Assembly (NCBI RefSeq): GCF_900110255.1
Contig: NZ_FODD01000003.1
Span: 62,001-126,000 of the forward strand
Source of the DNA: Actinacidiphila rubida
Lineage (GTDB): Bacteria > Actinomycetota > Actinomycetes > Streptomycetales > Streptomycetaceae
Direction of reading: 5' to 3'
Length of the DNA: 64,000 nt
This document shows positions 1-64,000 of this stretch, one piece after another (position 1 is the stretch's first letter; every line of letters begins with the position of its first letter). The notes beneath the pieces were generated by a model that saw only the letters and a program-made list of their open reading frames with translations, did no database searches and was not told the DNA's origin. Position numbers and translations under genes: made by a program.

Positions 1-106
1 ACATGGGGTGACGATGACGGGTTTCCGCCACCGCCATCGGGGACCAACGGGGATGTTGTGCCGCAAATCGACGGGCTGCGGCAGGGCGGTGATCGGGGCA
101 AAGGCG

Positions 107-1255
107 TCAGCGGGGGATGACGACCACATAGGCCGCCGGCGTCCGGTCCATGGACGCGATCAGCGCGGTCCTCACCACCGCCGCCTGCTGCTCCAGGGCG
201 CTGCCGAGCTTGGCCGGGGTCAGGTGCACCAGCGTGATGCCCAGCGCCTCCAGGCGCTCGCGCTGCCGGGCGTGGCGCTCCCACACGCCCTCGTCCGCCG
301 CCGCCGACGCGGCCCGCGCGTCCACGACCGCGGCCACCGCCTGGTCGGGCCAGTAGGCGTCGACGCCGCCCAGCGGCGGCCCGCCGGGCAGCACCAGCTC
401 CACGTTCCAGAGCGGATCGGGCAGTTGGTGGCAGTGCACCATGGCGTACAGCCGCTCCTCGCCGATCGTGCGGTCGGCCGCCTCCACCGCGGGCAGTGCT
501 CCCACGACGTACGGCAGGTCGAGCAGCCCGGACAGCGCCAGCTCCCGGACCACGTCGTCTCCGCCGCAGTGCCCGGCGAGCACCGCCTCGGTGAGCACGC
601 GGCGCACCGCGTCGCGCGCCTCGCCCGCGCCGGCCGCCGCGACCCGGCCCTCGGTGCCGCACAGCGCGGCGACGGCGTCCGCCAGGGCGCGCGGCACCGG
701 CGCGCACGGCAGCCCGGACACGTCCTGGGCGCGGGGGAGTTCCCGGGCGCGGTGCAGCGTCACGTCGCCGCTGTCGCGCAGCCGGAGCCGCTGGGGGACG
801 AGCACGTCGATGCGGCGCAGCCCGGGCAGCGCCGGCACCGAGGAGAAGCCGTGCAGCGCGAGGGCCGCCAGGCCCGTCACCATGACCTCCCGGCCGCCGC
901 CGACCGGGCCGTGCCCGCCCGGGTCGCGTCCGGCGTACAGCAGCGCGGCCTGCACGCGCTCGCGGCTGGTCGGCGGTCCGGTGTGCAGCAGGTAGACCTG
1001 CGGCAGCAGTTGCTGCCAGGGGCCGCCGGATCCGCAGCGCTCCGCGATCGCCGCGGGGGACAGGCCGTGCTCGCGCAACTGGCGTGCGGTGAGCACGCCG
1101 TGCTCGCCGGCGAGTGACGACCCGGCACCGGAACGGTCCGGACCGTCCGCCGTGCCCGCCGCCTCGGGGGAGTTCACGGTGCCCGCGGGGCCCGTGGTGC
1201 GGCCGGTGGCGTGGGGGGTGTGGTGGTTCGCGTTCATGCGCTGAGGCTTGCCCAT
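107..1255 (-). CDS. AbiEi-like winged-helix regulator, orphan
   Basis: The 382-aa protein has an AbiEi antitoxin-type N-terminal winged helix (residues ~52-75, 'HGVLTARQLREHG') followed by the usual middle region. Its C-terminal third resembles a degraded DUF559/endonuclease-like fold: a hydrophobic strand around 'AAVVDARA', then 'RQRERLEALGITLVHLT'. Known AbiEi proteins are repressors and antitoxins of type IV toxin-antitoxin systems, but single-gene versions are common in actinobacteria. No AbiEii nucleotidyltransferase partner is visible on the right; the left side is cut by the window edge after 106 bases. The first ~50 residues are low complexity and no clear Shine-Dalgarno precedes ATG 1255 or ATG 1237, so the true start may lie further in. 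The family call is moderate and the function is inferred. Confidence 0.6.
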   Translation of the reverse strand: MGKPQRMNANHHTPHATGRTTGPAGTVNSPEAAGTADGPDRSGAGSSLAGEHGVLTARQLREHGLSPAAIAERCGSGGPWQQLLPQVYLLHTGPPTSRERVQAALLYAGRDPGGHGPVGGGREVMVTGLAALALHGFSSVPALPGLRRIDVLVPQRLRLRDSGDVTLHRARELPRAQDVSGLPCAPVPRALADAVAALCGTEGRVAAAGAGEARDAVRRVLTEAVLAGHCGGDDVVRELALSGLLDLPYVVGALPAVEAADRTIGEERLYAMVHCHQLPDPLWNVELVLPGGPPLGGVDAYWPDQAVAAVVDARAASAAADEGVWERHARQRERLEALGITLVHLTPAKLGSALEQQAAVVRTALIASMDRTPAAYVVVIPR

Positions 1256-1364
1256 GCCGGAACCCGCGGATAACCGCTGTTACAGGGCCGTCGACAAAAC
1301 GGGACAACGCCGGGCTAAAGCCCGCGTGTTCGGATGCCGATGGGCATTCTTCACCCATCAGGGT

Positions 1365-1400
1365 GAAGGGGCGGTCCCGACCAGCCGGGACCGCCCCTTC
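1365..1400 (-). terminator. Hairpin terminator after pepN
   Basis: A perfect 15-bp stem (arms 1365-1379 and 1386-1400) closes a 6-nt loop. It lies 47 bases beyond the pepN stop and is followed on that strand by a smaller 7-bp hairpin (arms 1350-1356 and 1361-1367) that shares three bases with it, so the two cannot form together. There is no T-tract, as is usual for streptomycete terminators. Confidence 0.75.
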
Positions 1401-1446
1401 TCCGTCGTGCGCCGCCCGCCCTCAACGGGCCCTGGGCGGACGCCGG

Positions 1447-4044
<2,598 letters not shown>

Positions 4045-4302
4045 AGGCGGACTCCTTTGTCTCCCTGGGGTGGACGTGCTGGAACGCAGTTCTGGCATCC
4101 TCCCATGGGGCCTCGGCGGTGGCAGCGGGGAATGCCCCCGCAGCCGTCACGCGTTGTGCGCTGTGGGGGAGAGTTCAACCGGAACCGCTGCGGGAGCCCC
4201 ACCCGGAACCCGCCGCACCGCACCCGCGCAGCACCGGTACCGCACCTGTACCGCACCCGCAGCACGCCCGCACAGCACACCCGCGCACGAGGAGAGAACA
4301 CC

Positions 4303-4944
4303 GTGACCACCACCGACACCGAGAAGACGCCCGTCGACTTCTGGTTCGACCCGCTGTGCCCCTGGGCCTGGATGACCTCGCGCTGGGTGCTCGAGGTCGA
4401 GAAGGTCCGCCCGGTCGAGGTCAGCTGGCACGTGATGAGCCTGGCGGTGCTCAACGAGGACAAGCTCGACACCCTGCCCGAGCAGTACGCCGAGTTCCTG
4501 AAGGACGCCTGGGGCCCGGTCCGCGTCGTCATCGCGGCCCAGCAGCTGCACGGCGACGAGGTGCTCGGCCGCCTCTACACGGCGCTCGGCACCCGGTACC
4601 ACAACCAGGCCAAGCCCAAGACCCGCGAGACCCTGGTCGAGGCCCTGGAGGAGGCCGGGCTGCCCGCCGACCTCGCTGACTACGCGGACCGGGACACCTA
4701 CGACCAGGAGTTGCGCGCCTCCCACAAGGAGGGCATCGACAAGGTCGGCCAGGACGTCGGCACCCCCGTCATCGCGGTGCCCGGCGCCGACGGCGAGCAG
4801 ATCGCCTTCTTCGGCCCCGTCGTCACCCCCACGCCGCGCGGCGAGGAGGCGGCCAGGCTGTGGGACGGCACGCTGATGGTCGCCTCCGTCCCCGGCTTCT
4901 ACGAGATCAAGCGGACCCGTACCCAGGGCCCGATCTTCGACTGA
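4303..4944 (+). CDS. DsbA-family mycothiol-dependent oxidoreductase, CPWA active site
   Basis: The 213-aa protein is a close relative of Mycobacterium tuberculosis Rv2466c, a mycothiol-dependent thioredoxin-fold reductase. It shares the opening 'DFWFDPLCPW', the 'GTPVIAVPGADG' cis-Pro region and the C-terminal 'PRGEEAARLWDG' and 'KRTRTQGP' stretches. As I recall it, the mycobacterial active site is CPWC. Here the second cysteine is Ala (CPWAW), leaving one cysteine in the motif, which would favour a monothiol mechanism with mycothiol. GTG 4303 is preceded by GGAGAG at 4291-4296. It is divergent from pepN and is followed by the VOC gene after 61 nt, so the two may be co-transcribed. The exact substrate is unknown. 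Confidence 0.85.
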   Translation: MTTTDTEKTPVDFWFDPLCPWAWMTSRWVLEVEKVRPVEVSWHVMSLAVLNEDKLDTLPEQYAEFLKDAWGPVRVVIAAQQLHGDEVLGRLYTALGTRYHNQAKPKTRETLVEALEEAGLPADLADYADRDTYDQELRASHKEGIDKVGQDVGTPVIAVPGADGEQIAFFGPVVTPTPRGEEAARLWDGTLMVASVPGFYEIKRTRTQGPIFD

Positions 4945-5005
4945 CCCCGCCGGGGCCGCCACGCCCCCGGCGACCCGACCCGACCCCCCTGGAGTGCCAG
5001 CGGCC

Positions 5006-5392
5006 ATGCCACACCTCGGCCTGACGGCCCTCGTCGTCCGCGACTACGACGAGGCGATCGCCTACTACACCCGCGCCCTCGGCTTCGAGCTGCGCGAGGA
5101 CACCCCGCGGGGGGACGGCAGCCGCTGGGTGGTCGTCGCCCCGCCCGGCTCGCGGGAGACGGCCCTGCTGCTGGCCCGCGCCAGCACCCCCGCGCAGGCG
5201 GACCGGGTCGGCGACCAGACCGGCGGCCGGGTCGGCCTGTTCCTCACCACCGACGACTTCGACCGCGACTACAAGCGGATGGTCGCCGAGGGCGTGGTGT
5301 TCGAGGAGGAGCCGCGCTACGAGGACTACGGCGCGGTGGTGGTCTTCCAGGACCTGTACGGCAACCGCTGGGACCTCATCCAGCCGGCCTGA
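5006..5392 (+). CDS. VOC (glyoxalase/bleomycin-resistance fold) protein
   Basis: This 128-aa single-domain protein has the VOC beta-alpha-beta-beta-beta pattern twice. The first module begins 'LTALVVRDYDEAIAYYTRALGF' in outline, and the second ends with 'VFQDLYGNRWDLIQ', where the last acidic/aromatic segment normally supplies a metal ligand. VOC proteins include glyoxalase I, dioxygenases and drug-binding proteins, and nothing here picks a substrate. ATG 5006 was chosen over GTG 4994 because the GGAG at 4991-4994 is well placed for the ATG but overlaps the GTG. It lies 61 nt after the mycothiol oxidoreductase gene on the same strand and is followed by a 10-bp hairpin. Confidence 0.85.
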   Translation: MPHLGLTALVVRDYDEAIAYYTRALGFELREDTPRGDGSRWVVVAPPGSRETALLLARASTPAQADRVGDQTGGRVGLFLTTDDFDRDYKRMVAEGVVFEEEPRYEDYGAVVVFQDLYGNRWDLIQPA

Positions 5393-5693
5393 CCGGTTGG
5401 CGGGATCCCACAGCGCACCGTGCGTGCCGGGCGGCGGCCGTCACGCCGCCCGGCCGCCCGGCACGTCCCGCCGCGGACGTGACGCGGCTCACTCCACCTG
5501 CTGAAATCCTGCCAACGGCGGAGCGCCGCCGATGGCTTGAGGGTGCACGGAAGTCTCCAAGCGTCACCGTGCGGGTTTGTCGGAGCCTCACGATGATCGG
5601 CTCGCGGGCGCTGGGCTAGCGTCACGGTGTCGGCGCACGCCCGAACCCAACGTGCCCGCCGGCGCCCCGAACCCCCGACCCCGCGGAGACCCG
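5393..5693 (+). other. Intergenic stretch with terminator, no gene
   Basis: These 301 bases hold no supportable gene. A perfect 10-bp GC-rich stem at 5426-5435 / 5445-5454 is a probable terminator of the VOC gene. Further on, GCACGG and CCGTGC form a weaker inverted repeat (about 5551-5575). A -10-like TAGCGT (5617-5622) could serve bioY. I recognise no biotin-repressor site. Confidence 0.5.
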
Positions 5694-6281
5694 ATGAGCA
5701 CCGCAGCACCCGCCGCCCGTTTCGTCCTGGCCGACCTGGTCCCCGCCTCCTCGGCCGCCCGCGCCCGGGCGCGCGACGCGGCGCTGGTGGTGGGCGGCGC
5801 GGTCCTGACCGGACTGGCCGCGCAGCTGTCCGTGCCGGTGCCGGGCTCGCCGGTGCCGGTCACCGGGCAGACCTTCGCGGCGCTGCTCGTCGGCACCGCG
5901 CTGGGCGCCCGGCGCGGCTTCGCCTCGCTGGGCCTGTACGCGCTGGCCGGCGTGGCCGGCCTGCCGTGGTTCGCCGGCGGCTCCTCGGGCTGGTCGATGC
6001 CCAGCTTCGGCTACATCCTCGGCATGATGCTGGCGTCCGCCGTCGTCGGCGCCCTCGCCCGGCGCGGCGGCGACCGCACGGTGCTGCGCACGGCCGGCGT
6101 GATGGTCCTCGGCTCCGCGGTCGTCTACGCGGTCGGCGTCCCCTACCTGGCGTTCTCCGCGCACCTGTCGGCGACGCAGGCGGTCGACCTCGGCCTGCGC
6201 CCCTACCTGCTCGGCGACGCCCTGAAGGCCGCGCTGGCCATGGGCCTGCTGCCCACCGCGTGGCGCCTGCTGCGGCGCTGA
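5694..6281 (+). CDS. bioY: BioY biotin transport protein (ECF S component)
   Basis: BioY is the membrane substrate-binding component of energy-coupling-factor biotin transporters. The 195-aa protein has a short cytoplasmic N terminus and about six hydrophobic segments, including the family signature 'VPGSPVPVTGQTFA' and 'GSSGWSMPSFGYILG'. The start ATG 5694 has GGAG at 5685-5688. No bioM/bioN energising genes sit beside it, so it either works alone, as some BioY proteins do, or uses a shared ECF module encoded elsewhere. The next gene (rpiB) follows after 47 nt on the same strand but is functionally unrelated. Confidence 0.93.
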   Translation: MSTAAPAARFVLADLVPASSAARARARDAALVVGGAVLTGLAAQLSVPVPGSPVPVTGQTFAALLVGTALGARRGFASLGLYALAGVAGLPWFAGGSSGWSMPSFGYILGMMLASAVVGALARRGGDRTVLRTAGVMVLGSAVVYAVGVPYLAFSAHLSATQAVDLGLRPYLLGDALKAALAMGLLPTAWRLLRR

Positions 6282-6328
6282 TCCGCCCCGGAGGGGCGGG
6301 GGTGCGGGGCCAATGGGAGACTGACCGC

Positions 6329-6817
6329 ATGCGCGTGTACCTGGGCTCCGACCATGCCGGCTTCGAACTGAAGAACCACCTCGTGGAGTGGCTGACGGCC
6401 AACGGGCACGAGCCCGTCGACTGCGGCCCGCAGATCTACGACGCCGTCGACGACTACCCCCCGTTCTGCCTGCGCGCGGCCGAGCGCACGGCCGCCGACC
6501 CCGGTGCCCTGGGCATCGTGATCGGCGGCTCGGGCAACGGCGAGCAGATCGCCGCGAACAAGGTCAAGGGCGTGCGCGCCGCGCTGGCCTGGAGCGAGCA
6601 GACCGCGTCGCTGGCCCGCGAGCACAACGACGCCAACGTGCTGAGCGTCGGCGCCCGCATGCACAGCCGGGACGAGGCCACCAAGTTCGTCGAGATCTTC
6701 CTCGGCACGGCCTACTCCCACGAGGAGCGCCACCAGCGCCGGATCGACATGCTCACCGCGTACGAGGCCACCGGTGAGCTGCCCCCGATCCCGGCGCACC
6801 ACCCGCGGCAGGACTGA
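6329..6817 (+). CDS. rpiB: Ribose-5-phosphate isomerase B
   Basis: RpiB interconverts ribose 5-phosphate and ribulose 5-phosphate in the pentose phosphate pathway. The 162-aa length and the motifs 'LGSDHAGFELK' at the N terminus and 'GGSGNGEQIAANK' (~residues 70-82) fit the LacAB/RpiB family. The C-terminal 'HEERHQRRIDML' is typical of the actinobacterial form. ATG 6329 is preceded by GGGAG at about 9 nt. A -10-like GAGACT (6317-6322) also lies close to the start, so initiation could be leaderless. The Fpg/Nei gene begins 8 nt after its stop, so the two are likely cotranscribed, an arrangement I associate with streptomycetes. Confidence 0.94.
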   Translation: MRVYLGSDHAGFELKNHLVEWLTANGHEPVDCGPQIYDAVDDYPPFCLRAAERTAADPGALGIVIGGSGNGEQIAANKVKGVRAALAWSEQTASLAREHNDANVLSVGARMHSRDEATKFVEIFLGTAYSHEERHQRRIDMLTAYEATGELPPIPAHHPRQD

Positions 6818-6824
6818 GCCGGGC

Positions 6825-7664
6825 GTGCCGGAAGGCCACACGATCCACCGGCTCGCCGAGGACTGCCGGCGGCTGCTGGCCGGGTGGGAGGTGCGGGCGA
6901 GCAGCCCGCAGGGCAAGTTCTCCGACAGTGCGGCGCTGCTGGACCGCACCGTCCTCGACGGTGCGGACGCCCACGGCAAGCACCTGTTCCTTGGCTTCCT
7001 GGGCTTCGCGGGCTTCCTCGGCTTCGAGCCCGTCGGCTGGGTGCACATCCACCTCGGCCTGATCGGCAAGGTCACCTTCGACGGCGCGGTCAGCGACACG
7101 GTGCGGCTGCGCCTGCGCGGCGGTTCCGACGGCACGCGCACCCTGGACCTGCGCGGGCCTGCCGCGTGCGAGCTGATCACCGACGCGGAGAAGCGGGCGA
7201 TCCACGACCGCCTCGGCCCCGACCCCCTGCGGCCCGGCGACGACCCGGAGCGCGCCTACGCCCGGATCTCCCGGTCGCGGGTGCCGGTGGCGGCCCTGCT
7301 CATGGACCAGAAGGTGCTGGCCGGCGTCGGCAACGTCTACCGCGCCGAGGTGCTCTTCCGCCACGGCGTCGACCCGTTCCTGCCCGGCCGGGCGCTCACC
7401 CGCGAGGTCTGGGACGCCCTGTGGGCCGACCTCGTGGACCTGATGACCGCCGGGGTGCGTGCCAACCGGATCGACACCGTGCGGCCCGAGCACGAGCCGG
7501 AGGCGATGGGCCGGCCGCCGCGCCAGGACGACCACGGGGGCGAGGTCTACGTCTACCGGCGGGCCGGCCTGCCGTGCCTGGTGTGCGGCACGGAGGTGCG
7601 GACGCAGTCGCTGGCCGCGCGGAACCTGTTCTGGTGCCCGTCCTGCCAGCCCCCCGCCACCTAG
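6825..7664 (+). CDS. Fpg/Nei family DNA glycosylase (AP lyase)
   Basis: This is a bifunctional base-excision repair enzyme. GTG 6825 gives M-PEGHTIHRL, which exposes the catalytic N-terminal Pro and Glu after Met removal. The helix-two-turn-helix 'KVLAGVGNVYRAEVLF' (~residues 165-180) and a C-terminal zinc finger, CLVC-x16-CPSC, complete the fold. At 279 aa it is near the usual length, but residues ~55-66 are a run of Phe-Leu-Gly-like tripeptides (FLGFLGFAGFLG) encoded by a 9-bp tandem repeat where relatives have a short loop. The start lies 8 nt after rpiB and lacks a strong Shine-Dalgarno, suggesting translational coupling. PEGHTIH favours a Nei-type over an Fpg-type substrate range, but this is not certain. 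Confidence 0.92.
   Translation: MPEGHTIHRLAEDCRRLLAGWEVRASSPQGKFSDSAALLDRTVLDGADAHGKHLFLGFLGFAGFLGFEPVGWVHIHLGLIGKVTFDGAVSDTVRLRLRGGSDGTRTLDLRGPAACELITDAEKRAIHDRLGPDPLRPGDDPERAYARISRSRVPVAALLMDQKVLAGVGNVYRAEVLFRHGVDPFLPGRALTREVWDALWADLVDLMTAGVRANRIDTVRPEHEPEAMGRPPRQDDHGGEVYVYRRAGLPCLVCGTEVRTQSLAARNLFWCPSCQPPAT
6987..7022 (+). repeat. 9-bp coding minisatellite inside the Fpg/Nei gene
   Basis: Four contiguous 9-bp units (ttccttggc, ttcctgggc, ttcgcgggc, ttcctcggc) encode the tripeptides FLG, FLG, FAG, FLG. The array lies between 'GKHLF' and the beta-strand 'GWVHIHLGL'. Its length is a multiple of three, so copy-number change would keep the reading frame. Confidence 0.85.
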
Positions 7665-7720
7665 GGCCGGTCGTCGGGACCTCCCCGGGGTCGGCCGCGC
7701 CCCACCCGCGGGAGGGCGCG

Positions 7721-9163
7721 TCACGCCCGCTCCCGCTCCGGCACGGCTCGTGCGGCCGGCGCGGTCCGTTCCGCCGGCCCGGAAGGACCCCGCTTCGGGA
7801 TGCCGAGGGCGAGCAGCGCGCCGAGGAACGCGTACCCCGCGACCGCGGCCATGGCCGCCCGGAACCCGTCGCCGAACGCGCCGGGTGAGGCGTAGCCGCC
7901 GCGGCTGGTGAAGACGGCGACCGTCACCGCGACGCCGAACACCCCGCCGAGGATCCGCAGCATCATGAACGCGCCCGACGCCTGGCCGATCTCCTGCGGC
8001 CGCACCGCCCCGACGACCGCCTTCTGCGCGGCGGGCATCGCCATCGTCATCCCCGCGCCGCCCAGTACGAGGGCGGGCACCAGCTCGCCGTACGCGGTGC
8101 CCGGGCCCGCCGCGAAGGCGATCCAGGCCATGCCGGCGCTCTGCGCGAGCATCCCGGCGGCCACGAACGTCCGCTCGCCGAACACGTCGGTGAGCCGGCC
8201 GGCGATCGGCGCGCACACCATCAGCGTCGCCGTCCACGGCACGAGCCGCAGCCCCGCACCGATCGGCCCGCAGCCGTCCACGGTCTGGAAGTACTGGGCG
8301 AGGAAGAAGAGCGTGCCGTACAACGAGGCGAAGAGCAGGAAGTTCGCCGGGTTGGCGGTGGCGAACGCCCGGTGCCGGAAGAAGCGCAGCGGCAGCATCG
8401 GCGCCGGCGCCCGGCGCTCCCACAGCACGAAGGCCGCCGTCAGCACCACCCCGGCCACCTCGCTCCCCAGCACTTCCGCGCTGCCCCAGCCGGCCGTGTC
8501 GCCCCGTACCAGGCCCCAGACGAGGCCGAGCGCGCCCAGCGTCACCAGCACCACGCCCACCAGGTCGAAGCGGCCGCCGGGGCCGGTGCTCTCGGCGACC
8601 CGCCGCGTGGTCAGCGCGACGGCGGCCACGCCCACGGGCAGGTTCAGCCAGAAGATCCACTGCCAGGCGAGCCCCTGGGCGATCACCCCGCCGATGAACG
8701 GGCCGCTGAACGTCGCCAGACCCGTCAGGCCCATGTAGAGCCCCATGGCCCGGCCGCGCCGCCGGGGCGGGAACTCCGCACTGATCAGGGTCAGGGACAG
8801 CGGCAGCACCAGGGCGGCCCCGGCGCCCTGCAGCGCGCGGAACGCGATGAGCGCGCCGACGTCCGTCGACAGGGCGCAGGCCGCCGAGGCCGCCGTGAAC
8901 AGCGCGAGCCCTGAGGTGAACACGCGTCTGCGGCCGAACCGGTCGCCGAGCGCGGCACCGGTGAGCAGCAGCACCGCGAAGGTCAGGTTGTAGGCGTTGA
9001 CGGTCCACTCGAGCGTCGCGGTCGACGCTCTCAGGTCCCGCCGGATCGTCGTCAGTGCCGTCGTCACGACGAGGCTGTCCAGGGCCATCATGAACGACGC
9101 GAGCGAGGCGAGCCCCAGGACCCACTTCTGCCGGGAGGTCATCCGTCCGCCGTCGGTGTCCAC
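7721..9163 (-). CDS. MFS drug exporter, DHA2 (EmrB/QacA-like) family
   Basis: The 480-aa protein is a multi-pass proton antiporter with the hydrophobicity of a 14-segment DHA2 transporter. It shows the motif A-like 'GALGDRFGRRRVF' in outline after the second segment and the motif C-like 'GPFIGGVIAQGLAWQWIFW' region. Starts with 'SLASFMMALDSLVVTTAL', typical of EmrB/QacA exporters of antibiotics or other cationic compounds. GTG 9163 has AAGGAG at a 4-nt spacing. It lies 91 nt downstream of the Eis-like acetyltransferase gene on the same strand, with a near-perfect 38-bp palindrome between them. No local regulator is encoded, and the substrate is unknown. Confidence 0.88.
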   Translation of the reverse strand: MDTDGGRMTSRQKWVLGLASLASFMMALDSLVVTTALTTIRRDLRASTATLEWTVNAYNLTFAVLLLTGAALGDRFGRRRVFTSGLALFTAASAACALSTDVGALIAFRALQGAGAALVLPLSLTLISAEFPPRRRGRAMGLYMGLTGLATFSGPFIGGVIAQGLAWQWIFWLNLPVGVAAVALTTRRVAESTGPGGRFDLVGVVLVTLGALGLVWGLVRGDTAGWGSAEVLGSEVAGVVLTAAFVLWERRAPAPMLPLRFFRHRAFATANPANFLLFASLYGTLFFLAQYFQTVDGCGPIGAGLRLVPWTATLMVCAPIAGRLTDVFGERTFVAAGMLAQSAGMAWIAFAAGPGTAYGELVPALVLGGAGMTMAMPAAQKAVVGAVRPQEIGQASGAFMMLRILGGVFGVAVTVAVFTSRGGYASPGAFGDGFRAAMAAVAGYAFLGALLALGIPKRGPSGPAERTAPAARAVPERERA

Positions 9164-9174
9164 CGTTCTCCTTC

Positions 9175-9212
9175 GTGCCGGGAGTGTCTGTCCGGATAGA
9201 CACCCCCGGCAC
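9175..9212 (-). promoter_or_regulatory. 38-bp near-perfect palindrome upstream of the exporter
   Basis: Arms 9175-9189 and 9198-9212 match at 14 of 15 positions around an 8-bp centre (GTCCGGAT) that is itself nearly symmetric. The core GTGTCTGTCCGGATAGACAC is 18/20 palindromic. It may be the terminator of the upstream acetyltransferase gene or an operator for the exporter, whose ribosome-binding site begins within ~10 bases. Confidence 0.65.
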
Positions 9213-9254
9213 CGGAAATCGGTCGGCGCCCCGGGAACGGCGGTCCCGAGCGGC

Positions 9255-10487
9255 TCAGAAGCGGTGCGGCAGCCAGGGCTCGGCGTCGCTGCGGAACGCC
9301 GCGGACGCCTCCGCCAGCGCGCCCGCGCGCAGCTCGGTCACCAGGCCCGCGGACGCCATCGAGCGCAGGCTCGGGCCACCGAGGTAGGCCGCGCCCAGCT
9401 CCCGCACGTCCACCGCCAGTTCGGCGGGATCGGTGGTGCGCACGCAGCTCGCCCCCTTGGAATCGCCGGTCAGCCGCCAACGCCCGCTGTTCCAGGGGCA
9501 GAACGCGTCGTCGACGTCCAGCACGACGTCCACCGGCGCCGCGTACGTGCGGGCGGACAGCGCCGCGGGCAGGTCGACCAGGCGCAGGTACAGGCCGTCG
9601 CGGAACGCGAGTTCACAGCGGCGGATGTCGGACGCCAGCTGCACCAGCGCGTCGTCCATCGGCCGGCTCCAGAAGACGATCCGGGACATCAGGTCGATCC
9701 CGGAGAGATAGCCCCACAGCGCCGCGTACGTCACCGCATCGAGTGCTTCGACGTCCCGCAGCCTGACCGTGCCGTCCGGGCCCGTCGGGGCCCAGCCCGA
9801 CTGCGTCGCGTACCGGGCGTAGCCGCGCACCTCGCCGTCGACCTCGGCCAGCACGCACAGCAGCGGTCCGGCGCCGTCGCGCCCGGCCGGCGGGTCGAGC
9901 ACCGGCTCCTGCTCCCATCCGGGCATGCGGGCCAGCATCCCCGGGCGCAGCGGCACCAGTTGCGCGTAGATCCGCTCGCAGACCTCCAGGGCCTCGGACG
10001 GGGCGACGAGGCGGAACCGCACCCGGTCCGCACCCTCGGGGAGGTGGAACGCGGTCCGCGTGGTGTCCACCCGGCCGCGCAGCTGACGGCTGGCGACGCC
10101 GTACCCGAACCGCCCGTAGATCGCCGGCTCCGACGCGGTGAGCACCGCGAACGGCTCGCCGCGCCCGCGGAAGTCGTCCAGCTGGCGGCGCATCATCGCG
10201 GTCAGCACGCCGCGGCGCCGGTGCGTGGGCTGGACGCTGACCATGGTGACGCCCGGCACATCCGCGGACGCGCCGCCCGGCACGGTCATCCGGAACGAGA
10301 ACGCGCCCGCGGTACCGACGAGTTCGGGGCCGTCCCAGGCGGCGATCAGCCGTTCGGGTTCGGTGACCAGCCGCGAGAGCCGCCGCTCCTCCTCGGGCTC
10401 CGGCGGGCCGCCGAACGCCCGCTCCAGACGGTCGTAGAACAGATCCCACTGGTCCGCTGCCGGCACCCGCACGTCGGTCGTCGTCAT
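9255..10487 (-). CDS. Eis-like GNAT N-acetyltransferase
   Basis: The 410-aa protein has the Eis architecture: an N-terminal GNAT domain with the acetyl-CoA loop 'QPTHRRRGVLTAMMRRQL' (~residues 87-104), a second GNAT-like domain with 'GYARYATQ', and a sterol-carrier-like C-terminal domain. It ends in -PHRF; in Eis the terminal carboxylate acts as catalytic base. Mycobacterial Eis acetylates aminoglycosides at several amines and also protein lysines. Start ATG 10487 has an AGGGGG stretch a few bases upstream. It is co-directional with the MFS exporter, which would suit a small self-protection pair, but that link is inference. Confidence 0.88.
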   Translation of the reverse strand: MTTTDVRVPAADQWDLFYDRLERAFGGPPEPEEERRLSRLVTEPERLIAAWDGPELVGTAGAFSFRMTVPGGASADVPGVTMVSVQPTHRRRGVLTAMMRRQLDDFRGRGEPFAVLTASEPAIYGRFGYGVASRQLRGRVDTTRTAFHLPEGADRVRFRLVAPSEALEVCERIYAQLVPLRPGMLARMPGWEQEPVLDPPAGRDGAGPLLCVLAEVDGEVRGYARYATQSGWAPTGPDGTVRLRDVEALDAVTYAALWGYLSGIDLMSRIVFWSRPMDDALVQLASDIRRCELAFRDGLYLRLVDLPAALSARTYAAPVDVVLDVDDAFCPWNSGRWRLTGDSKGASCVRTTDPAELAVDVRELGAAYLGGPSLRSMASAGLVTELRAGALAEASAAFRSDAEPWLPHRF

Positions 10488-10631
10488 GACCCCCTGCCTA
10501 CCAGGCGGACCCCGAGCGGGCGAACATATTTTCCCCCGTCCCCCGCGTACGGCACGGCGCGGGCACCCGCCGCCGCCGTTTCCGGCTCAGGTCACAGCCG
10601 CCGCGGCCTGCACGGCGGGCCGATCGATGGA

Positions 10632-10637
10632 TAGGGT
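10632..10637 (+). promoter_or_regulatory. -10 element TAGGGT close to the phosphatase start
   Basis: TAGGGT ends 9 nt before ATG 10647, so transcription would start at or within a few bases of the start codon. Confidence 0.5.
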
Positions 10638-10646
10638 CGCCGGGAC

Positions 10647-11789
10647 ATGGCAAAAGACGTGGCAAGGGATGGTCTGGGCCTCAGGTGGAGCAGGCGGCTG
10701 CACCGGGCCAAGCTCGGCGTGCGCCGGTCCGCCGTCGACTACTTCCGCGGCGACGCCTCCGACTGGGCGGGCCTCGCGGTCGTCGCCCTGACCATCCCGG
10801 CCCTCGCCTACACCACCGTGTGGACGCCCGAGTGGTGCCCGCCCAGCGCCCTGGCGCTGCCGATCCTGGCCGGCGGGCTGCTGCTGCGCCCGGCGAGCCT
10901 GCTGCTGCTCTACGCGGCCTCCGCGGTCGCGCTGGTCGCCGAGTCCGCGGCACTGGGCCCCTACCGCGAGGGACCGGCCCGGGTGACGCCCGGCACCGTG
11001 CTGGTGGTCACCGCCGTCGCGCTCACCGGTCTGATCATCGCCCAGTTCCGTGCCCGCGTGGGCGTGCCCTGGCGTCGCGGCCACACCATGCTGTTCGACC
11101 TGCGCGAGCGGATCAGGGTGCAGAGCCGGCTGCCCCGGCTGCCCGGCGGCTGGCACGCGGAGATGGCCCTGCGGCCGGCCGGCGGCCAGTCGTTCTCCGG
11201 GGACTTCGTGGTGGCCACCCGCACCTCCGGCGGCCGCGTTCTGGAGGCGGTGCTCACCGACGTGTCCGGCAAGGGCATGGACGCCGCGTCCCGCTCGCTG
11301 CTGCTGTCCGGTGCGTTCGGCGGACTGCTGGGCTCGCTGCCGCCGCACGCCTTCCTGACCGCCGCCAACGGCTATCTGCTGCGCCAGAACTGGGACGAGG
11401 GCTTCGCCACCTCGGTGCACCTCGTGCTGGACCTGGAGAGCGGCGACTACGAGCTGCTGTCCGCCGGGCACCTGCCCGGGGTCCAACTCCACGCCGGCAC
11501 CGGCAGATGGGAGCAGAAGTCCGCCGAGGGCCCGCTGCTCGGCGTCTACGACGGCGCCGAGTTCCACGGCGTGAAGGGGACGTTGAGGTCCGGCGACGTG
11601 CTGATGCTGTTCACCGACGGCCTGGTGGAGACCGCCGACCGCGACATCACCGAGGGCATGGACCGGCTGATGGGGGAGGCGGACCGGTTCGTGGCCACCG
11701 GATTCCGGGGCTCCGCCTGGCGGTTGATCGAGGCGGTCGCCAAGGACGTGAACGACGACCGGGCGTTGCTGGTGGTGTGCCGGGACTGA
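10647..11789 (+). CDS. Membrane-anchored PP2C/SpoIIE-type serine phosphatase
   Basis: The 380-aa protein has an N-terminal membrane region (about three hydrophobic segments, residues ~35-130) and a C-terminal SpoIIE-like PP2C phosphatase domain. Motifs include 'FSGDFVVATR' near 190, 'LTDVSGKGMDAASRS' (~207-221, metal-binding Asp) and 'FTDGLVE' (~325). Such proteins dephosphorylate anti-anti-sigma factors in partner-switching networks, which are abundant in streptomycetes. No anti-sigma or STAS partner is adjacent, so its target is unknown. No convincing Shine-Dalgarno is seen; the -10-like TAGGGT only 9 nt upstream points to a near-leaderless transcript. Confidence 0.88.
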   Translation: MAKDVARDGLGLRWSRRLHRAKLGVRRSAVDYFRGDASDWAGLAVVALTIPALAYTTVWTPEWCPPSALALPILAGGLLLRPASLLLLYAASAVALVAESAALGPYREGPARVTPGTVLVVTAVALTGLIIAQFRARVGVPWRRGHTMLFDLRERIRVQSRLPRLPGGWHAEMALRPAGGQSFSGDFVVATRTSGGRVLEAVLTDVSGKGMDAASRSLLLSGAFGGLLGSLPPHAFLTAANGYLLRQNWDEGFATSVHLVLDLESGDYELLSAGHLPGVQLHAGTGRWEQKSAEGPLLGVYDGAEFHGVKGTLRSGDVLMLFTDGLVETADRDITEGMDRLMGEADRFVATGFRGSAWRLIEAVAKDVNDDRALLVVCRD

Positions 11790-11935
11790 CCCTCGGGAAT
11801 GGGACTATGGGCGCACGGTCGCAATGTGGTCTCCCGTGTCCGTGGCCGATGGCACCATTGGTACGGGCGTGGCGGGGCGGGCAGCGGCACGTTCCCCGAC
11901 CGGCATGGAATTACCGATTGAGGAAGTGATCCGCT

Positions 11936-12130
11936 GTGGTTATCTCCCTGTCCGCGGTGCTGTTGCTGGCGATCGTCCTGGTGGTGATGATCAGGAGCAA
12001 GTCCATCAAGGTGGGGCCGGCCGTCATCGCGGCGCTCTTCGGGTTCTTCCTCGCCTCGACGAACATGGCTCCGTCGGTCAACCGGTTCCTGACGTCACTT
12101 GCCGACACGATCAACCAGATAAAGATCTGA
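11936..12130 (+). CDS. Small single-pass membrane protein, 64 aa
   Basis: GTG 11936 has AGGAAG at 11921-11926, a normal spacing. The peptide begins with a hydrophobic helix (residues ~3-19), then 'RSKSIKVGPAVIAALFGFFLAST', a second hydrophobic stretch, and a polar tail ending 'DTINQIKI'. I recognise it only as a conserved small streptomycete protein of unknown function. Its last 36 bases overlap the 3' end of the convergent asparaginase gene. Confidence 0.75.
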   Translation: MVISLSAVLLLAIVLVVMIRSKSIKVGPAVIAALFGFFLASTNMAPSVNRFLTSLADTINQIKI

Positions 12131-13126
12131 CCGCGTCAGCGCCTGGGGCGTCGCGGCCAGCACCTGCCGCAGCGTCTCCGGCGCCTCCTCCGCAGAGGGC
12201 GCGCCCAGCAGGGCGGCGAGCACCGCGATCCGGGCCTGGCCCGGGCGCAGCGTTCCCGTCAACTGCGCGCCGGCGGCGGCGAGATCCACGGCGCCTCCAC
12301 CGGTGTAGAGGGGGGTCACGGCACCCGCGGCGACGCGGGTGCTGATCGCGACCAGCACGCCGTCCCGCACGGCCCTGCCGACGGCGGCGGCGACCTCGGG
12401 GTTGGTGTTCCCGGCACCCGTGCCGACCACCACGACGCCCCGCGCGCCCGCACCGAGGGCGGCCTCGAACAACACCGCGTCCCCGTCGCTGTGGTGCATC
12501 ACGACGTCGACCCGCGGCGCGACGGCGTCGCGGGCGGGCAGCGGCAGCGGGACCGGCCGGGCCCGGTGCCGTCCCCACGTCACGCGGCCGAACTCGACGC
12601 GTCCCAGGGGCAGTCCGTCCGGGTCGCCGAAGGCGCGGACGTCGACCGTGTGCTTCTTGACCGTGCCGCGGGCGGCGAAGACCTGCCCGGCGAAGACGAT
12701 CACCGCGCCGATGTCGCGGCCGGTGGCCGCGGTCAGCAGCGCGTCGTAGAGGTTGCCGGCGGCGTCGCCGTCCTCGGCGTCCAGCGGCTTCTGCGCGCCG
12801 GTGAAGACCACCGGGCGGCGGTCGGAGTGGAACAGGTCGAGGAAGAGCGCGGACTCCTCCAGGGTGTCCGTGCCGTGGGTGACCACGATGCCGTCCACCG
12901 AGGGGTCGGCCAGCACCTCGTGCACGGCGTGCAGCAGCCGCAGCTGGTGGCCGGTGGTCAGCTGGGAGCTGTTGACCGTGAACAGGTCCACCACCCGGAC
13001 GTCGACGCCCTCGGGGACCGCGCCGGCCGCCAGGACCTCCTGGCCGGCGGCCTCGGCCGCGTAGCCGTCACCCTGCCAGCGGCTGGCGATGGTGCCTCCG
13101 GTGCTGATGACCACGACGTGTCGCAC
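12095..13126 (-). CDS. Asparaginase (bacterial type, cytoplasmic)
   Basis: This enzyme hydrolyses L-asparagine to aspartate and ammonia. The 343-aa protein carries both threonine signatures: 'VVISTGGTIASR' at residues 5-16, with the nucleophilic Thr12, and 'VVTHGTDTLEES' around residues 80-91 with the Thr-Asp pair. No signal peptide is present, so it acts in the cytoplasm. GTG 13126 is preceded by GGAGG at about 9 nt; longer in-frame starts run into the divergent Lrp gene. It is divergent from that regulator with a 145-bp shared region containing an inverted repeat, so control by the Lrp-type protein is likely. Its 3' end overlaps the 64-aa gene by 36 bp. Confidence 0.93.
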   Translation of the reverse strand: MRHVVVISTGGTIASRWQGDGYAAEAAGQEVLAAGAVPEGVDVRVVDLFTVNSSQLTTGHQLRLLHAVHEVLADPSVDGIVVTHGTDTLEESALFLDLFHSDRRPVVFTGAQKPLDAEDGDAAGNLYDALLTAATGRDIGAVIVFAGQVFAARGTVKKHTVDVRAFGDPDGLPLGRVEFGRVTWGRHRARPVPLPLPARDAVAPRVDVVMHHSDGDAVLFEAALGAGARGVVVVGTGAGNTNPEVAAAVGRAVRDGVLVAISTRVAAGAVTPLYTGGGAVDLAAAGAQLTGTLRPGQARIAVLAALLGAPSAEEAPETLRQVLAATPQALTRSDLYLVDRVGK

Positions 13127-13193
13127 GATGCCTTCGCCTCCATCTGTGACGGCCGGTGTGAGGGGCGGCTGCCACCAGGGTGCGCCTCCTACA

Positions 13194-13226
13194 CAATGAT
13201 ATGCGCGTAGACCTGTCATATGATTG
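13194..13226. promoter_or_regulatory. AT-rich inverted repeat, candidate Lrp operator
   Basis: CAATGATATG (13194-13203) and CATATGATTG (13217-13226) form arms matching at 9 of 10 positions around a 13-bp spacer. The site is strikingly AT-rich for this genome and lies between the divergent asparaginase and Lrp/AsnC genes, where an autoregulator would bind. Confidence 0.6.
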
Positions 13227-13271
13227 CGAAAGATGACCGGCGCTTCTCCAATCATGGTAGGAGATGCCAGC

Positions 13272-13724
13272 ATGGACGCCATCGACAGAAGCATCTTGCG
13301 CGAGCTGCAGGCCGACGGCCGCCTCACCAACCAGGAGCTGGCCGCGCGCGTCGGTCTCACGCCTTCCCCGTGCCTGCGCCGGGTACGCCAGCTGGAGGAC
13401 GACGGCATCATCCAGACCTACCGGGCCGTCGTCGACCCCGTCGCGGTCGGCCGCGGCTTCGAGGTCTTCGCCTCCGTCGAGGTCCGCCGCGACCGCGCCT
13501 CGGTCGCCGCGTTCGAGGCCGAGGTCCAGTCCACCCCCGACGTCGTCGAGGCCTACCGCCTCTACGGCGCGCCCGGCAGCCTCCTGCGCATCGCCGTCGC
13601 CGACTCCGACGCCTACGAGCGCTTCTGGACCGAGAAGCTGATCTCCCTGCCGGGCGTCACCGACGTCAACTCCCAGATGATCATGAAGCGCATCAAGTCC
13701 CCCCAGGGCGTCCCCGTCGACTGA
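13272..13724 (+). CDS. Lrp/AsnC family transcriptional regulator
   Basis: The 150-aa protein has the family layout: an N-terminal helix-turn-helix (residues ~4-50, 'LRELQADGRLTNQELA' then 'GLTPSPCLRRVRQLE') and a C-terminal RAM effector-binding domain (~65-145, ending 'MIMKRIKSP'). Lrp-type proteins form octamers and sense amino acids. ATG 13272 was chosen because TAGGAG lies 8-9 nt upstream and the protein then begins at the canonical 'MDAIDRSIL'; earlier in-frame starts add a nonstandard leader. It is divergent from the asparaginase gene, which suggests that asparagine or aspartate is the effector. A hairpin follows the stop. Confidence 0.92.
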   Translation: MDAIDRSILRELQADGRLTNQELAARVGLTPSPCLRRVRQLEDDGIIQTYRAVVDPVAVGRGFEVFASVEVRRDRASVAAFEAEVQSTPDVVEAYRLYGAPGSLLRIAVADSDAYERFWTEKLISLPGVTDVNSQMIMKRIKSPQGVPVD

Positions 13725-13766
13725 CCCCCGCCCGGCCCAGCGGCCCCGTCCCCCGTGAACGACAGC

Positions 13767-13801
13767 GGCCCGGGCCGCGGAGGGGTTCCGCGACCTGGGC
13801 C
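13767..13801. terminator. Terminator between the Lrp gene and tRNA-Gly
   Basis: A 15-bp stem with one mismatch and one wobble (arms 13767-13781 and 13787-13801) and a 5-nt loop lies between two convergent units. It may serve both. Confidence 0.65.
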
Positions 13802-13819
13802 GGTGGTGTCTGCGACGAC

Positions 13820-13893
13820 TGGAGCGGGCGACGGGAATCGAACCCGCGTAGCTAGTTTGGAAGACTAGGGCTCTACCATTGAGCTACGCCCGC
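13820..13893 (-). tRNA. tRNA-Gly (anticodon TCC)
   Basis: The minus strand folds as a full cloverleaf: acceptor GCGGGCG/CGCCCGC, D arm GCTC-AATGGTA-GAGC, anticodon stem CTAGT/ACTAG with loop CTTCCAA, T arm CGGGT-TCGATTC-CCGTC-like, discriminator T and an encoded CCA at 13822-13820. It reads GGA and GGG glycine codons. TACTAT on the same strand at 13924-13919 is a plausible -10. Confidence 0.96.
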
Positions 13894-14003
13894 AGCGCCA
13901 GTGATTCTGGCACATCGCATAGTAGCCGGTCGAACCGGTGCAGTGGCGGGTGAATACAGGCTGCCCACGCGTACGGGGGCATGTACTCTACGTGTCGCAC
14001 CAG

Positions 14004-14080
14004 CGGGGTGTGGCGCAGCTTGGTAGCGCGTCCGCTTTGGGAGCGGAAGGCCGTCGGTTCGAATCCGGCCACCCCGACCA
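14004..14080 (+). tRNA. tRNA-Pro (anticodon TGG)
   Basis: The cloverleaf is complete: acceptor CGGGGTG/CACCCCG, D arm GCGC-AGCTTGGTA-GCGC, anticodon stem TCCGC/GCGGA with loop TTTGGGA, T arm with TTCGAAT, discriminator A and encoded CCA (14078-14080). It is divergent from tRNA-Gly; TACTCT at 13984-13989 is a plausible -10. Confidence 0.97.
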
Positions 14081-14252
14081 GCAGTTCCGGGCAGGATCGG
14101 GGCAGCGGGGTCGAACCGCGGAGGCGGCTCGACGACCCCGTCCGGCGCGTTTGTGGTACCCGGTAGGATGGGCCGCTGGCGACCGGACGCGCGGCCAGCC
14201 CGCGCAGATCGCATCGCCCCCATCAACGTAAAGCCCCCAAGGAGACCCAACC

Positions 14253-15671
14253 GTGAAGAGCGCCGTCGAGACTCTGAACCCGACCCGGGTTCGACTCACT
14301 GTCGAGGTGCCCTTCGAGGAGCTCAAGCCCAGCCTCGACGCGGCGTACAAGAAGATCAACCAGCAGGTCACGGTGCCGGGCTTCCGCAAGGGCAAGATCC
14401 CTGCGCGCGTCATCGACCAGCGGTTCGGCCGTGGCGCGGTCCTCGAAGAGGCGATCAACGACGCGCTGCCGAAGTTCTACACGGAGGCGGTCAACGAGGG
14501 CGAGCTGAACCCGCTCGGCCAGCCGGACGTCGACATCACCGAGCTGAAGGACGGCGAGGAGCTGAAGTTCACCGCCGAGGTCGACATCCGCCCCGCCATC
14601 GAGATCCCGGACTACTCCGGCATCGAGGTGACCGTCGACGCGATCGAGGTCGACGACGAGGAGGTCGAGAAGTCGCTGGAGCAGCTGCGCGAGCGCTTCG
14701 CCTCCACCACCCCGGTCGAGCGTGCCGCCGCTGACGGCGACGTCGTCGTGGTCGACCTGGAGGCCTCGGTCGACGGCACCGTCCTGGAGGACGGCGTCGC
14801 CCAGGGCGTCAGCTACACCATCGGCTCCGGCCAGCTGCTCGACGGCATCGACGAGGCCGTGACCGGCCTGGAGAAGGGCGGCTCCGCCACCTTCACCTCC
14901 GAGCTCAAGGGCGGCTCCGCGGCCGGCCAGGAAGCCTCCGTCAAGGTCGAGGTGTCCGACGTCCAGGAGCGCGAACTGCCCGCCCTCGACGACGAGTTCG
15001 CCCAGCTGGCGTCGGAGTTCGACACCCTGGACGAGCTGCGTGCCGACAGCCGCAAGCGGCTGGAGCGCATGAAGTCCTACGACCAGGCCACCCAGGCCCA
15101 GGAGAAGGTGCTCGACGCCCTCATCGAGCTGATCGAGGTCCCGATCCCCGAGAAGCTCCTGAAGGACGAGATCGAGACCCGCACGCACAACCTGGAGCAC
15201 CACCAGTTCCCGCAGCTGGGGCTGACCTGGGACTCCTACCTGGAGCGCGAGGGCAAGACCCGCGAGGAGCACGACGCCGAGGTCGAGGCCCAGTCGGTCA
15301 AGGGCATCAAGACCCAGTTCATCCTCGACGAGCTGGTCACCAAGGAGAAGCTGTCGGTCAGCCAGGAGGAGCTCACCGAGCACCTCATGCGCCGCGCCGC
15401 CACCTCCGGCATGACCCCCGACCAGTTCGCCCAGGCGGTCGTCGAGGGCGGCCAGGTGCCGATGCTCGTCGGCGAGGTCGCCCGCGGCAAGGCTCTCGCC
15501 GTCGTCGTGGAGACCGCCAAGGTCACCGACACCAACGGTGAGGTCGTCGACCTGGAGGACGAAGAGGACGACGAGGACGACGAGGACGGCGAGACGGTCG
15601 AGGCCGCCTCCGACGCCGCTGAGGCCGCCTCCGAGGACGCCGCGGCCGGCGACAAGCCCGCCGAGTCCTGA
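14253..15671 (+). CDS. tig: Trigger factor, ribosome-associated chaperone and PPIase
   Basis: Trigger factor binds ribosomal protein L23 at the exit tunnel and shields nascent chains. The 472-aa protein has the ribosome-binding domain with the signature 'GFRKGKIP' (residues ~44-51), a central FKBP-type prolyl isomerase domain (~155-240) and the C-terminal chaperone arms. It ends in an acidic, Ala-rich tail ('[15 protein letters not shown]') common in streptomycetes. GTG 14253 follows AAGGAG with a standard spacing. It sits just upstream of clpP1-clpP2-clpX, as in many bacteria, but a very strong terminator and a separate clpP1 promoter split the two units. A -10-like TAGGAT (14164-14169) is its likely promoter. 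Confidence 0.97.
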
Positions 15672-15685
15672 CCCGCACCACTCGC

Positions 15686-15725
15686 GTCACGGGCCCGAAC
15701 GCCGACCGGCGTTCGGGCCCGTGAC
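15686..15725 (+). terminator. Strong terminator after tig
   Basis: A perfect 18-bp stem (15686-15703 / 15708-15725) with a 4-nt GACC loop begins 14 nt after the tig stop. No T-tract follows. Confidence 0.9.
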
Positions 15726-15800
15726 CGTGGGCCGTCCGGGGGACCCGCCGGACGTCCGCCGGTCGCGCCCTGCCCCGTGAGGCCGCCGCCGACCCCACCC

Positions 15801-15816
15801 TGCGCTATCAGCGAAC
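15801..15816. promoter_or_regulatory. Probable ClgR box upstream of clpP1
   Basis: TGCGCTATCAGCGAAC reads GTTCGCTGATAGCGCA on the other strand. This closely matches the GTTCGCT-spacer-GCG motif I recall for ClgR, the activator of clp and lon genes in Streptomyces and Corynebacterium. It sits about 16 bp upstream of the -35 element, a position suited to activation. Confidence 0.7.
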
Positions 15817-15832
15817 AGTTCCGCGTAGGGGA

Positions 15833-15860
15833 TTGCTGGGCCCCACCTGCGCGTTAGGGT
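15833..15860 (+). promoter_or_regulatory. clpP1 promoter
   Basis: TTGCTG (15833-15838) and TAGGGT (15855-15860) are separated by 16 bp. The predicted start near 15867 gives a leader of about 120 nt before clpP1. The remainder of the 316-bp gap between tig and clpP1 holds no gene. Confidence 0.6.
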
Positions 15861-15987
15861 CCACAAGTAGGAGGGCAGAGGTGCACCAGCGCGGGACGCG
15901 TGAGCACACCCCGCGCAGGCCGCGCCCCGGCCCTGACGAAGACCCTGTGACGGTCTGTCTACCGTCCGACAACGAGCAGGTGGATAC

Positions 15988-16617
15988 GTGACGACTCCGA
16001 TGCCCTCCGCCGCCGGCGAGCCGACTTTCGGTGGTCTCGGCGACCAGGTCTACAACCGACTGCTCGGCGAGCGGATCATCTTCCTCGGCCAGGCGGTCGA
16101 TGACGAGATCGCGAACAAGATCACCGCGCAGCTGCTCCTCCTTGCCGCGGACCCCGACAAGGACATCTACCTCTACATCAACAGCCCGGGCGGCTCCGTG
16201 ACCGCCGGCATGGCCATCTACGACACCATGCAGTTCATCAAGAACGACGTGGTGACCATCGCCATGGGCATGGCCGCGTCGATGGGCCAGTTCCTGCTCA
16301 CCGCGGGCACCCCCGGCAAGCGCTTCGCGCTGCCGAACACCCGCATCCTGATGCACCAGCCCTCGGCGGGCCTGGGCGGCTCCGCGACGGACATCAAGAT
16401 CCAGGCGGAGCAGCTGCTGCACACCAAGCGCCGGATGGCCGAGCTGATCGCGCAGCACTCCGGCCAGACCTTCGAGCAGATCACCAAGGACTCCGACCGC
16501 GACCGCTGGTTCTCCGCCGAGGAGGCGAAGGAGTACGGCCTGCTGGACGGCGTGATGCTCTCCGCCGCGCACGTCCCGGGCGGCGGCGGCACCGGAGCGG
16601 GCGGCCCGGCCGCCTGA
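15988..16617 (+). CDS. clpP1: ClpP1 protease subunit
   Basis: ClpP1 is a serine peptidase subunit of the ATP-dependent Clp protease. The 209-aa protein shows the catalytic triad: Ser98 in 'GMAASMGQF', His123 in 'LMHQPSAG' and Asp168 in 'ITKDSDRD'. The oxyanion strand '[12 protein letters not shown]' is also present. GTG 15988 follows AGGTGG. The Gly-rich C terminus '[14 protein letters not shown]' is family-typical. clpP2 follows on the same strand after 79 nt, so they form one operon. In actinobacteria ClpP1 and ClpP2 act together as a mixed tetradecamer with ClpX or ClpC1. A ClgR box and promoter lie upstream. Confidence 0.97.
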
Positions 16618-16696
16618 TGCCGGCCACCGTGACTCCGGCACCTCCGCAGCAGATCCTCTCCAAGCTCCTCATCACCAGGACGGTGGTCTGAACCCC

Positions 16697-17389
16697 ATGA
16701 ACTCCCTGAACTTCCCCGGCAGCGGTCTGTACGAGCGGCCCGACATGTCCAGGGCCGAGCGGCCCGGCGTGTTCGGCGCCGAGGCCCGCTACGTCATCCC
16801 GCGCTTCGTGGAGCGCACCTCGCAGGGCGTGCGCGAGTACGACCCGTACGCGAAGCTCTTCGAGGAGCGCGTGATCTTCCTCGGCGTGCAGATCGACGAC
16901 GCCTCGGCCAACGACGTCATGGCGCAGCTGCTGTGCCTGGAGTCGATGGACCCCGACCGGGACATCTCCGTCTACATCAACAGCCCCGGCGGCTCCTTCA
17001 CGGCGCTCACCGCGATCTACGACACGATGCAGTTCGTGAAGCCCGACATCCAGACCGTCTGCATGGGCCAGGCCGCCTCGGCCGCCGCCGTGCTGCTCGC
17101 GGCCGGCAGCCCCGGCAAGCGGATGGCGCTGCCGAACGCCCGGGTGCTGATCCACCAGCCCTACAGCGAGACCGGCCGCGGCCAGGTGTCCGACCTGGAG
17201 ATCGCCGCGAACGAGATCATCCGGATGCGCCAGCAGCTGGAGGAGATGCTGGCCAAGCACTCCACCACGCCGATCGAGCAGATCCGCGACGACATCGAGC
17301 GTGACAAGATCCTCACCGCTGAGGAGTCGCTGGCCTACGGCCTGGTCGACCAGATCGTGTCCACGCGCAAGACGTCCGTCGGCGTCTGA
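16697..17389 (+). CDS. clpP2: ClpP2 protease subunit
   Basis: This is the second ClpP paralogue, 230 aa, partner of ClpP1. It has an N-terminal extension of ~35 residues before the folded core ('[14 protein letters not shown]'). The catalytic residues are Ser128 in '[11 protein letters not shown]', His153 in 'LIHQPYSE' and the Asp of 'IRDDIERDK'. The ATG 16697 start lacks a strong Shine-Dalgarno, with an earlier GGACGG around 16679-16684, suggesting coupling to clpP1. It differs from ClpP1 most around the handle region and the N-terminal axial loop, as expected for a hetero-oligomer. Confidence 0.96.
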
Positions 17390-17600
17390 CGGACAGGCCG
17401 TGCCGACACCTCGGCACGACGGGCCCGCGGACGGGCTCGCGGACGGTTCGCCGCACCCGGTGTGAGCGGCCTCCCATGGACTCGCTGAGGCAGTACGTCC
17501 AAGGGGGGCCCACACCGGGGGCGCGGCAAGGTACCGTCGATGAGAGAAGCACCAGGCTCCGTTGAAGGTCGGCGGATCCCAGGCGAAGGGGAAAGACCTC

Positions 17601-18884
17601 GTGGCACGCATCGGTGACGGCGGAGACCTGCTGAAGTGCTCGTTCTGCGGAAAGAGCCAGAAGCAGGTGAAGAAGCTCATCGCAGGCCCCGGTGTGTACA
17701 TCTGCGACGAGTGCATCGACCTCTGCAACGAGATCATCGAGGAGGAGCTCGCCGAGTCCTCCGAGGTGCGCTGGGAGGACCTGCCCAAGCCCCGGGAGAT
17801 CTACGAGTTCCTCGAGGGCTACGTGGTGGGTCAGGAACCCGCGAAGAAGGCACTGTCCGTCGCGGTCTACAACCACTACAAGCGCGTCCAGGCCGGCGAG
17901 GCCGGCCGTCCCGGGCACGACGACGCGATCGAGCTCGCCAAGTCGAACATCCTGCTGCTCGGTCCGACCGGTTCCGGCAAGACCCTGCTCGCGCAGACGC
18001 TGGCGCGGATGCTCAACGTCCCGTTCGCCATCGCCGACGCCACCGCCCTCACCGAGGCCGGCTACGTCGGTGAGGACGTCGAGAACATCCTGCTGAAGCT
18101 GATCCAGGCGGCCGACTACGACGTCAAGAAGGCCGAGACCGGGATCATCTACATCGACGAGATCGACAAGGTCGCCCGCAAGAGCGAGAACCCGTCGATC
18201 ACGCGCGACGTCTCCGGCGAGGGCGTGCAGCAGGCGCTGCTGAAGATCCTGGAGGGCACCACCGCCTCGGTGCCGCCGCAGGGCGGGCGCAAGCACCCGC
18301 ACCAGGAGTTCATCCAGATCGACACGACGAACGTGCTGTTCATCGTGGGCGGCGCGTTCGCCGGGCTGGAGAAGATCATCGAGTCGAGGGCCGGCGCCAA
18401 GGGCATCGGCTTCGGTGCGACCATCCGCTCCAAGCGCGAGCTGGACATGGCCGACCAGTTCTCCGACATCATGCCCGAGGACCTGGTGAAGTTCGGCATG
18501 ATCCCGGAGTTCATCGGCCGCCTCCCGGTGATCACCAGCGTGCACAACCTCGACCGCGAGGCGCTGCTGCAGATCCTCGTCGAGCCGCGCAACGCGCTGG
18601 TCAAGCAGTACCAGAAGCTCTTCGAACTCGACGGTGTGGAGCTGGAGTTCGAGCGCGGCGCGCTGGAGGCCATCGCCGACCAGGCGATCCTGCGGCAGAC
18701 CGGCGCCCGCGGCCTGCGCGCCATCATGGAGGAGGTGCTGCAGTCGGTGATGTACGAGGTGCCGTCCCGCAAGGACGTCGCGCGCGTGGTCATCTCCGCG
18801 GACGTGGTGCACTCCAACGTCAACCCGACGCTGGTGCCGCGCGAGCCGCGCATCGTCGGCAAGGGCGAGCAGAAGAGCGCGTAG
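17601..18884 (+). CDS. clpX: ClpX ATPase, unfoldase of the Clp protease
   Basis: ClpX is a hexameric AAA+ unfoldase that feeds substrates to ClpP. The 427-aa protein has the N-terminal C4 zinc-binding domain (Cys13, 16, 35, 38), Walker A GPTGSGKT (residues 121-128), Walker B 'IIYIDEIDK' and the ClpP-docking loop 'IGF' near '[10 protein letters not shown]'. GTG 17601 is preceded by GGGGAA and starts the canonical '[18 protein letters not shown]'. An upstream TTG at 17562 would add 13 residues without family support. It lies 211 bp after clpP2; a -10-like TACCGT at ~17532 suggests its own promoter in addition to read-through. Confidence 0.97.
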
Positions 18885-18924
18885 CGGCGGGACGCGCGCC
18901 CCGCGCCGCGTCCCACCCCGGCAA

Positions 18925-18964
18925 CGAAGGGGCGCCCGGTCCGATCGGACCGGGCGCCCCTTCG
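18925..18964. terminator. Bidirectional terminator after clpX
   Basis: A perfect 40-bp palindrome (18-bp arms 18925-18942 and 18947-18964 around GATC) lies between the convergent clpX gene and the Gln/Gly/Tyr-rich protein gene. It can act on both strands. Confidence 0.9.
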
Positions 18965-18981
18965 CCGGTGCGTCCCCCGCG

Positions 18982-19986
18982 TCAGGACAGCGGCACCCGC
19001 ACGTCCGCGCGGACCTTGGCGGTGAGGGCGGCCACGTCGGACACCGAGCTGGTGCCGCCGCTGCCGGTCACCATGGCGGCCATGTCGATCGGCACGACGT
19101 AGCCGACGGTGCTGTAGTCCGCCCACATGCAGATGCTGGTGGTGACGGACTTGCTGGAGGTGCCGTCGCTGAACTTGACCTGCTGGCACTCCATGACCGC
19201 GTCGTCGGCCCCGGCCGGGTGGACGGTCTGGGTGTCGCCGATGAGCTCCTGCTTGCTGCCGTCACTCGACGGCTTGTCCGTCTTGGACTTCGCCCGCGCG
19301 TCGGCGAACATGCCGTCGACGACCTTCTTCGGGTCCTTCACGGTGCCGTACACGCCGCTGAACTCCAGCAGCTTGCCGGTCAGTTGCGAGCCGCTGCTGT
19401 AGGCGGCGGTGACGTTCTGCGCGTTGGTGACGCCCAGCGCCTTCATCTTGTCGATGTCGCTGTTGTCGAAGCCGTCCGAGCCGGTGGAGTCGGGGCTCTT
19501 CTTGTACGAGGTGGCCACCGTGTCCGGCGTGATCAGCTTGTACTTCTTGCCGTCGTCCTTGAGCGCGGACCCGCCGCCGCTGCTCTTGAGCGCGAAGGCG
19601 GCGCCGGCGCCGACCACCACGAGCGCCACGACCACGCCGATGATCAGCCCGGTCTTCCTGCCACCGCCCTGCGGGGGAGCGGGCTGCTGCGGGTAGCCGT
19701 ACCCGGGCGGCTGCTGGCCGTAGGGCGCCTGCGGGGGCACCTGGCCGTATCCCTGCTGCGGCGGCTGCTGCGGCTGTCCGTAGCCACCCTGCTGAGGCGG
19801 CTGCTGGGGGTAGCCGTACCCCGGCTGGGGCTGGCCGTACCCGCCCTGCTGCGGCGGCTGCTGGGGCTGGCCGTAGCCGCCCTGCTGAGGCTGAGGCTGC
19901 CCGTATCCACCCTGCTGCGGCTGACCGTAACCGCCGCCCTGGGGCTGCTGCCCGTACGGGTTCGGCGGCGGCTGGTTGTAGCTCAT
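18982..19986 (-). CDS. Membrane protein with Gln/Gly/Pro/Tyr-rich cytoplasmic N terminus, function unknown
   Basis: The 334-aa protein has three parts. Residues 1-110 are low-complexity repeats of the type GYGQPQQ and [11 protein letters not shown]. Residues ~112-135 form one transmembrane helix ('[19 protein letters not shown]'). The rest is a Ser/Asp/Lys-rich extracellular domain of about 200 residues with two cysteines that could pair. ATG 19986 has GGAGGGG at 9 nt. This layout is common among actinobacterial proteins of unknown role; the disordered tail resembles those thought to self-associate. It is convergent with clpX and divergent from valS. No enzymatic motif is visible. Confidence 0.8.
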
Positions 19987-20089
19987 GGGATCGTCCCCTC
20001 CGTTAACGAGTCCGCTCATCCTCCCGGATGTCTGAGCCCTTCCTCACGTCGGGGGCGCAACTGGTTCGTAACAGCCGCGCCGGCCGCCG

Positions 20090-20095
20090 TAGAAT
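20090..20095 (+). promoter_or_regulatory. -10 element TAGAAT of leaderless valS
   Basis: TAGAAT ends 7 nt before GTG 20103 and no Shine-Dalgarno precedes the start, so the mRNA probably begins at the GTG. No good -35 is seen; TTCGTA (20065-20070) is the nearest candidate. Confidence 0.65.
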
Positions 20096-20102
20096 CGCTG
20101 GC

Positions 20103-22733
20103 GTGACCGACAACACTCAGCGCCCCGACAGCGGGCACGACAGCACCCCCGAACTGCCGACCCAGTACACGCCGGCCGAGGTGGAGGGGGAGCTGTACGA
20201 GCGCTGGGTAGAACGGGGCTACTTCGAGGCCGACGCCAAGAGCGACAAGCCGCCGTACACCGTCGTGATCCCGCCGCCGAACGTCACGGGTTCACTCCAT
20301 CTGGGGCATGCCTTCGAGCACACGCTGATCGACGCGCTCACCCGCCGCAAGCGGATGCAGGGCTTCGAGACGCTGTGGCAGCCCGGCATGGACCACGCGG
20401 GCATCGCCACCCAGAACGTCGTCGAGCGGGAGCTGGCCAAGGAGGGCAAGTCCCGTCACGACCTCGGCCGGGAGGCGTTCGTCGAGCGCGTCTGGCAGTG
20501 GAAGGGCGAGTCCGGCGGGCAGATCAGCGGCCAGATGCGCCGGCTGGGCGACGGCGTCGCCTGGTCCCGGGAGCGCTTCACGATGGACGAGGGCCTGTCC
20601 CAGGCCGTCCAGACCATCTTCAAGCGGCTCTACGACGACGAGTTGATCTACCGCGCCGAGCGGATCATCAACTGGTGCCCGCGCTGCCTGACCGCCATCT
20701 CCGACATCGAGGTCAATTACCAGGACGACGACGGCGAGCTGGTCTCCATCCGCTACGGCGAGGGCGACTCCTCGATCGTCGTGGCGACGACGCGCGCCGA
20801 GACGATGCTCGGTGACACCGCGGTCGCCGTCCACCCGGACGACGAGCGGTACCGGCACCTGGTGGGCACGGAGATCGAGCTGCCGCTGACCGGCCGCCGC
20901 ATCCCGGTCGTCGCGGACGCGCACGTCGACCCGGAGTTCGGCACCGGCGCGGTCAAGGTGACGCCCGCGCACGACCCGAACGACTTCGAGATCGGCCAGC
21001 GCCACGACCTGCCGGCCATCGCGGTGATGGACGAGCACGCGGTGATCACCGTCCACGGCCCGTTCCTGGGACTCGACCGGATGGAGGCCCGGTCCGCGAT
21101 CGTCGCCGCGCTGCGCGCCGAGGGCCGGATCGTCGCGGAGAAGCGGCCCTACGTCCACTCGGTCGGCCACTGCTCGCGGTGCAACACCACCATCGAGCCG
21201 CGGCTGTCGATGCAGTGGTGGGTCAAGGTCGCGCCGCTGGCGAAGGCCGCGGGCGACGCGGTCCGCGACGGCCGGGTCGCGATCCACCCGCAGGAGATGG
21301 AGAAGCGCTACTTCGACTGGGTCGACAACCTCCACGACTGGTGCATCTCGCGGCAGTTGTGGTGGGGCCACCGCATCCCGGTCTGGTACGGGCCGGCGGG
21401 CGAGGTCGTGTGCGTCGGTCCGGACGAGCAGCCGCCCTCCGGCGAGGGCTGGCACCAGGACACCGACGTCCTCGACACCTGGTTCTCCTCGGGCCTGTGG
21501 CCGTTCTCCACGCTCGGCTGGCCCGAACAGACCGAGAGCCTGGCGAAGTTCTACCCGAACTCCGTGCTGGTCACCGGCTACGACATCCTGTTCTTCTGGG
21601 TCGCCCGGATGATGATGTTCGGCCTGTACGCGATGGACGGCACCCCGCCGTTCCACACCATCGCCCTGCACGGCATGGTCCGCGACCAGTTCGGCAAGAA
21701 GATGTCGAAGTCCTTCGGCAACGCGGTCAACCCGCTGGACTGGATGGACAAGTACGGCTCCGACGCGCTGCGCTTCACCCTCGCGCGCGGCGCCAACCCG
21801 GGCGTCGACGTGCCGATCGGCGAGGACTGGGTCCAGGGCTCCCGCAACTTCGCCAACAAGCTGTGGAACGCCACCCGGTTCGCCCTGATGAACGGCGCGA
21901 CGGTGCAGGGCCCGCTGCCGGCGCCCGAACGGATGTCGGCCACCGACCGGTGGATCCTGTCCCGCCTCAACACCGTCGTGGCCGAGGTCGACGCGTACTA
22001 CGACGACTACCAGTTCGCCAAACTGTCCGACGCCCTCTTCCACTTCGCGTGGGACGAGGTCTTCGACTGGTACGTCGAGCTGTCCAAGACGACGTTCCAG
22101 GCGGGCGGCGAGGCGGCCGAGGTCAGCAAGCGGGTCCTCGGCGAGGTCGTTGACGTCACGCTGCGGCTGCTGCACCCGGTCATCCCGTTCGTCACCGAGA
22201 CGCTGTGGACCGCGCTCACCGGCCGCGAGTCCGTCGTCATCGCCGAGTGGCCGCAGGACAGCGCCTTCCGGGACGCCGCGGCCGAGGCGGAGATCGCCGA
22301 GGTGCAGCGGGTCGTCACCGAGGTGCGGCGGTTCCGCTCCGACCAGGGCCTGCAGCCCGGCCAGCGGGTGCCGGCCCGGCTCACCCTGGCCGGCACGCTG
22401 CTCGCGCCGCACGAGGACGCGATCCGGCAGCTGCTGCGCCTGCAGCCGGAGGGCGAGGGCTTCCACGCCACCGCCACCCTGCCGGTCGCCGGCGCGATCG
22501 TGGCCCTCGACCTGTCCGGGACCATCGACGTGGCCGCCGAGCGCAAGCGGCTGACGAAGGACCTGGGCCTGGCCGAGAAGGAGAAGGCGGACACGACCGG
22601 GAAGCTCGGCAACGAGGCCTTCCTGGCGAAGGCGCCCGAGCCGGTCGTGGCCAAGATCCGCGCGCGGCTGTCGACCGCCGAGGCCGACATCGCCCGGATC
22701 ACCGCGCAGCTCGGCGCGCTCCCCGAGGCGTGA
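20103..22733 (+). CDS. valS: Valyl-tRNA synthetase
   Basis: This class I aminoacyl-tRNA synthetase charges tRNA-Val. The 876-aa protein has the HIGH-type motif in '[15 protein letters not shown]' (~residues 58-72), the CP1 editing domain (~190-330, with '[15 protein letters not shown]'), the KMSKS loop in '[12 protein letters not shown]' (~residue 534), an anticodon-binding domain and a C-terminal coiled coil ('[20 protein letters not shown]'). GTG 20103 is the family-consistent start; earlier in-frame codons overlap the promoter. A 19-bp terminator follows directly. Confidence 0.97.
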
Positions 22734-22738
22734 GCGCG

Positions 22739-22781
22739 CCGCGCCCGGCCCGCGGGTCCACCACCCGCGGGCCGGGCGCGG
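22739..22781 (+). terminator. Terminator after valS
   Basis: A perfect 19-bp GC-rich stem (22739-22757 / 22763-22781) with a 5-nt loop starts 5 nt after the valS stop. Confidence 0.9.
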
Positions 22782-22801
22782 GAGCACCCCACCCCGCTCC
22801 G

Positions 22802-22807
22802 TAGACT
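22802..22807 (+). promoter_or_regulatory. -10 element TAGACT of leaderless folC
   Basis: TAGACT ends 7 nt before GTG 22815, and there is no ribosome-binding site between them. This is the same geometry as at valS. Confidence 0.6.
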
Positions 22808-22814
22808 GGGCGGT

Positions 22815-24389
22815 GTGAGCACCCCTCCCGGCCACCAGCCGCACGACCCCGACGAGCCCGCGCGTTTCGACGTCACCGATGCCGGCGGCGTCACCGATGC
22901 CGACGACGTGAACGACGCCGACGACGAGACCGGCGAGCAGGGCCCGCGCGAGGCCGACATGGCCGTCATCGAGGCCGGCAGCCGCACGCTGCGCACCCAG
23001 GTGACCCCGCCCGCGCCGGAGGACGACGTCCCCGCCCGCCCGGCCGACCCCGAGGTCGACCGCGAGCTGCGCGCGGTGGAGGAGGAGCTGCTCGGCCGCT
23101 GGCCCGAGACCAAGCTCGACCCGTCGCTCGACCGGATGAACGCGCTGATGGACATCCTCGGCGAACCGCAGCGCTCCTACCCGTCGATCCACATCACCGG
23201 CACCAACGGCAAGACCAGCACGGCCCGGATGGTCGAGCGGCTGCTGCTGGCCTTCGAGCTGCGCACCGGCCGCTACACCAGCCCGCACGTGCAGTCCGTC
23301 ACCGAGCGGATCAGCCTGGACGGCCGGCCGATCGCGCCGGAGAAGTTCATCGAGCAGTACCGCGACCTGACGCCGTACATCGGGATGGTCGACCAGTCGC
23401 AGCCGCACCGGATGTCGTTCTTCGAGGTGCTCACCGGCATGGCGTACGCGGCGTTCGCCGACGCGCCGGTGGACGTCGCCGTCGTCGAGGTCGGCATGGG
23501 CGGCTCCTGGGACGCCACCAACGTGGTGGACGGGCAGGTCGCCGTCGTCACCCCGATCGCGCTGGACCACACGGACCGGCTGGGGGAGACGCCCGGTGAG
23601 ATCGCCGGGGAGAAGTCCGGCATCATCAAGCAGGGCGCCACCGCCATCCTCGCCCAGCAGCCCGCGGACGCCGCGCAGGTGCTGCTGAAGAAGGCCGTGG
23701 AGGTCGACGCCACGGTGGCCCGCGAGGGCATGGAGTTCGGGGTGCTGCACCGCGAGGTCGCCGTCGGCGGGCAGATGCTGACGCTGCGCGGGCTCGGCGG
23801 CGAGTACGAGCAGGTCTTCCTGCCGCTGCACGGCGAGCACCAGGCGCGCAACGCGGCGGTGGCGCTGGCCGCCGTCGAGGCGTTCTTCGGCATCGGCAGC
23901 ATGCACCAGCGCACCCTCGACCTGGACACCGTCCGCGGCGCGTTCGCGACCGTGACCTCGCCGGGCCGGCTGGAGGTGGTGCGGCGCAGCCCGACCGTGG
24001 TGCTCGACGCCGCGCACAACCCGGCCGGCGCGCAGGTCACCGCGGCCGCGATCAGCGAGGTGTTCGGCTTCACCCACCTGGTGGGCGTGGTCGGCCCGAG
24101 CGGCGACAAGGACGTGCGCGGGCTGCTGGAGGCGTTCGAGCCGGTGTTCGCCGAGGTCGTGGTGACCCGCAACTCCACCTCCCGCGCCATGGACGTGGAC
24201 GAACTGGCGGCGCTGGCCGTCGAGGTGTTCGGCGAGGACCGAGTGCAGGTCGAGACGCGGCTGGACGACGCGCTGGAGGCCGCCATCACCCTCGCCGAGG
24301 AGGAGGGCGAGTACGCCGGTGCCGGCGTCCTCGTCACCGGCTCGGTGATCACCGTGGGAGAGGCCCGGCTGCTGCTGGGCCGCGGGTGA
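22815..24389 (+). CDS. folC: Folylpolyglutamate synthase / dihydrofolate synthase
   Basis: FolC adds glutamate to dihydropteroate and folates. The 524-aa protein has the Mur-ligase P-loop 'HITGTNGKTSTARMV' (~residues 127-141), 'GRYTSPHV' and 'ERISLDG', the central 'EVGMGGSWDATNV', and the C-terminal ligase domain with 'DAAHNPAG'. It is longer than usual because of an Asp-rich N-terminal extension of about 75 residues with imperfect 'VTDADD' repeats, not part of the enzyme core. The GTG start lies directly behind a -10 element, and no alternative start at the core is better supported. The DUF4233 gene and ndk follow on the same strand, a conserved actinobacterial order. Confidence 0.95.
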   Translation: MSTPPGHQPHDPDEPARFDVTDAGGVTDADDVNDADDETGEQGPREADMAVIEAGSRTLRTQVTPPAPEDDVPARPADPEVDRELRAVEEELLGRWPETKLDPSLDRMNALMDILGEPQRSYPSIHITGTNGKTSTARMVERLLLAFELRTGRYTSPHVQSVTERISLDGRPIAPEKFIEQYRDLTPYIGMVDQSQPHRMSFFEVLTGMAYAAFADAPVDVAVVEVGMGGSWDATNVVDGQVAVVTPIALDHTDRLGETPGEIAGEKSGIIKQGATAILAQQPADAAQVLLKKAVEVDATVAREGMEFGVLHREVAVGGQMLTLRGLGGEYEQVFLPLHGEHQARNAAVALAAVEAFFGIGSMHQRTLDLDTVRGAFATVTSPGRLEVVRRSPTVVLDAAHNPAGAQVTAAAISEVFGFTHLVGVVGPSGDKDVRGLLEAFEPVFAEVVVTRNSTSRAMDVDELAALAVEVFGEDRVQVETRLDDALEAAITLAEEEGEYAGAGVLVTGSVITVGEARLLLGRG

Positions 24390-24420
24390 ACCTCTGATGA
24401 ACCCGTGAACGGGATGCATG

Positions 24421-24474
24421 GCGCGAATGACGTGAATAGCGCGAATGACATGAATGGCGTGAATGAAGTGAAGG
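24421..24474 (+). repeat. 9-bp tandem repeat between folC and the DUF4233 gene
   Basis: Six contiguous 9-bp units (gcgcgaatg, acgtgaata, gcgcgaatg, acatgaatg, gcgtgaatg, aagtgaagg) fill most of the 95-bp gap. The last, degenerate unit provides the AAGGGG that acts as ribosome-binding site for the next gene. Confidence 0.85.
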
Positions 24475-24484
24475 GGCCCTGGGC

Positions 24485-24820
24485 ATGCGGACTCTGTGTT
24501 CGAGCACGCTGATCGGCGAGTTCTTCGTCATCGGCTTCGCCGGGCTGGTGGCGATGAAGCACCCCGACCTGTCGATGGGGCAGGTGTGGACGGTGTGCGG
24601 TGTCGCCATGGCCCTGTGCGTGCTGCTGTGCGGCGTGCTCACCCGGCCCGGCGCCCTCGCGGTGGGCTGGGCGCTGCAGATCGGGCTGATCGTCAGCGGC
24701 TTCGTGGTCGGTACGATGTTCGTCCTCGGAGCCGTCTTCGCGGGTCTGTGGTGGGCGTCGATCCACTACGGCCGCAAGGTCGACGAGATCCGGGCCCGCA
24801 ACGCGGCGCACACCGCCTGA
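24485..24820 (+). CDS. DUF4233 small membrane protein
   Basis: The 111-aa protein has about four hydrophobic segments ('IGEFFVIGFAGLVAMK', 'GVAMALCVLLCGVL', 'GWALQIGLIVSGFVVG', 'MFVLGAVFAGLWWAS') and a basic C-terminal tail 'HYGRKVDEIRARNAA'. It matches the DUF4233 family, which in actinobacteria lies between folC and ndk; its function is unknown. ATG 24485 is preceded by AAGGGG from the last repeat unit. Position suggests it is cotranscribed with folC. Confidence 0.88.
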   Translation: MRTLCSSTLIGEFFVIGFAGLVAMKHPDLSMGQVWTVCGVAMALCVLLCGVLTRPGALAVGWALQIGLIVSGFVVGTMFVLGAVFAGLWWASIHYGRKVDEIRARNAAHTA

Positions 24821-24872
24821 GCCGCGCCTTGTAGGCTCGTCGCACATTCTTTTGAGCATCAGGAGCCGCATC

Positions 24873-25286
24873 GTGACCCAGCGCACCCTCGTCCTTCTCA
24901 AGCCGGACGCCGTCCGCCGCGGCCTGATCGGCGAGATCCTCGGCCGCATCGAGCGGAAGGCGGGCTGGACGGTCAGCGCGCTCGAACTGCGCACGCTGGA
25001 CCGCGGCACGCTGGAGCAGCACTACGCCGAGCACGTCGGACGCCCGTTCTACGAGCCGCTGATGGACTTCATGGCGTCAGGTCCCTCCGTCGCGCTGGTC
25101 GTCGAGGGCGAGCGGGTCATCGAGGGCGTGCGCGCGCTGGCCGGTCCGACCGACCCGATCGCCGCGGCACCCGGCTCCATTCGGGGGGATTTCGGCACCA
25201 TCGTGCGCGAGAACCTCGTGCACGCCTCGGACTCCGCGGAGTCCGCCGAGCGCGAGATCAAGATCTTCTTCCCCACGCTGGCCTAA
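24873..25286 (+). CDS. ndk: Nucleoside diphosphate kinase
   Basis: Ndk transfers the gamma phosphate from ATP to nucleoside diphosphates. The 137-aa protein has the opening 'QRTLVLLKPDAVRRG', the Kpn loop region, and the catalytic phospho-histidine in 'NLVHASDSAESAERE' (~residue 117). GTG 24873 follows AGGAG with 8-nt spacing; an upstream start at 24852 would add a nonconserved heptapeptide. TAGGCT at 24831-24836 is a plausible -10 of its own promoter. A short inverted repeat (25293-25299 / 25311-25317) follows the stop. Confidence 0.97.
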   Translation: MTQRTLVLLKPDAVRRGLIGEILGRIERKAGWTVSALELRTLDRGTLEQHYAEHVGRPFYEPLMDFMASGPSVALVVEGERVIEGVRALAGPTDPIAAAPGSIRGDFGTIVRENLVHASDSAESAEREIKIFFPTLA

Positions 25287-25495
25287 CGCCGTTGCCCGGG
25301 ACATGGTCCTCCGGGCAGCGGGAACGCGACAACCAGGGCTCCCGCGGGAACCCAACACACCGACACGGCGTCACCATTACTGAGGTCCGCTGTGTGTTCT
25401 GATGACAATGGCGTCGGAACCCCGACACCGCGCCCCCACTCGGCGCGACTACGATGGAACCTCCGCCCACGCTCGGGAAGGCCAGACGTATCCAC

Positions 25496-26530
25496 ATGGC
25501 GAACAACATGTCGTTCATCGGCCGTGACATGGCTGTCGACCTCGGGACCGCCAACACGCTGGTGTACGTCAGGGGCCGCGGGATCGTCCTGAACGAGCCG
25601 TCGGTCGTCGCGGTCAACACCAACACCGGCGGCATCCTCGCGGTGGGCGCCGAGGCCAAGAAGATGATCGGCCGCACGCCCGGCAACATCGTGGCGGTGC
25701 GTCCCCTGAAGGACGGCGTCATCGCCGACTTCGAGATCACCGAGCGGATGCTGCGGTACTTCATCCTGAAGATCCACCGCCGCCGTTACATGGTCCGCCC
25801 GCGCGTGGTGATCTGCGTGCCCTCGGGCATCACCGGCGTGGAGCGCCGTGCGGTGATCGAGGCCGCCACGCAGGCCGGCGCGCGTACCGTGCACATCATC
25901 GAGGAGCCGATGGCGGCCGCGATCGGTGCCGGGCTCCCGGTCCACGAGGCCACCGGCAACATGGTGGTGGACATCGGCGGCGGCACCACCGAGGTGGCGG
26001 TCATCAGCCTCGGCGGCATCGTCACCGCGCAGTCCATCCGGGTGGCCGGCGACGAACTGGACAACGCGATCATCCAGCACATCAAGAAGGAGTACAGCCT
26101 TCTGCTGGGCGAGCGCACCTCCGAGCAGATCAAGCTGACGATCGGGTCGGCCTTCGCCGCCAAGGGCGAGGAGGAGCACACCGAGATCCGCGGACGCGAC
26201 CTCGTCAGCGGGCTCCCCAAGACCGTGGTGATCTCCGCAGCGGAGGTCCGCAAGGCCATCGAGGAACCCGTCAACGCGATCGTCGACGCGGTCAAGACCA
26301 CGCTGGACAAGTGCCCGCCGGAGCTGTCCGGCGACATCATGGACCGCGGCATCGTCCTCGCCGGCGGCGGCGCGCTGCTGAGCGGTCTCGACGAGCGGCT
26401 GCGCCACGAGACGGGCATGCCGATCCACATCGCGGACACCCCGCTGGACTGCGTGGCGCTCGGCGCCGGCAAGTGCGTCGAGGAGTTCGAGGCGCTCCAG
26501 CAGGTCCTGGACGCGGCGCCCCGCAGGTGA
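25496..26530 (+). CDS. mreB: MreB, actin-like cell-shape protein
   Basis: MreB forms membrane-bound filaments. In streptomycetes it works mainly in sporulation wall synthesis and spore integrity rather than vegetative growth. The 344-aa protein has the actin phosphate-1 motif '[16 protein letters not shown]', phosphate-2 '[14 protein letters not shown]' and the adenosine motif '[16 protein letters not shown]'. I chose ATG 25496 ('MANNMSFIG'); ATG 25508 ('MSFIGRD') is an equally credible family start and ATG 25454 is less so. TACGAT (25450-25455) is a likely -10. It heads the mreBCD-pbp2-rodA operon. Confidence 0.96.
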
Positions 26531-26639
26531 CCCTGCGAAACGCCGCGCCGAGGACCTGAAGTACCCCGCACAGTAGTTCCGACCGGCCGCGGCCCCGCAG
26601 CGGCGGCGGGTCCGATACGGAAGGCACGGACTGGCGCCC

Positions 26640-27686
26640 GTGAGGGACACAAAGGAGAGCCGGCTTCTGCTGGTGCTGCTGGTGGTGGTGGCGTTCGCGC
26701 TCATCACCATGGACATCCGCGGTGGTGAGAACTCACCGCTCGACGGGCCGCGGCAGGCCGCGCAGTCCGTCTTCGGCCCGGTCGAGAACACCGTCGCCAG
26801 CGCCGTCGACCCGGTGGGCAACGCCATAGACGCCGTGCGCGACTCCGGGAGCCGCAGCTCCACCATCGACCGGCTGGAGAAGGAGAACACGGCGCTCAAG
26901 CAGCAGCTCGGCTCCAAGGCCATCACCCGCAACCGGGCGGCGGAACTGGACCAGTTGCTGAAGACGGCGGGCGCCGGCCAGTACACCATCAAGGGTGCCC
27001 AGGTCATCGCCATAGGAGCGGCCCAGGGCTTCTCCTGGACCGTCACCATCGACGCCGGCAGCGACGACGGCATCACCCGCGACATGACCGTCATCAACGG
27101 TGACGGCCTGGTCGGCCGGGTGACGACCGCCGGTCCCTCCACGTCCACCGTGCTGCTCGCCAACGACCCGGACTTCACCGTCGGCACGCGGCTCGAGGGG
27201 TCGATGGAGCTGGGCTTCGCCTCCGGCCAGGGCGACCAGCCGATGCGCGTGCAGCTGCTCAACGGCAAGGCCGCCGTGCACAAGGGCGACCGCCTGGTGA
27301 CCTTCGGGTCCGAGGCCGGCAAGCCGTTCGTGGCCGGCGTCCCGGTCGGGAGGATCAGCGGGATCGAGCCGTCCGGCGGCAACCTGACGAAGACCGTGCT
27401 GGTGCAGCCGTTCGTCGGCTTCACCCGGCTGGACATCGTCGGCGTGGTCGTCGTGGGCCCGCGCAGCGACCCGCGCGACAGCGTGCTGCCGCCCCGCCCC
27501 ACCACGCCCGCCAAGCCCACCCCGGCCAAGCCGTCCGGCACCCCCAGCCCCGGCGGCACCCCGAGTCCGGGCGGCACGCCGAACCCCGGTGGCACGCCCA
27601 CCGTCCCGGGCACGCCGACGTCCCCGGTGAACGGCGCCGGCGGCACCGCCCGCAACCCCACCCCGACGACCACCAGCGGGGGCTGA
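26640..27686 (+). CDS. mreC: MreC, cell-shape scaffold protein
   Basis: MreC is a bitopic protein that links MreB to periplasmic wall synthases. The 348-aa protein has a transmembrane helix (residues ~8-26), a coiled coil ('TIDRLEKENTALKQQL', ~75-105) and the beta-rich core with 'MTVINGDGLVGRVTTAG'. After ~residue 285 it ends in a proline/threonine tail with three to four copies of 'GTPSPG', encoded by an 18-bp repeat around 27536-27601. GTG 26640 lies 109 bp after mreB, with GGAAGG about 15 nt upstream. mreD follows 6 nt after the stop. Confidence 0.95.
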   Translation: MRDTKESRLLLVLLVVVAFALITMDIRGGENSPLDGPRQAAQSVFGPVENTVASAVDPVGNAIDAVRDSGSRSSTIDRLEKENTALKQQLGSKAITRNRAAELDQLLKTAGAGQYTIKGAQVIAIGAAQGFSWTVTIDAGSDDGITRDMTVINGDGLVGRVTTAGPSTSTVLLANDPDFTVGTRLEGSMELGFASGQGDQPMRVQLLNGKAAVHKGDRLVTFGSEAGKPFVAGVPVGRISGIEPSGGNLTKTVLVQPFVGFTRLDIVGVVVVGPRSDPRDSVLPPRPTTPAKPTPAKPSGTPSPGGTPSPGGTPNPGGTPTVPGTPTSPVNGAGGTARNPTPTTTSGG

Positions 27687-27692
27687 CCACCC

Positions 27693-28346
27693 ATGCGCCT
27701 CAACCGGATTCTGCTGCCCACCGTGCTGGTGGTGATCGCCATGGTGGTCCAGGTCAGCGTGCTGGCCCGGCTCCACCTCCCCGGCGCCGTCCCCGACCTG
27801 CTGCTGCTGACCGTGCTCGGCCTGGCCCTGGCCTACGGGCACGTCGGCGGCTGCCTCGTCGGCTTCTTCGCCGGACTGCTCGCCGACATCGCGCCGCCGG
27901 CCGACCACGCCGTGGGCCGCTACGCCCTGGTGCTGTCGGTGATCGGCTACGCGGCCGGCCTGGCCAAGCCCGAGTCGGGGCAGCTGCGCACCGCCGCCGG
28001 GCCGATGATGGTGGTGATCTGCGCCGCGATCGGCACGACGCTGCTGTACGCGGGCGTCGGCAGCCTCGTCGGCGACACCGCCGGCGCCCATGTGGGCCTG
28101 GGCAAGCTGGTGTTCACCGCCGCCGTCTACGACCTGCTGCTGGCACCGTTCATCGTGCCGCTGGTCATGGCGCTGGCCAGACACTTCGACCACGATCCAC
28201 TGACCGAGGACTCCGCGGGCGGGTTCGGCGGCAGCCGCCCCCGGATGCGCTCGGGACGCTCCGGATACACCGGCGCGCGCGGCATGTTCAGCCGCTCCAG
28301 CCGGTCCGTGAAGGTCATCTCGCTCGCCAGGGGAGCCCGGAGGTGA
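27693..28346 (+). CDS. mreD: MreD, cell-shape membrane protein
   Basis: This 217-aa protein has about five hydrophobic segments over residues 1-170 and a basic, Ser/Arg/Gly-rich cytoplasmic tail ('SRPRMRSGRSGYTGARG'). The N terminus 'MRLNRILLPTVLVVIAMVV' and the motif 'GCLVGFFAGLLADIAPP' fit MreD. It starts 6 nt after mreC, with GGGGGCTG serving as a ribosome-binding site, so the two are coupled. MreD completes the MreBCD elongation complex with the transpeptidase and the SEDS protein encoded next. Confidence 0.92.
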   Translation: MRLNRILLPTVLVVIAMVVQVSVLARLHLPGAVPDLLLLTVLGLALAYGHVGGCLVGFFAGLLADIAPPADHAVGRYALVLSVIGYAAGLAKPESGQLRTAAGPMMVVICAAIGTTLLYAGVGSLVGDTAGAHVGLGKLVFTAAVYDLLLAPFIVPLVMALARHFDHDPLTEDSAGGFGGSRPRMRSGRSGYTGARGMFSRSSRSVKVISLARGARR

Positions 28347-28419
28347 CCGGGCGGGTGAGCACGCGGGCGCAGGAGGCCGGCGGCAACGGCACCAGCAGCA
28401 GTAGGAGCAGGGAGCAGTA

Positions 28420-30657
28420 GTGAGCAACATCCCGGAGACCGGACGGACCACCCGCGTCACCATCCGGCTGGTGATCCTGCAGATCCTCGTCGTGTCCCTG
28501 CTGCTCACCCTGGGCGGCCGGCTGTGGTACCTCCAGATCCGCAACGGGCAGAGCTACGACCAGAAGGCCGCGAGCAACCACATCCAGCAGGTCGTCACCC
28601 CCGCCGTGCGCGGCGCGATCCTCGACGACCACGGTGTGCCGCTCGCCGACAACCAGACCCGCCTGGTGGTCTCGGCCAACCGCACCGACCTGCTCAAGCA
28701 GAGCGACGGCGGCACCTCGGTGCTCGGCCGGCTGGCCGGAGTGCTCGGCATGAAGGCGGCCGACGTCGCCGACAAGGTACGGCTGTGCGACTCGCAGACG
28801 CCCAAGCCCTGCTGGAACGGTTCGCCCTACCAGCCGATCCCGATCACCGACTCGGCCACCACCCAGCAGGCGCTGCAGATCATGGAGCGCCGCGAGGACT
28901 TCCCGGGCATCACCGCGGAGCCCACCGCGGTCCGCCGCTACCCGAGCCCGTCCAAGGCCAGCAGCGCGCAGGTGCTGGGCTACCTCGGCCCGGTCACCGA
29001 CGCCGAGGTCGCGAAGTCGGAGAAGTCCGCGAACCCGCTGCTGCGCTCGGACCAGATCGGCCGCTCCGGCCTGGAGAGCGTCTACGACTCCGACCTGCGC
29101 GGCAAGGCGGGCGTGACCCGCTACGAGGTGGACAACCTCGGCCGCGTCATCGGCAAGGCCGGCGACACCCCCGCCCAGCCCGGCAGCGACCTGCTCACCA
29201 GCATCGACTCCCGCGTCCAGGCCGTCACCGAGCAGCAGCTCAACGACGCCATGGTCGCCGCCCGCAAGACCTTCGACACGGTCAGCGGCAAGAACTACAA
29301 GGCCGACTCCGGTGCCGCGGTCGTCATGGACAACCACACCGGCCGGATCATCGCCATGGCCAGCCTGCCGGACTACGACCCCAACGAGTGGGTCGGCGGC
29401 ATCTCGGCCAAGGACTACGCCGCGCTGACGAACGTCAAGTCGGACTACCCGCTGCTCAACCGGGCCATCCAGGGCCAGTCCGCGCCCGGTTCGACGTTCA
29501 AGGTGGTCTCGACGTCCGCGGCGATCGCGGCCGGCTACGCCGAGGACGGCAACTACCCCTGCACCTCGTCGATGATGATCGGCAACCGCGAGTTCAAGAA
29601 CTTCGAGAACGAGAGCTTCGGCGACATCTCGCTCGGCCGCGCCCTCGAGGTCTCCTGCGACACCGTCTTCTACGGCATCGCCTACCAGGAGTGGCAGAAG
29701 GACGGCGGCACCGCCCCGAAGCACCCCAAGGACTGGTTCTTCAAGACCGCCCACCAGTTCGGCCTCGGCGCCAAGACCGGCGTGGACCTGCCGGGCGAGG
29801 TCACCGGCCGGGTTCCGGACCGGCAGTGGAAGCAGGACTTCTGGGAGGCCAACAGGGCCGACTGGTGCGCCACCGCCAAGAAGCACAAGAACGACCACAA
29901 CCCGCCGCTGGGCATCGCGATCGCCATCGAGAACTGCCCCGACGGCTACGTGGTGCGTGCCGGTGACTCCGTCAACTACGCGATCGGCCAGGGCGACACG
30001 CTCGTCACGCCGGTCCAGATGGCCCGGGTCTACGCGGCGCTCGCCAACGGCGGCACGCTCTACCAGCCGTCCATCGGCAAGGCCGTGATAAGTGCTGACG
30101 GCAAGACCGTCACCCCCATCAAGCCCGTCGTGGCCGGCAAGCTGCCGGACTCCAAGACCACGCTGAAGTACATCGACACGGCGCTGGCCGGCGTGGTCAC
30201 CGAGGGCACCGCCGACTGGAAGTTCGGCGGCTGGCCGCAGAACAAGATCCCGCTGCACGCCAAGACCGGTACCGCCGAGGTCGAGGGCAAGCAGACCACG
30301 TCCTGGTTCGACACGTACACCAAGGACTACACGATCGTCATGACGATCTCCCAGGGCGGCACCGGCTCCGGCGGTTCGGGTGAGGCCGTGCGCCGCATCT
30401 ACGAGGCGATGTACGGCATCAAGAAGGACAGCGCCCAGATCGACCCGAGCAAGGGCCTCATGCCCAAGCCGGTCGACGCGCTGCCGAAGATCTCCCCGGA
30501 CGGCGGCGTCATCCAGAGCGCGCTGACGGCCCCGGCGCCCGACGTGTTCCTCAACCCCACCGGTCCGATGGCCGGCGGCGCCGCGGTGCCCGTCCTGGCC
30601 GCGCTGCCACCGACCCGCACCGACAAGCTGCTCTTCGGCAGGAAGTACCTGGCATGA
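28420..30657 (+). CDS. mrdA: Penicillin-binding protein 2, class B transpeptidase
   Basis: The 745-aa protein cross-links peptidoglycan outside the membrane. It has an N-terminal anchor (residues ~17-38), a PBP dimer/pedestal domain and a C-terminal transpeptidase domain. Catalytic motifs are S-T-F-K in 'SAPGSTFKVVS' (Ser ~358), the SxN-type motif 'SCDTVFYG' and K-T-G-T in 'LHAKTGTAEVEG' (~615). GTG 28420 has GGGAG at 28410-28414, giving a short spacing. Its stop overlaps the rodA start by 4 nt (ATGA), so the transpeptidase and its SEDS glycosyltransferase partner are translationally coupled. Confidence 0.95.
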   Translation: MSNIPETGRTTRVTIRLVILQILVVSLLLTLGGRLWYLQIRNGQSYDQKAASNHIQQVVTPAVRGAILDDHGVPLADNQTRLVVSANRTDLLKQSDGGTSVLGRLAGVLGMKAADVADKVRLCDSQTPKPCWNGSPYQPIPITDSATTQQALQIMERREDFPGITAEPTAVRRYPSPSKASSAQVLGYLGPVTDAEVAKSEKSANPLLRSDQIGRSGLESVYDSDLRGKAGVTRYEVDNLGRVIGKAGDTPAQPGSDLLTSIDSRVQAVTEQQLNDAMVAARKTFDTVSGKNYKADSGAAVVMDNHTGRIIAMASLPDYDPNEWVGGISAKDYAALTNVKSDYPLLNRAIQGQSAPGSTFKVVSTSAAIAAGYAEDGNYPCTSSMMIGNREFKNFENESFGDISLGRALEVSCDTVFYGIAYQEWQKDGGTAPKHPKDWFFKTAHQFGLGAKTGVDLPGEVTGRVPDRQWKQDFWEANRADWCATAKKHKNDHNPPLGIAIAIENCPDGYVVRAGDSVNYAIGQGDTLVTPVQMARVYAALANGGTLYQPSIGKAVISADGKTVTPIKPVVAGKLPDSKTTLKYIDTALAGVVTEGTADWKFGGWPQNKIPLHAKTGTAEVEGKQTTSWFDTYTKDYTIVMTISQGGTGSGGSGEAVRRIYEAMYGIKKDSAQIDPSKGLMPKPVDALPKISPDGGVIQSALTAPAPDVFLNPTGPMAGGAAVPVLAALPPTRTDKLLFGRKYLA

Positions 30658-31850
30658 GCGCCAACACCTTCGCCGTACGCCGGTTCAGCCCGGAGAAGTC
30701 CACCCTCGGCAAGATGTTCGCCCGCGACTCGGTCGTGCGGCGGATGGACTGGGTGCTGCTGCTGGCCACGGTGATGCTGTGCGGCATCGGCACGCTGCTG
30801 GTGTACTCCGCCACCCGCAACCGCACCAACCTCACCCACGGCGACCACTACTACTTCCTGATCCGGCACCTGATGAACGCCGGCATCGGGCTCGCGCTGG
30901 CCGCGGGCCTGATGGTCATAGGGCACCACCGGATGCGCAGCATCGTGCCGTTCTTCTACGTGCTGTCGATCCTCGGCATCCTGGCGGTGCTCAGCCCGCT
31001 CGGCTCGACCGTCAACGGCGCGCACTCGTGGATCGTGATCGGCGGCGGCTTCTCGCTGCAGCCCTCGGAGTTCGTCAAGGTCGCGATCATCATCGGCATG
31101 GCGATGGTGCTGTCCGCCCGGGTCGACGCGGGCGACCGCATCCATCCGGACAACCGCACGGTCCTGCAGGCGATCTCGCTGGCCGTGGTACCGATCCTGA
31201 TCATCATGCTGATGCCGGACCTGGGCTCCATCATGGTGCTCGCCGCGATCATCCTCGGCGTGCTGCTCGCCTCCGGCTCCGACAACCGCTGGGTGTTCGG
31301 GCTGATCCTCGCCGGGGTCGCCGGCTCGCTGACGGTGTGGAAGCTCGGCATCCTCAGCAAGTACCAGGTCGACCGGTTCGCCGCGTTCGCGAACCCCGCG
31401 CTGGACCCCTCCGGCGTCGGCTACAACACCAGCCAGGCCCGGATCGCCATCGGCTCCGGCGGGCTGCTCGGCAAGGGCCTGTTCCACGGCAGCCAGACCA
31501 CCGGGCAGTTCGTGCCCGAGCAGCAGACCGACTTCGTGTACTCCGTCGCCGGCGAGGAACTCGGCTTCGTCGGCGCGGCCTTCATCATCATCCTGATCGG
31601 CGTCATCCTGTGGCGGGCCTGCGCCATCGCCCGCAACGCCAGCGACCTGTACGGCACGATCGTGGCCGCCGGCGTGGTCGCCTGGTTCGCCTTCCAGTCC
31701 TTCGAGAACATCGGGATGACCCTGGGCATCATGCCGGTCGCCGGCATCCCCCTACCGTTCGTCTCGTACGGCGGGTCATCCATGTTCGCGAACTGCATGG
31801 CCATAGGGATGCTGCAGTCCGTACGCATGCAGCGCCCCATGTCGGCCTAG
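30654..31850 (+). CDS. rodA: RodA/FtsW-type SEDS peptidoglycan glycosyltransferase
   Basis: The 398-aa polytopic protein has about ten hydrophobic segments and the SEDS hallmarks: 'GAHSWIVIGGGFSLQPSEFVK' in outline (~residues 119-139), 'GLLGKGLFHGSQT' and 'TDFVYSVAGEELGF' near the catalytic Asp, and the C-terminal 'GIPLPFVSYGGSSM'. SEDS proteins polymerise lipid II, and RodA works with the class B PBP encoded just before. In streptomycetes this gene has been called sfr. The ATG overlaps the mrdA stop. It closes the operon; a G-rich region follows. Confidence 0.95.
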   Translation: MSANTFAVRRFSPEKSTLGKMFARDSVVRRMDWVLLLATVMLCGIGTLLVYSATRNRTNLTHGDHYYFLIRHLMNAGIGLALAAGLMVIGHHRMRSIVPFFYVLSILGILAVLSPLGSTVNGAHSWIVIGGGFSLQPSEFVKVAIIIGMAMVLSARVDAGDRIHPDNRTVLQAISLAVVPILIIMLMPDLGSIMVLAAIILGVLLASGSDNRWVFGLILAGVAGSLTVWKLGILSKYQVDRFAAFANPALDPSGVGYNTSQARIAIGSGGLLGKGLFHGSQTTGQFVPEQQTDFVYSVAGEELGFVGAAFIIILIGVILWRACAIARNASDLYGTIVAAGVVAWFAFQSFENIGMTLGIMPVAGIPLPFVSYGGSSMFANCMAIGMLQSVRMQRPMSA

Positions 31851-31868
31851 CCGCTCACCCGGCGCCGC

Positions 31869-31899
31869 GGGGCGGGGCCGGGGTGGGGCCGGGGTGGGG
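31869..31899 (+). other. Potential G-quadruplex between rodA and CYTH-CHAD genes
   Basis: Six runs of four G (31869-72, 31874-77, 31880-83, 31885-88, 31891-94, 31896-99) are separated by 1-2 nt. The core is two copies of an 11-bp unit, GGGGCCGGGGT. It would lie in the rodA 3' region and just upstream of the next promoter. Confidence 0.75.
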
Positions 31900-31925
31900 C
31901 ATTGCCTCCGGCACGGGGACGCGGT

Positions 31926-31931
31926 TACCGT
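31926..31931 (+). promoter_or_regulatory. -10 element TACCGT of the leaderless CYTH-CHAD gene
   Basis: TACCGT ends 6 nt before ATG 31938, implying that transcription starts at the start codon. Confidence 0.5.
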
Positions 31932-31937
31932 CCCAGG

Positions 31938-33587
31938 ATGGGGAACCGTGCAGCGGAGACCGAACGGAAATACGAGTCGGCAGGCGGGGTGACGACCCCG
32001 CGGCCGGTCCTGGTGGGGCTGCCGGACGTCTCCGGGACCCGAGCGCTGGACCCCGTACGGCTCGACGCCGTGTACTACGACACCGCGGGCCTCGCCCTGG
32101 CCGCGCACCGCGTCACCCTGCGCCGCCGCACCGGCGGCGACGACGCCGGCTGGCACCTGAAGCTCCCCACCTCCCAGGCCGACACCCGCACCGAGGTGCG
32201 CCTCCCGCTCGGCGCCGGCGGCACGGCCGGAACGGGGAGCGGCGCCGGGAACGCCAGCGGGAGCGCGGACGACGGGCGGCCGCCGTCCGCCGCGGCCGCC
32301 GAGGACCCGCCGGGGGAGCTCCTCGCCGAGATCGCCGCCCTGACCCGGGGCCGCGCCCTGCACCCCGTGGTGCGGCTGCGCACCACCCGCCGCCGGGTGC
32401 TGCTGCTGGACCACGCCGACCGCACCCTCGCCGAGATCGCCTACGACAAGGTCACCGCGCGGACCCCGGACGCGGAGCCGACCACCTGGTCCGAGACCGA
32501 GGTCGAGCTGTACGAGGGGGACCCCGCCCTCCTCGACGCCGTCGAGGAGCGGCTGACCGACGCCGGACTGCACCGCTCCGCCAGCGGGTCCAAGCTCGCC
32601 CGCGCGCTCGGCGGCGGCGTCGCCGCCGCGGCGCCCGCCGCCCCCGACCTGCCGCCCACCGCAGGCGGTACCGCCACCGCGTACCTGCACGACCAGCTCA
32701 CCGCGATCCTGGCGCTCGACCCGGCCGTGCGCCGCGCCGAGGAGGACGCCGTCCACCGGATGCGGGTCGCCACCCGCCGGGCCCGCAGCGCCCTCAAGAG
32801 CTTCCGCAAGGAGCTCGACCGGGCCGCCACGGACCCGGTCGGGGACGAGCTGAAGTGGCTGGCCGCGGTCCTGGGGACGGCACGCGACCGCGAGGTGCTC
32901 ATCGCGCGCCTCACCCGCAGGCTCGACGAACTGGACCCGTCGCTCGTCACGGGGAAGCTGCGCAGCCGCCTGCTGGACGGCGACGGCGCGACCGGCGGCA
33001 CTGACACCGGCACCGGCACGGGCACCAGCACCGGCACCGGCACCGCAGGCGGCAGCGGGCAGGCCGGGGATGCGCACGCCGCCGCCCCCGCCGAACTGGA
33101 CGGCGCCCGCTACTTCGCGCTGCTCGACACCTTCGAGGCGCTGCTCGCCGCGCCCCCCTACACCGACGCCGCCGCGGCCCCCGCGGCCGCCGCCGCGCAG
33201 GCGACCGTCCGCCGCGACCACGCCCGGCTGCGGCGCGGCATCCACGCGGCGATGGCCCTGCCACCGGGCACGGACCGCGACACGGCGCTGCACGAGGCCC
33301 GCAAGGACGCCAAGCGCGCCCGCTACTCCTCCGAGGCGGCCCAGCCGGTCCTCGGCCGCCCGGCGGCCGTCCACACCTCGCGGATGAAGTCCGTCCAGCA
33401 GCTGCTCGGCGAGCACCAGGACAGCGTGATGTGCCGCACGGCCGTCGCCGGAGTGCGGTCCACGGCCGCGCGGGCCGGTGAGGACACCGCGCCGTACGAC
33501 GCCGTCGACCGCAGGGAGCGCGAGATCGCCGCCGCCGTGGAGGCCGAGCTGCCCGCCGCCTGGCGGGACGCCGACCAGCCGGTGTGA
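31938..33587 (+). CDS. CYTH and CHAD domain protein
   Basis: The 549-aa protein joins an N-terminal CYTH domain (~1-215) to a C-terminal CHAD domain (~235-545). CYTH shows the ExExK opening 'ETERKYE', 'RLDAVYYDT', 'LRRRTGG' and the later charged strands of the triphosphate tunnel. CHAD shows paired histidine/arginine helices such as 'VHRMRVATRRARSALKSFR' and 'LHEARKDAKRARYSSE', which bind polyphosphate. CYTH enzymes cleave tripolyphosphate or make cyclic AMP; the fusion is usually linked to inorganic polyphosphate metabolism. A Thr-Gly linker with 6-bp coding repeats (about 33000-33050) interrupts CHAD. ATG 31938 sits right behind a -10 element. Confidence 0.9.
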   Translation: MGNRAAETERKYESAGGVTTPRPVLVGLPDVSGTRALDPVRLDAVYYDTAGLALAAHRVTLRRRTGGDDAGWHLKLPTSQADTRTEVRLPLGAGGTAGTGSGAGNASGSADDGRPPSAAAAEDPPGELLAEIAALTRGRALHPVVRLRTTRRRVLLLDHADRTLAEIAYDKVTARTPDAEPTTWSETEVELYEGDPALLDAVEERLTDAGLHRSASGSKLARALGGGVAAAAPAAPDLPPTAGGTATAYLHDQLTAILALDPAVRRAEEDAVHRMRVATRRARSALKSFRKELDRAATDPVGDELKWLAAVLGTARDREVLIARLTRRLDELDPSLVTGKLRSRLLDGDGATGGTDTGTGTGTSTGTGTAGGSGQAGDAHAAAPAELDGARYFALLDTFEALLAAPPYTDAAAAPAAAAAQATVRRDHARLRRGIHAAMALPPGTDRDTALHEARKDAKRARYSSEAAQPVLGRPAAVHTSRMKSVQQLLGEHQDSVMCRTAVAGVRSTAARAGEDTAPYDAVDRREREIAAAVEAELPAAWRDADQPV

Positions 33588-33615
33588 CGCGAGATCCGGG
33601 CCGTCCGCGCTCGGG

Positions 33616-33658
33616 TAACCTTGAGGGTCGTCCACCCCGTGGCCGCACCGCACGGGGT
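33616..33658 (+). promoter_or_regulatory. Promoter and leader hairpin of the radical SAM gene
   Basis: TAACCT (33616-33621) is a likely -10. The short leader contains a perfect 8-bp hairpin, ACCCCGTG (33634-33641) with CACGGGGT (33651-33658), ending 14 nt before ATG 33673. No Shine-Dalgarno is visible. Confidence 0.5.
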
Positions 33659-33672
33659 TTCCCCGCCCGCTG

Positions 33673-35634
<1,962 letters not shown>

Positions 35635-35679
35635 CGGGTCCGGTCCGGGGGAGCGGGCCCTGGCGCCGTCGCGGGACGG

Positions 35680-36861
35680 TCACGCGCGCTGCGCGAACAC
35701 CACGTCCCGGGCCCGGCCCATCGCGGTCGCGACCGCGCCCAGCAGCACCGCGTCCTCGCCGAGCGCGCTGGCCGCGACCTTGGGGCGCAGCGGCGTGAGG
35801 CGGCGCAGGGTGTCGCGGACGGTCTGCAGCAGCAGGTCGGCGCTGTGGCCCACGCCGCCGCCCAGCACGACCAGTTCGGGATCGAGGACGGCGGCGACCG
35901 CGGAGACGGTGTGGGCGAGCCGCTCGCCCTCCTGGCGGACCGCGCCGACGGCGGCCGCCTCCCCGGCGCGGGCCGCCTCGAAGACGGACTTGGCGGTCAG
36001 GGTGCCGGTCATGCCCAGGGCGCGGGCCGTGCGCACGACCGCCTCGGCGGAGACCGCGTCCTCCAGGGTGTCGGGCGCGCGGTCGTTCCACGGCAGGAAG
36101 CCGATCTCGCCGGCGGCCCCGCTCGCGCCGGTGAACGGCCGTCCGTCGGCGACGATGCCCATGCCCAGGCCGGTGCCGATCATCACGTAGACGAACAGCC
36201 GGCTGCCCGCGCCGACCCCGAAGGCGTGCTCGCCGACCGCGGCGAGGTTGGCGTCGTTGTGCACCGCCAGCGGGACCCCCAACTCCTCCCGCATCCGGTC
36301 GAAGAGGCCGGCGCGCCCCCAGCCGGGCAGGTGCAGGGCGTAGCGCACGCGGCGGACCGCGGGGTCGTAGACGCCGGGCGTCCCGACGACGGCGTGGACG
36401 ACGTCGGCCGGCACGACGTCGGAGCCGGCGACCACCTGGTGCGCGGTGGCCACCACGAGGTCGGCCATGGCGCCCGAGGTGCGGGCCCGGTTGCGGACGT
36501 CCTTGCGGGCCACGACCGTGCCGTCGAGGTCGGCGAGCGCGACCCGCAGCCAGGCGCGGCCGATGTCGATGCCGAGCGCGTACCCGGCCGACGGGTCGGG
36601 CGCGTAGAGCACGGCGGCGCGGCCGCGCTCCGGGGTGTGGTGGCCGGCCTCGCGGACCAGGCCGGCGGCCTCGAGCGAGGCGAGCGCGCTGGAGACGGTC
36701 GGCTTGGACAGGCCGGTCTCGCGGGCCAGTTGGGCGCGGGAGGCGGGGGTGGCGCGCAGCCGCTCCAGCAGCATCCGTTCGTTGGAACTGCGCAGTCGCT
36801 GCTGGTTCCAGGGCTGGTCGACCCCGCTCTCACTGCTGGTCATATCGGCATTCTCACGCAC
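35680..36861 (-). CDS. ROK family transcriptional repressor
   Basis: The 393-aa protein combines an N-terminal winged helix (~25-75, 'ASRAQLARETGLSKPTVSSA') with a ROK sugar-kinase-like domain: 'GIDIGRAWLRVALADLDG' (~97-114), 'GTPGVYD', 'HNDANLAAVGE' and 'GTGLGMGIVADGR'. The expected ROK zinc motif (CxCGxxGC-type) is absent; that region reads 'GEIGFLPWNDRAPDTLED', so it is probably a regulator rather than an active kinase. It may start at GTG 36861, preceded by GGGGACGA, or at ATG 36843. It is divergent from an APC permease whose promoter carries two AT-rich palindromes, the likely operators. ROK regulators usually sense sugars, so pairing with an amino-acid/amine permease is unusual. Confidence 0.88.
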   Translation of the reverse strand: MRENADMTSSESGVDQPWNQQRLRSSNERMLLERLRATPASRAQLARETGLSKPTVSSALASLEAAGLVREAGHHTPERGRAAVLYAPDPSAGYALGIDIGRAWLRVALADLDGTVVARKDVRNRARTSGAMADLVVATAHQVVAGSDVVPADVVHAVVGTPGVYDPAVRRVRYALHLPGWGRAGLFDRMREELGVPLAVHNDANLAAVGEHAFGVGAGSRLFVYVMIGTGLGMGIVADGRPFTGASGAAGEIGFLPWNDRAPDTLEDAVSAEAVVRTARALGMTGTLTAKSVFEAARAGEAAAVGAVRQEGERLAHTVSAVAAVLDPELVVLGGGVGHSADLLLQTVRDTLRRLTPLRPKVAASALGEDAVLLGAVATAMGRARDVVFAQRA

Positions 36862-36887
36862 TCGTCCCCTGAAGTTGCCCGGACCCC

Positions 36888-36919
36888 TTGACGCTCTTAG
36901 TAAGGGAACTTAACTTAAG
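36888..36919 (+). promoter_or_regulatory. APC permease promoter with two palindromic operators
   Basis: TTGACG (36888-36893) and TAACTT (36911-36916) are 17 bp apart. CTTAGTAAG (36896-36904) lies in the spacer, and CTTAACTTAAG (36909-36919) overlaps the -10. Both are perfect odd-length palindromes with centres 14 bp apart. Binding here would block RNA polymerase; the divergent ROK protein is the obvious candidate. Confidence 0.7.
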
Positions 36920-37026
36920 CACGCCCGCCGCCCAGGGAGTAGGGCCGTCTCCGCCACGTTTCCCGCGTCCGCCGTGTCCATCGCTGCCACCAGTCCCGCC
37001 CGTCCACACCCCGCCAGGGAGCCCCC

Positions 37027-38505
37027 ATGTCCGGAAGCCCCCCGCCAGCAGGCGGATTCGTCCGCAGAATCGGCCTGTTCCAGGCCGCCGCCATCAACAT
37101 GAGCCAGATGTGCGGCATCGGGCCGTTCGTCACCATCCCGCTCATGGTCGCCGCGTTCGGCGGCCCGCAGGCCATCCTCGGGTTCGTCGCGGGCGCCGTG
37201 CTCGCTCTCGCCGACGGCCTGATATGGGCCGAGCTCGGCGCCTCCATGCCCGGTTCCGGCGGCTCCTACGTCTACCTGCGCCAGGCGTTCCAGTACCGCA
37301 GCGGGAAGCTGATGCCGTTCCTGTTCGTCTGGACGGCGATGCTCTTCATCCCGCTGATCATGTCCACCGGCGTGGTCGGCTTCGTGCAGTACCTGGGCTA
37401 TCTGGCGCCGCACATGGGCAGGACCACCGGCGACCTGGTGGGCCTGGCGATGATCGCCGTGGTCATCGGCCTGCTGTGGCGGGGCATCGAGCACATCGCG
37501 CGGATCACCGCCGTGATGTGGGTGGTGATGATCGTCTCCGTGCTGCTGGTGATCATCGCCTCGGCCACGCACTTCTCCGGGCACATGGCGTTCACCTACC
37601 CCGCGCACGCCTTCGCCCTGAACACCAGCCACTTCTGGACCGGGTTCGCCGCCGGTCTGACCATCGGCATCTACGACTACCTGGGGTACAACACCACCGC
37701 GTACATGGGCGCGGAGATCAAGACCCCCGGCCGCGTGCTGCCGCGTTCCATCATCTTCTCCATCCTCGGCATCATGGCGATCTACCTGCTGCTGCAGATC
37801 GGCACGCTGGGCGTCATCGACTGGCACCGGATGACCGACCCGCAGGACATCGCCTCCACCTCCGTGGCGTCCGCGGTGCTGGAGAAGACCTGGGGCAAGG
37901 GCGCGGCCGACACCGTCACCGTGCTCATCCTCATCACCGCGTTCGCGTCGGTCTTCACCGGTCTGCTCGGCGGCTCCCGGGTGCCCTACGACGCCGCGCG
38001 CGAGCGGGTGTTCTTCCGGCCCTACGCCAAGCTGCACCAGCGGCACCGCTTCCCGATGTGGGGCCTGGCCACCATGGGCGTCATCACCGCGGGCGGCTTC
38101 CTGATCGGCCGCCACACCGACCTGGCGACCCTCATCCAGCTGCTCACCACCGTGATGGTCATCGTCCAGGCGCTCGCCCAGATCGTCGCCCTCACCGTGC
38201 TGCGGTCCCGGCAGCCGGGCCTGCGCCGCCCCTACCGGATGTGGCTGTACCCGGTGCCGAGCATCGTCGCGCTCGTCGGATGGCTCGTCATCTACGGCTA
38301 CGCGGACAAGAACTCGCCCGGACGCCACCCCATCGAGTGGTCGCTGGCGTGGGTGGCGCTGGGGCTCGTCGCCTTCGCGCTGTGGTCCCGCTACGAGAAG
38401 GTGTGGCCGTTCGGCCCCAAGGAGATCAGCGAGGAGTACCTGGAGGGCGCCGACCCCGACGCCGACCCGAACGCCGACGCGGAGCCGGCGCCGGTCCCCG
38501 CGTGA
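37027..38505 (+). CDS. APC superfamily permease
   Basis: The 492-aa protein has about twelve hydrophobic segments and the APC helix-1 pattern 'GLFQAAAINMSQMCGIGPFV', helix-2 'ELGASMPGSGGSYVYLRQAF' and helix-6 'GIYDYLGYNTTAYMGAEIKTP'. This resembles amino-acid or amine antiporters of the AdiC/YjeM or basal-APC type; a specific substrate cannot be read off. The tail is acidic and Ala/Pro-rich ('DPDADPNADAEPAPVPA'). ATG 37027 follows AGGGAG with 5-nt spacing. It is divergent from the ROK gene, with a consensus-like promoter overlapped by palindromes. Confidence 0.88.
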   Translation: MSGSPPPAGGFVRRIGLFQAAAINMSQMCGIGPFVTIPLMVAAFGGPQAILGFVAGAVLALADGLIWAELGASMPGSGGSYVYLRQAFQYRSGKLMPFLFVWTAMLFIPLIMSTGVVGFVQYLGYLAPHMGRTTGDLVGLAMIAVVIGLLWRGIEHIARITAVMWVVMIVSVLLVIIASATHFSGHMAFTYPAHAFALNTSHFWTGFAAGLTIGIYDYLGYNTTAYMGAEIKTPGRVLPRSIIFSILGIMAIYLLLQIGTLGVIDWHRMTDPQDIASTSVASAVLEKTWGKGAADTVTVLILITAFASVFTGLLGGSRVPYDAARERVFFRPYAKLHQRHRFPMWGLATMGVITAGGFLIGRHTDLATLIQLLTTVMVIVQALAQIVALTVLRSRQPGLRRPYRMWLYPVPSIVALVGWLVIYGYADKNSPGRHPIEWSLAWVALGLVAFALWSRYEKVWPFGPKEISEEYLEGADPDADPNADAEPAPVPA

Positions 38506-38651
38506 CGCCCGCCTGACGGCGCTCCCGCGCCCCGCGCCTCCCCCCTGTCCGCCCGCGCGGAACCTCGCAGGCGGACGCGCGCACCCGCCGCCCGGCGGCC
38601 CCGGTGACAAACCGGTGGCCGCCGGGGGGTCGGCACGACCACACTGGGGCG

Positions 38652-39194
38652 ATGCCGCAGCTGACCGCTCCCGACGTCCGGCTCCACTCCTCGTTCCTCG
38701 CCGCCATGGACGAGTTCGGCGCGGAGGGGCGCGGCGGCCCGGACGACACCTCCACGCTCGGCCGCGACATGCGCGACTGGTCCGCGGCCTGGCACACCCC
38801 CGACGGCTTCGCGCGCTTCACCGCCGCGCTCCACACGGAGGGCGACCCCGGCGCGCCGCTCCTGCCCGGCCGGGTGCACTCCACCACCCTGTGGTGGGCG
38901 GACGGCGACACCTTCCTCGCACGGATCGTCATCCGGCACGACCTCACCGACTTCCTCCTCAACTACGGCGGCCACATCGGCTACGACGTGCGCGCCTCGG
39001 TCCGCCGCCGCGGGCACGCCACCGCGATGCTGCGCGCCGCGCTGCCCCGCGCCGCCGACCTCGGCATCGAGCACGCGCTGATCACCTGCCTCACCACGAA
39101 CACCGCCTCGCGCAAGGTGATCGAGGCCTGCGGCGGCGTCTTCGAGGACGAACGCGGCGGCCAGCTCCGCTTCTGGGTCCCCACCTCCGCGTAG
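38652..39194 (+). CDS. GNAT family N-acetyltransferase
   Basis: The 180-aa protein has the GNAT acetyl-CoA loop in 'GYDVRASVRRRGHATAML' (~residues 112-129) and the C-terminal 'TTNTASRKVIEACGG' typical of small-molecule or ribosomal-protein acetyltransferases. The hydrophobic 'VHSTTLWWADGDTFLARIVIR' forms the central strands. ATG 38652 was preferred because an earlier start at 38604 gives nonconserved sequence. No Shine-Dalgarno is evident; CACACT (38640-38645) lies 6 nt before the ATG. It stands alone between the permease gene and the DUF2344-rne block. The substrate is unknown. Confidence 0.85.
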   Translation: MPQLTAPDVRLHSSFLAAMDEFGAEGRGGPDDTSTLGRDMRDWSAAWHTPDGFARFTAALHTEGDPGAPLLPGRVHSTTLWWADGDTFLARIVIRHDLTDFLLNYGGHIGYDVRASVRRRGHATAMLRAALPRAADLGIEHALITCLTTNTASRKVIEACGGVFEDERGGQLRFWVPTSA

Positions 39195-39350
39195 GCGCCA
39201 CGCGCGCCGTCCGCACGCCCGCGTCGCCGCCGGAGGCGGGGCCCCGGCCGGCCCGCACGTGGCGCGGTGCCCGGTGCGCGGCCCGGCACCGTCCGGGAAA
39301 CCCGTCGCATGCGGCGCGACCCGCCCCGCGCACGCACCACGCGTCGGGGG

Positions 39351-39404
39351 TTGTCCACAGGGGGTGACGGGGCGGCGCGGGGAGCGGTCGGCGCGGCGTA
39401 ACCT
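39351..39404 (+). promoter_or_regulatory. DnaA-box 9-mer and -10 element upstream of DUF2344-rne
   Basis: TTGTCCACA (39351-39359) is the streptomycete DnaA-box consensus as I recall it. TAACCT (39399-39404) is a likely -10, about 40 bp downstream. Otherwise the 295-bp gap (39195-39489) between the GNAT gene and the next start holds no gene. Confidence 0.5.
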
Positions 39405-39489
39405 TGGAGGTGCGGTACGGAAGTCGTGCCGCACGCGTACGCAGCGCGCACCCGCGCGCATCCGGACACACACGAGGGACTGAACGACT

Positions 39490-40284
39490 CTGGGCAAGCG
39501 ACAGCCCGAAGGCCCGCCGCCCGCACCCGCGGTGCAGCGCATCCGACTGCGCTACACCAAGCGCGGCCGCCTCCGGTTCACCAGCCACCGCGACTTCCAG
39601 CGCGCCTTCGAGCGGGCCCTGCGCCGCGCCGACGTCCCCATGGCGTACTCGGCCGGGTTCACCCCGCACCCGAAGGTGTCGTACGCGGGCGCCGCACCCA
39701 CCGGCGTCGGCAGCGAAGCCGAGTACCTGGAGATCGCCCTCGCCCAGACCCGCGACCCCGAGCAACTGCGGCTGCTCCTCGACGAGTCGCTGCCCGACGG
39801 CCTCGACGTCATCGAGGCCGTCGAGGTCAGCACTCCGGGCCTCGCAGAACGCCTGGAGGCGTCGGTCTGGCAGCTGCGACTGGAGGGCGTCGAGCCCGAG
39901 GCGGCCGCGAAGGCCGTCGAGGCGTTCCTCGCCGCGGACAGCGTGGAAGTACAGCGCAGCACCAAGAACGGCATCCGCACCTTCGACTGCCGGGCCGCGG
40001 TCACGCGACTCGACGTCGTGGACACGGACGCGACCCGCACGGGTGCCGATGGGCCGGACGACCGTGCTTGTGCGATACTGCGGCTGGTTGTGCGGCACCT
40101 GACACCTGCCGTACGGCCCGACGACGTACTGTCCGGCCTCCACACGACGGCCGACCTCGCGCCGCCGGTCCCCGCAGCGGTGACCAGGCTGGCGCAGGGG
40201 CCGCTCGACGAGGAGTCCGGCACGGTCACCGACCCGCTCGCGCCTGATCGCGACGCCGTGGCGGTACCGGCCGGTTCCGCCTAA
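39490..40284 (+). CDS. DUF2344 (TIGR03936) protein, probable CTG start
   Basis: This protein belongs to the family coupled to TIGR03960 radical SAM proteins and RNase E/G, function unknown. Visible family features are 'RLRYTKRGRLRFTSHRDFQR', 'SAGFTPHPKVSYAGAAPTG' and 'AILRLVVRHLTPAVRPDDVL'. The nearest conventional start, GTG 39532, has no ribosome-binding site. Reading back in frame gives GKRQPEGPPPAPAV, which matches the N terminus I recall for streptomycete relatives, and the codon in the start position is CTG 39490, with GAGGGA 11 nt upstream. I therefore annotate 264 aa from CTG. It is followed by rne after 217 nt. Confidence 0.85.
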   Translation: MGKRQPEGPPPAPAVQRIRLRYTKRGRLRFTSHRDFQRAFERALRRADVPMAYSAGFTPHPKVSYAGAAPTGVGSEAEYLEIALAQTRDPEQLRLLLDESLPDGLDVIEAVEVSTPGLAERLEASVWQLRLEGVEPEAAAKAVEAFLAADSVEVQRSTKNGIRTFDCRAAVTRLDVVDTDATRTGADGPDDRACAILRLVVRHLTPAVRPDDVLSGLHTTADLAPPVPAAVTRLAQGPLDEESGTVTDPLAPDRDAVAVPAGSA

Positions 40285-40501
40285 GTACGGCGTCACGCGT
40301 CGCCGACGCACCAGGGAGCCACCCGGGTCCGGCGCCGCTGACCACATGAGACTTTCGTCGGTACGCCGAACCGGCTGGCCGATGAGCGACACAGCAGCTC
40401 CCGTGCGGCGCCCGCGCCCCGGAGGCCGGTCCCGCGACCCAGGCGGCCACCGGCCCCGAACAGGGCGCGGCGCCCGGGAGCACGACGGGAGCACTGCCCG
40501 A

Positions 40502-43500
40502 ATGCCCGACCAGACCGACCCGACCACGCCCTCGACCTCCGAGGAACCCACGACGGACGCGGCGCCCAAGCGCCGCCGCCGCGCGGCGTCCCGCCCCGCG
40601 GGATCGCCCGCCGCAGGTTCCGACACCACCGCGGCCCCCGCCGGCGACAGCGCCGCGGGCACCGCCGACAGCACCGACACCGAGCCGCCCGCCCGCACCC
40701 GCCGCCGCGCCACCCGCAAGACGGCCGCCGCGGAGCCGGAGACGGCCGCCCCCGCCGAGACCGGCGAGACCGCCGAGTCCGAGGCCGCGCCCGCGGCCCC
40801 CGCGCGCAAGCGCCGTGCCGCGTCCCGCGCCGCGGGTTCGCCCGCCGCGGCGGAGGCCGCAGAAACCACCGAAGCCGCTGACACCACCGAGGCCGCGCCC
40901 GCGGCCCCCGCCCGCAAGCGGCGTGCGGCGTCCCGTGCGGCCGGTTCGCCGACGGCTGCGGAGTCCGCCGAGGCGGCCGCTCCCGCCGCGGAGTCCGCCG
41001 AGTCCGCTGAGCCCGAGGCTGCGCCGGCCACGACGCGCCGTCGTCGTGCGGCGTCCCGTCCGGCGGGTGCGCCGGAGGCCGAGACCGCCGAGACCCCCGC
41101 CGCCCCGGCGGCTGACACCGAGACCGAGGCCGCGCCCGCGGCCCCCGCCCGCAAGCGTCGTGCGGCCTCCCGTGCGGCCGGTTCGCCGACGGCTGCGGAG
41201 TCCGCCGAGGCGGCGGTTCCCGCCGCGGAGTCCGCCGAGTCCGCTGAGCCCGAGGCTGCGCCGGCCACGACGCGCCGTCGTCGTGCGGCGTCCCGTCCGG
41301 CGGGTGTGCCGGAGGCCGAGACCGCCGAGACCCCCGCCGGCCCCGCAGCTGAGTCCGAGGCCGCGCCCGCGGCCCCCGCGCGCAGGCGCCGTGCCGCGTC
41401 CCGCCCGGCCGGTTCGCCCGCCGCCGCGGAAAGCGTCGCGGCCGCCGAGGACACGTCCGCCGGTGCCGAAGCGGTGGCCGAGGCGGCCGCCGACGGCACC
41501 GACACCGAGCCGCCCGCCCGCACCCGCCGCCGCGCCACCCGCAAGGCGGCCGCCGGCGAGTCCGCCCCCGCGGCGAAGACCGCGGCGCCGGCCGCGGCCC
41601 CCGCCGCCGAGCCGCAGGAGGAGGGCCGCCGCCGCTCCCGCAACCGCAGGGGCGCCGTCGCGGCGACGTTCTCCGCGGGCGACGGCTCGCGCCGCCTGAA
41701 GCCCGGCTCGCTCGCGCCCAGGGCCGAGACCCGGGGCGAGGGCGCGGCCGCCGCGCCCGCGACCGCGTACACCGGCAGGGCCGTGCGCGACGGTGACGGC
41801 TGGGCCGTCGAGATCGACGACGCCTACGAGATCCGCGGCTACGGCGACACCCTGGAGGAGGCGGCCGCCGAGGCCACCGCCGCCGTCGCCGAGGCATTCG
41901 GGATCGCCGTCGAGAGCGTGACCGTCGACGTGCGCGCCGAGGAGACCGAAGAGACCGGGGAGCCGGAGGAGACCGGGGCGGAGGCCGCGCCGTCGCGTGG
42001 CGGCCGCCGCCGCGCCGTGCGCCCCGCCATGGCCGTCTTCCAGCAGCCGGTGTTCCAGGCCCCGCAGGCGGCCGCCGCCGCGCAGCCGGCCGCCGCCGAG
42101 ACGGAGGCCGAGCCCGAGGCGGAAGCCGAGGACGAGGACGAGCAGGGCGGTCGCACGCCGCGCCGCCGCCGTCGCCGCCGGGGCGGCGCCGCCGAGCCGG
42201 TCGCGGTGACCGCGGCCGACGAGCCCGAGGTCGAGTCCGCCGAGGATGCCGAGGCCGAGGGCGAGGACCTCGACGAGACCGGCGCCGAGGGCGAGGAGCG
42301 CCCGTCGCGCCGCCGCCGCCGGGGAGGCCGCCGCCGTCGCCGGGGCGAGTCCGCGGACCACGAGGACGGCGGGTCCGACGAGGACGAGGACGGGCACGCC
42401 GAGGACGACGAGTCCGAGGGCGAGGACCACGAGGACGAGCACGACGAGGGCGGTGCGGGCTCCAGCGCCAGCAGCCGCCGTCGCCGCCGCCGTCGCCGCC
42501 GCGGTTCCGACGGGGGCGGTGACGAGGGGGCGTCCGACGACCCGGAGCGCACCGTCGTCAAGGTGCGCGAGCCGCGTGCCGCGAGGACCGAGGGCGGCAC
42601 GGGCGCCGACGAGGTGCAGTCCATCAAGGGCTCGACGCGCCTGGAGGCGAAGAAGCAGCGCCGCCGTGAGGGCCGCGAGCAGGGCCGCCGCCGGGTGCCG
42701 ATCATCACCGAGGCGGAGTTCCTCGCGCGCCGCGAGGCCGTCGAGCGCGTGATGGTCGTCCGGCAGAACGGCGACCGCACCCAGATCGGCGTGCTGGAGG
42801 ACAACGTCCTCGTCGAGCACTACGTCAACAAGGAGCAGGCCACCAGCTACGTCGGCAACGTCTACCTGGGCAAGGTCCAGAACGTGCTGCCGTCGATGGA
42901 GGCCGCGTTCGTCGACATCGGCAAGGGGCGCAACGCCGTCCTGTACGCCGGTGAGGTCAACTTCGAGGCGCTCGGCCTGTCCGGCGGCCCGCGCCGCATC
43001 GAGTCGGCGCTGAAGTCCGGCCAGTCCGTGCTGGTGCAGGTCACCAAGGACCCGATCGGCCACAAGGGCGCCCGCCTGACCAGCCAGGTCTCGCTGCCCG
43101 GCCGCTACCTGGTGTACGTGCCCGAGGGCTCGATGACCGGCATCAGCCGCAAGCTGCCCGACACCGAGCGGGCCCGGCTGAAGACCATCCTCAAGAAGAT
43201 CGTCCCCGAGGACGCGGGCGTCATCGTGCGCACCGCCGCCGAGGGCGCGAGCGAGGACGAGCTGCGCCGCGACGTCGACCGGCTGCAGTCGCAGTGGGAG
43301 GACATCCAGAAGAAGTCCAAGGGCGGTGCCGGCGGCAACGCGCCGACCCTGCTCTACGGCGAGCCCGACATGACCGTCCGGGTCGTCCGCGACATCTTCA
43401 ACGAGGACTTCTCCAAGGTCATCGTCAGCGGCGACGAGGCGTGGTCGACGATCCACGAGTACGTCACGAACGTCGCGCCCGACCTGGCCGACCGGCTGTC

Positions 43501-44851
43501 GCGCTGGACCTCCGACGTGGACGTCTTCGCGACCTACCGGATCGACGAGCAGCTGCTGAAGGCGCTGGACCGCAAAGTGTGGCTGCCGTCCGGCGGTTCG
43601 CTGGTGATCGACAAGACCGAGGCCATGGTCGTCATCGACGTCAACACCGGGAAGTTCACCGGGCAGGGCGGCAACCTCGAGGAGACCGTCACCCGCAACA
43701 ACCTGGAGGCGGCCGAGGAGATCGTCCGGCAGCTGCGGCTGCGGGACCTCGGCGGCATCGTGGTGATCGACTTCATCGACATGGTGCTGGAGTCCAACCG
43801 CGACCTGGTCATGCGGCGGCTGCTGGAGTGCCTGGGCCGGGACCGGACCAAGCACCAGGTGGCCGAGGTGACCTCGCTGGGCCTGGTGCAGATGACCCGC
43901 AAGCGGGTCGGCCAGGGCCTGCTGGAGTCGTTCTCCGAGACCTGCGTGCACTGCAACGGCCGCGGCGTCATCGTCCACATGGACCAGGCGACGACCACGG
44001 GCGGCGGCGGCAAGCGCAAGCGCCGCGGCGGCCGGGGCGGCGCGGGCGAGCAGGACCACGAGCACGTCCACGAGGCGGCCGAGGCCCTGCACGAGACCGA
44101 GGCCGAGGCGGAGACCGAGGAGCTGCCCGAGCTGGAGCCGATCGAGGTCGGCGAGTCGGAGCTGGTGCCGTCGGTCGGTGACCCGGGCGAGGAGTGGTTC
44201 GGCAGCGCCGCGGAGGCGGAGGCCGCCGCGAACGGCGCCGGGCCGCGTGGCCGCGGCCGCCGGCGGGGCTCCCGCAAGGCCACCGCGCCCGAGGGCGCGC
44301 CGGCCGCGGCGAGCGCCGAGCCGGAGCCGGCCGTGGTCGTGGTGCCGGTCAGCGAGCCGGTCATCGAGACCGGCCCGGAGCCGGTGCCGGTGCCCGAGGT
44401 CGCCGTGTCCACCGAGCCGCCGGCCCGCACGCGGCGCCGCGCCACCCGCAAGGTGGCCGCGCCCGCCGGTTCGCCGGACGCGACGGCCGCCGCGGAGGAG
44501 GCCGCGGTCGTGGTCGTGGCCGCCGAGCAGCCGCACGCGGCCGAGCCGGTGCCGGTGCCCGAGGTGGCCGTGTCCACCGAGCCGCCGGCCCGCACGCGGC
44601 GCCGCGTCACCCGCAAGGTGGCCGCGCCCGCCGGTTCGCCGGACGCGACGGCCGCCGCGGAGGAGGCCGCGGTCGTGGTCGTCCCCGCGGAGTCCGAGGC
44701 GGCGCCCGCGGGCGAGGAGCCGGCGGTGAAGCGCGCGGCTCGCAAGACCGCGAAGAAGGCCACCGCCAAGAAGACGGCGAAGAAGGCCACGGCCAAGAAG
44801 GCCACGACCAAGAAGGCCGCCGCCAAGAAGTCGGCTGCGGCCACGGACTGA
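40502..44851 (+). CDS. rne: Ribonuclease E/G
   Basis: RNase E is the main mRNA-decay and rRNA/tRNA-processing endonuclease. The ~1449-aa protein has the actinobacterial layout: a catalytic core in the middle-right, flanked by long disordered arms. The core (~740-1160) contains the S1-like sensor, the DNase I-like domain with Asp in 'MVVIDVNTGKF' (~1044) and 'VVIDFIDMV' (~1090), and the zinc link 'CVHCNGRG' (~1147). The N-terminal arm is Ala/Glu with 'RRRRAASRPAG' modules, including a 79-aa tandem repeat, followed by Arg-rich and acidic blocks. The C-terminal arm has a 55-aa repeat and a histone-like 'KKATAKKTAKKATAKK' tail. ATG 40502 has GGGAG upstream; a start at 40346 is less likely. Confidence 0.95.
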   Translation: MPDQTDPTTPSTSEEPTTDAAPKRRRRAASRPAGSPAAGSDTTAAPAGDSAAGTADSTDTEPPARTRRRATRKTAAAEPETAAPAETGETAESEAAPAAPARKRRAASRAAGSPAAAEAAETTEAADTTEAAPAAPARKRRAASRAAGSPTAAESAEAAAPAAESAESAEPEAAPATTRRRRAASRPAGAPEAETAETPAAPAADTETEAAPAAPARKRRAASRAAGSPTAAESAEAAVPAAESAESAEPEAAPATTRRRRAASRPAGVPEAETAETPAGPAAESEAAPAAPARRRRAASRPAGSPAAAESVAAAEDTSAGAEAVAEAAADGTDTEPPARTRRRATRKAAAGESAPAAKTAAPAAAPAAEPQEEGRRRSRNRRGAVAATFSAGDGSRRLKPGSLAPRAETRGEGAAAAPATAYTGRAVRDGDGWAVEIDDAYEIRGYGDTLEEAAAEATAAVAEAFGIAVESVTVDVRAEETEETGEPEETGAEAAPSRGGRRRAVRPAMAVFQQPVFQAPQAAAAAQPAAAETEAEPEAEAEDEDEQGGRTPRRRRRRRGGAAEPVAVTAADEPEVESAEDAEAEGEDLDETGAEGEERPSRRRRRGGRRRRRGESADHEDGGSDEDEDGHAEDDESEGEDHEDEHDEGGAGSSASSRRRRRRRRRGSDGGGDEGASDDPERTVVKVREPRAARTEGGTGADEVQSIKGSTRLEAKKQRRREGREQGRRRVPIITEAEFLARREAVERVMVVRQNGDRTQIGVLEDNVLVEHYVNKEQATSYVGNVYLGKVQNVLPSMEAAFVDIGKGRNAVLYAGEVNFEALGLSGGPRRIESALKSGQSVLVQVTKDPIGHKGARLTSQVSLPGRYLVYVPEGSMTGISRKLPDTERARLKTILKKIVPEDAGVIVRTAAEGASEDELRRDVDRLQSQWEDIQKKSKGGAGGNAPTLLYGEPDMTVRVVRDIFNEDFSKVIVSGDEAWSTIHEYVTNVAPDLADRLSRWTSDVDVFATYRIDEQLLKALDRKVWLPSGGSLVIDKTEAMVVIDVNTGKFTGQGGNLEETVTRNNLEAAEEIVRQLRLRDLGGIVVIDFIDMVLESNRDLVMRRLLECLGRDRTKHQVAEVTSLGLVQMTRKRVGQGLLESFSETCVHCNGRGVIVHMDQATTTGGGGKRKRRGGRGGAGEQDHEHVHEAAEALHETEAEAETEELPELEPIEVGESELVPSVGDPGEEWFGSAAEAEAAANGAGPRGRGRRRGSRKATAPEGAPAAASAEPEPAVVVVPVSEPVIETGPEPVPVPEVAVSTEPPARTRRRATRKVAAPAGSPDATAAAEEAAVVVVAAEQPHAAEPVPVPEVAVSTEPPARTRRRVTRKVAAPAGSPDATAAAEEAAVVVVPAESEAAPAGEEPAVKRAARKTAKKATAKKTAKKATAKKATTKKAAAKKSAAATD
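40889..41356 (+). repeat. 237-bp in-frame tandem repeat in the rne N-terminal arm
   Basis: Two copies (40889-41125 and 41126-41356) encode a 79-aa unit beginning EAAPAAPARKRRAASRAAGS. They are nearly identical at the DNA level, and a partial third copy follows with 'RRRRAASRPAGSPAAAES'. Such similarity at synonymous sites points to recent duplication. Confidence 0.85.
44378..44707 (+). repeat. 165-bp in-frame tandem repeat in the rne C-terminal arm
   Basis: Two copies (44378-44542 and 44543-44707) encode a 55-aa unit beginning EPVPVPEVAVSTEPPARTRR. The DNA copies are almost identical over the first ~140 bases. Confidence 0.85.
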
Positions 44852-44864
44852 GCGCCTTCCAGCG

Positions 44865-44901
44865 GCGCGGGGTCCTCGGGCGAGTCCTGAGGACCCCGCG
44901 C
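44865..44901 (+). terminator. Terminator after rne
   Basis: A perfect 13-bp stem (44865-44877 / 44889-44901) with an 11-nt loop begins 13 nt after the rne stop and just before the rplU promoter. Confidence 0.85.
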
Positions 44902-44912
44902 TCCGGGTGGAT

Positions 44913-44941
44913 TTGACCCGGGTGGGGGCACTCCGTAATCT
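44913..44941 (+). promoter_or_regulatory. rplU-rpmA promoter
   Basis: TTGACC (44913-44918) and TAATCT (44936-44941) are exactly 17 bp apart, the best housekeeping-type promoter in the window. The predicted start near 44948 leaves a leader of about 134 nt with GC-rich complementary segments (for example TGGGGCC near 44989 with GGCCCCC near 45017). Confidence 0.8.
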
Positions 44942-45081
44942 TGACTTTCGGCGTTTCTGCGCCTTCTTCTCCTGAGCACATCCCTCCTGGGGCCCGGTTC
45001 CGGACCCGTGGGAGAGGCCCCCCATCGCACCACAGGGACGGCTGGCGTCAGGGGTCCGAATCGAGCGAGAGTGAGTTCCGC

Positions 45082-45402
45082 GTGTACGCGATCGTGCGTA
45101 GCGGTGGCCGCCAGCACAAGGTGGCCGTCGGCGACATCGTCGAGGTTGACAAGATTTCCACTGGCAAGGTGGGCGACGCGGTCGAGCTCTCGACCCTGCT
45201 CGTCGTGGACGGCGACGCCGTCACGAGCGACCCGTGGGTGCTGGCCGGTATCAAGGTCGAGGCCGAGATCGTGGACCACCACAAGGGCCAGAAGATCGAC
45301 ATCCTGCGCTACAAGAACAAGACCGGCTACCGCCGGCGCCAGGGCCACCGTCAGCAGTACACGGCCCTGAAGATCACCGGCATCCCCACGGCTGCGAAGT
45401 AA
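45082..45402 (+). CDS. rplU: 50S ribosomal protein L21
   Basis: L21 binds 23S rRNA in the large subunit. The 106-aa protein starts '[18 protein letters not shown]' from GTG 45082 and carries the family's C-terminal RNA-binding signature '[17 protein letters not shown]'. A purine-rich GAGAGTGAG precedes the start. rpmA follows after 11 nt, the usual bacterial pair. The long, structured leader and strong upstream promoter suggest growth-rate or autogenous control. Confidence 0.97.
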
Positions 45403-45413
45403 GGGACTGAGAC

Positions 45414-45668
45414 ATGGCACACAAGAAGGGCGCATCGTCCACCCGGAACGGTCGCGACTCCAACGCTCAGCGGCTCGGCGTGAAGCGCTTCGGCGGTCAG
45501 GTCGTCAACGCCGGTGAGATCATCGTCCGCCAGCGCGGTACCCACTTCCACCCGGGCGCCGGCGTCGGCATCGGCAAGGACGACACGCTGTTCGCCCTCG
45601 CCGCCGGTGCGGTCGAGTTCGGCACGAAGCGCGGCCGTCGCGTCGTGAACATCGTTCCGGCCGCCTGA
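45414..45668 (+). CDS. rpmA: 50S ribosomal protein L27
   Basis: L27 reaches the peptidyl-transferase centre with its N-terminal tail. The 84-aa protein begins '[20 protein letters not shown]', the short form without the cleaved N-terminal extension found in Firmicutes, and has the signature '[17 protein letters not shown]'. AAGGGA lies 8 nt before ATG 45414. It forms an operon with rplU; obg follows after a hairpin. Confidence 0.97.
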
Positions 45669-45699
45669 CCCGCAAGGGTTCCAGCGCAGCCGAAAACCT

Positions 45700-45745
45700 C
45701 GAGGGCGGACTTCGCTCCCGGTAACGGGAAGCGGGGCCGCCCTCG
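45700..45745 (+). terminator. Hairpin between rpmA and obg
   Basis: CGAGGGCGG (45700-45708) pairs with CCGCCCTCG (45737-45745), with further imperfect pairing inside. It may terminate or attenuate transcription before obg. Confidence 0.6.
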
Positions 45746-45805
45746 GCGTGTTACACCCGGAGTAAGTTCCGGGGACATCCCGTACGCAATCTGGAGGAAG
45801 CATCC

Positions 45806-47248
45806 ATGACCACCTTCGTGGACCGCGTCGAGCTGCACGTCGCCGCGGGTAACGGGGGCCACGGCTGCGCCTCCGTGCACCGGGAGAAGTTCAAGCCGCT
45901 GGGCGGCCCGGACGGCGGCAACGGCGGCCGCGGCGGCGACGTGACCCTGGTCGTCGACCAGGACGTCACGACGCTGCTGGAGTACCACCACAGCCCGCAC
46001 CGCAAGGCCACCAACGGCAAGCCCGGCGAGGGCGGCAACCGCTCCGGCAAGGACGGCACCGACCTGGTGCTGCCGGTGCCGGACGGCACGGTCGTGCTCG
46101 ACCGCCACGGCAACGTGCTGGCCGACCTGGTCGGCCAGGGCACCACGTTCGTGGCCGGGCAGGGCGGCCGCGGCGGCCTGGGCAACGCCGCGCTGGCGTC
46201 GGCCCGCCGCAAGGCACCCGGGTTCGCGCTGCTCGGTGTGCCGGGCCAGGAGCGGGACGTCGTGCTGGAGCTGAAGACCGTCGCGGACGTCGCGCTGGTC
46301 GGGTATCCGAGCGCCGGCAAGTCCTCGCTGATCTCGGTGCTCTCGGCCGCGAAGCCGAAGATCGCCGACTACCCGTTCACCACGCTGGTGCCCAACCTCG
46401 GTGTGGTGACCGCCGGTTCGACCGTGTACACGATCGCGGACGTGCCCGGGCTGATCCCCGGCGCGAGCGAGGGGCGCGGGCTGGGCCTGGAGTTCCTGCG
46501 GCACGTCGAGCGCTGCTCGGTGCTGGTGCACGTGCTGGACACCGCGACGCTGGAGTCGGACCGCGACCCGGTGAGCGACCTCGACGTCATCGAGGCGGAA
46601 CTGCGCGCGTACGGCGCGGGCCTGGAGAACCGGCCGCGCGTCGTGGCGCTCAACAAGGTCGACGTGCCCGACGGCCGCGATCTGGCGGACATGATCCGCC
46701 CGGAGCTGGAGTCCCGCGGCTACCAGGTCTTCGAGGTGTCCGCGGTCTCCCACGCGGGGCTGCGCGAGCTGTCGTTCGCGCTGGCGAAGATCGTCGCGGA
46801 GACGCGCGCGGCGCAGCCGGCGCAGGAGTCGACCCGGATCGTGATCCGCCCGCAGGCGGTCGACGACGCGGGCTTCACGGTCGTCCGCGAGGACGAGGGC
46901 CTGTTCCGCGTCCGCGGCGAGAAGCCCGAGCGCTGGGTGCGGCAGACCGACTTCACCAACGACGAGGCCGTCGGCTACCTGGCCGACCGGCTGAACCGCC
47001 TCGGTGTGGAGGACGCGCTGGTGAAGGCCGGCGCCAGGGCCGGTGACGGCGTGGCGATCGGCTCCGACGACGACGCGGTCGTCTTCGACTGGGAGCCGTC
47101 GATGGCGGCGGGCGCCGAGATGCTGGGGCGCCGTGGCGAGGACCACCGGTTCGACGCGCCGCGGCCCGCCGCCTCGCGCCGCCGTGACAAGCAGGCGGAG
47201 CGGGACGAGGCCGAGCAGGAGTACCGCGGGTTCGACCCGTTCGAGTGA
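45806..47248 (+). CDS. obg: Obg/CgtA GTPase
   Basis: Obg is a ribosome-associated GTPase linked to 50S assembly; in Streptomyces it affects the onset of development. The 480-aa protein has the glycine-rich Obg domain (~1-158, '[14 protein letters not shown]', '[11 protein letters not shown]'), the G domain with P-loop '[10 protein letters not shown]' (~166-175), 'DVPGLIPGA' and 'NKVD', and the C-terminal OCT domain ('[20 protein letters not shown]'), followed by a charged tail. ATG 45806 follows GGAGGAAG. Gene order rplU-rpmA-obg is widely conserved. Confidence 0.97.
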
Positions 47249-47255
47249 CCGGCGT

Positions 47256-47298
47256 GCACCGGCCCGCCTGAGCTCCGGGGGAGCGGCGGGCCGGGTGC
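47256..47298. terminator. Bidirectional terminator between obg and the GtrA gene
   Basis: A long stem formed by 47256-47268 with 47285-47298 (one bulge) encloses a second 5-bp stem. It lies between two convergent genes. Confidence 0.75.
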
Positions 47299-47333
47299 GT
47301 CGCGGGGTGCGGGCGCGGAGCGCGCCGGGGCCG

Positions 47334-47861
47334 TCAGGGACGGGTGACCGGCGCCAGGTCCTGCGGGTGCTGCTGCGGGGCGGCCGGTCCGGCCGCCGTG
47401 CCGTCCGCCGGGCCCGCTTCCGTGTCCTCCGCGACCTGTGCACCCTCCGCGCCCTCTGAGGCGTCCGCATCCTGCCGCGCCCCGCGGGTCAGGATGCGGC
47501 GGGAGAGCACGTAGGTGAACGGGATGGCCGCGGCGGCGGCCACCAGCGGGGCGATCTTGTCGTTCATGTGCGCCCACTCGACGAAGACGTAGACGCCGAC
47601 GCTGGTCACCACGTAGTTCGTGAGGTTGGTCAGCGGGAACAGCAGGAACTTCCGCCAGGTGGGCCGCGTGCGGTACGTGAAGTACGTGTTGAGGAAGAAC
47701 GAGCCGATCATGCTCAGCACGAACGCGGCCGTGTACGCCAGGAAGTACGGCATCAGCGGGTGCAGCGCCAGGTAGAACCCGTAGAACGTGGCGGTGTTGA
47801 CCACACCGACCATGGCGAAGCGCGCTATCTGCAGGACCTGGGGCGAGCGGAGCAGGGTCAA
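47334..47861 (-). CDS. GtrA-like lipid-linked sugar flippase
   Basis: The 175-aa protein has four hydrophobic segments and the GtrA-family pattern 'IARFAMVGVVNTATFYGFY', 'LSMIGSFFLNTYFTYR' and 'NYVVTSVGVYVFVE', then a nonconserved acidic tail. GtrA proteins are thought to flip undecaprenyl-phosphate-linked sugars; Bacillus GtcA is an example. It starts with TTG 47861, preceded by GGAG at 5 nt, and this TTG overlaps the stop of the upstream glycosyltransferase gene by 4 nt (TTGA). The coupling makes a functional pair very likely. Confidence 0.9.
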   Translation of the reverse strand: MTLLRSPQVLQIARFAMVGVVNTATFYGFYLALHPLMPYFLAYTAAFVLSMIGSFFLNTYFTYRTRPTWRKFLLFPLTNLTNYVVTSVGVYVFVEWAHMNDKIAPLVAAAAAIPFTYVLSRRILTRGARQDADASEGAEGAQVAEDTEAGPADGTAAGPAAPQQHPQDLAPVTRP

Positions 47862-48850
47862 CGCATCTCCAGCCGGGACGGCACGACGTGCTCGGGCGCG
47901 GTGGCCTGCACGCCGACCCCGAAGGAACGCGGGGCGTTGGTCTCCTTGACCAGGAAGTGCGGCCGCCGCTTGGTCTCATAGTAGATGCGGCCGATGTACT
48001 CGCCGATCAGCCCCAGCATCAGCATCTGCAGGCCGCCCAGGCCGACGATCGCCACGAGCAGGGTCACGTAACCGGGGGCGTCCGGGCCCTTGATCATCGC
48101 CATCACGGTGACCACGACGGCGTAGGCCGCGGCGATCCCGGCCATGGCCATGCCGAGGTAGATCGCCAGGCGCAGCGGGCGGTTGTTGAACGAGATCAGC
48201 CCGTCCATGCCGTAGTTGACCAGCGCGCCGAAGCGCCACTTGGTCTCGCCGGCCTCGCGCGCCGCGTTGCGGTAGTCGAAGGTGACGGTGTCGAAGCCGA
48301 TCCAGGAGAACAGGCCCTTGGAGAAGCGGTTGTACTCCGGCATCGAGAGCAGCGCGTCCACCGCGCGGCGCGACAGCAGGCGGAAGTCGCCGACGCCGTC
48401 GGTGAGTTCGACGTCCACCCACTTGTTGATCACGCGGTAGTAGAGCCGGCTGACCGCGGTCCGCATGGGCTTGTCGCCCTCGCGGGTGCGGCGGGCGATG
48501 ATCTGGTCGTGGCCGTTGCGGTGCAGCTCCAGCATCGTGCTGATGAGCTCCGGCGGGTGCTGCAGGTCCGCGTCCATGATCACCACGGCGTCGCCGGTGG
48601 TCTCCCGCAGGCCGGCCAGTATCCCGGCCTCCTTGCCGAAGTTGCGGCTGAACGACACGTAGCGGGTGCTCGCCTCGCGGTTCACCGCCAGGGCGCGGAG
48701 CTTGGCCAGGGTGCCGTCCTTGCTGCCGTCGTCGACGTAGCACAGTTCGTAGTCGACACCCAGGTCGTCCAGGGTCTCGCGAATGCGCGCGTCGAAGAGG
48801 TCGACGACCGCTTCTTCGTTGTAGCAGGGAACCACGATGGACAGTCGCAT
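47858..48850 (-). CDS. Polyprenyl-phosphate glycosyltransferase (GT2, DPM1/GtrB/CsbB type)
   Basis: This 330-aa enzyme should transfer a sugar from a nucleotide donor to undecaprenyl phosphate on the inner membrane face. It has the GT2 start 'LSIVVPCYNEEAVV', the DxD motif in 'VVIMDADLQHPPE' (~residue 98), 'DGVGDFRLLSRR', and two C-terminal transmembrane helices ('LAIYLGMAMAGIAAAYAVV', 'LGGLQMLMLGLIGEYIGR') as in GtrB/CsbB. ATG 48850 has GGAAAG about 10 nt upstream; GTG 48859 is too close to it. It is coupled to the GtrA gene and divergent from the GT2 gene at 49138. The sugar is not predictable. Confidence 0.92.
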   Translation of the reverse strand: MRLSIVVPCYNEEAVVDLFDARIRETLDDLGVDYELCYVDDGSKDGTLAKLRALAVNREASTRYVSFSRNFGKEAGILAGLRETTGDAVVIMDADLQHPPELISTMLELHRNGHDQIIARRTREGDKPMRTAVSRLYYRVINKWVDVELTDGVGDFRLLSRRAVDALLSMPEYNRFSKGLFSWIGFDTVTFDYRNAAREAGETKWRFGALVNYGMDGLISFNNRPLRLAIYLGMAMAGIAAAYAVVVTVMAMIKGPDAPGYVTLLVAIVGLGGLQMLMLGLIGEYIGRIYYETKRRPHFLVKETNAPRSFGVGVQATAPEHVVPSRLEMR

Positions 48851-48947
48851 GAAGGTCACTTTCCGCGCAGGTGGCCACGATGGCCGAGAGCTCCGGCGGC
48901 GAGGCTAGGTGGCGCCGGTGAACGCTCCTGGAACCTCGTTTCGTCTA

Positions 48948-48982
48948 GGTGGATAACGTTCGATGGCCGCAAGTTGTCCACT
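48948..48982. promoter_or_regulatory. Two DnaA-box-like 9-mers in a divergent glycosyltransferase intergenic region
   Basis: TTATCCACC (minus strand, 48956-48948) and TTGTCCACT (plus, 48974-48982) each differ by one base from a DnaA-box consensus. CTAGGTGG also occurs twice nearby (48904-48911 and 48945-48952). A near-consensus -10, TATGAT (49091-49096), probably serves the gene at 49138. The rest of this 287-bp gap holds nothing I can name. Confidence 0.35.
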
Positions 48983-49137
48983 GTGACGTACCTCACACCC
49001 GCCGATTTCGGGCACGACGGGGGCATCATGCTGTGGAATGTGCTGTTCCGAGGCCATGACCTGCCGGGATGCCATGGCGCGGACGCCGGATATGATCCGA
49101 AAGGCGGATTCTGGAGCTTCCCGGGAATGAGGTCCGT

Positions 49138-50748
49138 ATGGCTCGCGTCACCGTCGTGGTGATCGTCTACAACGACGCGGACCGGCTGCCGGTCGCGGTG
49201 CGCTCGGTGCTCGGCCAGTCACTGCCGGACGTCGACGTGGTGATCGTGGACGACCACAGCCCGGACCGGAGTCACGAGGTGGCGCAGGAGCTGGCGGCCG
49301 CGCACCCGGGCCGGGTCCGCGCGTTCCGGCTCGACGAGAACAGCGGCAGCGGCGGCGAGCCGCGCAACCGCGGGATCGCCGAGGCCACCGGCGAGTTCGT
49401 GATGTTCCTCGACAGCGACGACGTGCTGGAGCCGGACGCCGCCGAGCTGTTGCTGGCCGCCGCCCGCCGGCACGACGCGGACGTGGCGACCGGCACCTGC
49501 CTGCGGGTGGAGCTGCCCGGGGGCCGCACCAGCGTCTGGGCGCCGCAGTTGTACGACGTCGCGGCCGGCGCGAAACTGCCCGGCACCGTGCTGGACGGCA
49601 TCGGCGGGCACCCGGAGATGCTCTGGGACACCCTGGTGGTCAACAAGCTGTACCGGCGCGACTTCCTGACCCGCACCGGGCTGCGCTTCCCCAGCGGGCT
49701 GCTCTACGAGGACTTCGTGTTCACCGGCCGCCTCTACGCCGCCCGGCCGCGGATGGCGGTGATCGGCGCCCCCGTCTACCGGTGGCACGTGCGCCGGGAC
49801 GCGGCCAGCCTGTCGGTGTCGCTGCACCGCGCGGTGGTGCAGAACTGGCAGGACCGCGTCACCGCCCACGGCATGGTGGTGGACGACCTGGCCGCCGCCG
49901 GACTGGGCCGGCTCGCCGAGGACGCGCAGGCCAAGTTCCTCGACTACGACCTGCCGATGTACCTGCGGGAGCTGCCGCAGCGCAGCGCCTCCTACCGCGC
50001 CGCGTGGTGGCGGATCACCCACGAGCACCTGGCGGGCTTCCCCGCGTCCGCCGTGGCGCGCGCCCGTCCCGTCTCGCGCTGGCTGGCCGCCGCGGTGGGG
50101 CAGCTGCCCGAGGTGCCCGCCGGAACGGACCTGGTGCGCCTGGTCGAGCTGTCCGTGGTGCCGCCGCGCCTGGTGCCGCCCTACCAGGGCGACGCGCAGG
50201 CGCCGGTGTTCGAGGCGGCCGGTGCCTCCGTCCCGCTGGAGGGCCTGCGTGAGCTGCCCGCCGACGGGCTGCCGATCGCCGTCGAGGGGACCGTCACCGT
50301 CGGTTCGACCGTGCGGGTCACCCTGCTGGTCCGCGAGCTGTACGGCCTGCTGGAGGCGCTGGGCCCGCGGCGGGTCCGGCTGGAGGTCACCGAGCGGTCC
50401 GGCCTGCGTCCGCCGGTGACCGCCGAGGGTGAGCTGCGGCAGGTCGCCGGCGGCTGGGCCGCGCACGTGTCCTTCGCCGCACGCGACCTGTCGGCTGCCG
50501 GCCGGCTCACCTCGTGGTCGGTGCGGGCCCGCGTCGAGTACGGCGATGGTCCCGCCACCGAGACCGAGGTACGCGCGGGCGCCGGGCAGCGCACCCGGCG
50601 GGACGCCGTGCTGCTGCGGCCGGGCCGGGTGCTGCTGGTCCAGACGCACGTCACACCCCGCCGGGCGCTGCTGTTCCGCGGCGCCAGCGGCATGGACGGG
50701 GTGCGGCGGGCGGTGGGCTCGGCGCGGCGCCGGCTGCGCACCCGCTGA
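49138..50748 (+). CDS. GT2 glycosyltransferase with C-terminal beta-rich domain
   Basis: The 536-aa protein has an N-terminal GT-A domain: 'VVVIVYNDADRLPVAV', 'VVIVDDHSPDRS' and the DxD-like 'MFLDSDDVLEPDA' (~residue 95), then 'GLLYEDFVFTGR'. The C-terminal ~180 residues are beta-rich without enzymatic motifs, like the accessory domains of wall-teichoic-acid glycosyltransferases. There is no transmembrane helix. Residues 1-330 are paralogous to the N-terminal half of the next gene product. ATG 49138 has GAGG 5-6 nt upstream. The acceptor is probably a polymer made by its neighbours, but this is inference. Confidence 0.88.
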   Translation: MARVTVVVIVYNDADRLPVAVRSVLGQSLPDVDVVIVDDHSPDRSHEVAQELAAAHPGRVRAFRLDENSGSGGEPRNRGIAEATGEFVMFLDSDDVLEPDAAELLLAAARRHDADVATGTCLRVELPGGRTSVWAPQLYDVAAGAKLPGTVLDGIGGHPEMLWDTLVVNKLYRRDFLTRTGLRFPSGLLYEDFVFTGRLYAARPRMAVIGAPVYRWHVRRDAASLSVSLHRAVVQNWQDRVTAHGMVVDDLAAAGLGRLAEDAQAKFLDYDLPMYLRELPQRSASYRAAWWRITHEHLAGFPASAVARARPVSRWLAAAVGQLPEVPAGTDLVRLVELSVVPPRLVPPYQGDAQAPVFEAAGASVPLEGLRELPADGLPIAVEGTVTVGSTVRVTLLVRELYGLLEALGPRRVRLEVTERSGLRPPVTAEGELRQVAGGWAAHVSFAARDLSAAGRLTSWSVRARVEYGDGPATETEVRAGAGQRTRRDAVLLRPGRVLLVQTHVTPRRALLFRGASGMDGVRRAVGSARRRLRTR

Positions 50749-50831
50749 CCGCGCGGGGCTGGACGGATCCCGCTGTCGAACATGGGTCCGACGGGTTGAC
50801 AGTGGGCAAACAGATGGCAACAGGCCTCTTG

Positions 50832-50837
50832 TAGGAT
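50832..50837 (+). promoter_or_regulatory. -10 element TAGGAT of the TagF-fusion gene
   Basis: TAGGAT ends 8 nt before ATG 50846 with no Shine-Dalgarno between them, so the transcript is probably leaderless. Just upstream is a direct repeat, GGCAAACAG / GGCAACAGG (50810-50828), of unknown meaning. Confidence 0.55.
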
Positions 50838-50845
50838 GGCGCGCG

Positions 50846-53719
50846 ATGAGCGAGAACACTGAGCCTGTCGTCAGCGTGGTGGTCATCGTCTACAACGATG
50901 CCGAGCGCCTTCCGACCGCTGTGCAGTCCGTGCTGGACCAGACCCTGCGCAGCGTCGAAGTGGTGATCGTCGACGACCACAGCCCCGACCGCAGCTTCGA
51001 GGTCGCCCAGGAGCTGGCGGCCGCGCACCCCGGGCGGGTGCGCGCCTACCAGCTCCCCGAGAACAGCGGCGCGGGCGGCGAGCCCCGCAACCTGGGCATC
51101 ACCAAGTGCGCCGGTCAGTACGTGATGTTCCTGGACAGTGACGACGTCCTGGAGCTCAACGCCTGCCGCAACATGCTGGAGGCCGCGCAGCGCACCGGCG
51201 CCGACATGGTGTCCGGCCTGTGCGTGCGCACGTTCCTCGACAGCCGCAACGGCAAGATCGACAAGTGGTACGAGTGGCTGTACCGCAGCACCCGCACCCT
51301 GGAGTCGGTCCACGAGCTGCCCGACCTGTTCGTGTTCGACACCCTGTCCACGAACAAGTGCTACCGGCTGGACTTCCTGCGCGAGAACGACCTGCGCTTC
51401 CCCAAGGGCCTGCTCTACGAGGACCTGCTGTTCGCGGCCCGCGCCTACCTGGCCGCGCGGCGCATCACGCTCATCCCCAACGAGGTCTACTACTGGCACG
51501 TCCGGGAGAAGGCCAAGGAGAAGTCGGTCACCAACCGGCGCCACGAGCTCACCAACTTCACCGACCGGATCGAGATCCACCGGCGGATCGACGGGCTGCT
51601 GCGCGAGGGCGGCCACGACGAGCTGCGGCTCGCCAAGGACATCAAGTTCCTCAAGCACGACCTGGTGCTGCACCTGCGCGACCTGCCGTTCCGCGACCAG
51701 GAGTTCCGGCACAACTTCGCCGAGCTCGCCCGCGGCTACATGTCCGGCATGGACGACGCCGCCTACGACGCGCTACTGCCGATCCACCGCATCTGCGCCT
51801 ACCTGCTGATGCAGGAGGACTGGCCGAACCTGATCACCGCGGTCGACACGCTCATCAACCGCAGCAAGGTCTCGTCCACCCTCACCGAGCGCGACGGCCG
51901 CGTGTACTGGTGCGCCGAGCACCTGGACGACCCCCGGGCCCGCGAGATCCTGGACGTCACCGAGCTCGGCTACCACACGCACACCGTCGACGCGATGCTG
52001 CTGCGCAACGCGCTCACGTCGTACGGCCAGGACGCCAAGGGCGTCCGGCTGTCCGGGCGGATCACCAACCCGCTGGGCGTCATCCCGCCCGGCGCGAAGC
52101 TCTCCGCGGAACTGCGGTTCAAGGCCCGCCGCAAGTCGCTGCAGGAGTTCGCCTTCCCGGTGCGCGAGGTCGAGCACCACGGCGACTTCGTCGACTGGTC
52201 CGCGGACGCCGAACTGGCCAGCAGGCTGCGGCCGCTGGGCTTCATCGACGCCGTCTGGGACGTCCGCCTGGTGCTCACGGTGGACGGCAAGAAGACCACC
52301 ACCCGCCTCACCGTCGGCGACACCCCGCTGGAGGGGCACGAGCGGCTGCGGTCGCGTCCGCGGCTCACCCGGCTGATCTCCGACACCCTGGTGCCCGAGA
52401 TCAGCGCCAAGGGCCACCTGGCGTTCCAGCTGGTCGCGGCCGGCGCGGTCAGCCGGCGCAGCCGCAAGGCCATCGACCAGGCGCTGCAGGGCCCGCCCGG
52501 CGCGGTCGCCCGGGCGGGTGTGCGCAAGGCCAAGCAGGTCCGCAAGGACCTCAAGTCCGGCGTGACCAAGATCCGCGCCTACCACGAGGTGCTGCTCAAG
52601 CTGCCGGTCCGCAAGGGCACCGTGGTCTTCGAGAGCCACCTCGGCAAGCAGTACAGCGACAGCCCGCGCGCGATCTACGAGGAGATGCGCCGCCAGGGAC
52701 TGAACTTCACCCCGATCTGGTCCTACGCCGGCAACCCCGAGGGCTTCCCGAAGGACGCCGAGCTGGTCAAGCGCTGGTCCTGGCCGTACCTGCGGGCGCT
52801 GGCGCAGGCCGAGTTCTGGGTGGACAACCAGAGCTACCCGATCAAGCTCGCCAAGCGCCCCGAGACCACCTACATCCAGACCTGGCACGGCTCGGCCCTG
52901 AAGAAGATGGGCTTCGACAGCCCGGAGTTCAGGACCAAGACCAAGGACCAGCAGGCCGCGCAGCAGCAGATCCTCGACCGCTTCGACCACTTCCTGGTCC
53001 GCACCGAGCACGACGTGCGGACCCTGGTCCCGGCGTTCCGGCTGCCCGAGTCCAAGGTCGTGCGCAGCGGTTACCCGCGCAACGACTCGCTGGTCGCGGC
53101 GTGGAAGAAGGAGACCGAGGGCGCCGTCCGCGACCGCGGGCCGCTCGCCGAGGAGCTCGGCATCCCCGCGGACCGCAGGGTGCTGCTCTACGCGCCGACC
53201 TTCCGCAGCACCGCCGACGGCAAGGTGCAGAAGTTCGAACCGCCCTTCGACGTCGAGGAGTTCGCCGACCGGTTCGGCGACCGCTACGTACTGCTGATGC
53301 GCTCGCACTACCTCAACAGCGTGGTGCTGCCGCCGTCCGTGCGCGGCCGGGTCATCGACGTCAGCGGCATGCACGACGTGACGCCGCTGTACCTGATGGC
53401 CGACGCGCTGATCACCGACTACTCGTCGGTGATGTTCGACTACGCGCTGCTCGACCGCCCGATACTGTTCTTCGCCTACGACCTGGACGAGTACGTCAAC
53501 AGCCTTCGCGGCACGTACTTCGACCTGACCAAGCACGCGCCGGGCCCGGTGCTGCAGGAGAAGGACGAGCTGTACGCCGCGCTCGACGACCTCGCCGGCA
53601 CCGACATCGCCTGGGCCGACGCCCGCAAGCGGTTCGTGGCCGAGTACGGGGAGTACGACCGCGGCGACGCCGCCGCCCAGATCGTCGACACGTTCTTCCG
53701 CCGCGGGAGCAAGAAGTGA
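50846..53719 (+). CDS. Bifunctional GT2 glycosyltransferase and TagF-like polyglycerophosphate transferase
   Basis: The 957-aa protein fuses two enzymes. Residues ~1-330 are a GT-A domain ('VVVIVYNDAERLPTAV', 'MFLDSDDVLELNA', 'GLLYEDLLFAAR') closely related to the preceding protein. After a beta-rich linker, residues ~580-955 are a CDP-glycerol:polyglycerophosphate transferase (TagF/TarF family) with 'QTWHGSALKKMGFDS', 'GYPRNDSL', 'VLLYAPTFR' and 'ADALITDYSSVMFDYALL'. The second His of the TagF catalytic pair is likely in 'LLMRSHYLNS'. Such proteins polymerise glycerol- or ribitol-phosphate units and can add sugars, so this is the core of a teichoic-acid-like polymer system. Its stop overlaps the next start by 4 nt (GTGA). 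Confidence 0.93.
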   Translation: MSENTEPVVSVVVIVYNDAERLPTAVQSVLDQTLRSVEVVIVDDHSPDRSFEVAQELAAAHPGRVRAYQLPENSGAGGEPRNLGITKCAGQYVMFLDSDDVLELNACRNMLEAAQRTGADMVSGLCVRTFLDSRNGKIDKWYEWLYRSTRTLESVHELPDLFVFDTLSTNKCYRLDFLRENDLRFPKGLLYEDLLFAARAYLAARRITLIPNEVYYWHVREKAKEKSVTNRRHELTNFTDRIEIHRRIDGLLREGGHDELRLAKDIKFLKHDLVLHLRDLPFRDQEFRHNFAELARGYMSGMDDAAYDALLPIHRICAYLLMQEDWPNLITAVDTLINRSKVSSTLTERDGRVYWCAEHLDDPRAREILDVTELGYHTHTVDAMLLRNALTSYGQDAKGVRLSGRITNPLGVIPPGAKLSAELRFKARRKSLQEFAFPVREVEHHGDFVDWSADAELASRLRPLGFIDAVWDVRLVLTVDGKKTTTRLTVGDTPLEGHERLRSRPRLTRLISDTLVPEISAKGHLAFQLVAAGAVSRRSRKAIDQALQGPPGAVARAGVRKAKQVRKDLKSGVTKIRAYHEVLLKLPVRKGTVVFESHLGKQYSDSPRAIYEEMRRQGLNFTPIWSYAGNPEGFPKDAELVKRWSWPYLRALAQAEFWVDNQSYPIKLAKRPETTYIQTWHGSALKKMGFDSPEFRTKTKDQQAAQQQILDRFDHFLVRTEHDVRTLVPAFRLPESKVVRSGYPRNDSLVAAWKKETEGAVRDRGPLAEELGIPADRRVLLYAPTFRSTADGKVQKFEPPFDVEEFADRFGDRYVLLMRSHYLNSVVLPPSVRGRVIDVSGMHDVTPLYLMADALITDYSSVMFDYALLDRPILFFAYDLDEYVNSLRGTYFDLTKHAPGPVLQEKDELYAALDDLAGTDIAWADARKRFVAEYGEYDRGDAAAQIVDTFFRRGSKK

Positions 53720-54858
53720 ACCGGGACATCTTCATCGTCGGCAACAGCGTGGACGAACTCGGCGGCATCACCACCTGGTCGCACCAGATGGCCAGGCTGT
53801 TCGCCGCCCGCGGCCACCGCGTGCACCTCGTCGGGATCACCCCGTCCACGGTCCGGCACGACATGGCCGACGACCTGCCGTACACCACCACCACGCTGTA
53901 CGACGTGCACCCGCCGCAGGCGTGGAAGCCGCAGACCGTCAAGGACCGGGCCAACCTCAAGGCCCGCCGGGAGCAGCAGCGCCGCCGGCAGGGCATGCAG
54001 GAGCAGGCCGACAAGCTCTCGGCGATGTTCCGTGCCGCGCAGCCCGGCGGCATCGTCATCGTCACCCAGGTCTGGGCGATGGAGTGGGTCAACCTCTCCG
54101 ACACCGCCGGCCTGAAGGTGATCGGCATGAGCCACGAGTCCTTCGAGGCGTGCCGCCAGTCCTCCCGCTTCGCGCGCGTCCAGCGGCACTACAAGGACGT
54201 CGACCGGCTGCTGCCGCTGACGGCCGAGGACGCGGACCTGTGGATCCGGCAGGGCATGAACAACGTCGACTTCATGCCCAACCCGCTGCCGTGGGTGCCC
54301 GAGCGCACCTCGCCGCGCAGCGAGAAGGTCGTCACCACCGTCGCCCGGCTCTCCCAGGAGAAGGGCATCGACATGCTGCTCGACGCCTGGGCCATGGTCG
54401 CGCCCCACCACCCGGGCTGGACGCTGCGGGTCTACGGCGCCGGCGAGGACGAGCAGCTGCTCAAGCAGCAGGCGCACCGGCTCGACATCGACGACACGGT
54501 CGAGTGGATGGGCCGCACCAGCGACGTGCCCGGCGCGCTGTACGGCGCTTCGGTGTTCGCCCAGCCGTCACGCGCCGAGGGCTTCCCGCTGACGCTCCTG
54601 GAGGCGATGGTCACCGGGCTGCCGTGCGTGGCCTTCGACGTCGCCCCCGGCGTCCGGGAGATCATCCAGGACGGGGAGGACGGGCTGCTCGCCCAGCCGG
54701 GCAACATCCAGGCGTTCGCGCGCCAGCTGGGCGTCCTGATGGGCGACCAGCAGCTGCGCGACACGATGGGCGAGCGTGCCGTCGTCAACATTCAGCGGTT
54801 CTCCGCGGACGCCGTCGTCAAGCGCTGGGAAGACCTCTTCACCTTCCTGGAGCTCTGA
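53716..54858 (+). CDS. GT4 family glycosyltransferase
   Basis: The 380-aa GT-B protein has an N-terminal acceptor domain ('IVGNSVDELGGITTWSHQMA') and a C-terminal nucleotide-sugar domain with 'VARLSQEKGIDMLLDAW' and the EX7E motif in 'SRAEGFPLTLLEAM' (~residues 285-298). GTG 53716 overlaps the stop of the TagF-fusion gene (GTGA) and is preceded by GGGAG, so the two proteins are made together. It probably glycosylates the polymer or its linkage unit in the cytoplasm. Its last 67 bases overlap the convergent YfhO gene. Confidence 0.92.
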   Translation: MNRDIFIVGNSVDELGGITTWSHQMARLFAARGHRVHLVGITPSTVRHDMADDLPYTTTTLYDVHPPQAWKPQTVKDRANLKARREQQRRRQGMQEQADKLSAMFRAAQPGGIVIVTQVWAMEWVNLSDTAGLKVIGMSHESFEACRQSSRFARVQRHYKDVDRLLPLTAEDADLWIRQGMNNVDFMPNPLPWVPERTSPRSEKVVTTVARLSQEKGIDMLLDAWAMVAPHHPGWTLRVYGAGEDEQLLKQQAHRLDIDDTVEWMGRTSDVPGALYGASVFAQPSRAEGFPLTLLEAMVTGLPCVAFDVAPGVREIIQDGEDGLLAQPGNIQAFARQLGVLMGDQQLRDTMGERAVVNIQRFSADAVVKRWEDLFTFLEL

Positions 54859-57401
54859 GCCCGCGCCCACACCGGGCGGGCGGCGGCTCCCAGCAGCACC
54901 AGCAGGCCCACCCCGCTGAGCGCCAGGCCCTTGGCCAGGCCCGGCGGGGTGAAGCCGCAGGAGATCCGCGAGGCGCCGGCGCCCAGGGGCACGCCCATCA
55001 GGCCGTCGTAGGACGCCGGCGGGTGCGCGGGCCCGCCGTCCGCCGAGCAGCTCCAGCCGTCCACCGCCGGCGTGGTGATCACCGCGAACCCGCGGCTGCC
55101 GGCCGGCAGGCGAGCGCTCACCTGGTGGCCCCCGACCTGGACCGAGGTGGCCGCGGCGGCCTTCAGCCGGTCGACCGCGGCGGCCAGCCGCGTGGTGCTC
55201 AGGCAGCCCACCGCCTGCCGCGGGATCTCCTGCGGGCCGTGCCGGCCCGCCACCGCGATGTCGAGCCGCCCGCCGGCCGGAGCGGTGCCCAGCAGCATCA
55301 GCGGGCTGCTGGTCATCGGCCGGATGGCGTGCGAGGTCAGCTGCTGTCCCAGGCCCAGCACCCAGCCGCGCAGCCACGGCGTGTACACGTACACCTGGCT
55401 GCCGGGAGTGCACGTGGCCGTGAAGTGCGTCCACGCCTCGCCCGCGCGGGCCTGCGGCACCAGCCACTGCGCCCCGTCCGCGACCGGCGCCGCACCGGGC
55501 CCGGGCCGCAGCTCCGGGACCTGGTAGACCCGGGCGCCCAGCAGCCGCTCCTGGCGGGCGAAGACCGAGTCGCCGCCGGCGGCGGCCGGCAGCGCCGGGC
55601 GGACCGTCACCAGCGGAGCGCCGCCCCCGGTGAGCCGCAGCGCGTCCGTGCGGTCCGGCACGTAGGCGGCGACGCTCATGATCGCCCGGCCCACCGGGTC
55701 GGCCGGGCTCAGCAGGTGGCGGCCCTGGATGTACCAGCCCATGCCCAGCGACTGCAGCAGCCGGGCGGTGCCGGCCGGCACGTAACTGCTGTAGTAGGCG
55801 CCGCCCTCCGCGTCGACGAGCAGCGGGTCGTTGTTGGCGAACCGCTGCCCGCCGGGGTCGATGCGCGCCGCCGGCCAGGCCGACGCGTCCTGGATCCGCC
55901 GGTACTCCGTCCGCGCCTGCGCGTTCATGGTGGCCTTCGGCGTGAACCAGGGGCTCTTGTCACGGATCACCGTGGACGACCACACCGCCTGCGCCGAACC
56001 GAGCAGCACCCCTGCGGCCAGCGCCGCCCCCAGCGCCCGGCGCACCCACGGCGCGTGCCGGCGGCCCCGGACCCGGGTGAGCAGCAGCAGGCAGGCGAGG
56101 AAGAACGAGCCGCCGACGAGGGTCGCGGGCCACGTCTGGCCCTGCACCGCGGCCCGCCCGTGGACCAGCAGCACCAGCACCGCCAGCAGCCCGGCGCCGG
56201 ACAGCAGCGCCTGCGGCCCCGGCCGGGCCGCCAGACACACCCAGGCGGCCATCACCAGCACCCCGCTGAGCACGTACGCGGCCCGGTACGGGCTGCCGTT
56301 GGGGATCGCCAGGCCGTGCCACAGCAGCACGGTCGGCTGCCACACGAACGACAGGGCCACCAGCACCGCCAGCAGGTACCAGCCGGCGCGTTCCCGCCGC
56401 GCCACGGCACGCTGGAACGGCAGCGTGGCGACCAGCAGCAGCACCAGCATGCCCGCGGCGATGTTCGGCGCGCTGAACGGCGCCCGTCCGGCGGGCAGCA
56501 GCTGGGCCAGGTAGTCCAGCGGGCCGAACGCCCGGTGGTAGGGCTGGGCCGGCGCGGGCTGCGCCGCCCGGCTGGCGGCCAGGCTCACCGTCAGCACGGG
56601 CGCGGCCAGCAGGACACCGGTGGCCGTCATCGCGGCCGCCCGCAGCAGCACCCGGGCCGCGGCGCGCGGCGGGGCCGCCGCGACCGCCAGCCGCAGCAGC
56701 AGGACCAGGGCGGCCGCGAGGGTGGCCATCGCGCCGGTGTAGAAGTTGCCCGCCCACACCACGGCCACCAGCAGCGTGCCGAGCACGAAGTGCCGCCCGC
56801 GCAGGCACCAGTCCGCGGCGATCACCAGCAGCGGCAGCCCGGCCAGGCCCCACATCCACATCGGGTCGGGCGACGCGTCGTTGACCACCCAGGCGCACAG
56901 CGCGTACCCGACCGACAGCAGCGCCCGCAGCCACGGCGAGCCCGGGCGCAGGCAGCGCAGTGCCGCGGTCATGGCGGCGGCGGCCAGCCCCGCGCTCAGC
57001 AGCGTCACCAGGAACACCGGGAAGTCCACCATGGACCGCGGGAACAGGCCGGTCAGCCAGGAGAACGGGTTGCACAGGTAGGCGAAGAAGTCCGGCAGGA
57101 AGGGCGTGCCGAACCCGCTGTTCCAGTTGAAGAACAGGTCGCCGGAACCGGTGCCGTGCTGCAGGTCCCACAGGTGCGCGTGGAACGGCACGAACTGGTT
57201 GCCCAGGTCGTTGACCGCCCGCGACCGCGGCCCGAACGGGTACATCCCGTGCAGCGCCATGGCCAGGCAGTACGCCGCCATCGTGAGGACGGCCGAGCCG
57301 AGCGCCGCCGAGGACTCCGAGGTGCGCACCGGCCGCAGCCTTATCCCCGGCGTCCGCAGTGCCGGAGCCGGGACGAGGCGGGTGAGAGGTGCGGCGGTCA
57401 T
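54792..57401 (-). CDS. YfhO-family GT-C membrane glycosyltransferase
   Basis: The 869-aa protein has about twelve or more hydrophobic segments up to residue ~500, then a ~330-residue extracellular domain and a last transmembrane helix near the C terminus ('LALSGVGLLVLLGAAA'). The first loop, 'RSRAVNDLGNQFVPFHAHL', carries the acidic residue expected of GT-C enzymes, and 'FNWNSGFGTPFLPDFFAYL' is typical of YfhO proteins. In Bacillus, YfhO transfers a sugar from undecaprenyl phosphate to lipoteichoic acid after CsbB and GtcA action. ATG 57401 follows GGAAGGA and lies one base after the PIG-L gene stop, so the two are coupled. Confidence 0.9.
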   Translation of the reverse strand: MTAAPLTRLVPAPALRTPGIRLRPVRTSESSAALGSAVLTMAAYCLAMALHGMYPFGPRSRAVNDLGNQFVPFHAHLWDLQHGTGSGDLFFNWNSGFGTPFLPDFFAYLCNPFSWLTGLFPRSMVDFPVFLVTLLSAGLAAAAMTAALRCLRPGSPWLRALLSVGYALCAWVVNDASPDPMWMWGLAGLPLLVIAADWCLRGRHFVLGTLLVAVVWAGNFYTGAMATLAAALVLLLRLAVAAAPPRAAARVLLRAAAMTATGVLLAAPVLTVSLAASRAAQPAPAQPYHRAFGPLDYLAQLLPAGRAPFSAPNIAAGMLVLLLVATLPFQRAVARRERAGWYLLAVLVALSFVWQPTVLLWHGLAIPNGSPYRAAYVLSGVLVMAAWVCLAARPGPQALLSGAGLLAVLVLLVHGRAAVQGQTWPATLVGGSFFLACLLLLTRVRGRRHAPWVRRALGAALAAGVLLGSAQAVWSSTVIRDKSPWFTPKATMNAQARTEYRRIQDASAWPAARIDPGGQRFANNDPLLVDAEGGAYYSSYVPAGTARLLQSLGMGWYIQGRHLLSPADPVGRAIMSVAAYVPDRTDALRLTGGGAPLVTVRPALPAAAGGDSVFARQERLLGARVYQVPELRPGPGAAPVADGAQWLVPQARAGEAWTHFTATCTPGSQVYVYTPWLRGWVLGLGQQLTSHAIRPMTSSPLMLLGTAPAGGRLDIAVAGRHGPQEIPRQAVGCLSTTRLAAAVDRLKAAAATSVQVGGHQVSARLPAGSRGFAVITTPAVDGWSCSADGGPAHPPASYDGLMGVPLGAGASRISCGFTPPGLAKGLALSGVGLLVLLGAAARPVWARAQSSRKVKRSSQRLTTASAENR

Positions 57402-57402
57402 G

Positions 57403-59676
57403 CTAGGCGGTCCTTCCGGTGGTGGTCGGGCGAGGGGTGACGGCGGCCCCGGCGATCGCGGTGGCGGCACGGGCGGTGGGCACGGCCTGCGTCCAGCGGA
57501 CCTCGGCCGCGTCCACCGTGCCGTCGTAGCGGGTCGACCACAGCGCGCCGTCCGCGCCGACGGCCAGCGCCACCAGCCGGCCCTGGGCGTCCTGGACGAG
57601 CGCGGGGGAGTGCACGTGCAGTGCTGAGCCGCGCGACCACTGCTCGGGCGCGGGGTGGGAGGCGGCGACCGAGACGCACCCGGCGGCGTTGCGGACCGCC
57701 ACGGCCACGTCGGGCAACGCCGCCTGGACCGGGCCGGAGTGGGCCATCGCCACCCGCCCGAAGCCGCCGCCCGGCTCGCCGCGGCCCAGTGGCACCACGG
57801 TCCTGCCGGACGCGGTCAGCTCGGCGAGCACGACCTGTGCCGTGCGCGGCTCCCGGTAGGCCAGCCGCACCGACCCGTCGGGCATCGCCAGCGCGCTGAC
57901 CGGGCCCGAGGAGCCGGGCAGGCCCGTCGGCCGGGCCAGGGCGAACGGGCGCCCGCGCCCGGGCGACGTCCAGTGCAGGACCGCGCGCTGCGCGGGGGCG
58001 AACACGTGCACCCGGCCGGCCCGGTCCACCGCGACGCCCAGCCCGTCGAGCACCCGCACGCCGGACTCGGCGGCGTTCGGCAGCCGCGTCCAGGGCGACC
58101 ACGCGCCGCGGGCCGACTGCACGCGCACGCTGACGCCGCCGCCCTGGTTGCGCACCGCCAGGTAGACCGTGCCGTCGGGGCCGGCGGCCGCCTCGGGGAA
58201 GCCCATCTCCATGGACGCCACCGGGTTCGCCTCGCTGGTCCCCAGGCTGCTCCAGGGCGAGAACAGCGGCCTGCCGTCCGCGGCGGTGCCGCGCTGCACG
58301 GCGGTCACCACCTCGCGGCGGTGCACGCCGGTGCCGCGGGTGTCGGGCAGCCGGGTCCTGACCGAGAACAGCTGCAGCGCGCCGTCCCTGCGGGAGAGCA
58401 CCGAGACCTGGCCCTCCAGGCCGCCGCCGGGCAGCGCCACCGGCCCGGCCCACTGCCCGGTGCCGCCCTTCGTCTCGTACCAGACCACCGCGCGGCCGCT
58501 GAGCAGCGCGAACCCGGCGAGCCTGCCGTCGGCGGCGCGGGCCGCCCAGGACGCGGCGCCCGGAGCGCGGTAGCGGGTGCTCTGCACCCAGCCGCCGTGC
58601 AACGCCCCGCCGCCCACCTTCAGGTCCCCGCAGCCGGACGGGTCGCCGCAGGAGAGGTGATCGCTCCAGCCGTAGACGTCCAGCAGGCGCGCCTTGTGCC
58701 GGATGGCGGGGGTGTCGAGGTTCCACGGCAGGCGCGCGTTGACGTACCCCAGGTAGTGCTCGACCGAGGTGCCCGGCACCGGCTGCGTCGCCCAGTGGGC
58801 GGCCAGCGCCTGCTGGACGAAGTACGTGGCGTGCGTGTGGTCCTGGTGGTCGTAGTAGGCGAGGCCGTGGCCGGGCGCGTAGCCCCGGCGGCCGGTGTGC
58901 ACCGGGTCGTGCTCGGGGTTGGGGTCCAGGGTGCGGACCACGTCGGGACGGTACTGGTGCAGTATCGCCTGCAGGCACGCCACCAGCCGGCCGCGTGTGA
59001 CGTTCGTCGGGTTGCGTATCGGCGAGTGCGCGGGCGGCAGTTGGGGCAGCGACAGGACCGCGTTCTGCCACAGGCCCTTGAGGCTCTGCGCCCGCCACGC
59101 GGCCACCCCGCGCGCCTCCACCAGTGCCAGGAACAGCAGTTGGACCCGCGGCACCGCGCGCAGCGTGTGCAGCTCGGCCTCCCAGCCGCCGACCGGGGTG
59201 ACGAGGGTCACGTCCCACGGGCTCGACTCCTCGCCGGTGGCCATGACCGCGTGCGCCCGCCGCAGCCCGTTCATCCGGGCGCGGGCGAAGCCGGGGCGGT
59301 CGGGCCGCACCAGCCGGCCCCGCGGATCGTGCGGGGGGACGTTGCGCCCGTCCGCCTCGCCGCCGGTCAGACACACCGTCAGCACCGCGTGCCCGGCGGC
59401 GATCTCCTGCTCCGCGTCCGGGTTCATGAAGTACAGGCCGTCGTCCGGGTGGGCGACGAACTGCACCACGGTGAGCGCGCGGTGGGCGGTGCCCACCGGC
59501 AACTGGATGCCCTGGCCGGGCGCCGTCGCCGTCGGCCCGTCCGCGTCCCGCGGTCCCCCGCCCCCGCTCCACCGGTAGAGGGCCGCCATGGCGGCCCCCG
59601 ATATCCCGGCGGCTCCTGCGGCGAGAACCCCCCGCCTGGCGATCCTTGCGGACCGCCTCCCGTGCCGCGACGCCAT
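57403..59676 (-). CDS. Secreted PIG-L family deacetylase with C-terminal propeller-like domain
   Basis: The 757-aa protein starts with a probable Tat signal ('SARIARRGVLAAGAAG', residues ~9-24). Residues ~55-340 form a PIG-L deacetylase: the zinc motif 'AHPDD' (~76-80) and the distal histidines in 'YYDHQDHTHAT'. The rest (~370-745) consists of repeated blades with the pattern W-x-L then 'DGxxxVF/AxR', like PLL/tectonin-type lectin propellers. PIG-L enzymes remove acetyl groups from N-acetylglucosamine-containing molecules; exported forms could modify wall polymers. ATG 59676 has GGAGGT at 8 nt. The stop lies one base before the YfhO start. Confidence 0.88.
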   Translation of the reverse strand: MASRHGRRSARIARRGVLAAGAAGISGAAMAALYRWSGGGGPRDADGPTATAPGQGIQLPVGTAHRALTVVQFVAHPDDGLYFMNPDAEQEIAAGHAVLTVCLTGGEADGRNVPPHDPRGRLVRPDRPGFARARMNGLRRAHAVMATGEESSPWDVTLVTPVGGWEAELHTLRAVPRVQLLFLALVEARGVAAWRAQSLKGLWQNAVLSLPQLPPAHSPIRNPTNVTRGRLVACLQAILHQYRPDVVRTLDPNPEHDPVHTGRRGYAPGHGLAYYDHQDHTHATYFVQQALAAHWATQPVPGTSVEHYLGYVNARLPWNLDTPAIRHKARLLDVYGWSDHLSCGDPSGCGDLKVGGGALHGGWVQSTRYRAPGAASWAARAADGRLAGFALLSGRAVVWYETKGGTGQWAGPVALPGGGLEGQVSVLSRRDGALQLFSVRTRLPDTRGTGVHRREVVTAVQRGTAADGRPLFSPWSSLGTSEANPVASMEMGFPEAAAGPDGTVYLAVRNQGGGVSVRVQSARGAWSPWTRLPNAAESGVRVLDGLGVAVDRAGRVHVFAPAQRAVLHWTSPGRGRPFALARPTGLPGSSGPVSALAMPDGSVRLAYREPRTAQVVLAELTASGRTVVPLGRGEPGGGFGRVAMAHSGPVQAALPDVAVAVRNAAGCVSVAASHPAPEQWSRGSALHVHSPALVQDAQGRLVALAVGADGALWSTRYDGTVDAAEVRWTQAVPTARAATAIAGAAVTPRPTTTGRTA

Positions 59677-59893
59677 GCTGCCGACCTCCGGTAAGGCACA
59701 TCCATCCCCTTCACGACATGTGCCGCCATCGGCGCCCGCTGATCGACTTAGGGGATGTCTCCCGTTCACTGACGACTTCCGACCTGTTTGACGGACATTC
59801 ACTCGGACGCGTTGTCCGCCGCAGGGTCATGGTTCGGTAACGACCGTCGACGGGGTCACGGCATCACCGGGAGGGGGCCTCCCGGGCGGCGGA

Positions 59894-59899
59894 TAGACT
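59894..59899 (+). promoter_or_regulatory. -10 element TAGACT of leaderless galE
   Basis: TAGACT ends 6 nt before ATG 59906 and no ribosome-binding site is present between them. The 229-bp divergent region shared with the PIG-L gene contains no gene. Confidence 0.6.
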
Positions 59900-59905
59900 G
59901 ACCGA

Positions 59906-60877
59906 ATGACCTGGATGATCACCGGCGGTGCCGGCTACATCGGCTCCCACGTCGTGAAGGCCCTCGTCGAGGGCGGACACCGGGTCGTCGTGTTCGACGA
60001 CCTGAGCACCGGCGACCCCGGGCGGCTGCCCGACGGGGTGCCGCTGGAGCGGGGCACCGTGCTCGACCGCGACGCCCTGGACCGGGTGCTGCGCGAGTAC
60101 GCCGTCGAGGGCGTCGTGCACATCGCGGCGAAGAAGCAGGTCGGCGAGTCCGTCGAACGTCCCCTCTGGTACTACCGCGAGAACGTCGAGGGCCTGCGCA
60201 CGGTCCTGGAGGCCGCCGCGGACGCCGGGGTGCGCCGCTTCCTGTTCTCGTCCTCGGCCGCCGTGTACGGCATGCCGGACGTGGACCTGGTCACCGAGCA
60301 GACTCCGTGCGAGCCGATGAGCCCGTACGGCGAGACCAAGCTCGCCGGCGAGTGGCTGGTCGGCGCCACCGGCCGGGCCCACGGCATGGCCACCGCGTGC
60401 CTGCGCTACTTCAACGTGGCGGGCGCGGCGAGCCCGGAACTGGGCGACCCGGGTGTGTTCAACCTCATCCCGATGGTCTTCGACCGCATCACCCAGGGGA
60501 AGGCGCCGCTCGTCTTCGGCACCGACTACGCCACGCCCGACGGCACCTGCATCCGCGACTACATCCACGTCGAGGACGTCGCCGCCGCCCACGTCGCGGC
60601 CGCGCGCCGCCTCACCGACGACCCGGCGGCCGGTCTGGTGCTCAACATCGGCAGCGGCGAGGGCGTCTCGGTGGCCGAGATGGTGGCGCTGATCGCCGAG
60701 GTTTCCGGCCACACTGATCTCGAACCCGAGGTGGCGCCGCGCCGCCCCGGCGACCCGGCCCGGGTCGTCGCCTCGGCCGAGGCGATCACCAAGGAACTGG
60801 ACTGGACCGCGCAGCACGACGTGCGGTCCATGGTGACCTCGGCCTGGGCAGGCTGGCAGCTGCGGCACCCGGAGTAG
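59906..60877 (+). CDS. galE: UDP-glucose 4-epimerase
   Basis: GalE interconverts UDP-glucose and UDP-galactose (or the N-acetyl forms). The 323-aa SDR enzyme has the NAD motif 'TGGAGYIGSHVV', the catalytic Ser in 'FSSSAAVYG' (~residue 117) and YxxxK in 'SPYGETKLAGE' (~residue 142). The C-terminal 'CIRDYIHVEDVAAAH' is the epimerase signature. It sits beside the glycopolymer genes, divergent from PIG-L, and may supply a galactose-type donor. An 8-bp hairpin (60885-60892 / 60897-60904) follows the stop. Confidence 0.94.
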   Translation: MTWMITGGAGYIGSHVVKALVEGGHRVVVFDDLSTGDPGRLPDGVPLERGTVLDRDALDRVLREYAVEGVVHIAAKKQVGESVERPLWYYRENVEGLRTVLEAAADAGVRRFLFSSSAAVYGMPDVDLVTEQTPCEPMSPYGETKLAGEWLVGATGRAHGMATACLRYFNVAGAASPELGDPGVFNLIPMVFDRITQGKAPLVFGTDYATPDGTCIRDYIHVEDVAAAHVAAARRLTDDPAAGLVLNIGSGEGVSVAEMVALIAEVSGHTDLEPEVAPRRPGDPARVVASAEAITKELDWTAQHDVRSMVTSAWAGWQLRHPE

Positions 60878-60884
60878 CGGGCCG

Positions 60885-60904
60885 GCCCCGGCGTCCGCCG
60901 GGGC
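60885..60904 (+). terminator. Hairpin after galE
   Basis: A perfect 8-bp stem with a GTCC loop begins 8 nt after the galE stop and ends before the proB start chosen here. Confidence 0.6.
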
Positions 60905-60932
60905 GGTGGACGGCGACACGAGGACGGCGCAG

Positions 60933-62066
60933 GTGACACGGGCGGCACGGCAGGACGTGGCGGAGGCCCGCAGGATCGTGGTGAAGGTCGGCTCGTCGTC
61001 GCTGACGACGGCGGCCGGCGGGCTCGACGCGGACCGGGTGGACGCCCTGGTCGACGTGCTGGCCAAGGCGCGCGAGGGCCGCGAGATCGTGCTGGTGTCC
61101 TCCGGCGCGATCGCGGCCGGCCTCGCACCGCTGGGCCTGGAGCGCAGACCGCGCGACCTGGCCCGGCAGCAGGCCGCCGCAAGCGTCGGCCAGGGCCTGC
61201 TGGTCGCGCGCTACACCGCCTCCTTCGCCCGCTACGGCCTGCGCGTCGGGCAGGTGCTGCTCACCTCCGACGACGTCAGCCGCCGCACCCACTACCGCAA
61301 CGCGTTCCGCACCCTGGAGCAGTTGCTGACCATGGGCGCCGTGCCCGTGGTCAACGAGAACGACACGGTCGCCACCGACGAGATCCGCTTCGGCGACAAC
61401 GACCGGCTCGCCGCGCTCGTCGCCCACCTGGTGCGCGCCGACCTGCTGGTGCTCCTCTCCGACGTCGACGGCCTCTACGACGGCGACCCCCGCACCCCGG
61501 GCACGAGCCGGATCGAAGAGGTCACCGGGCCCAAGGACCTGGAGGGCGTCTCGATCGGCAGCGCCGGGCGGGCCGGCGTCGGCACCGGCGGCATGGTCAC
61601 CAAGGTCGACGCCGCCGGCATCGCCACCGGCGCCGGGGTGCCCGTCGTCCTCACCTCCACGGTGCACGCCGCCGACGCCCTGGCCGGCCGGCCCACCGGA
61701 ACGTACTTCCACCGCACCGGCAAGCGGTCCGCGGGACGCCTGCTGTGGCTCGCGCACGCGTCCGCGCCGCGGGGCGCCCTGCGGCTGGACGAGGGCGCGG
61801 TCCGCGCGGTCACCGAGCGCGGCAGCTCGCTGCTGCCGGCCGGACTGACCGCCGTGGAGGGCGAGTTCACCGCCGGCGACCCCGTTGACCTGCTCGACGA
61901 GGCCGGTCGTGCCGTCGCCCGCGGCCTGGTCAACTTCGATGCGCGGGAACTGCCGCGGCTGCTCGGGCGCTCCACCCGGGACCTGGCCAGGGACCTCGGT
62001 CCCGCCTACGAGCGGGAGGTCGTCCACCGCGACGACCTGGTGCTGCTGCGACCAGCGGGGCGCTGA
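60933..62066 (+). CDS. proB: Glutamate 5-kinase
   Basis: ProB phosphorylates glutamate, the first step of proline synthesis. The 377-aa protein has the amino-acid kinase fold ('RIVVKVGSSSLTT', 'VLVSSGAIAAG', 'VVNENDTVATDEIRFGDND', 'GTGGMVTKVDAA') and a C-terminal PUA domain (~285-375). I chose GTG 60933 because GAGGA lies exactly 8 nt upstream. GTG 60906, 9 codons earlier, directly follows the galE hairpin and has poorer signals but cannot be excluded. proA follows after one small gene, the usual streptomycete order. Confidence 0.95.
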   Translation: MTRAARQDVAEARRIVVKVGSSSLTTAAGGLDADRVDALVDVLAKAREGREIVLVSSGAIAAGLAPLGLERRPRDLARQQAAASVGQGLLVARYTASFARYGLRVGQVLLTSDDVSRRTHYRNAFRTLEQLLTMGAVPVVNENDTVATDEIRFGDNDRLAALVAHLVRADLLVLLSDVDGLYDGDPRTPGTSRIEEVTGPKDLEGVSIGSAGRAGVGTGGMVTKVDAAGIATGAGVPVVLTSTVHAADALAGRPTGTYFHRTGKRSAGRLLWLAHASAPRGALRLDEGAVRAVTERGSSLLPAGLTAVEGEFTAGDPVDLLDEAGRAVARGLVNFDARELPRLLGRSTRDLARDLGPAYEREVVHRDDLVLLRPAGR

Positions 62067-62221
62067 CCCGGGCGGCCGGCTCCCCGGCGGGGGCTTCTTG
62101 GAGAAAACCGCCCCGCCGCGCGCGTGAGCCTGGTCAACTTGAGGGTGGATTCGATGCGCAAGGGGCCGCCCGCACCGCCAGGCGGACGGACCCGGAAACG
62201 TCACCCGCAAGGAGGCCGCCG

Positions 62222-62692
62222 GTGAAACGAGGGCGTCCAGGGCCGATCTCCAGGGGGGTCGCGGAGCGCGCGCTGGTCAGCGTCGACAGTGGCGACAGCG
62301 GCGCACGGACGGCAGGGGAGCAGGGAGCCGCGCAGCGGGACGAGCCGCCGGCCACCCGGTTGTGGCATGTCACCCTCAGCGTCTCCGGACCGCACACCCC
62401 GCTGCCGGAGCTCCGGCGCGGCCTCGAACAGCTCGCCCACGACCACCCGTTCCTGCTCACCAGCCGCTACGCCGGCGACCACGCCGAGATCCGCTACTGG
62501 GAAGAGGCCCGTGACCTGCACGACGCCGCCGCCATAGCCCTGCGGCTGTGGGGCGAGCACCGCGCGACGGCGGGCCTGCCGCCGTGGGAGACGGTGGGCC
62601 TGGAGGTCATCGACCGCGAGACCTACCACCAGCGGCTGGCCGAGGGGTACGGTCCGGCGCCCGCCGTCCCGGTCGGCGTCCACCCGTTCTGA
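62222..62692 (+). CDS. Conserved hypothetical protein between proB and proA
   Basis: The 156-aa protein starts at GTG 62222 with an excellent AAGGAGG 6 nt upstream. The first ~45 residues look disordered; the rest, with 'LWHVTLSVSGPHTPLPELRRG', 'FLLTSRYAGDHAEIRYWEEA' and 'LPPWETVGLEVIDRETY', forms a compact alpha/beta domain. I recognise it as a protein conserved at this locus in streptomycetes without a known function. There is no catalytic motif, signal peptide or membrane segment. Its position suggests cotranscription with the proline genes. A short palindrome (62691-62707) overlaps its stop codon. Confidence 0.85.
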   Translation: MKRGRPGPISRGVAERALVSVDSGDSGARTAGEQGAAQRDEPPATRLWHVTLSVSGPHTPLPELRRGLEQLAHDHPFLLTSRYAGDHAEIRYWEEARDLHDAAAIALRLWGEHRATAGLPPWETVGLEVIDRETYHQRLAEGYGPAPAVPVGVHPF

Positions 62693-62854
62693 CCCCGGAC
62701 CGGGGTCGGTGCCGGGGGCCCGGGCAGGGCTCCCGCCGGGACCGTTCGGCGCCCGCCCCGGGCCCGCGGCGAGCACGCCGGGACGCGGCGCGCCCGCCGC
62801 GGCCCGGGGTGTCCGCTGCCCGGTCACCGGCCGCACGGCGACCCGGCCACGCAC

Positions 62855-62860
62855 TACCCT
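62855..62860 (+). promoter_or_regulatory. -10 element TACCCT of leaderless proA
   Basis: TACCCT ends 6 nt before ATG 62867 and no ribosome-binding site is present. Confidence 0.55.
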
Positions 62861-62866
62861 GCAGGC

Positions 62867-64000
62867 ATGGACCTGCCCTCGCCGCTGCCGAAGTCGCCCG
62901 TGATGCTCGCCGCCTACCGGGCCCGCGCCGCCGCGGCCGAGCTCGCGCCGCTGCCGCGGTCGGCCAAGGACGACGCGCTCCAGGCCATCGCGGACGCGCT
63001 GATCGTCCGCACCCAGGAGATCGTCGCGGCCAACGCCGAGGACGTCGCCCGCGCCGAGGAGGCCGGCACCAGCCCGGCGATCGTCGACCGGCTGACCCTG
63101 ACCCGCGAGCGGATCGCCGCCATCGCCGCCGACGTGCGGCACGTGGCCGGCCTGCCCGACCCGGTCGGCGAGGTGCTGCGCGGCTCGACCCTGCCCAACG
63201 GCCTGGACCTGCGGCAGGTACGGGTCCCGCTCGGCGTCGTCGGCATCATCTACGAGGCGCGGCCCAACGTGACCGTGGACGCCGCCGCGTTGTGCCTGAA
63301 GTCGGGCAACGCGGTGCTGCTGCGCGGCTCGTCCTCCGCGTACGCCTCCAACACCGCGCTGGTGGGGGTGCTGCGCGACGCCGTCGGCGGCGCGGGCCTG
63401 CCGGGCGACTCCGTGCAGCTGGTCCCGGGCGAGGGCCGCGAGTCGGTCACCGAGCTGATGCGGGCCCGCGGCATGGTCGACGTGCTGATCCCGCGCGGCG
63501 GCGCCTCCCTGATCCGCACGGTCGTCGAGGGCTCCACCGTGCCGGTCATCGAGACGGGCACCGGCAACTGCCACGTGTACGTGGACGCCGCGGCCGACAT
63601 CGACATGGCCGTGGAGGTCCTGGTCAACTCCAAGGCGCAGCGGCCCAGCGTGTGCAACGCGGCCGAGACGGTGCTGGTGCACCGGGACATCGCCGAGCGC
63701 TTCCTGCCGCGGGCCCTGGACGCGCTGGCCGAGGCCGGGGTGACCGTGCACGGCGACGCCCGGGTCGGGGCGATCGCCGAGGCCTGCGGCACCAAGGCCA
63801 CCGTCGTGCCGGTGACCGCCGAGGACTGGGAGACCGAGTACCTGTCGTACGACATCGCGGCCGGCGTGGTCGACTCCCTGGACGCGGCGGTGGCCCACAT
63901 CCGGCTGTGGTCCTCCGGCCACACCGAGGCCATCGTCACCGGCTCGCAGCCCGCGGCCCGCCGCTTCACCCAGCTCGTCGACGCGGCCGCGGTGATGGTC
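62867..64000 (+). CDS. proA: Gamma-glutamyl phosphate reductase (partial, cut by window end)
   Basis: ProA reduces gamma-glutamyl phosphate to glutamate 5-semialdehyde with NADPH, the second step of proline synthesis. The visible 378 codons are open to the right edge with no stop; the family is usually ~415-430 aa, so roughly 40-50 codons are missing. The sequence shows '[18 protein letters not shown]', the nucleotide-binding region '[14 protein letters not shown]' and the catalytic Cys263 in '[12 protein letters not shown]'. ATG 62867 lies just behind a -10 element. Confidence 0.96.

Follow-up and report, generated by a model that had tools for sequence, protein, structure and literature searches.

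CsbB, GtcA and YfhO of Bacillus subtilis are reported to place N-acetylglucosamine (GlcNAc) on lipoteichoic acid (LTA) (PMC5836110; PMC8035078), and systems of this type are described for the LTA of B. subtilis and S. aureus and for the wall teichoic acid (WTA) of L. monocytogenes (PMC8035078). The locus described here shares with them a polyprenyl-phosphate glycosyltransferase of the GT2 family, a GtrA-type flippase and a YfhO GT-C glycosyltransferase, and differs in its linked secreted de-N-acetylase, its gtrA beside gtrB, its actinobacterial host and its interposed polymer genes. Among NCBIfam models, gtrB and YfhO come closest to those of the streptococcal Pgf system (PgfS, PgfM1, PgfM2), the acceptors of which are proteins and in which no PIG-L is known to take part, yet both fall below the cut-offs (PgfS 388 of 500 bits, PgfM2 122 of 1500 bits). 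Galactosamine decoration of arabinogalactan in Mycobacterium and Corynebacterium likewise involves a polyprenyl-phosphate GT2 enzyme (PpgS), a further glycosyltransferase (GT-C) and a free amino sugar as reported product, but the transferase family and the acceptor are different, and the main text of that paper never uses the word deacetylase (PMC9671496).

Among streptomycetes, the LTA and WTA of Streptomyces hygroscopicus are reported to be very similar, both being polyglycerolphosphate that bears alpha-GlcN and alpha-GlcNAc in a ratio of 3.7 to 1 but no D-alanine, and Actinobacteria are said by the same authors to lack dlt (PMC3196553). This 2011 report of free-amine glucosamine on a Streptomyces teichoic acid concerns another species than A. 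rubida, and its available text names no enzyme for the substituent and assigns no decoration genes (PMC3196553). The S. coelicolor wall-polymer genes SCO2589-SCO2590 include a TagF-type gene (PMC3937824), as does our locus, and the gene for PdtA (SCO2578) adjoins a nicotinate-nucleotide adenylyltransferase gene (PMC7831098), the same order being found downstream of the window. GtrB, GtrA, YfhO and PIG-L are not mentioned in the available portions of these two accounts (PMC3937824, PMC7831098).

Gene content of the obgE-proB locus

The window is the whole stretch of DNA analysed, 64,000 nucleotides of an Actinacidiphila rubida contig. Between obgE and proB it carries gtrA-gtrB, a GT2 gene, a TagF-type polymerase gene, a GT4 gene, YfhO, a secreted PIG-L deacetylase and galE (Table 1).

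Table 1. Genes between obgE and proB, with positions in the window and family matches
Gene or product	Position	Strand	Family match
gtrA: GtrA/GtcA-type small membrane protein, putative flippase	47334..47861	-	PF04138 79 bits, cut-off 26.1
gtrB: GtrB/CsbB-type polyprenyl-phosphate glycosyltransferase, two C-terminal membrane helices	47858..48859	-	PF00535 103 bits
GT2 glycosyltransferase, additional C-terminal part	49138..50748	+	PF00535 106 bits
GT2 + Glyphos_transf protein (TagF-type polymerase), 957 aa	50846..53719	+	PF04464 325.5 bits
GT4 glycosyltransferase	53716..54858	+	PF00534 133 bits
YfhO family GT-C glycosyltransferase; C-terminal part resembling carbohydrate-binding modules	54792..57401	-	
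Secreted PIG-L (LmbE-like) de-N-acetylase + PLL-type lectin propeller	57403..59676	-	PF02585 40 bits, cut-off 28.2
galE: UDP-glucose 4-epimerase	59906..60877	+	TIGR01179 323 bits, cut-off 262.3

By homology, the predicted components of a CsbB/GtcA/YfhO-type system are all encoded here: a GT2 enzyme with C-terminal helices, a GtrA-type flippase and a YfhO-family GT-C protein. The gtrA and gtrB genes overlap by 4 bases. GtrB matches the solved structure 5ekp (GtrB, sll0501) at 260 bits. This best solved relative is a glucose-type enzyme, so that GlcNAc as the sugar handled by GtrB is not secured by the sequence. A hydropathy scan predicts two helices in GtrB, only one (the scan being crude) in GtrA and ten in YfhO, and fold comparison with a model of YfhO supports the GT-C fold.

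The PIG-L protein is a predicted de-N-acetylase with intact active-site residues. H47, D49, D50 and the DHxDH motif, which we take to be the metal-binding and catalytic His/Asp residues of PIG-L, are invariant in the 51 sequences aligned. Fold comparison with its model points to a lectin propeller, and the lists of fold matches are filled by this propeller, not by the catalytic domain.

Linkage of pigL, yfhO, gtrB and gtrA across genomes

The genes pigL, yfhO, gtrB and gtrA form a conserved linked set. They lie in this order on one strand at 11 loci (L163-L173), one in each of 11 genomes that belong to three other genera, while in the window the set is split, with the polymer genes in between. 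At all 11 loci gtrA follows gtrB, and in 10 of them the closest gtrA start is the one with the 4-base overlap. At 10 of the loci no more than 152 bases separate the PIG-L stop from a YfhO start; the distance is 548 bases in L173, where the PIG-L match is broken across frames. The yfhO-gtrB gap could be determined at the loci other than L163, L168, L169 and L170. The YfhO tree was drawn without L168, the YfhO frame of which was cut in the analysis.

PIG-L proteins near YfhO form the subgroup most like that of the window. The 16 of 70 PIG-L places most similar to that of the window (at most 8 candidates per genome being scored) all have YfhO no more than 1 kb away and come from 14 genomes with five genus labels, and none of the remaining 54 is within 3 kb of YfhO; this was first counted with 62 of the 78 YfhO places, and a repeat with all 78 gave the same result. 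A stop is flagged in 7 of these best 16 alignments, and in G115 the gene is a whole 688-aa frame, a length also given for a listed database relative, the alignment overrunning its end. The best 120 database relatives of YfhO and the best 120 of PIG-L have 20 contigs apparently in common, including that of the window and some as small as 6, 16, 17 and 18 kb.

The gtrB gene behaves similarly, with YfhO within 3 kb of 25 of the 49 gtrB places, and the genomes with the closest gtrB matches beyond the genus (80-81%; G067, G077, G037, G074, G115 and G117) carry the four-gene run. Where gtrB lies at the TagF locus, YfhO is present somewhere in 28/28 genomes, versus 14/22 where it does not; these are raw counts that ignore kinship and cover 28 of 32 TagF loci with gtrB and 22 of 48 without, and at least one of the 22 (L017, genome G004) has gtrB 13 kb away. 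PIG-L is not obligatory for YfhO, since A. rubida itself has a second YfhO-gtrB-gtrA set elsewhere in its genome without PIG-L, and YfhO occurs in 61 of 121 genomes versus only 14 with a close PIG-L.

In the other genera, none of the 11 four-gene loci (~20 kb each) gave a match to TagF, GT4 or galE, and the run is therefore a unit of its own. The flanking proteins scanned at L163 are a protease and enzymes of the leucine, isoleucine and serine pathways; together with the missing TagF, GT4 and galE they indicate that the acceptor need not be a TagF product. The sequence-only reading had placed an extracellular glycosylation set of GtrB, GtrA and YfhO next to a TagF-type polymerase, and this gene set is indeed present. 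The comparison of related genomes that it proposed, to see whether these genes, PIG-L and TagF keep company, bears it out in part: YfhO, GtrB, GtrA and PIG-L are truly linked, but the association of YfhO and PIG-L with TagF is occasional. Of the 80 TagF loci, a number of which are truncated by contig ends, 4 have YfhO and 5 have PIG-L close by, the figures within the obgE-proB frame being 1/32 and 3/32 TagF loci, respectively. Beside TagF the entire set also occurs in L015 and L028, and in L174, which belongs to another genus.

The TagF-type polymerase and its cluster

TagF, GT4 and galE make up the usual obgE-proB cluster, as at 32/32 loci with an obgE-TagF-proB frame; galE is present in 32/32 of these, and GT4 in 79/80 TagF loci. 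The set comprises the best 80 of 141 loci, obtained with search patterns that catch close TagF relatives only, and many of the loci are cut by contig ends. The TagF-type protein matches solved TagF (3l7i) at 260 bits, far above TarL (92) and Cps3D (93), and it keeps both histidines that are substituted in the 3l7j and 3l7m chains. A Glyphos_transf domain with both catalytic histidines places it, as a prediction, in the TagF-like polymerase family; the NCBIfam TarF cut-off is not reached (NF041712, 256.8 of 550 bits). The alignment with solved TagF spans the GT2 and the Glyphos_transf parts, and many annotated relatives with this layout are among the best 120 listed, so that the GT2-TagF fusion named by the sequence-only reading is an ordinary arrangement and no special feature.

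The same reading had viewed the cluster as a self-contained pathway, and this we discard. In the cluster Pfam detects neither TagO nor TagA, nor any gene for export or ligation, and the genome yields no TagD match to TIGR01518 at E <= 1e-3, a search in which 12 of 14 controls were detected, 2 of them over the cut-off. A CDP-glycerol donor via TagD was thus not found in the genome, which leaves glycerol phosphate unsecured as the polymer unit. In the genus, 25/35 genomes give weak TIGR01518 matches, none of the 35 having one over the cut-off; genomes without TagF are among the 25, so these matches say little about TagD. A LytR-CpsA-Psr (LCP) protein is encoded ~4 kb beyond the end of the window (G000:C31:129975-131822), adjoining a CTP_transf_like (nadD-like) gene; the order is CTP_transf_like followed by LytR_cpsA_psr and LytR_C (L099:3135-5822), nadD being called by Pfam family and order only. 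An LCP gene adjoining a nadD-like gene near wall-polymer genes is the arrangement described for PdtA.

A proposed decoration pathway and alternative readings

We see about an even chance that the locus is two joined units, the obgE-proB wall-glycopolymer cluster ordinary in Streptomycetaceae and a four-component extracellular decoration module. The basis in hand is the gene content, the model-based folds, the intact active-site residues and the conserved pigL/yfhO/gtrB/gtrA linkage. The GT2 enzyme, the TagF-type polymerase, GT4 and GalE would build a phosphodiester polymer inside the cell. GtrB would load an N-acetylhexosamine, most likely GlcNAc, onto polyprenyl phosphate, GtrA would flip the lipid-linked sugar across the membrane, and YfhO would transfer it to the polymer outside the cell, the acceptor most likely being a TagF-made glycerol-phosphate teichoic acid. 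PIG-L, presumably Tat-exported and attached to the wall glycan through its lectin propeller, would then take off the acetyl group, so that the anionic polymer comes to carry a cationic hexosamine. A CsbB/GtcA/YfhO-type system with a fourth, de-N-acetylating component is our preferred description, the linkage being observed and the sugar, acceptor and order of steps proposed.

The order of steps could be reversed, PIG-L deacetylating the lipid-linked sugar at the outer face so that YfhO transfers hexosamine and not N-acetylhexosamine. A deacetylase step precedes ArnT-type transfer, and pigL adjoins yfhO at 11/11 four-gene loci, with the close spacing noted above; nevertheless the lectin propeller fits binding of a finished glycan, and YfhO-gtrB-gtrA sets without PIG-L mean that YfhO cannot always require a deacetylated donor, which makes this order quite unlikely in our view. 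PIG-L might instead be a bystander at the locus, secreted for deacetylation in general, with peptidoglycan, chitin or foreign glycans as substrates, as 54 of 70 PIG-L places not within 3 kb of YfhO would allow; we assign this a similarly low probability, the subgroup most like that of the window adjoining YfhO in 16/16 places across five genus labels. Very improbable, too, is glycosylation of secreted or surface proteins in the manner of streptococcal Pgf, with TagF adjacency accidental. PgfS and PgfM2 are the best NCBIfam models, the adjoining galE is reminiscent of PgfE, and the 11 four-gene loci lack polymer genes of the kind in the window; however, both Pgf scores are below their cut-offs, and galE belongs with the TagF cluster and not with the four-gene run. 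The YfhO enzymes tabulated in PMC8035078 also act on teichoic acids.

A further reading is restricted to the polymer and could in part coexist with the decoration module: the cluster would make poly(diglycosyl 1-phosphate), the minor Gal/GlcNAc phosphodiester polymer of S. coelicolor attached by PdtA, with the TagF-like domain acting as a sugar-1-phosphate transferase. The genome has no TagD match, galE lies within the cluster, the downstream LCP gene adjoins a nadD-like gene as described for PdtA (PMC7831098), and capsule polymerases of GT-A/TagF-like type are reported to make poly(oligosaccharide phosphate) (PMC5974469). Against this, solved TagF scores far above TarL and Cps3D, and GT-A/TagF-like polymerases are described as going with beta linkages (PMC5974469), whereas the S. 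coelicolor polymer has alpha-Gal, which GT4 would have to add. We consider this polymer somewhat unlikely.

Returning to the decoration module acting on a glycerol-phosphate chain, wall-polymer charge influences autolysis, the binding of ions and how well cells resist cationic peptides, and Firmicutes adjust it by D-alanine. We tentatively suggest, as a possibility that falls short of even chances, that Streptomycetaceae replace the absent dlt charge control by D-alanine with the four-gene system, placing GlcNAc outside the cell on a glycerol-phosphate chain and converting it to cationic glucosamine by the linked PIG-L with its lectin anchor. If so, we know of no earlier gene set for glucosamine-substituted teichoic acid. 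In the literature searched, no paper mentions PIG-L together with teichoic acid. The module could account for the glucosamine on S. hygroscopicus teichoic acid, a glucosamine-substituted polyglycerolphosphate such as it would make (PMC3196553); TagF, YfhO and PIG-L relatives from S. decoyicus are among the matches listed (best 120). The conserved pigL-yfhO-gtrB-gtrA run offers candidate genes for teichoic acid glucosamine, and it hints that a dedicated tailoring enzyme can accompany three-component glycosylation in Gram-positive bacteria.

Organization of the obgE-proB interval

The cluster lies between obgE and proB in a genome of 9.0 Mb, and the overlaps and spacing of its genes resolve it into three compact units. 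gtrB and gtrA overlap by four bases, as do the TagF-type gene and GT4, and the likely start of yfhO falls one base after the pigL stop, giving the units gtrB-gtrA, GT2-TagF-GT4 and pigL-yfhO.

Genes of the cluster and its borders, called from codon-position GC and Pfam
Gene	Position in window	Strand	Basis	Remark
obgE	45806-47248			left border
gtrA, gtrB	obgE-proB interval	minus	codon-position GC, Pfam	
GT2, TagF-type GT2/Glyphos_transf protein, GT4	obgE-proB interval	plus	codon-position GC, Pfam	
YfhO, PIG-L	obgE-proB interval	minus	codon-position GC, Pfam	
galE	obgE-proB interval	plus	codon-position GC, Pfam	
proB	60906-62066			right border

The GT4 and YfhO genes are convergent, their 3' ends overlapping by 67 bases (54792-54858), and the overlap is repeated in the matches of two other extracted loci, L015 and L016. 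Upstream of the cluster, about 14 kb before obgE (25454-31850), are mreB, mreC, a penicillin-binding protein gene and a RodA-type gene; PMC7831098 cites a paper whose title ties the mre gene cluster of S. coelicolor to the synthesis of the spore wall. Past the downstream end of the window there is a nadD-like gene followed by a LytR-CpsA-Psr gene, matching the nadD-type and LytR-CpsA-Psr gene order reported for the S. coelicolor PdtA region (PMC7831098).

The TagF-type polymer unit

The polymer unit is ordinary. Its closest named TagF relatives are in Streptomyces (Actinacidiphila) acidipaludis (92%), an actinomycete MAG (92%) and A. bryophytorum (83%). Among 80 named loci compared around TagF relatives, many of them cut by contig ends, GT4 is present in 79, galE in 49, gtrB in 32, gtrA in 30, PIG-L in five and YfhO in four. 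TagF is inside an obgE-proB frame in 32 of the 80, and all 32 contain GT4 and galE, with gtrB plus gtrA in 26, PIG-L in three and YfhO in one.

Alignment of the solved TagF to the window protein gives 33 bits for the GT2 part and 225 bits for the polymerase part, and the scores against Cps3D (93 bits) and TarL (92 bits) are much weaker than that against TagF. The window protein retains the two histidines for which other TagF entries have substitutions. TagD has no match anywhere in the window's genome, and TIGR01518 exceeds its cut-off in none of 35 genus genomes (weaker matches in 25), despite Glyphos_transf genes in 30 of them (up to five matches); the polymer may thus be either a glycerol phosphate or a sugar phosphate. 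That 30 of the 35 genomes, the window's own included, have TagF-type genes though none has TagD over cut-off bears on the supply of CDP-glycerol, if this is the donor.

A conserved decoration unit and its linked PIG-L

The decoration genes form a conserved set. Across the genus sample (35 genomes including the window's own; GtrB relatives counted at E <= 1e-60), YfhO is present in 25 and GtrB in 24, with both in 23, YfhO alone in two, GtrB alone in one and neither in nine (Fisher p 7e-6, uncorrected for kinship). In the family (121 genomes, again with the window's own; GtrB at E <= 1e-100) 39 genomes have both, 22 YfhO alone, 4 GtrB alone and 56 neither (p 9e-12, likewise uncorrected), and YfhO is within 3 kb at 25 of 49 gtrB places. 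We also searched 50 named TagF genomes, chosen from the 32 loci with gtrB and the 48 without; YfhO occurs somewhere in all 28 genomes with gtrB at the TagF locus and in 14 of the 22 without.

In a midpoint-rooted tree, 57 YfhO proteins (that of L168 dropped) split into two halves with support of 1.0 each. One contains the window YfhO, its near relatives and those of ten of 11 loci (L163-L173, from three other genera) in which pigL-yfhO-gtrB-gtrA run in this order on a single strand; in this half, the YfhO of L124 alone has no gtrB nearby. YfhO genes of the other half mostly lack a nearby gtrB, the exceptions being L117 (the same gene as L181), L177, L178, L179 and L180. The window's genome has four YfhO genes, one of them in a second tight and complete YfhO-gtrB-gtrA set on contig C47 (L097, G000:C47:44000-63000, at 7589-11779) without PIG-L or TagF; identity to the window genes is 72% for its gtrB and about 50% for its YfhO.

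PIG-L belongs to the decoration set. Searching the 121 family genomes with the window's PIG-L (up to eight candidates scored per genome) gave 70 places in 51 genomes. The best 16 of these, in 14 genomes with five genus labels, all have a YfhO match 116 to 852 bases away, and none of the remaining 54 has one within 3 kb. The contigs of the best 120 YfhO and best 120 PIG-L relatives have 20 lengths in common, that of the window's own contig among them. In ten of the 11 four-gene loci the nearest YfhO start is at most 152 bases from the PIG-L stop, in ten the nearest gtrA start gives a 4-base overlap with gtrB, and all 11 PIG-L proteins have a Tat-like pattern.

The four-gene run is a separate unit, which in the window is split around TagF. 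None of the 11 loci has TagF, GT4 or galE matches, and the run is found amid other genes, flanked in L163 by genes of the leucine, isoleucine and serine pathways and one for a protease, and in L166 by genes for leucine and isoleucine to one side and by another GT-C-like gene and an acyltransferase gene to the other. This independence from TagF loci counts against the TagF product as the sole possible acceptor. L174 holds together TagF, GT4, GT2, two YfhO, two PIG-L, gtrB, gtrA and galE, and L175 has the same content minus PIG-L, the closest being 13 kb from YfhO. In L171 and L172 two adjacent PIG-L genes have a YfhO gene to each side, the two YfhO genes being on opposite strands, which makes a doubled run, and the GT-C-like protein (PMT_2) and acyltransferase of L166 (13537-16427, downstream of the run) are possible extra wall tailoring genes.

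Predicted pathway and product

The glycosylation system itself is of a known kind, and CsbB, GtcA and YfhO provide the homology basis for its first three steps (PMC8035078, PMC5836110 and PMC7389260). In the literature searched, which was largely open-access, no account of the linked deacetylase came up ('PIG-L' never appeared together with 'teichoic'), and none of the papers listed seemed, judging by the listing, to deal with a Streptomyces YfhO system.

The identity of the sugar and of its acceptor, and the sequence of the steps, are inferred. By homology, GtrB would load a sugar onto polyprenyl phosphate, GtrA would flip the charged polyprenyl phosphate, and YfhO would move the sugar to an acceptor outside the cell, where the linked PIG-L, probably Tat-exported, would take off the N-acetyl group. 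PMC3196553 describes the lipoteichoic acid of S. hygroscopicus as a polyglycerolphosphate with alpha-GlcN and alpha-GlcNAc at 3.7 to 1 and no D-alanine, with a closely similar wall teichoic acid; Actinobacteria, according to its authors, lack dlt and clear LtaS orthologues. Such a GlcN-bearing polymer is the product that would be expected from the GtrB-GtrA-YfhO-PIG-L set.
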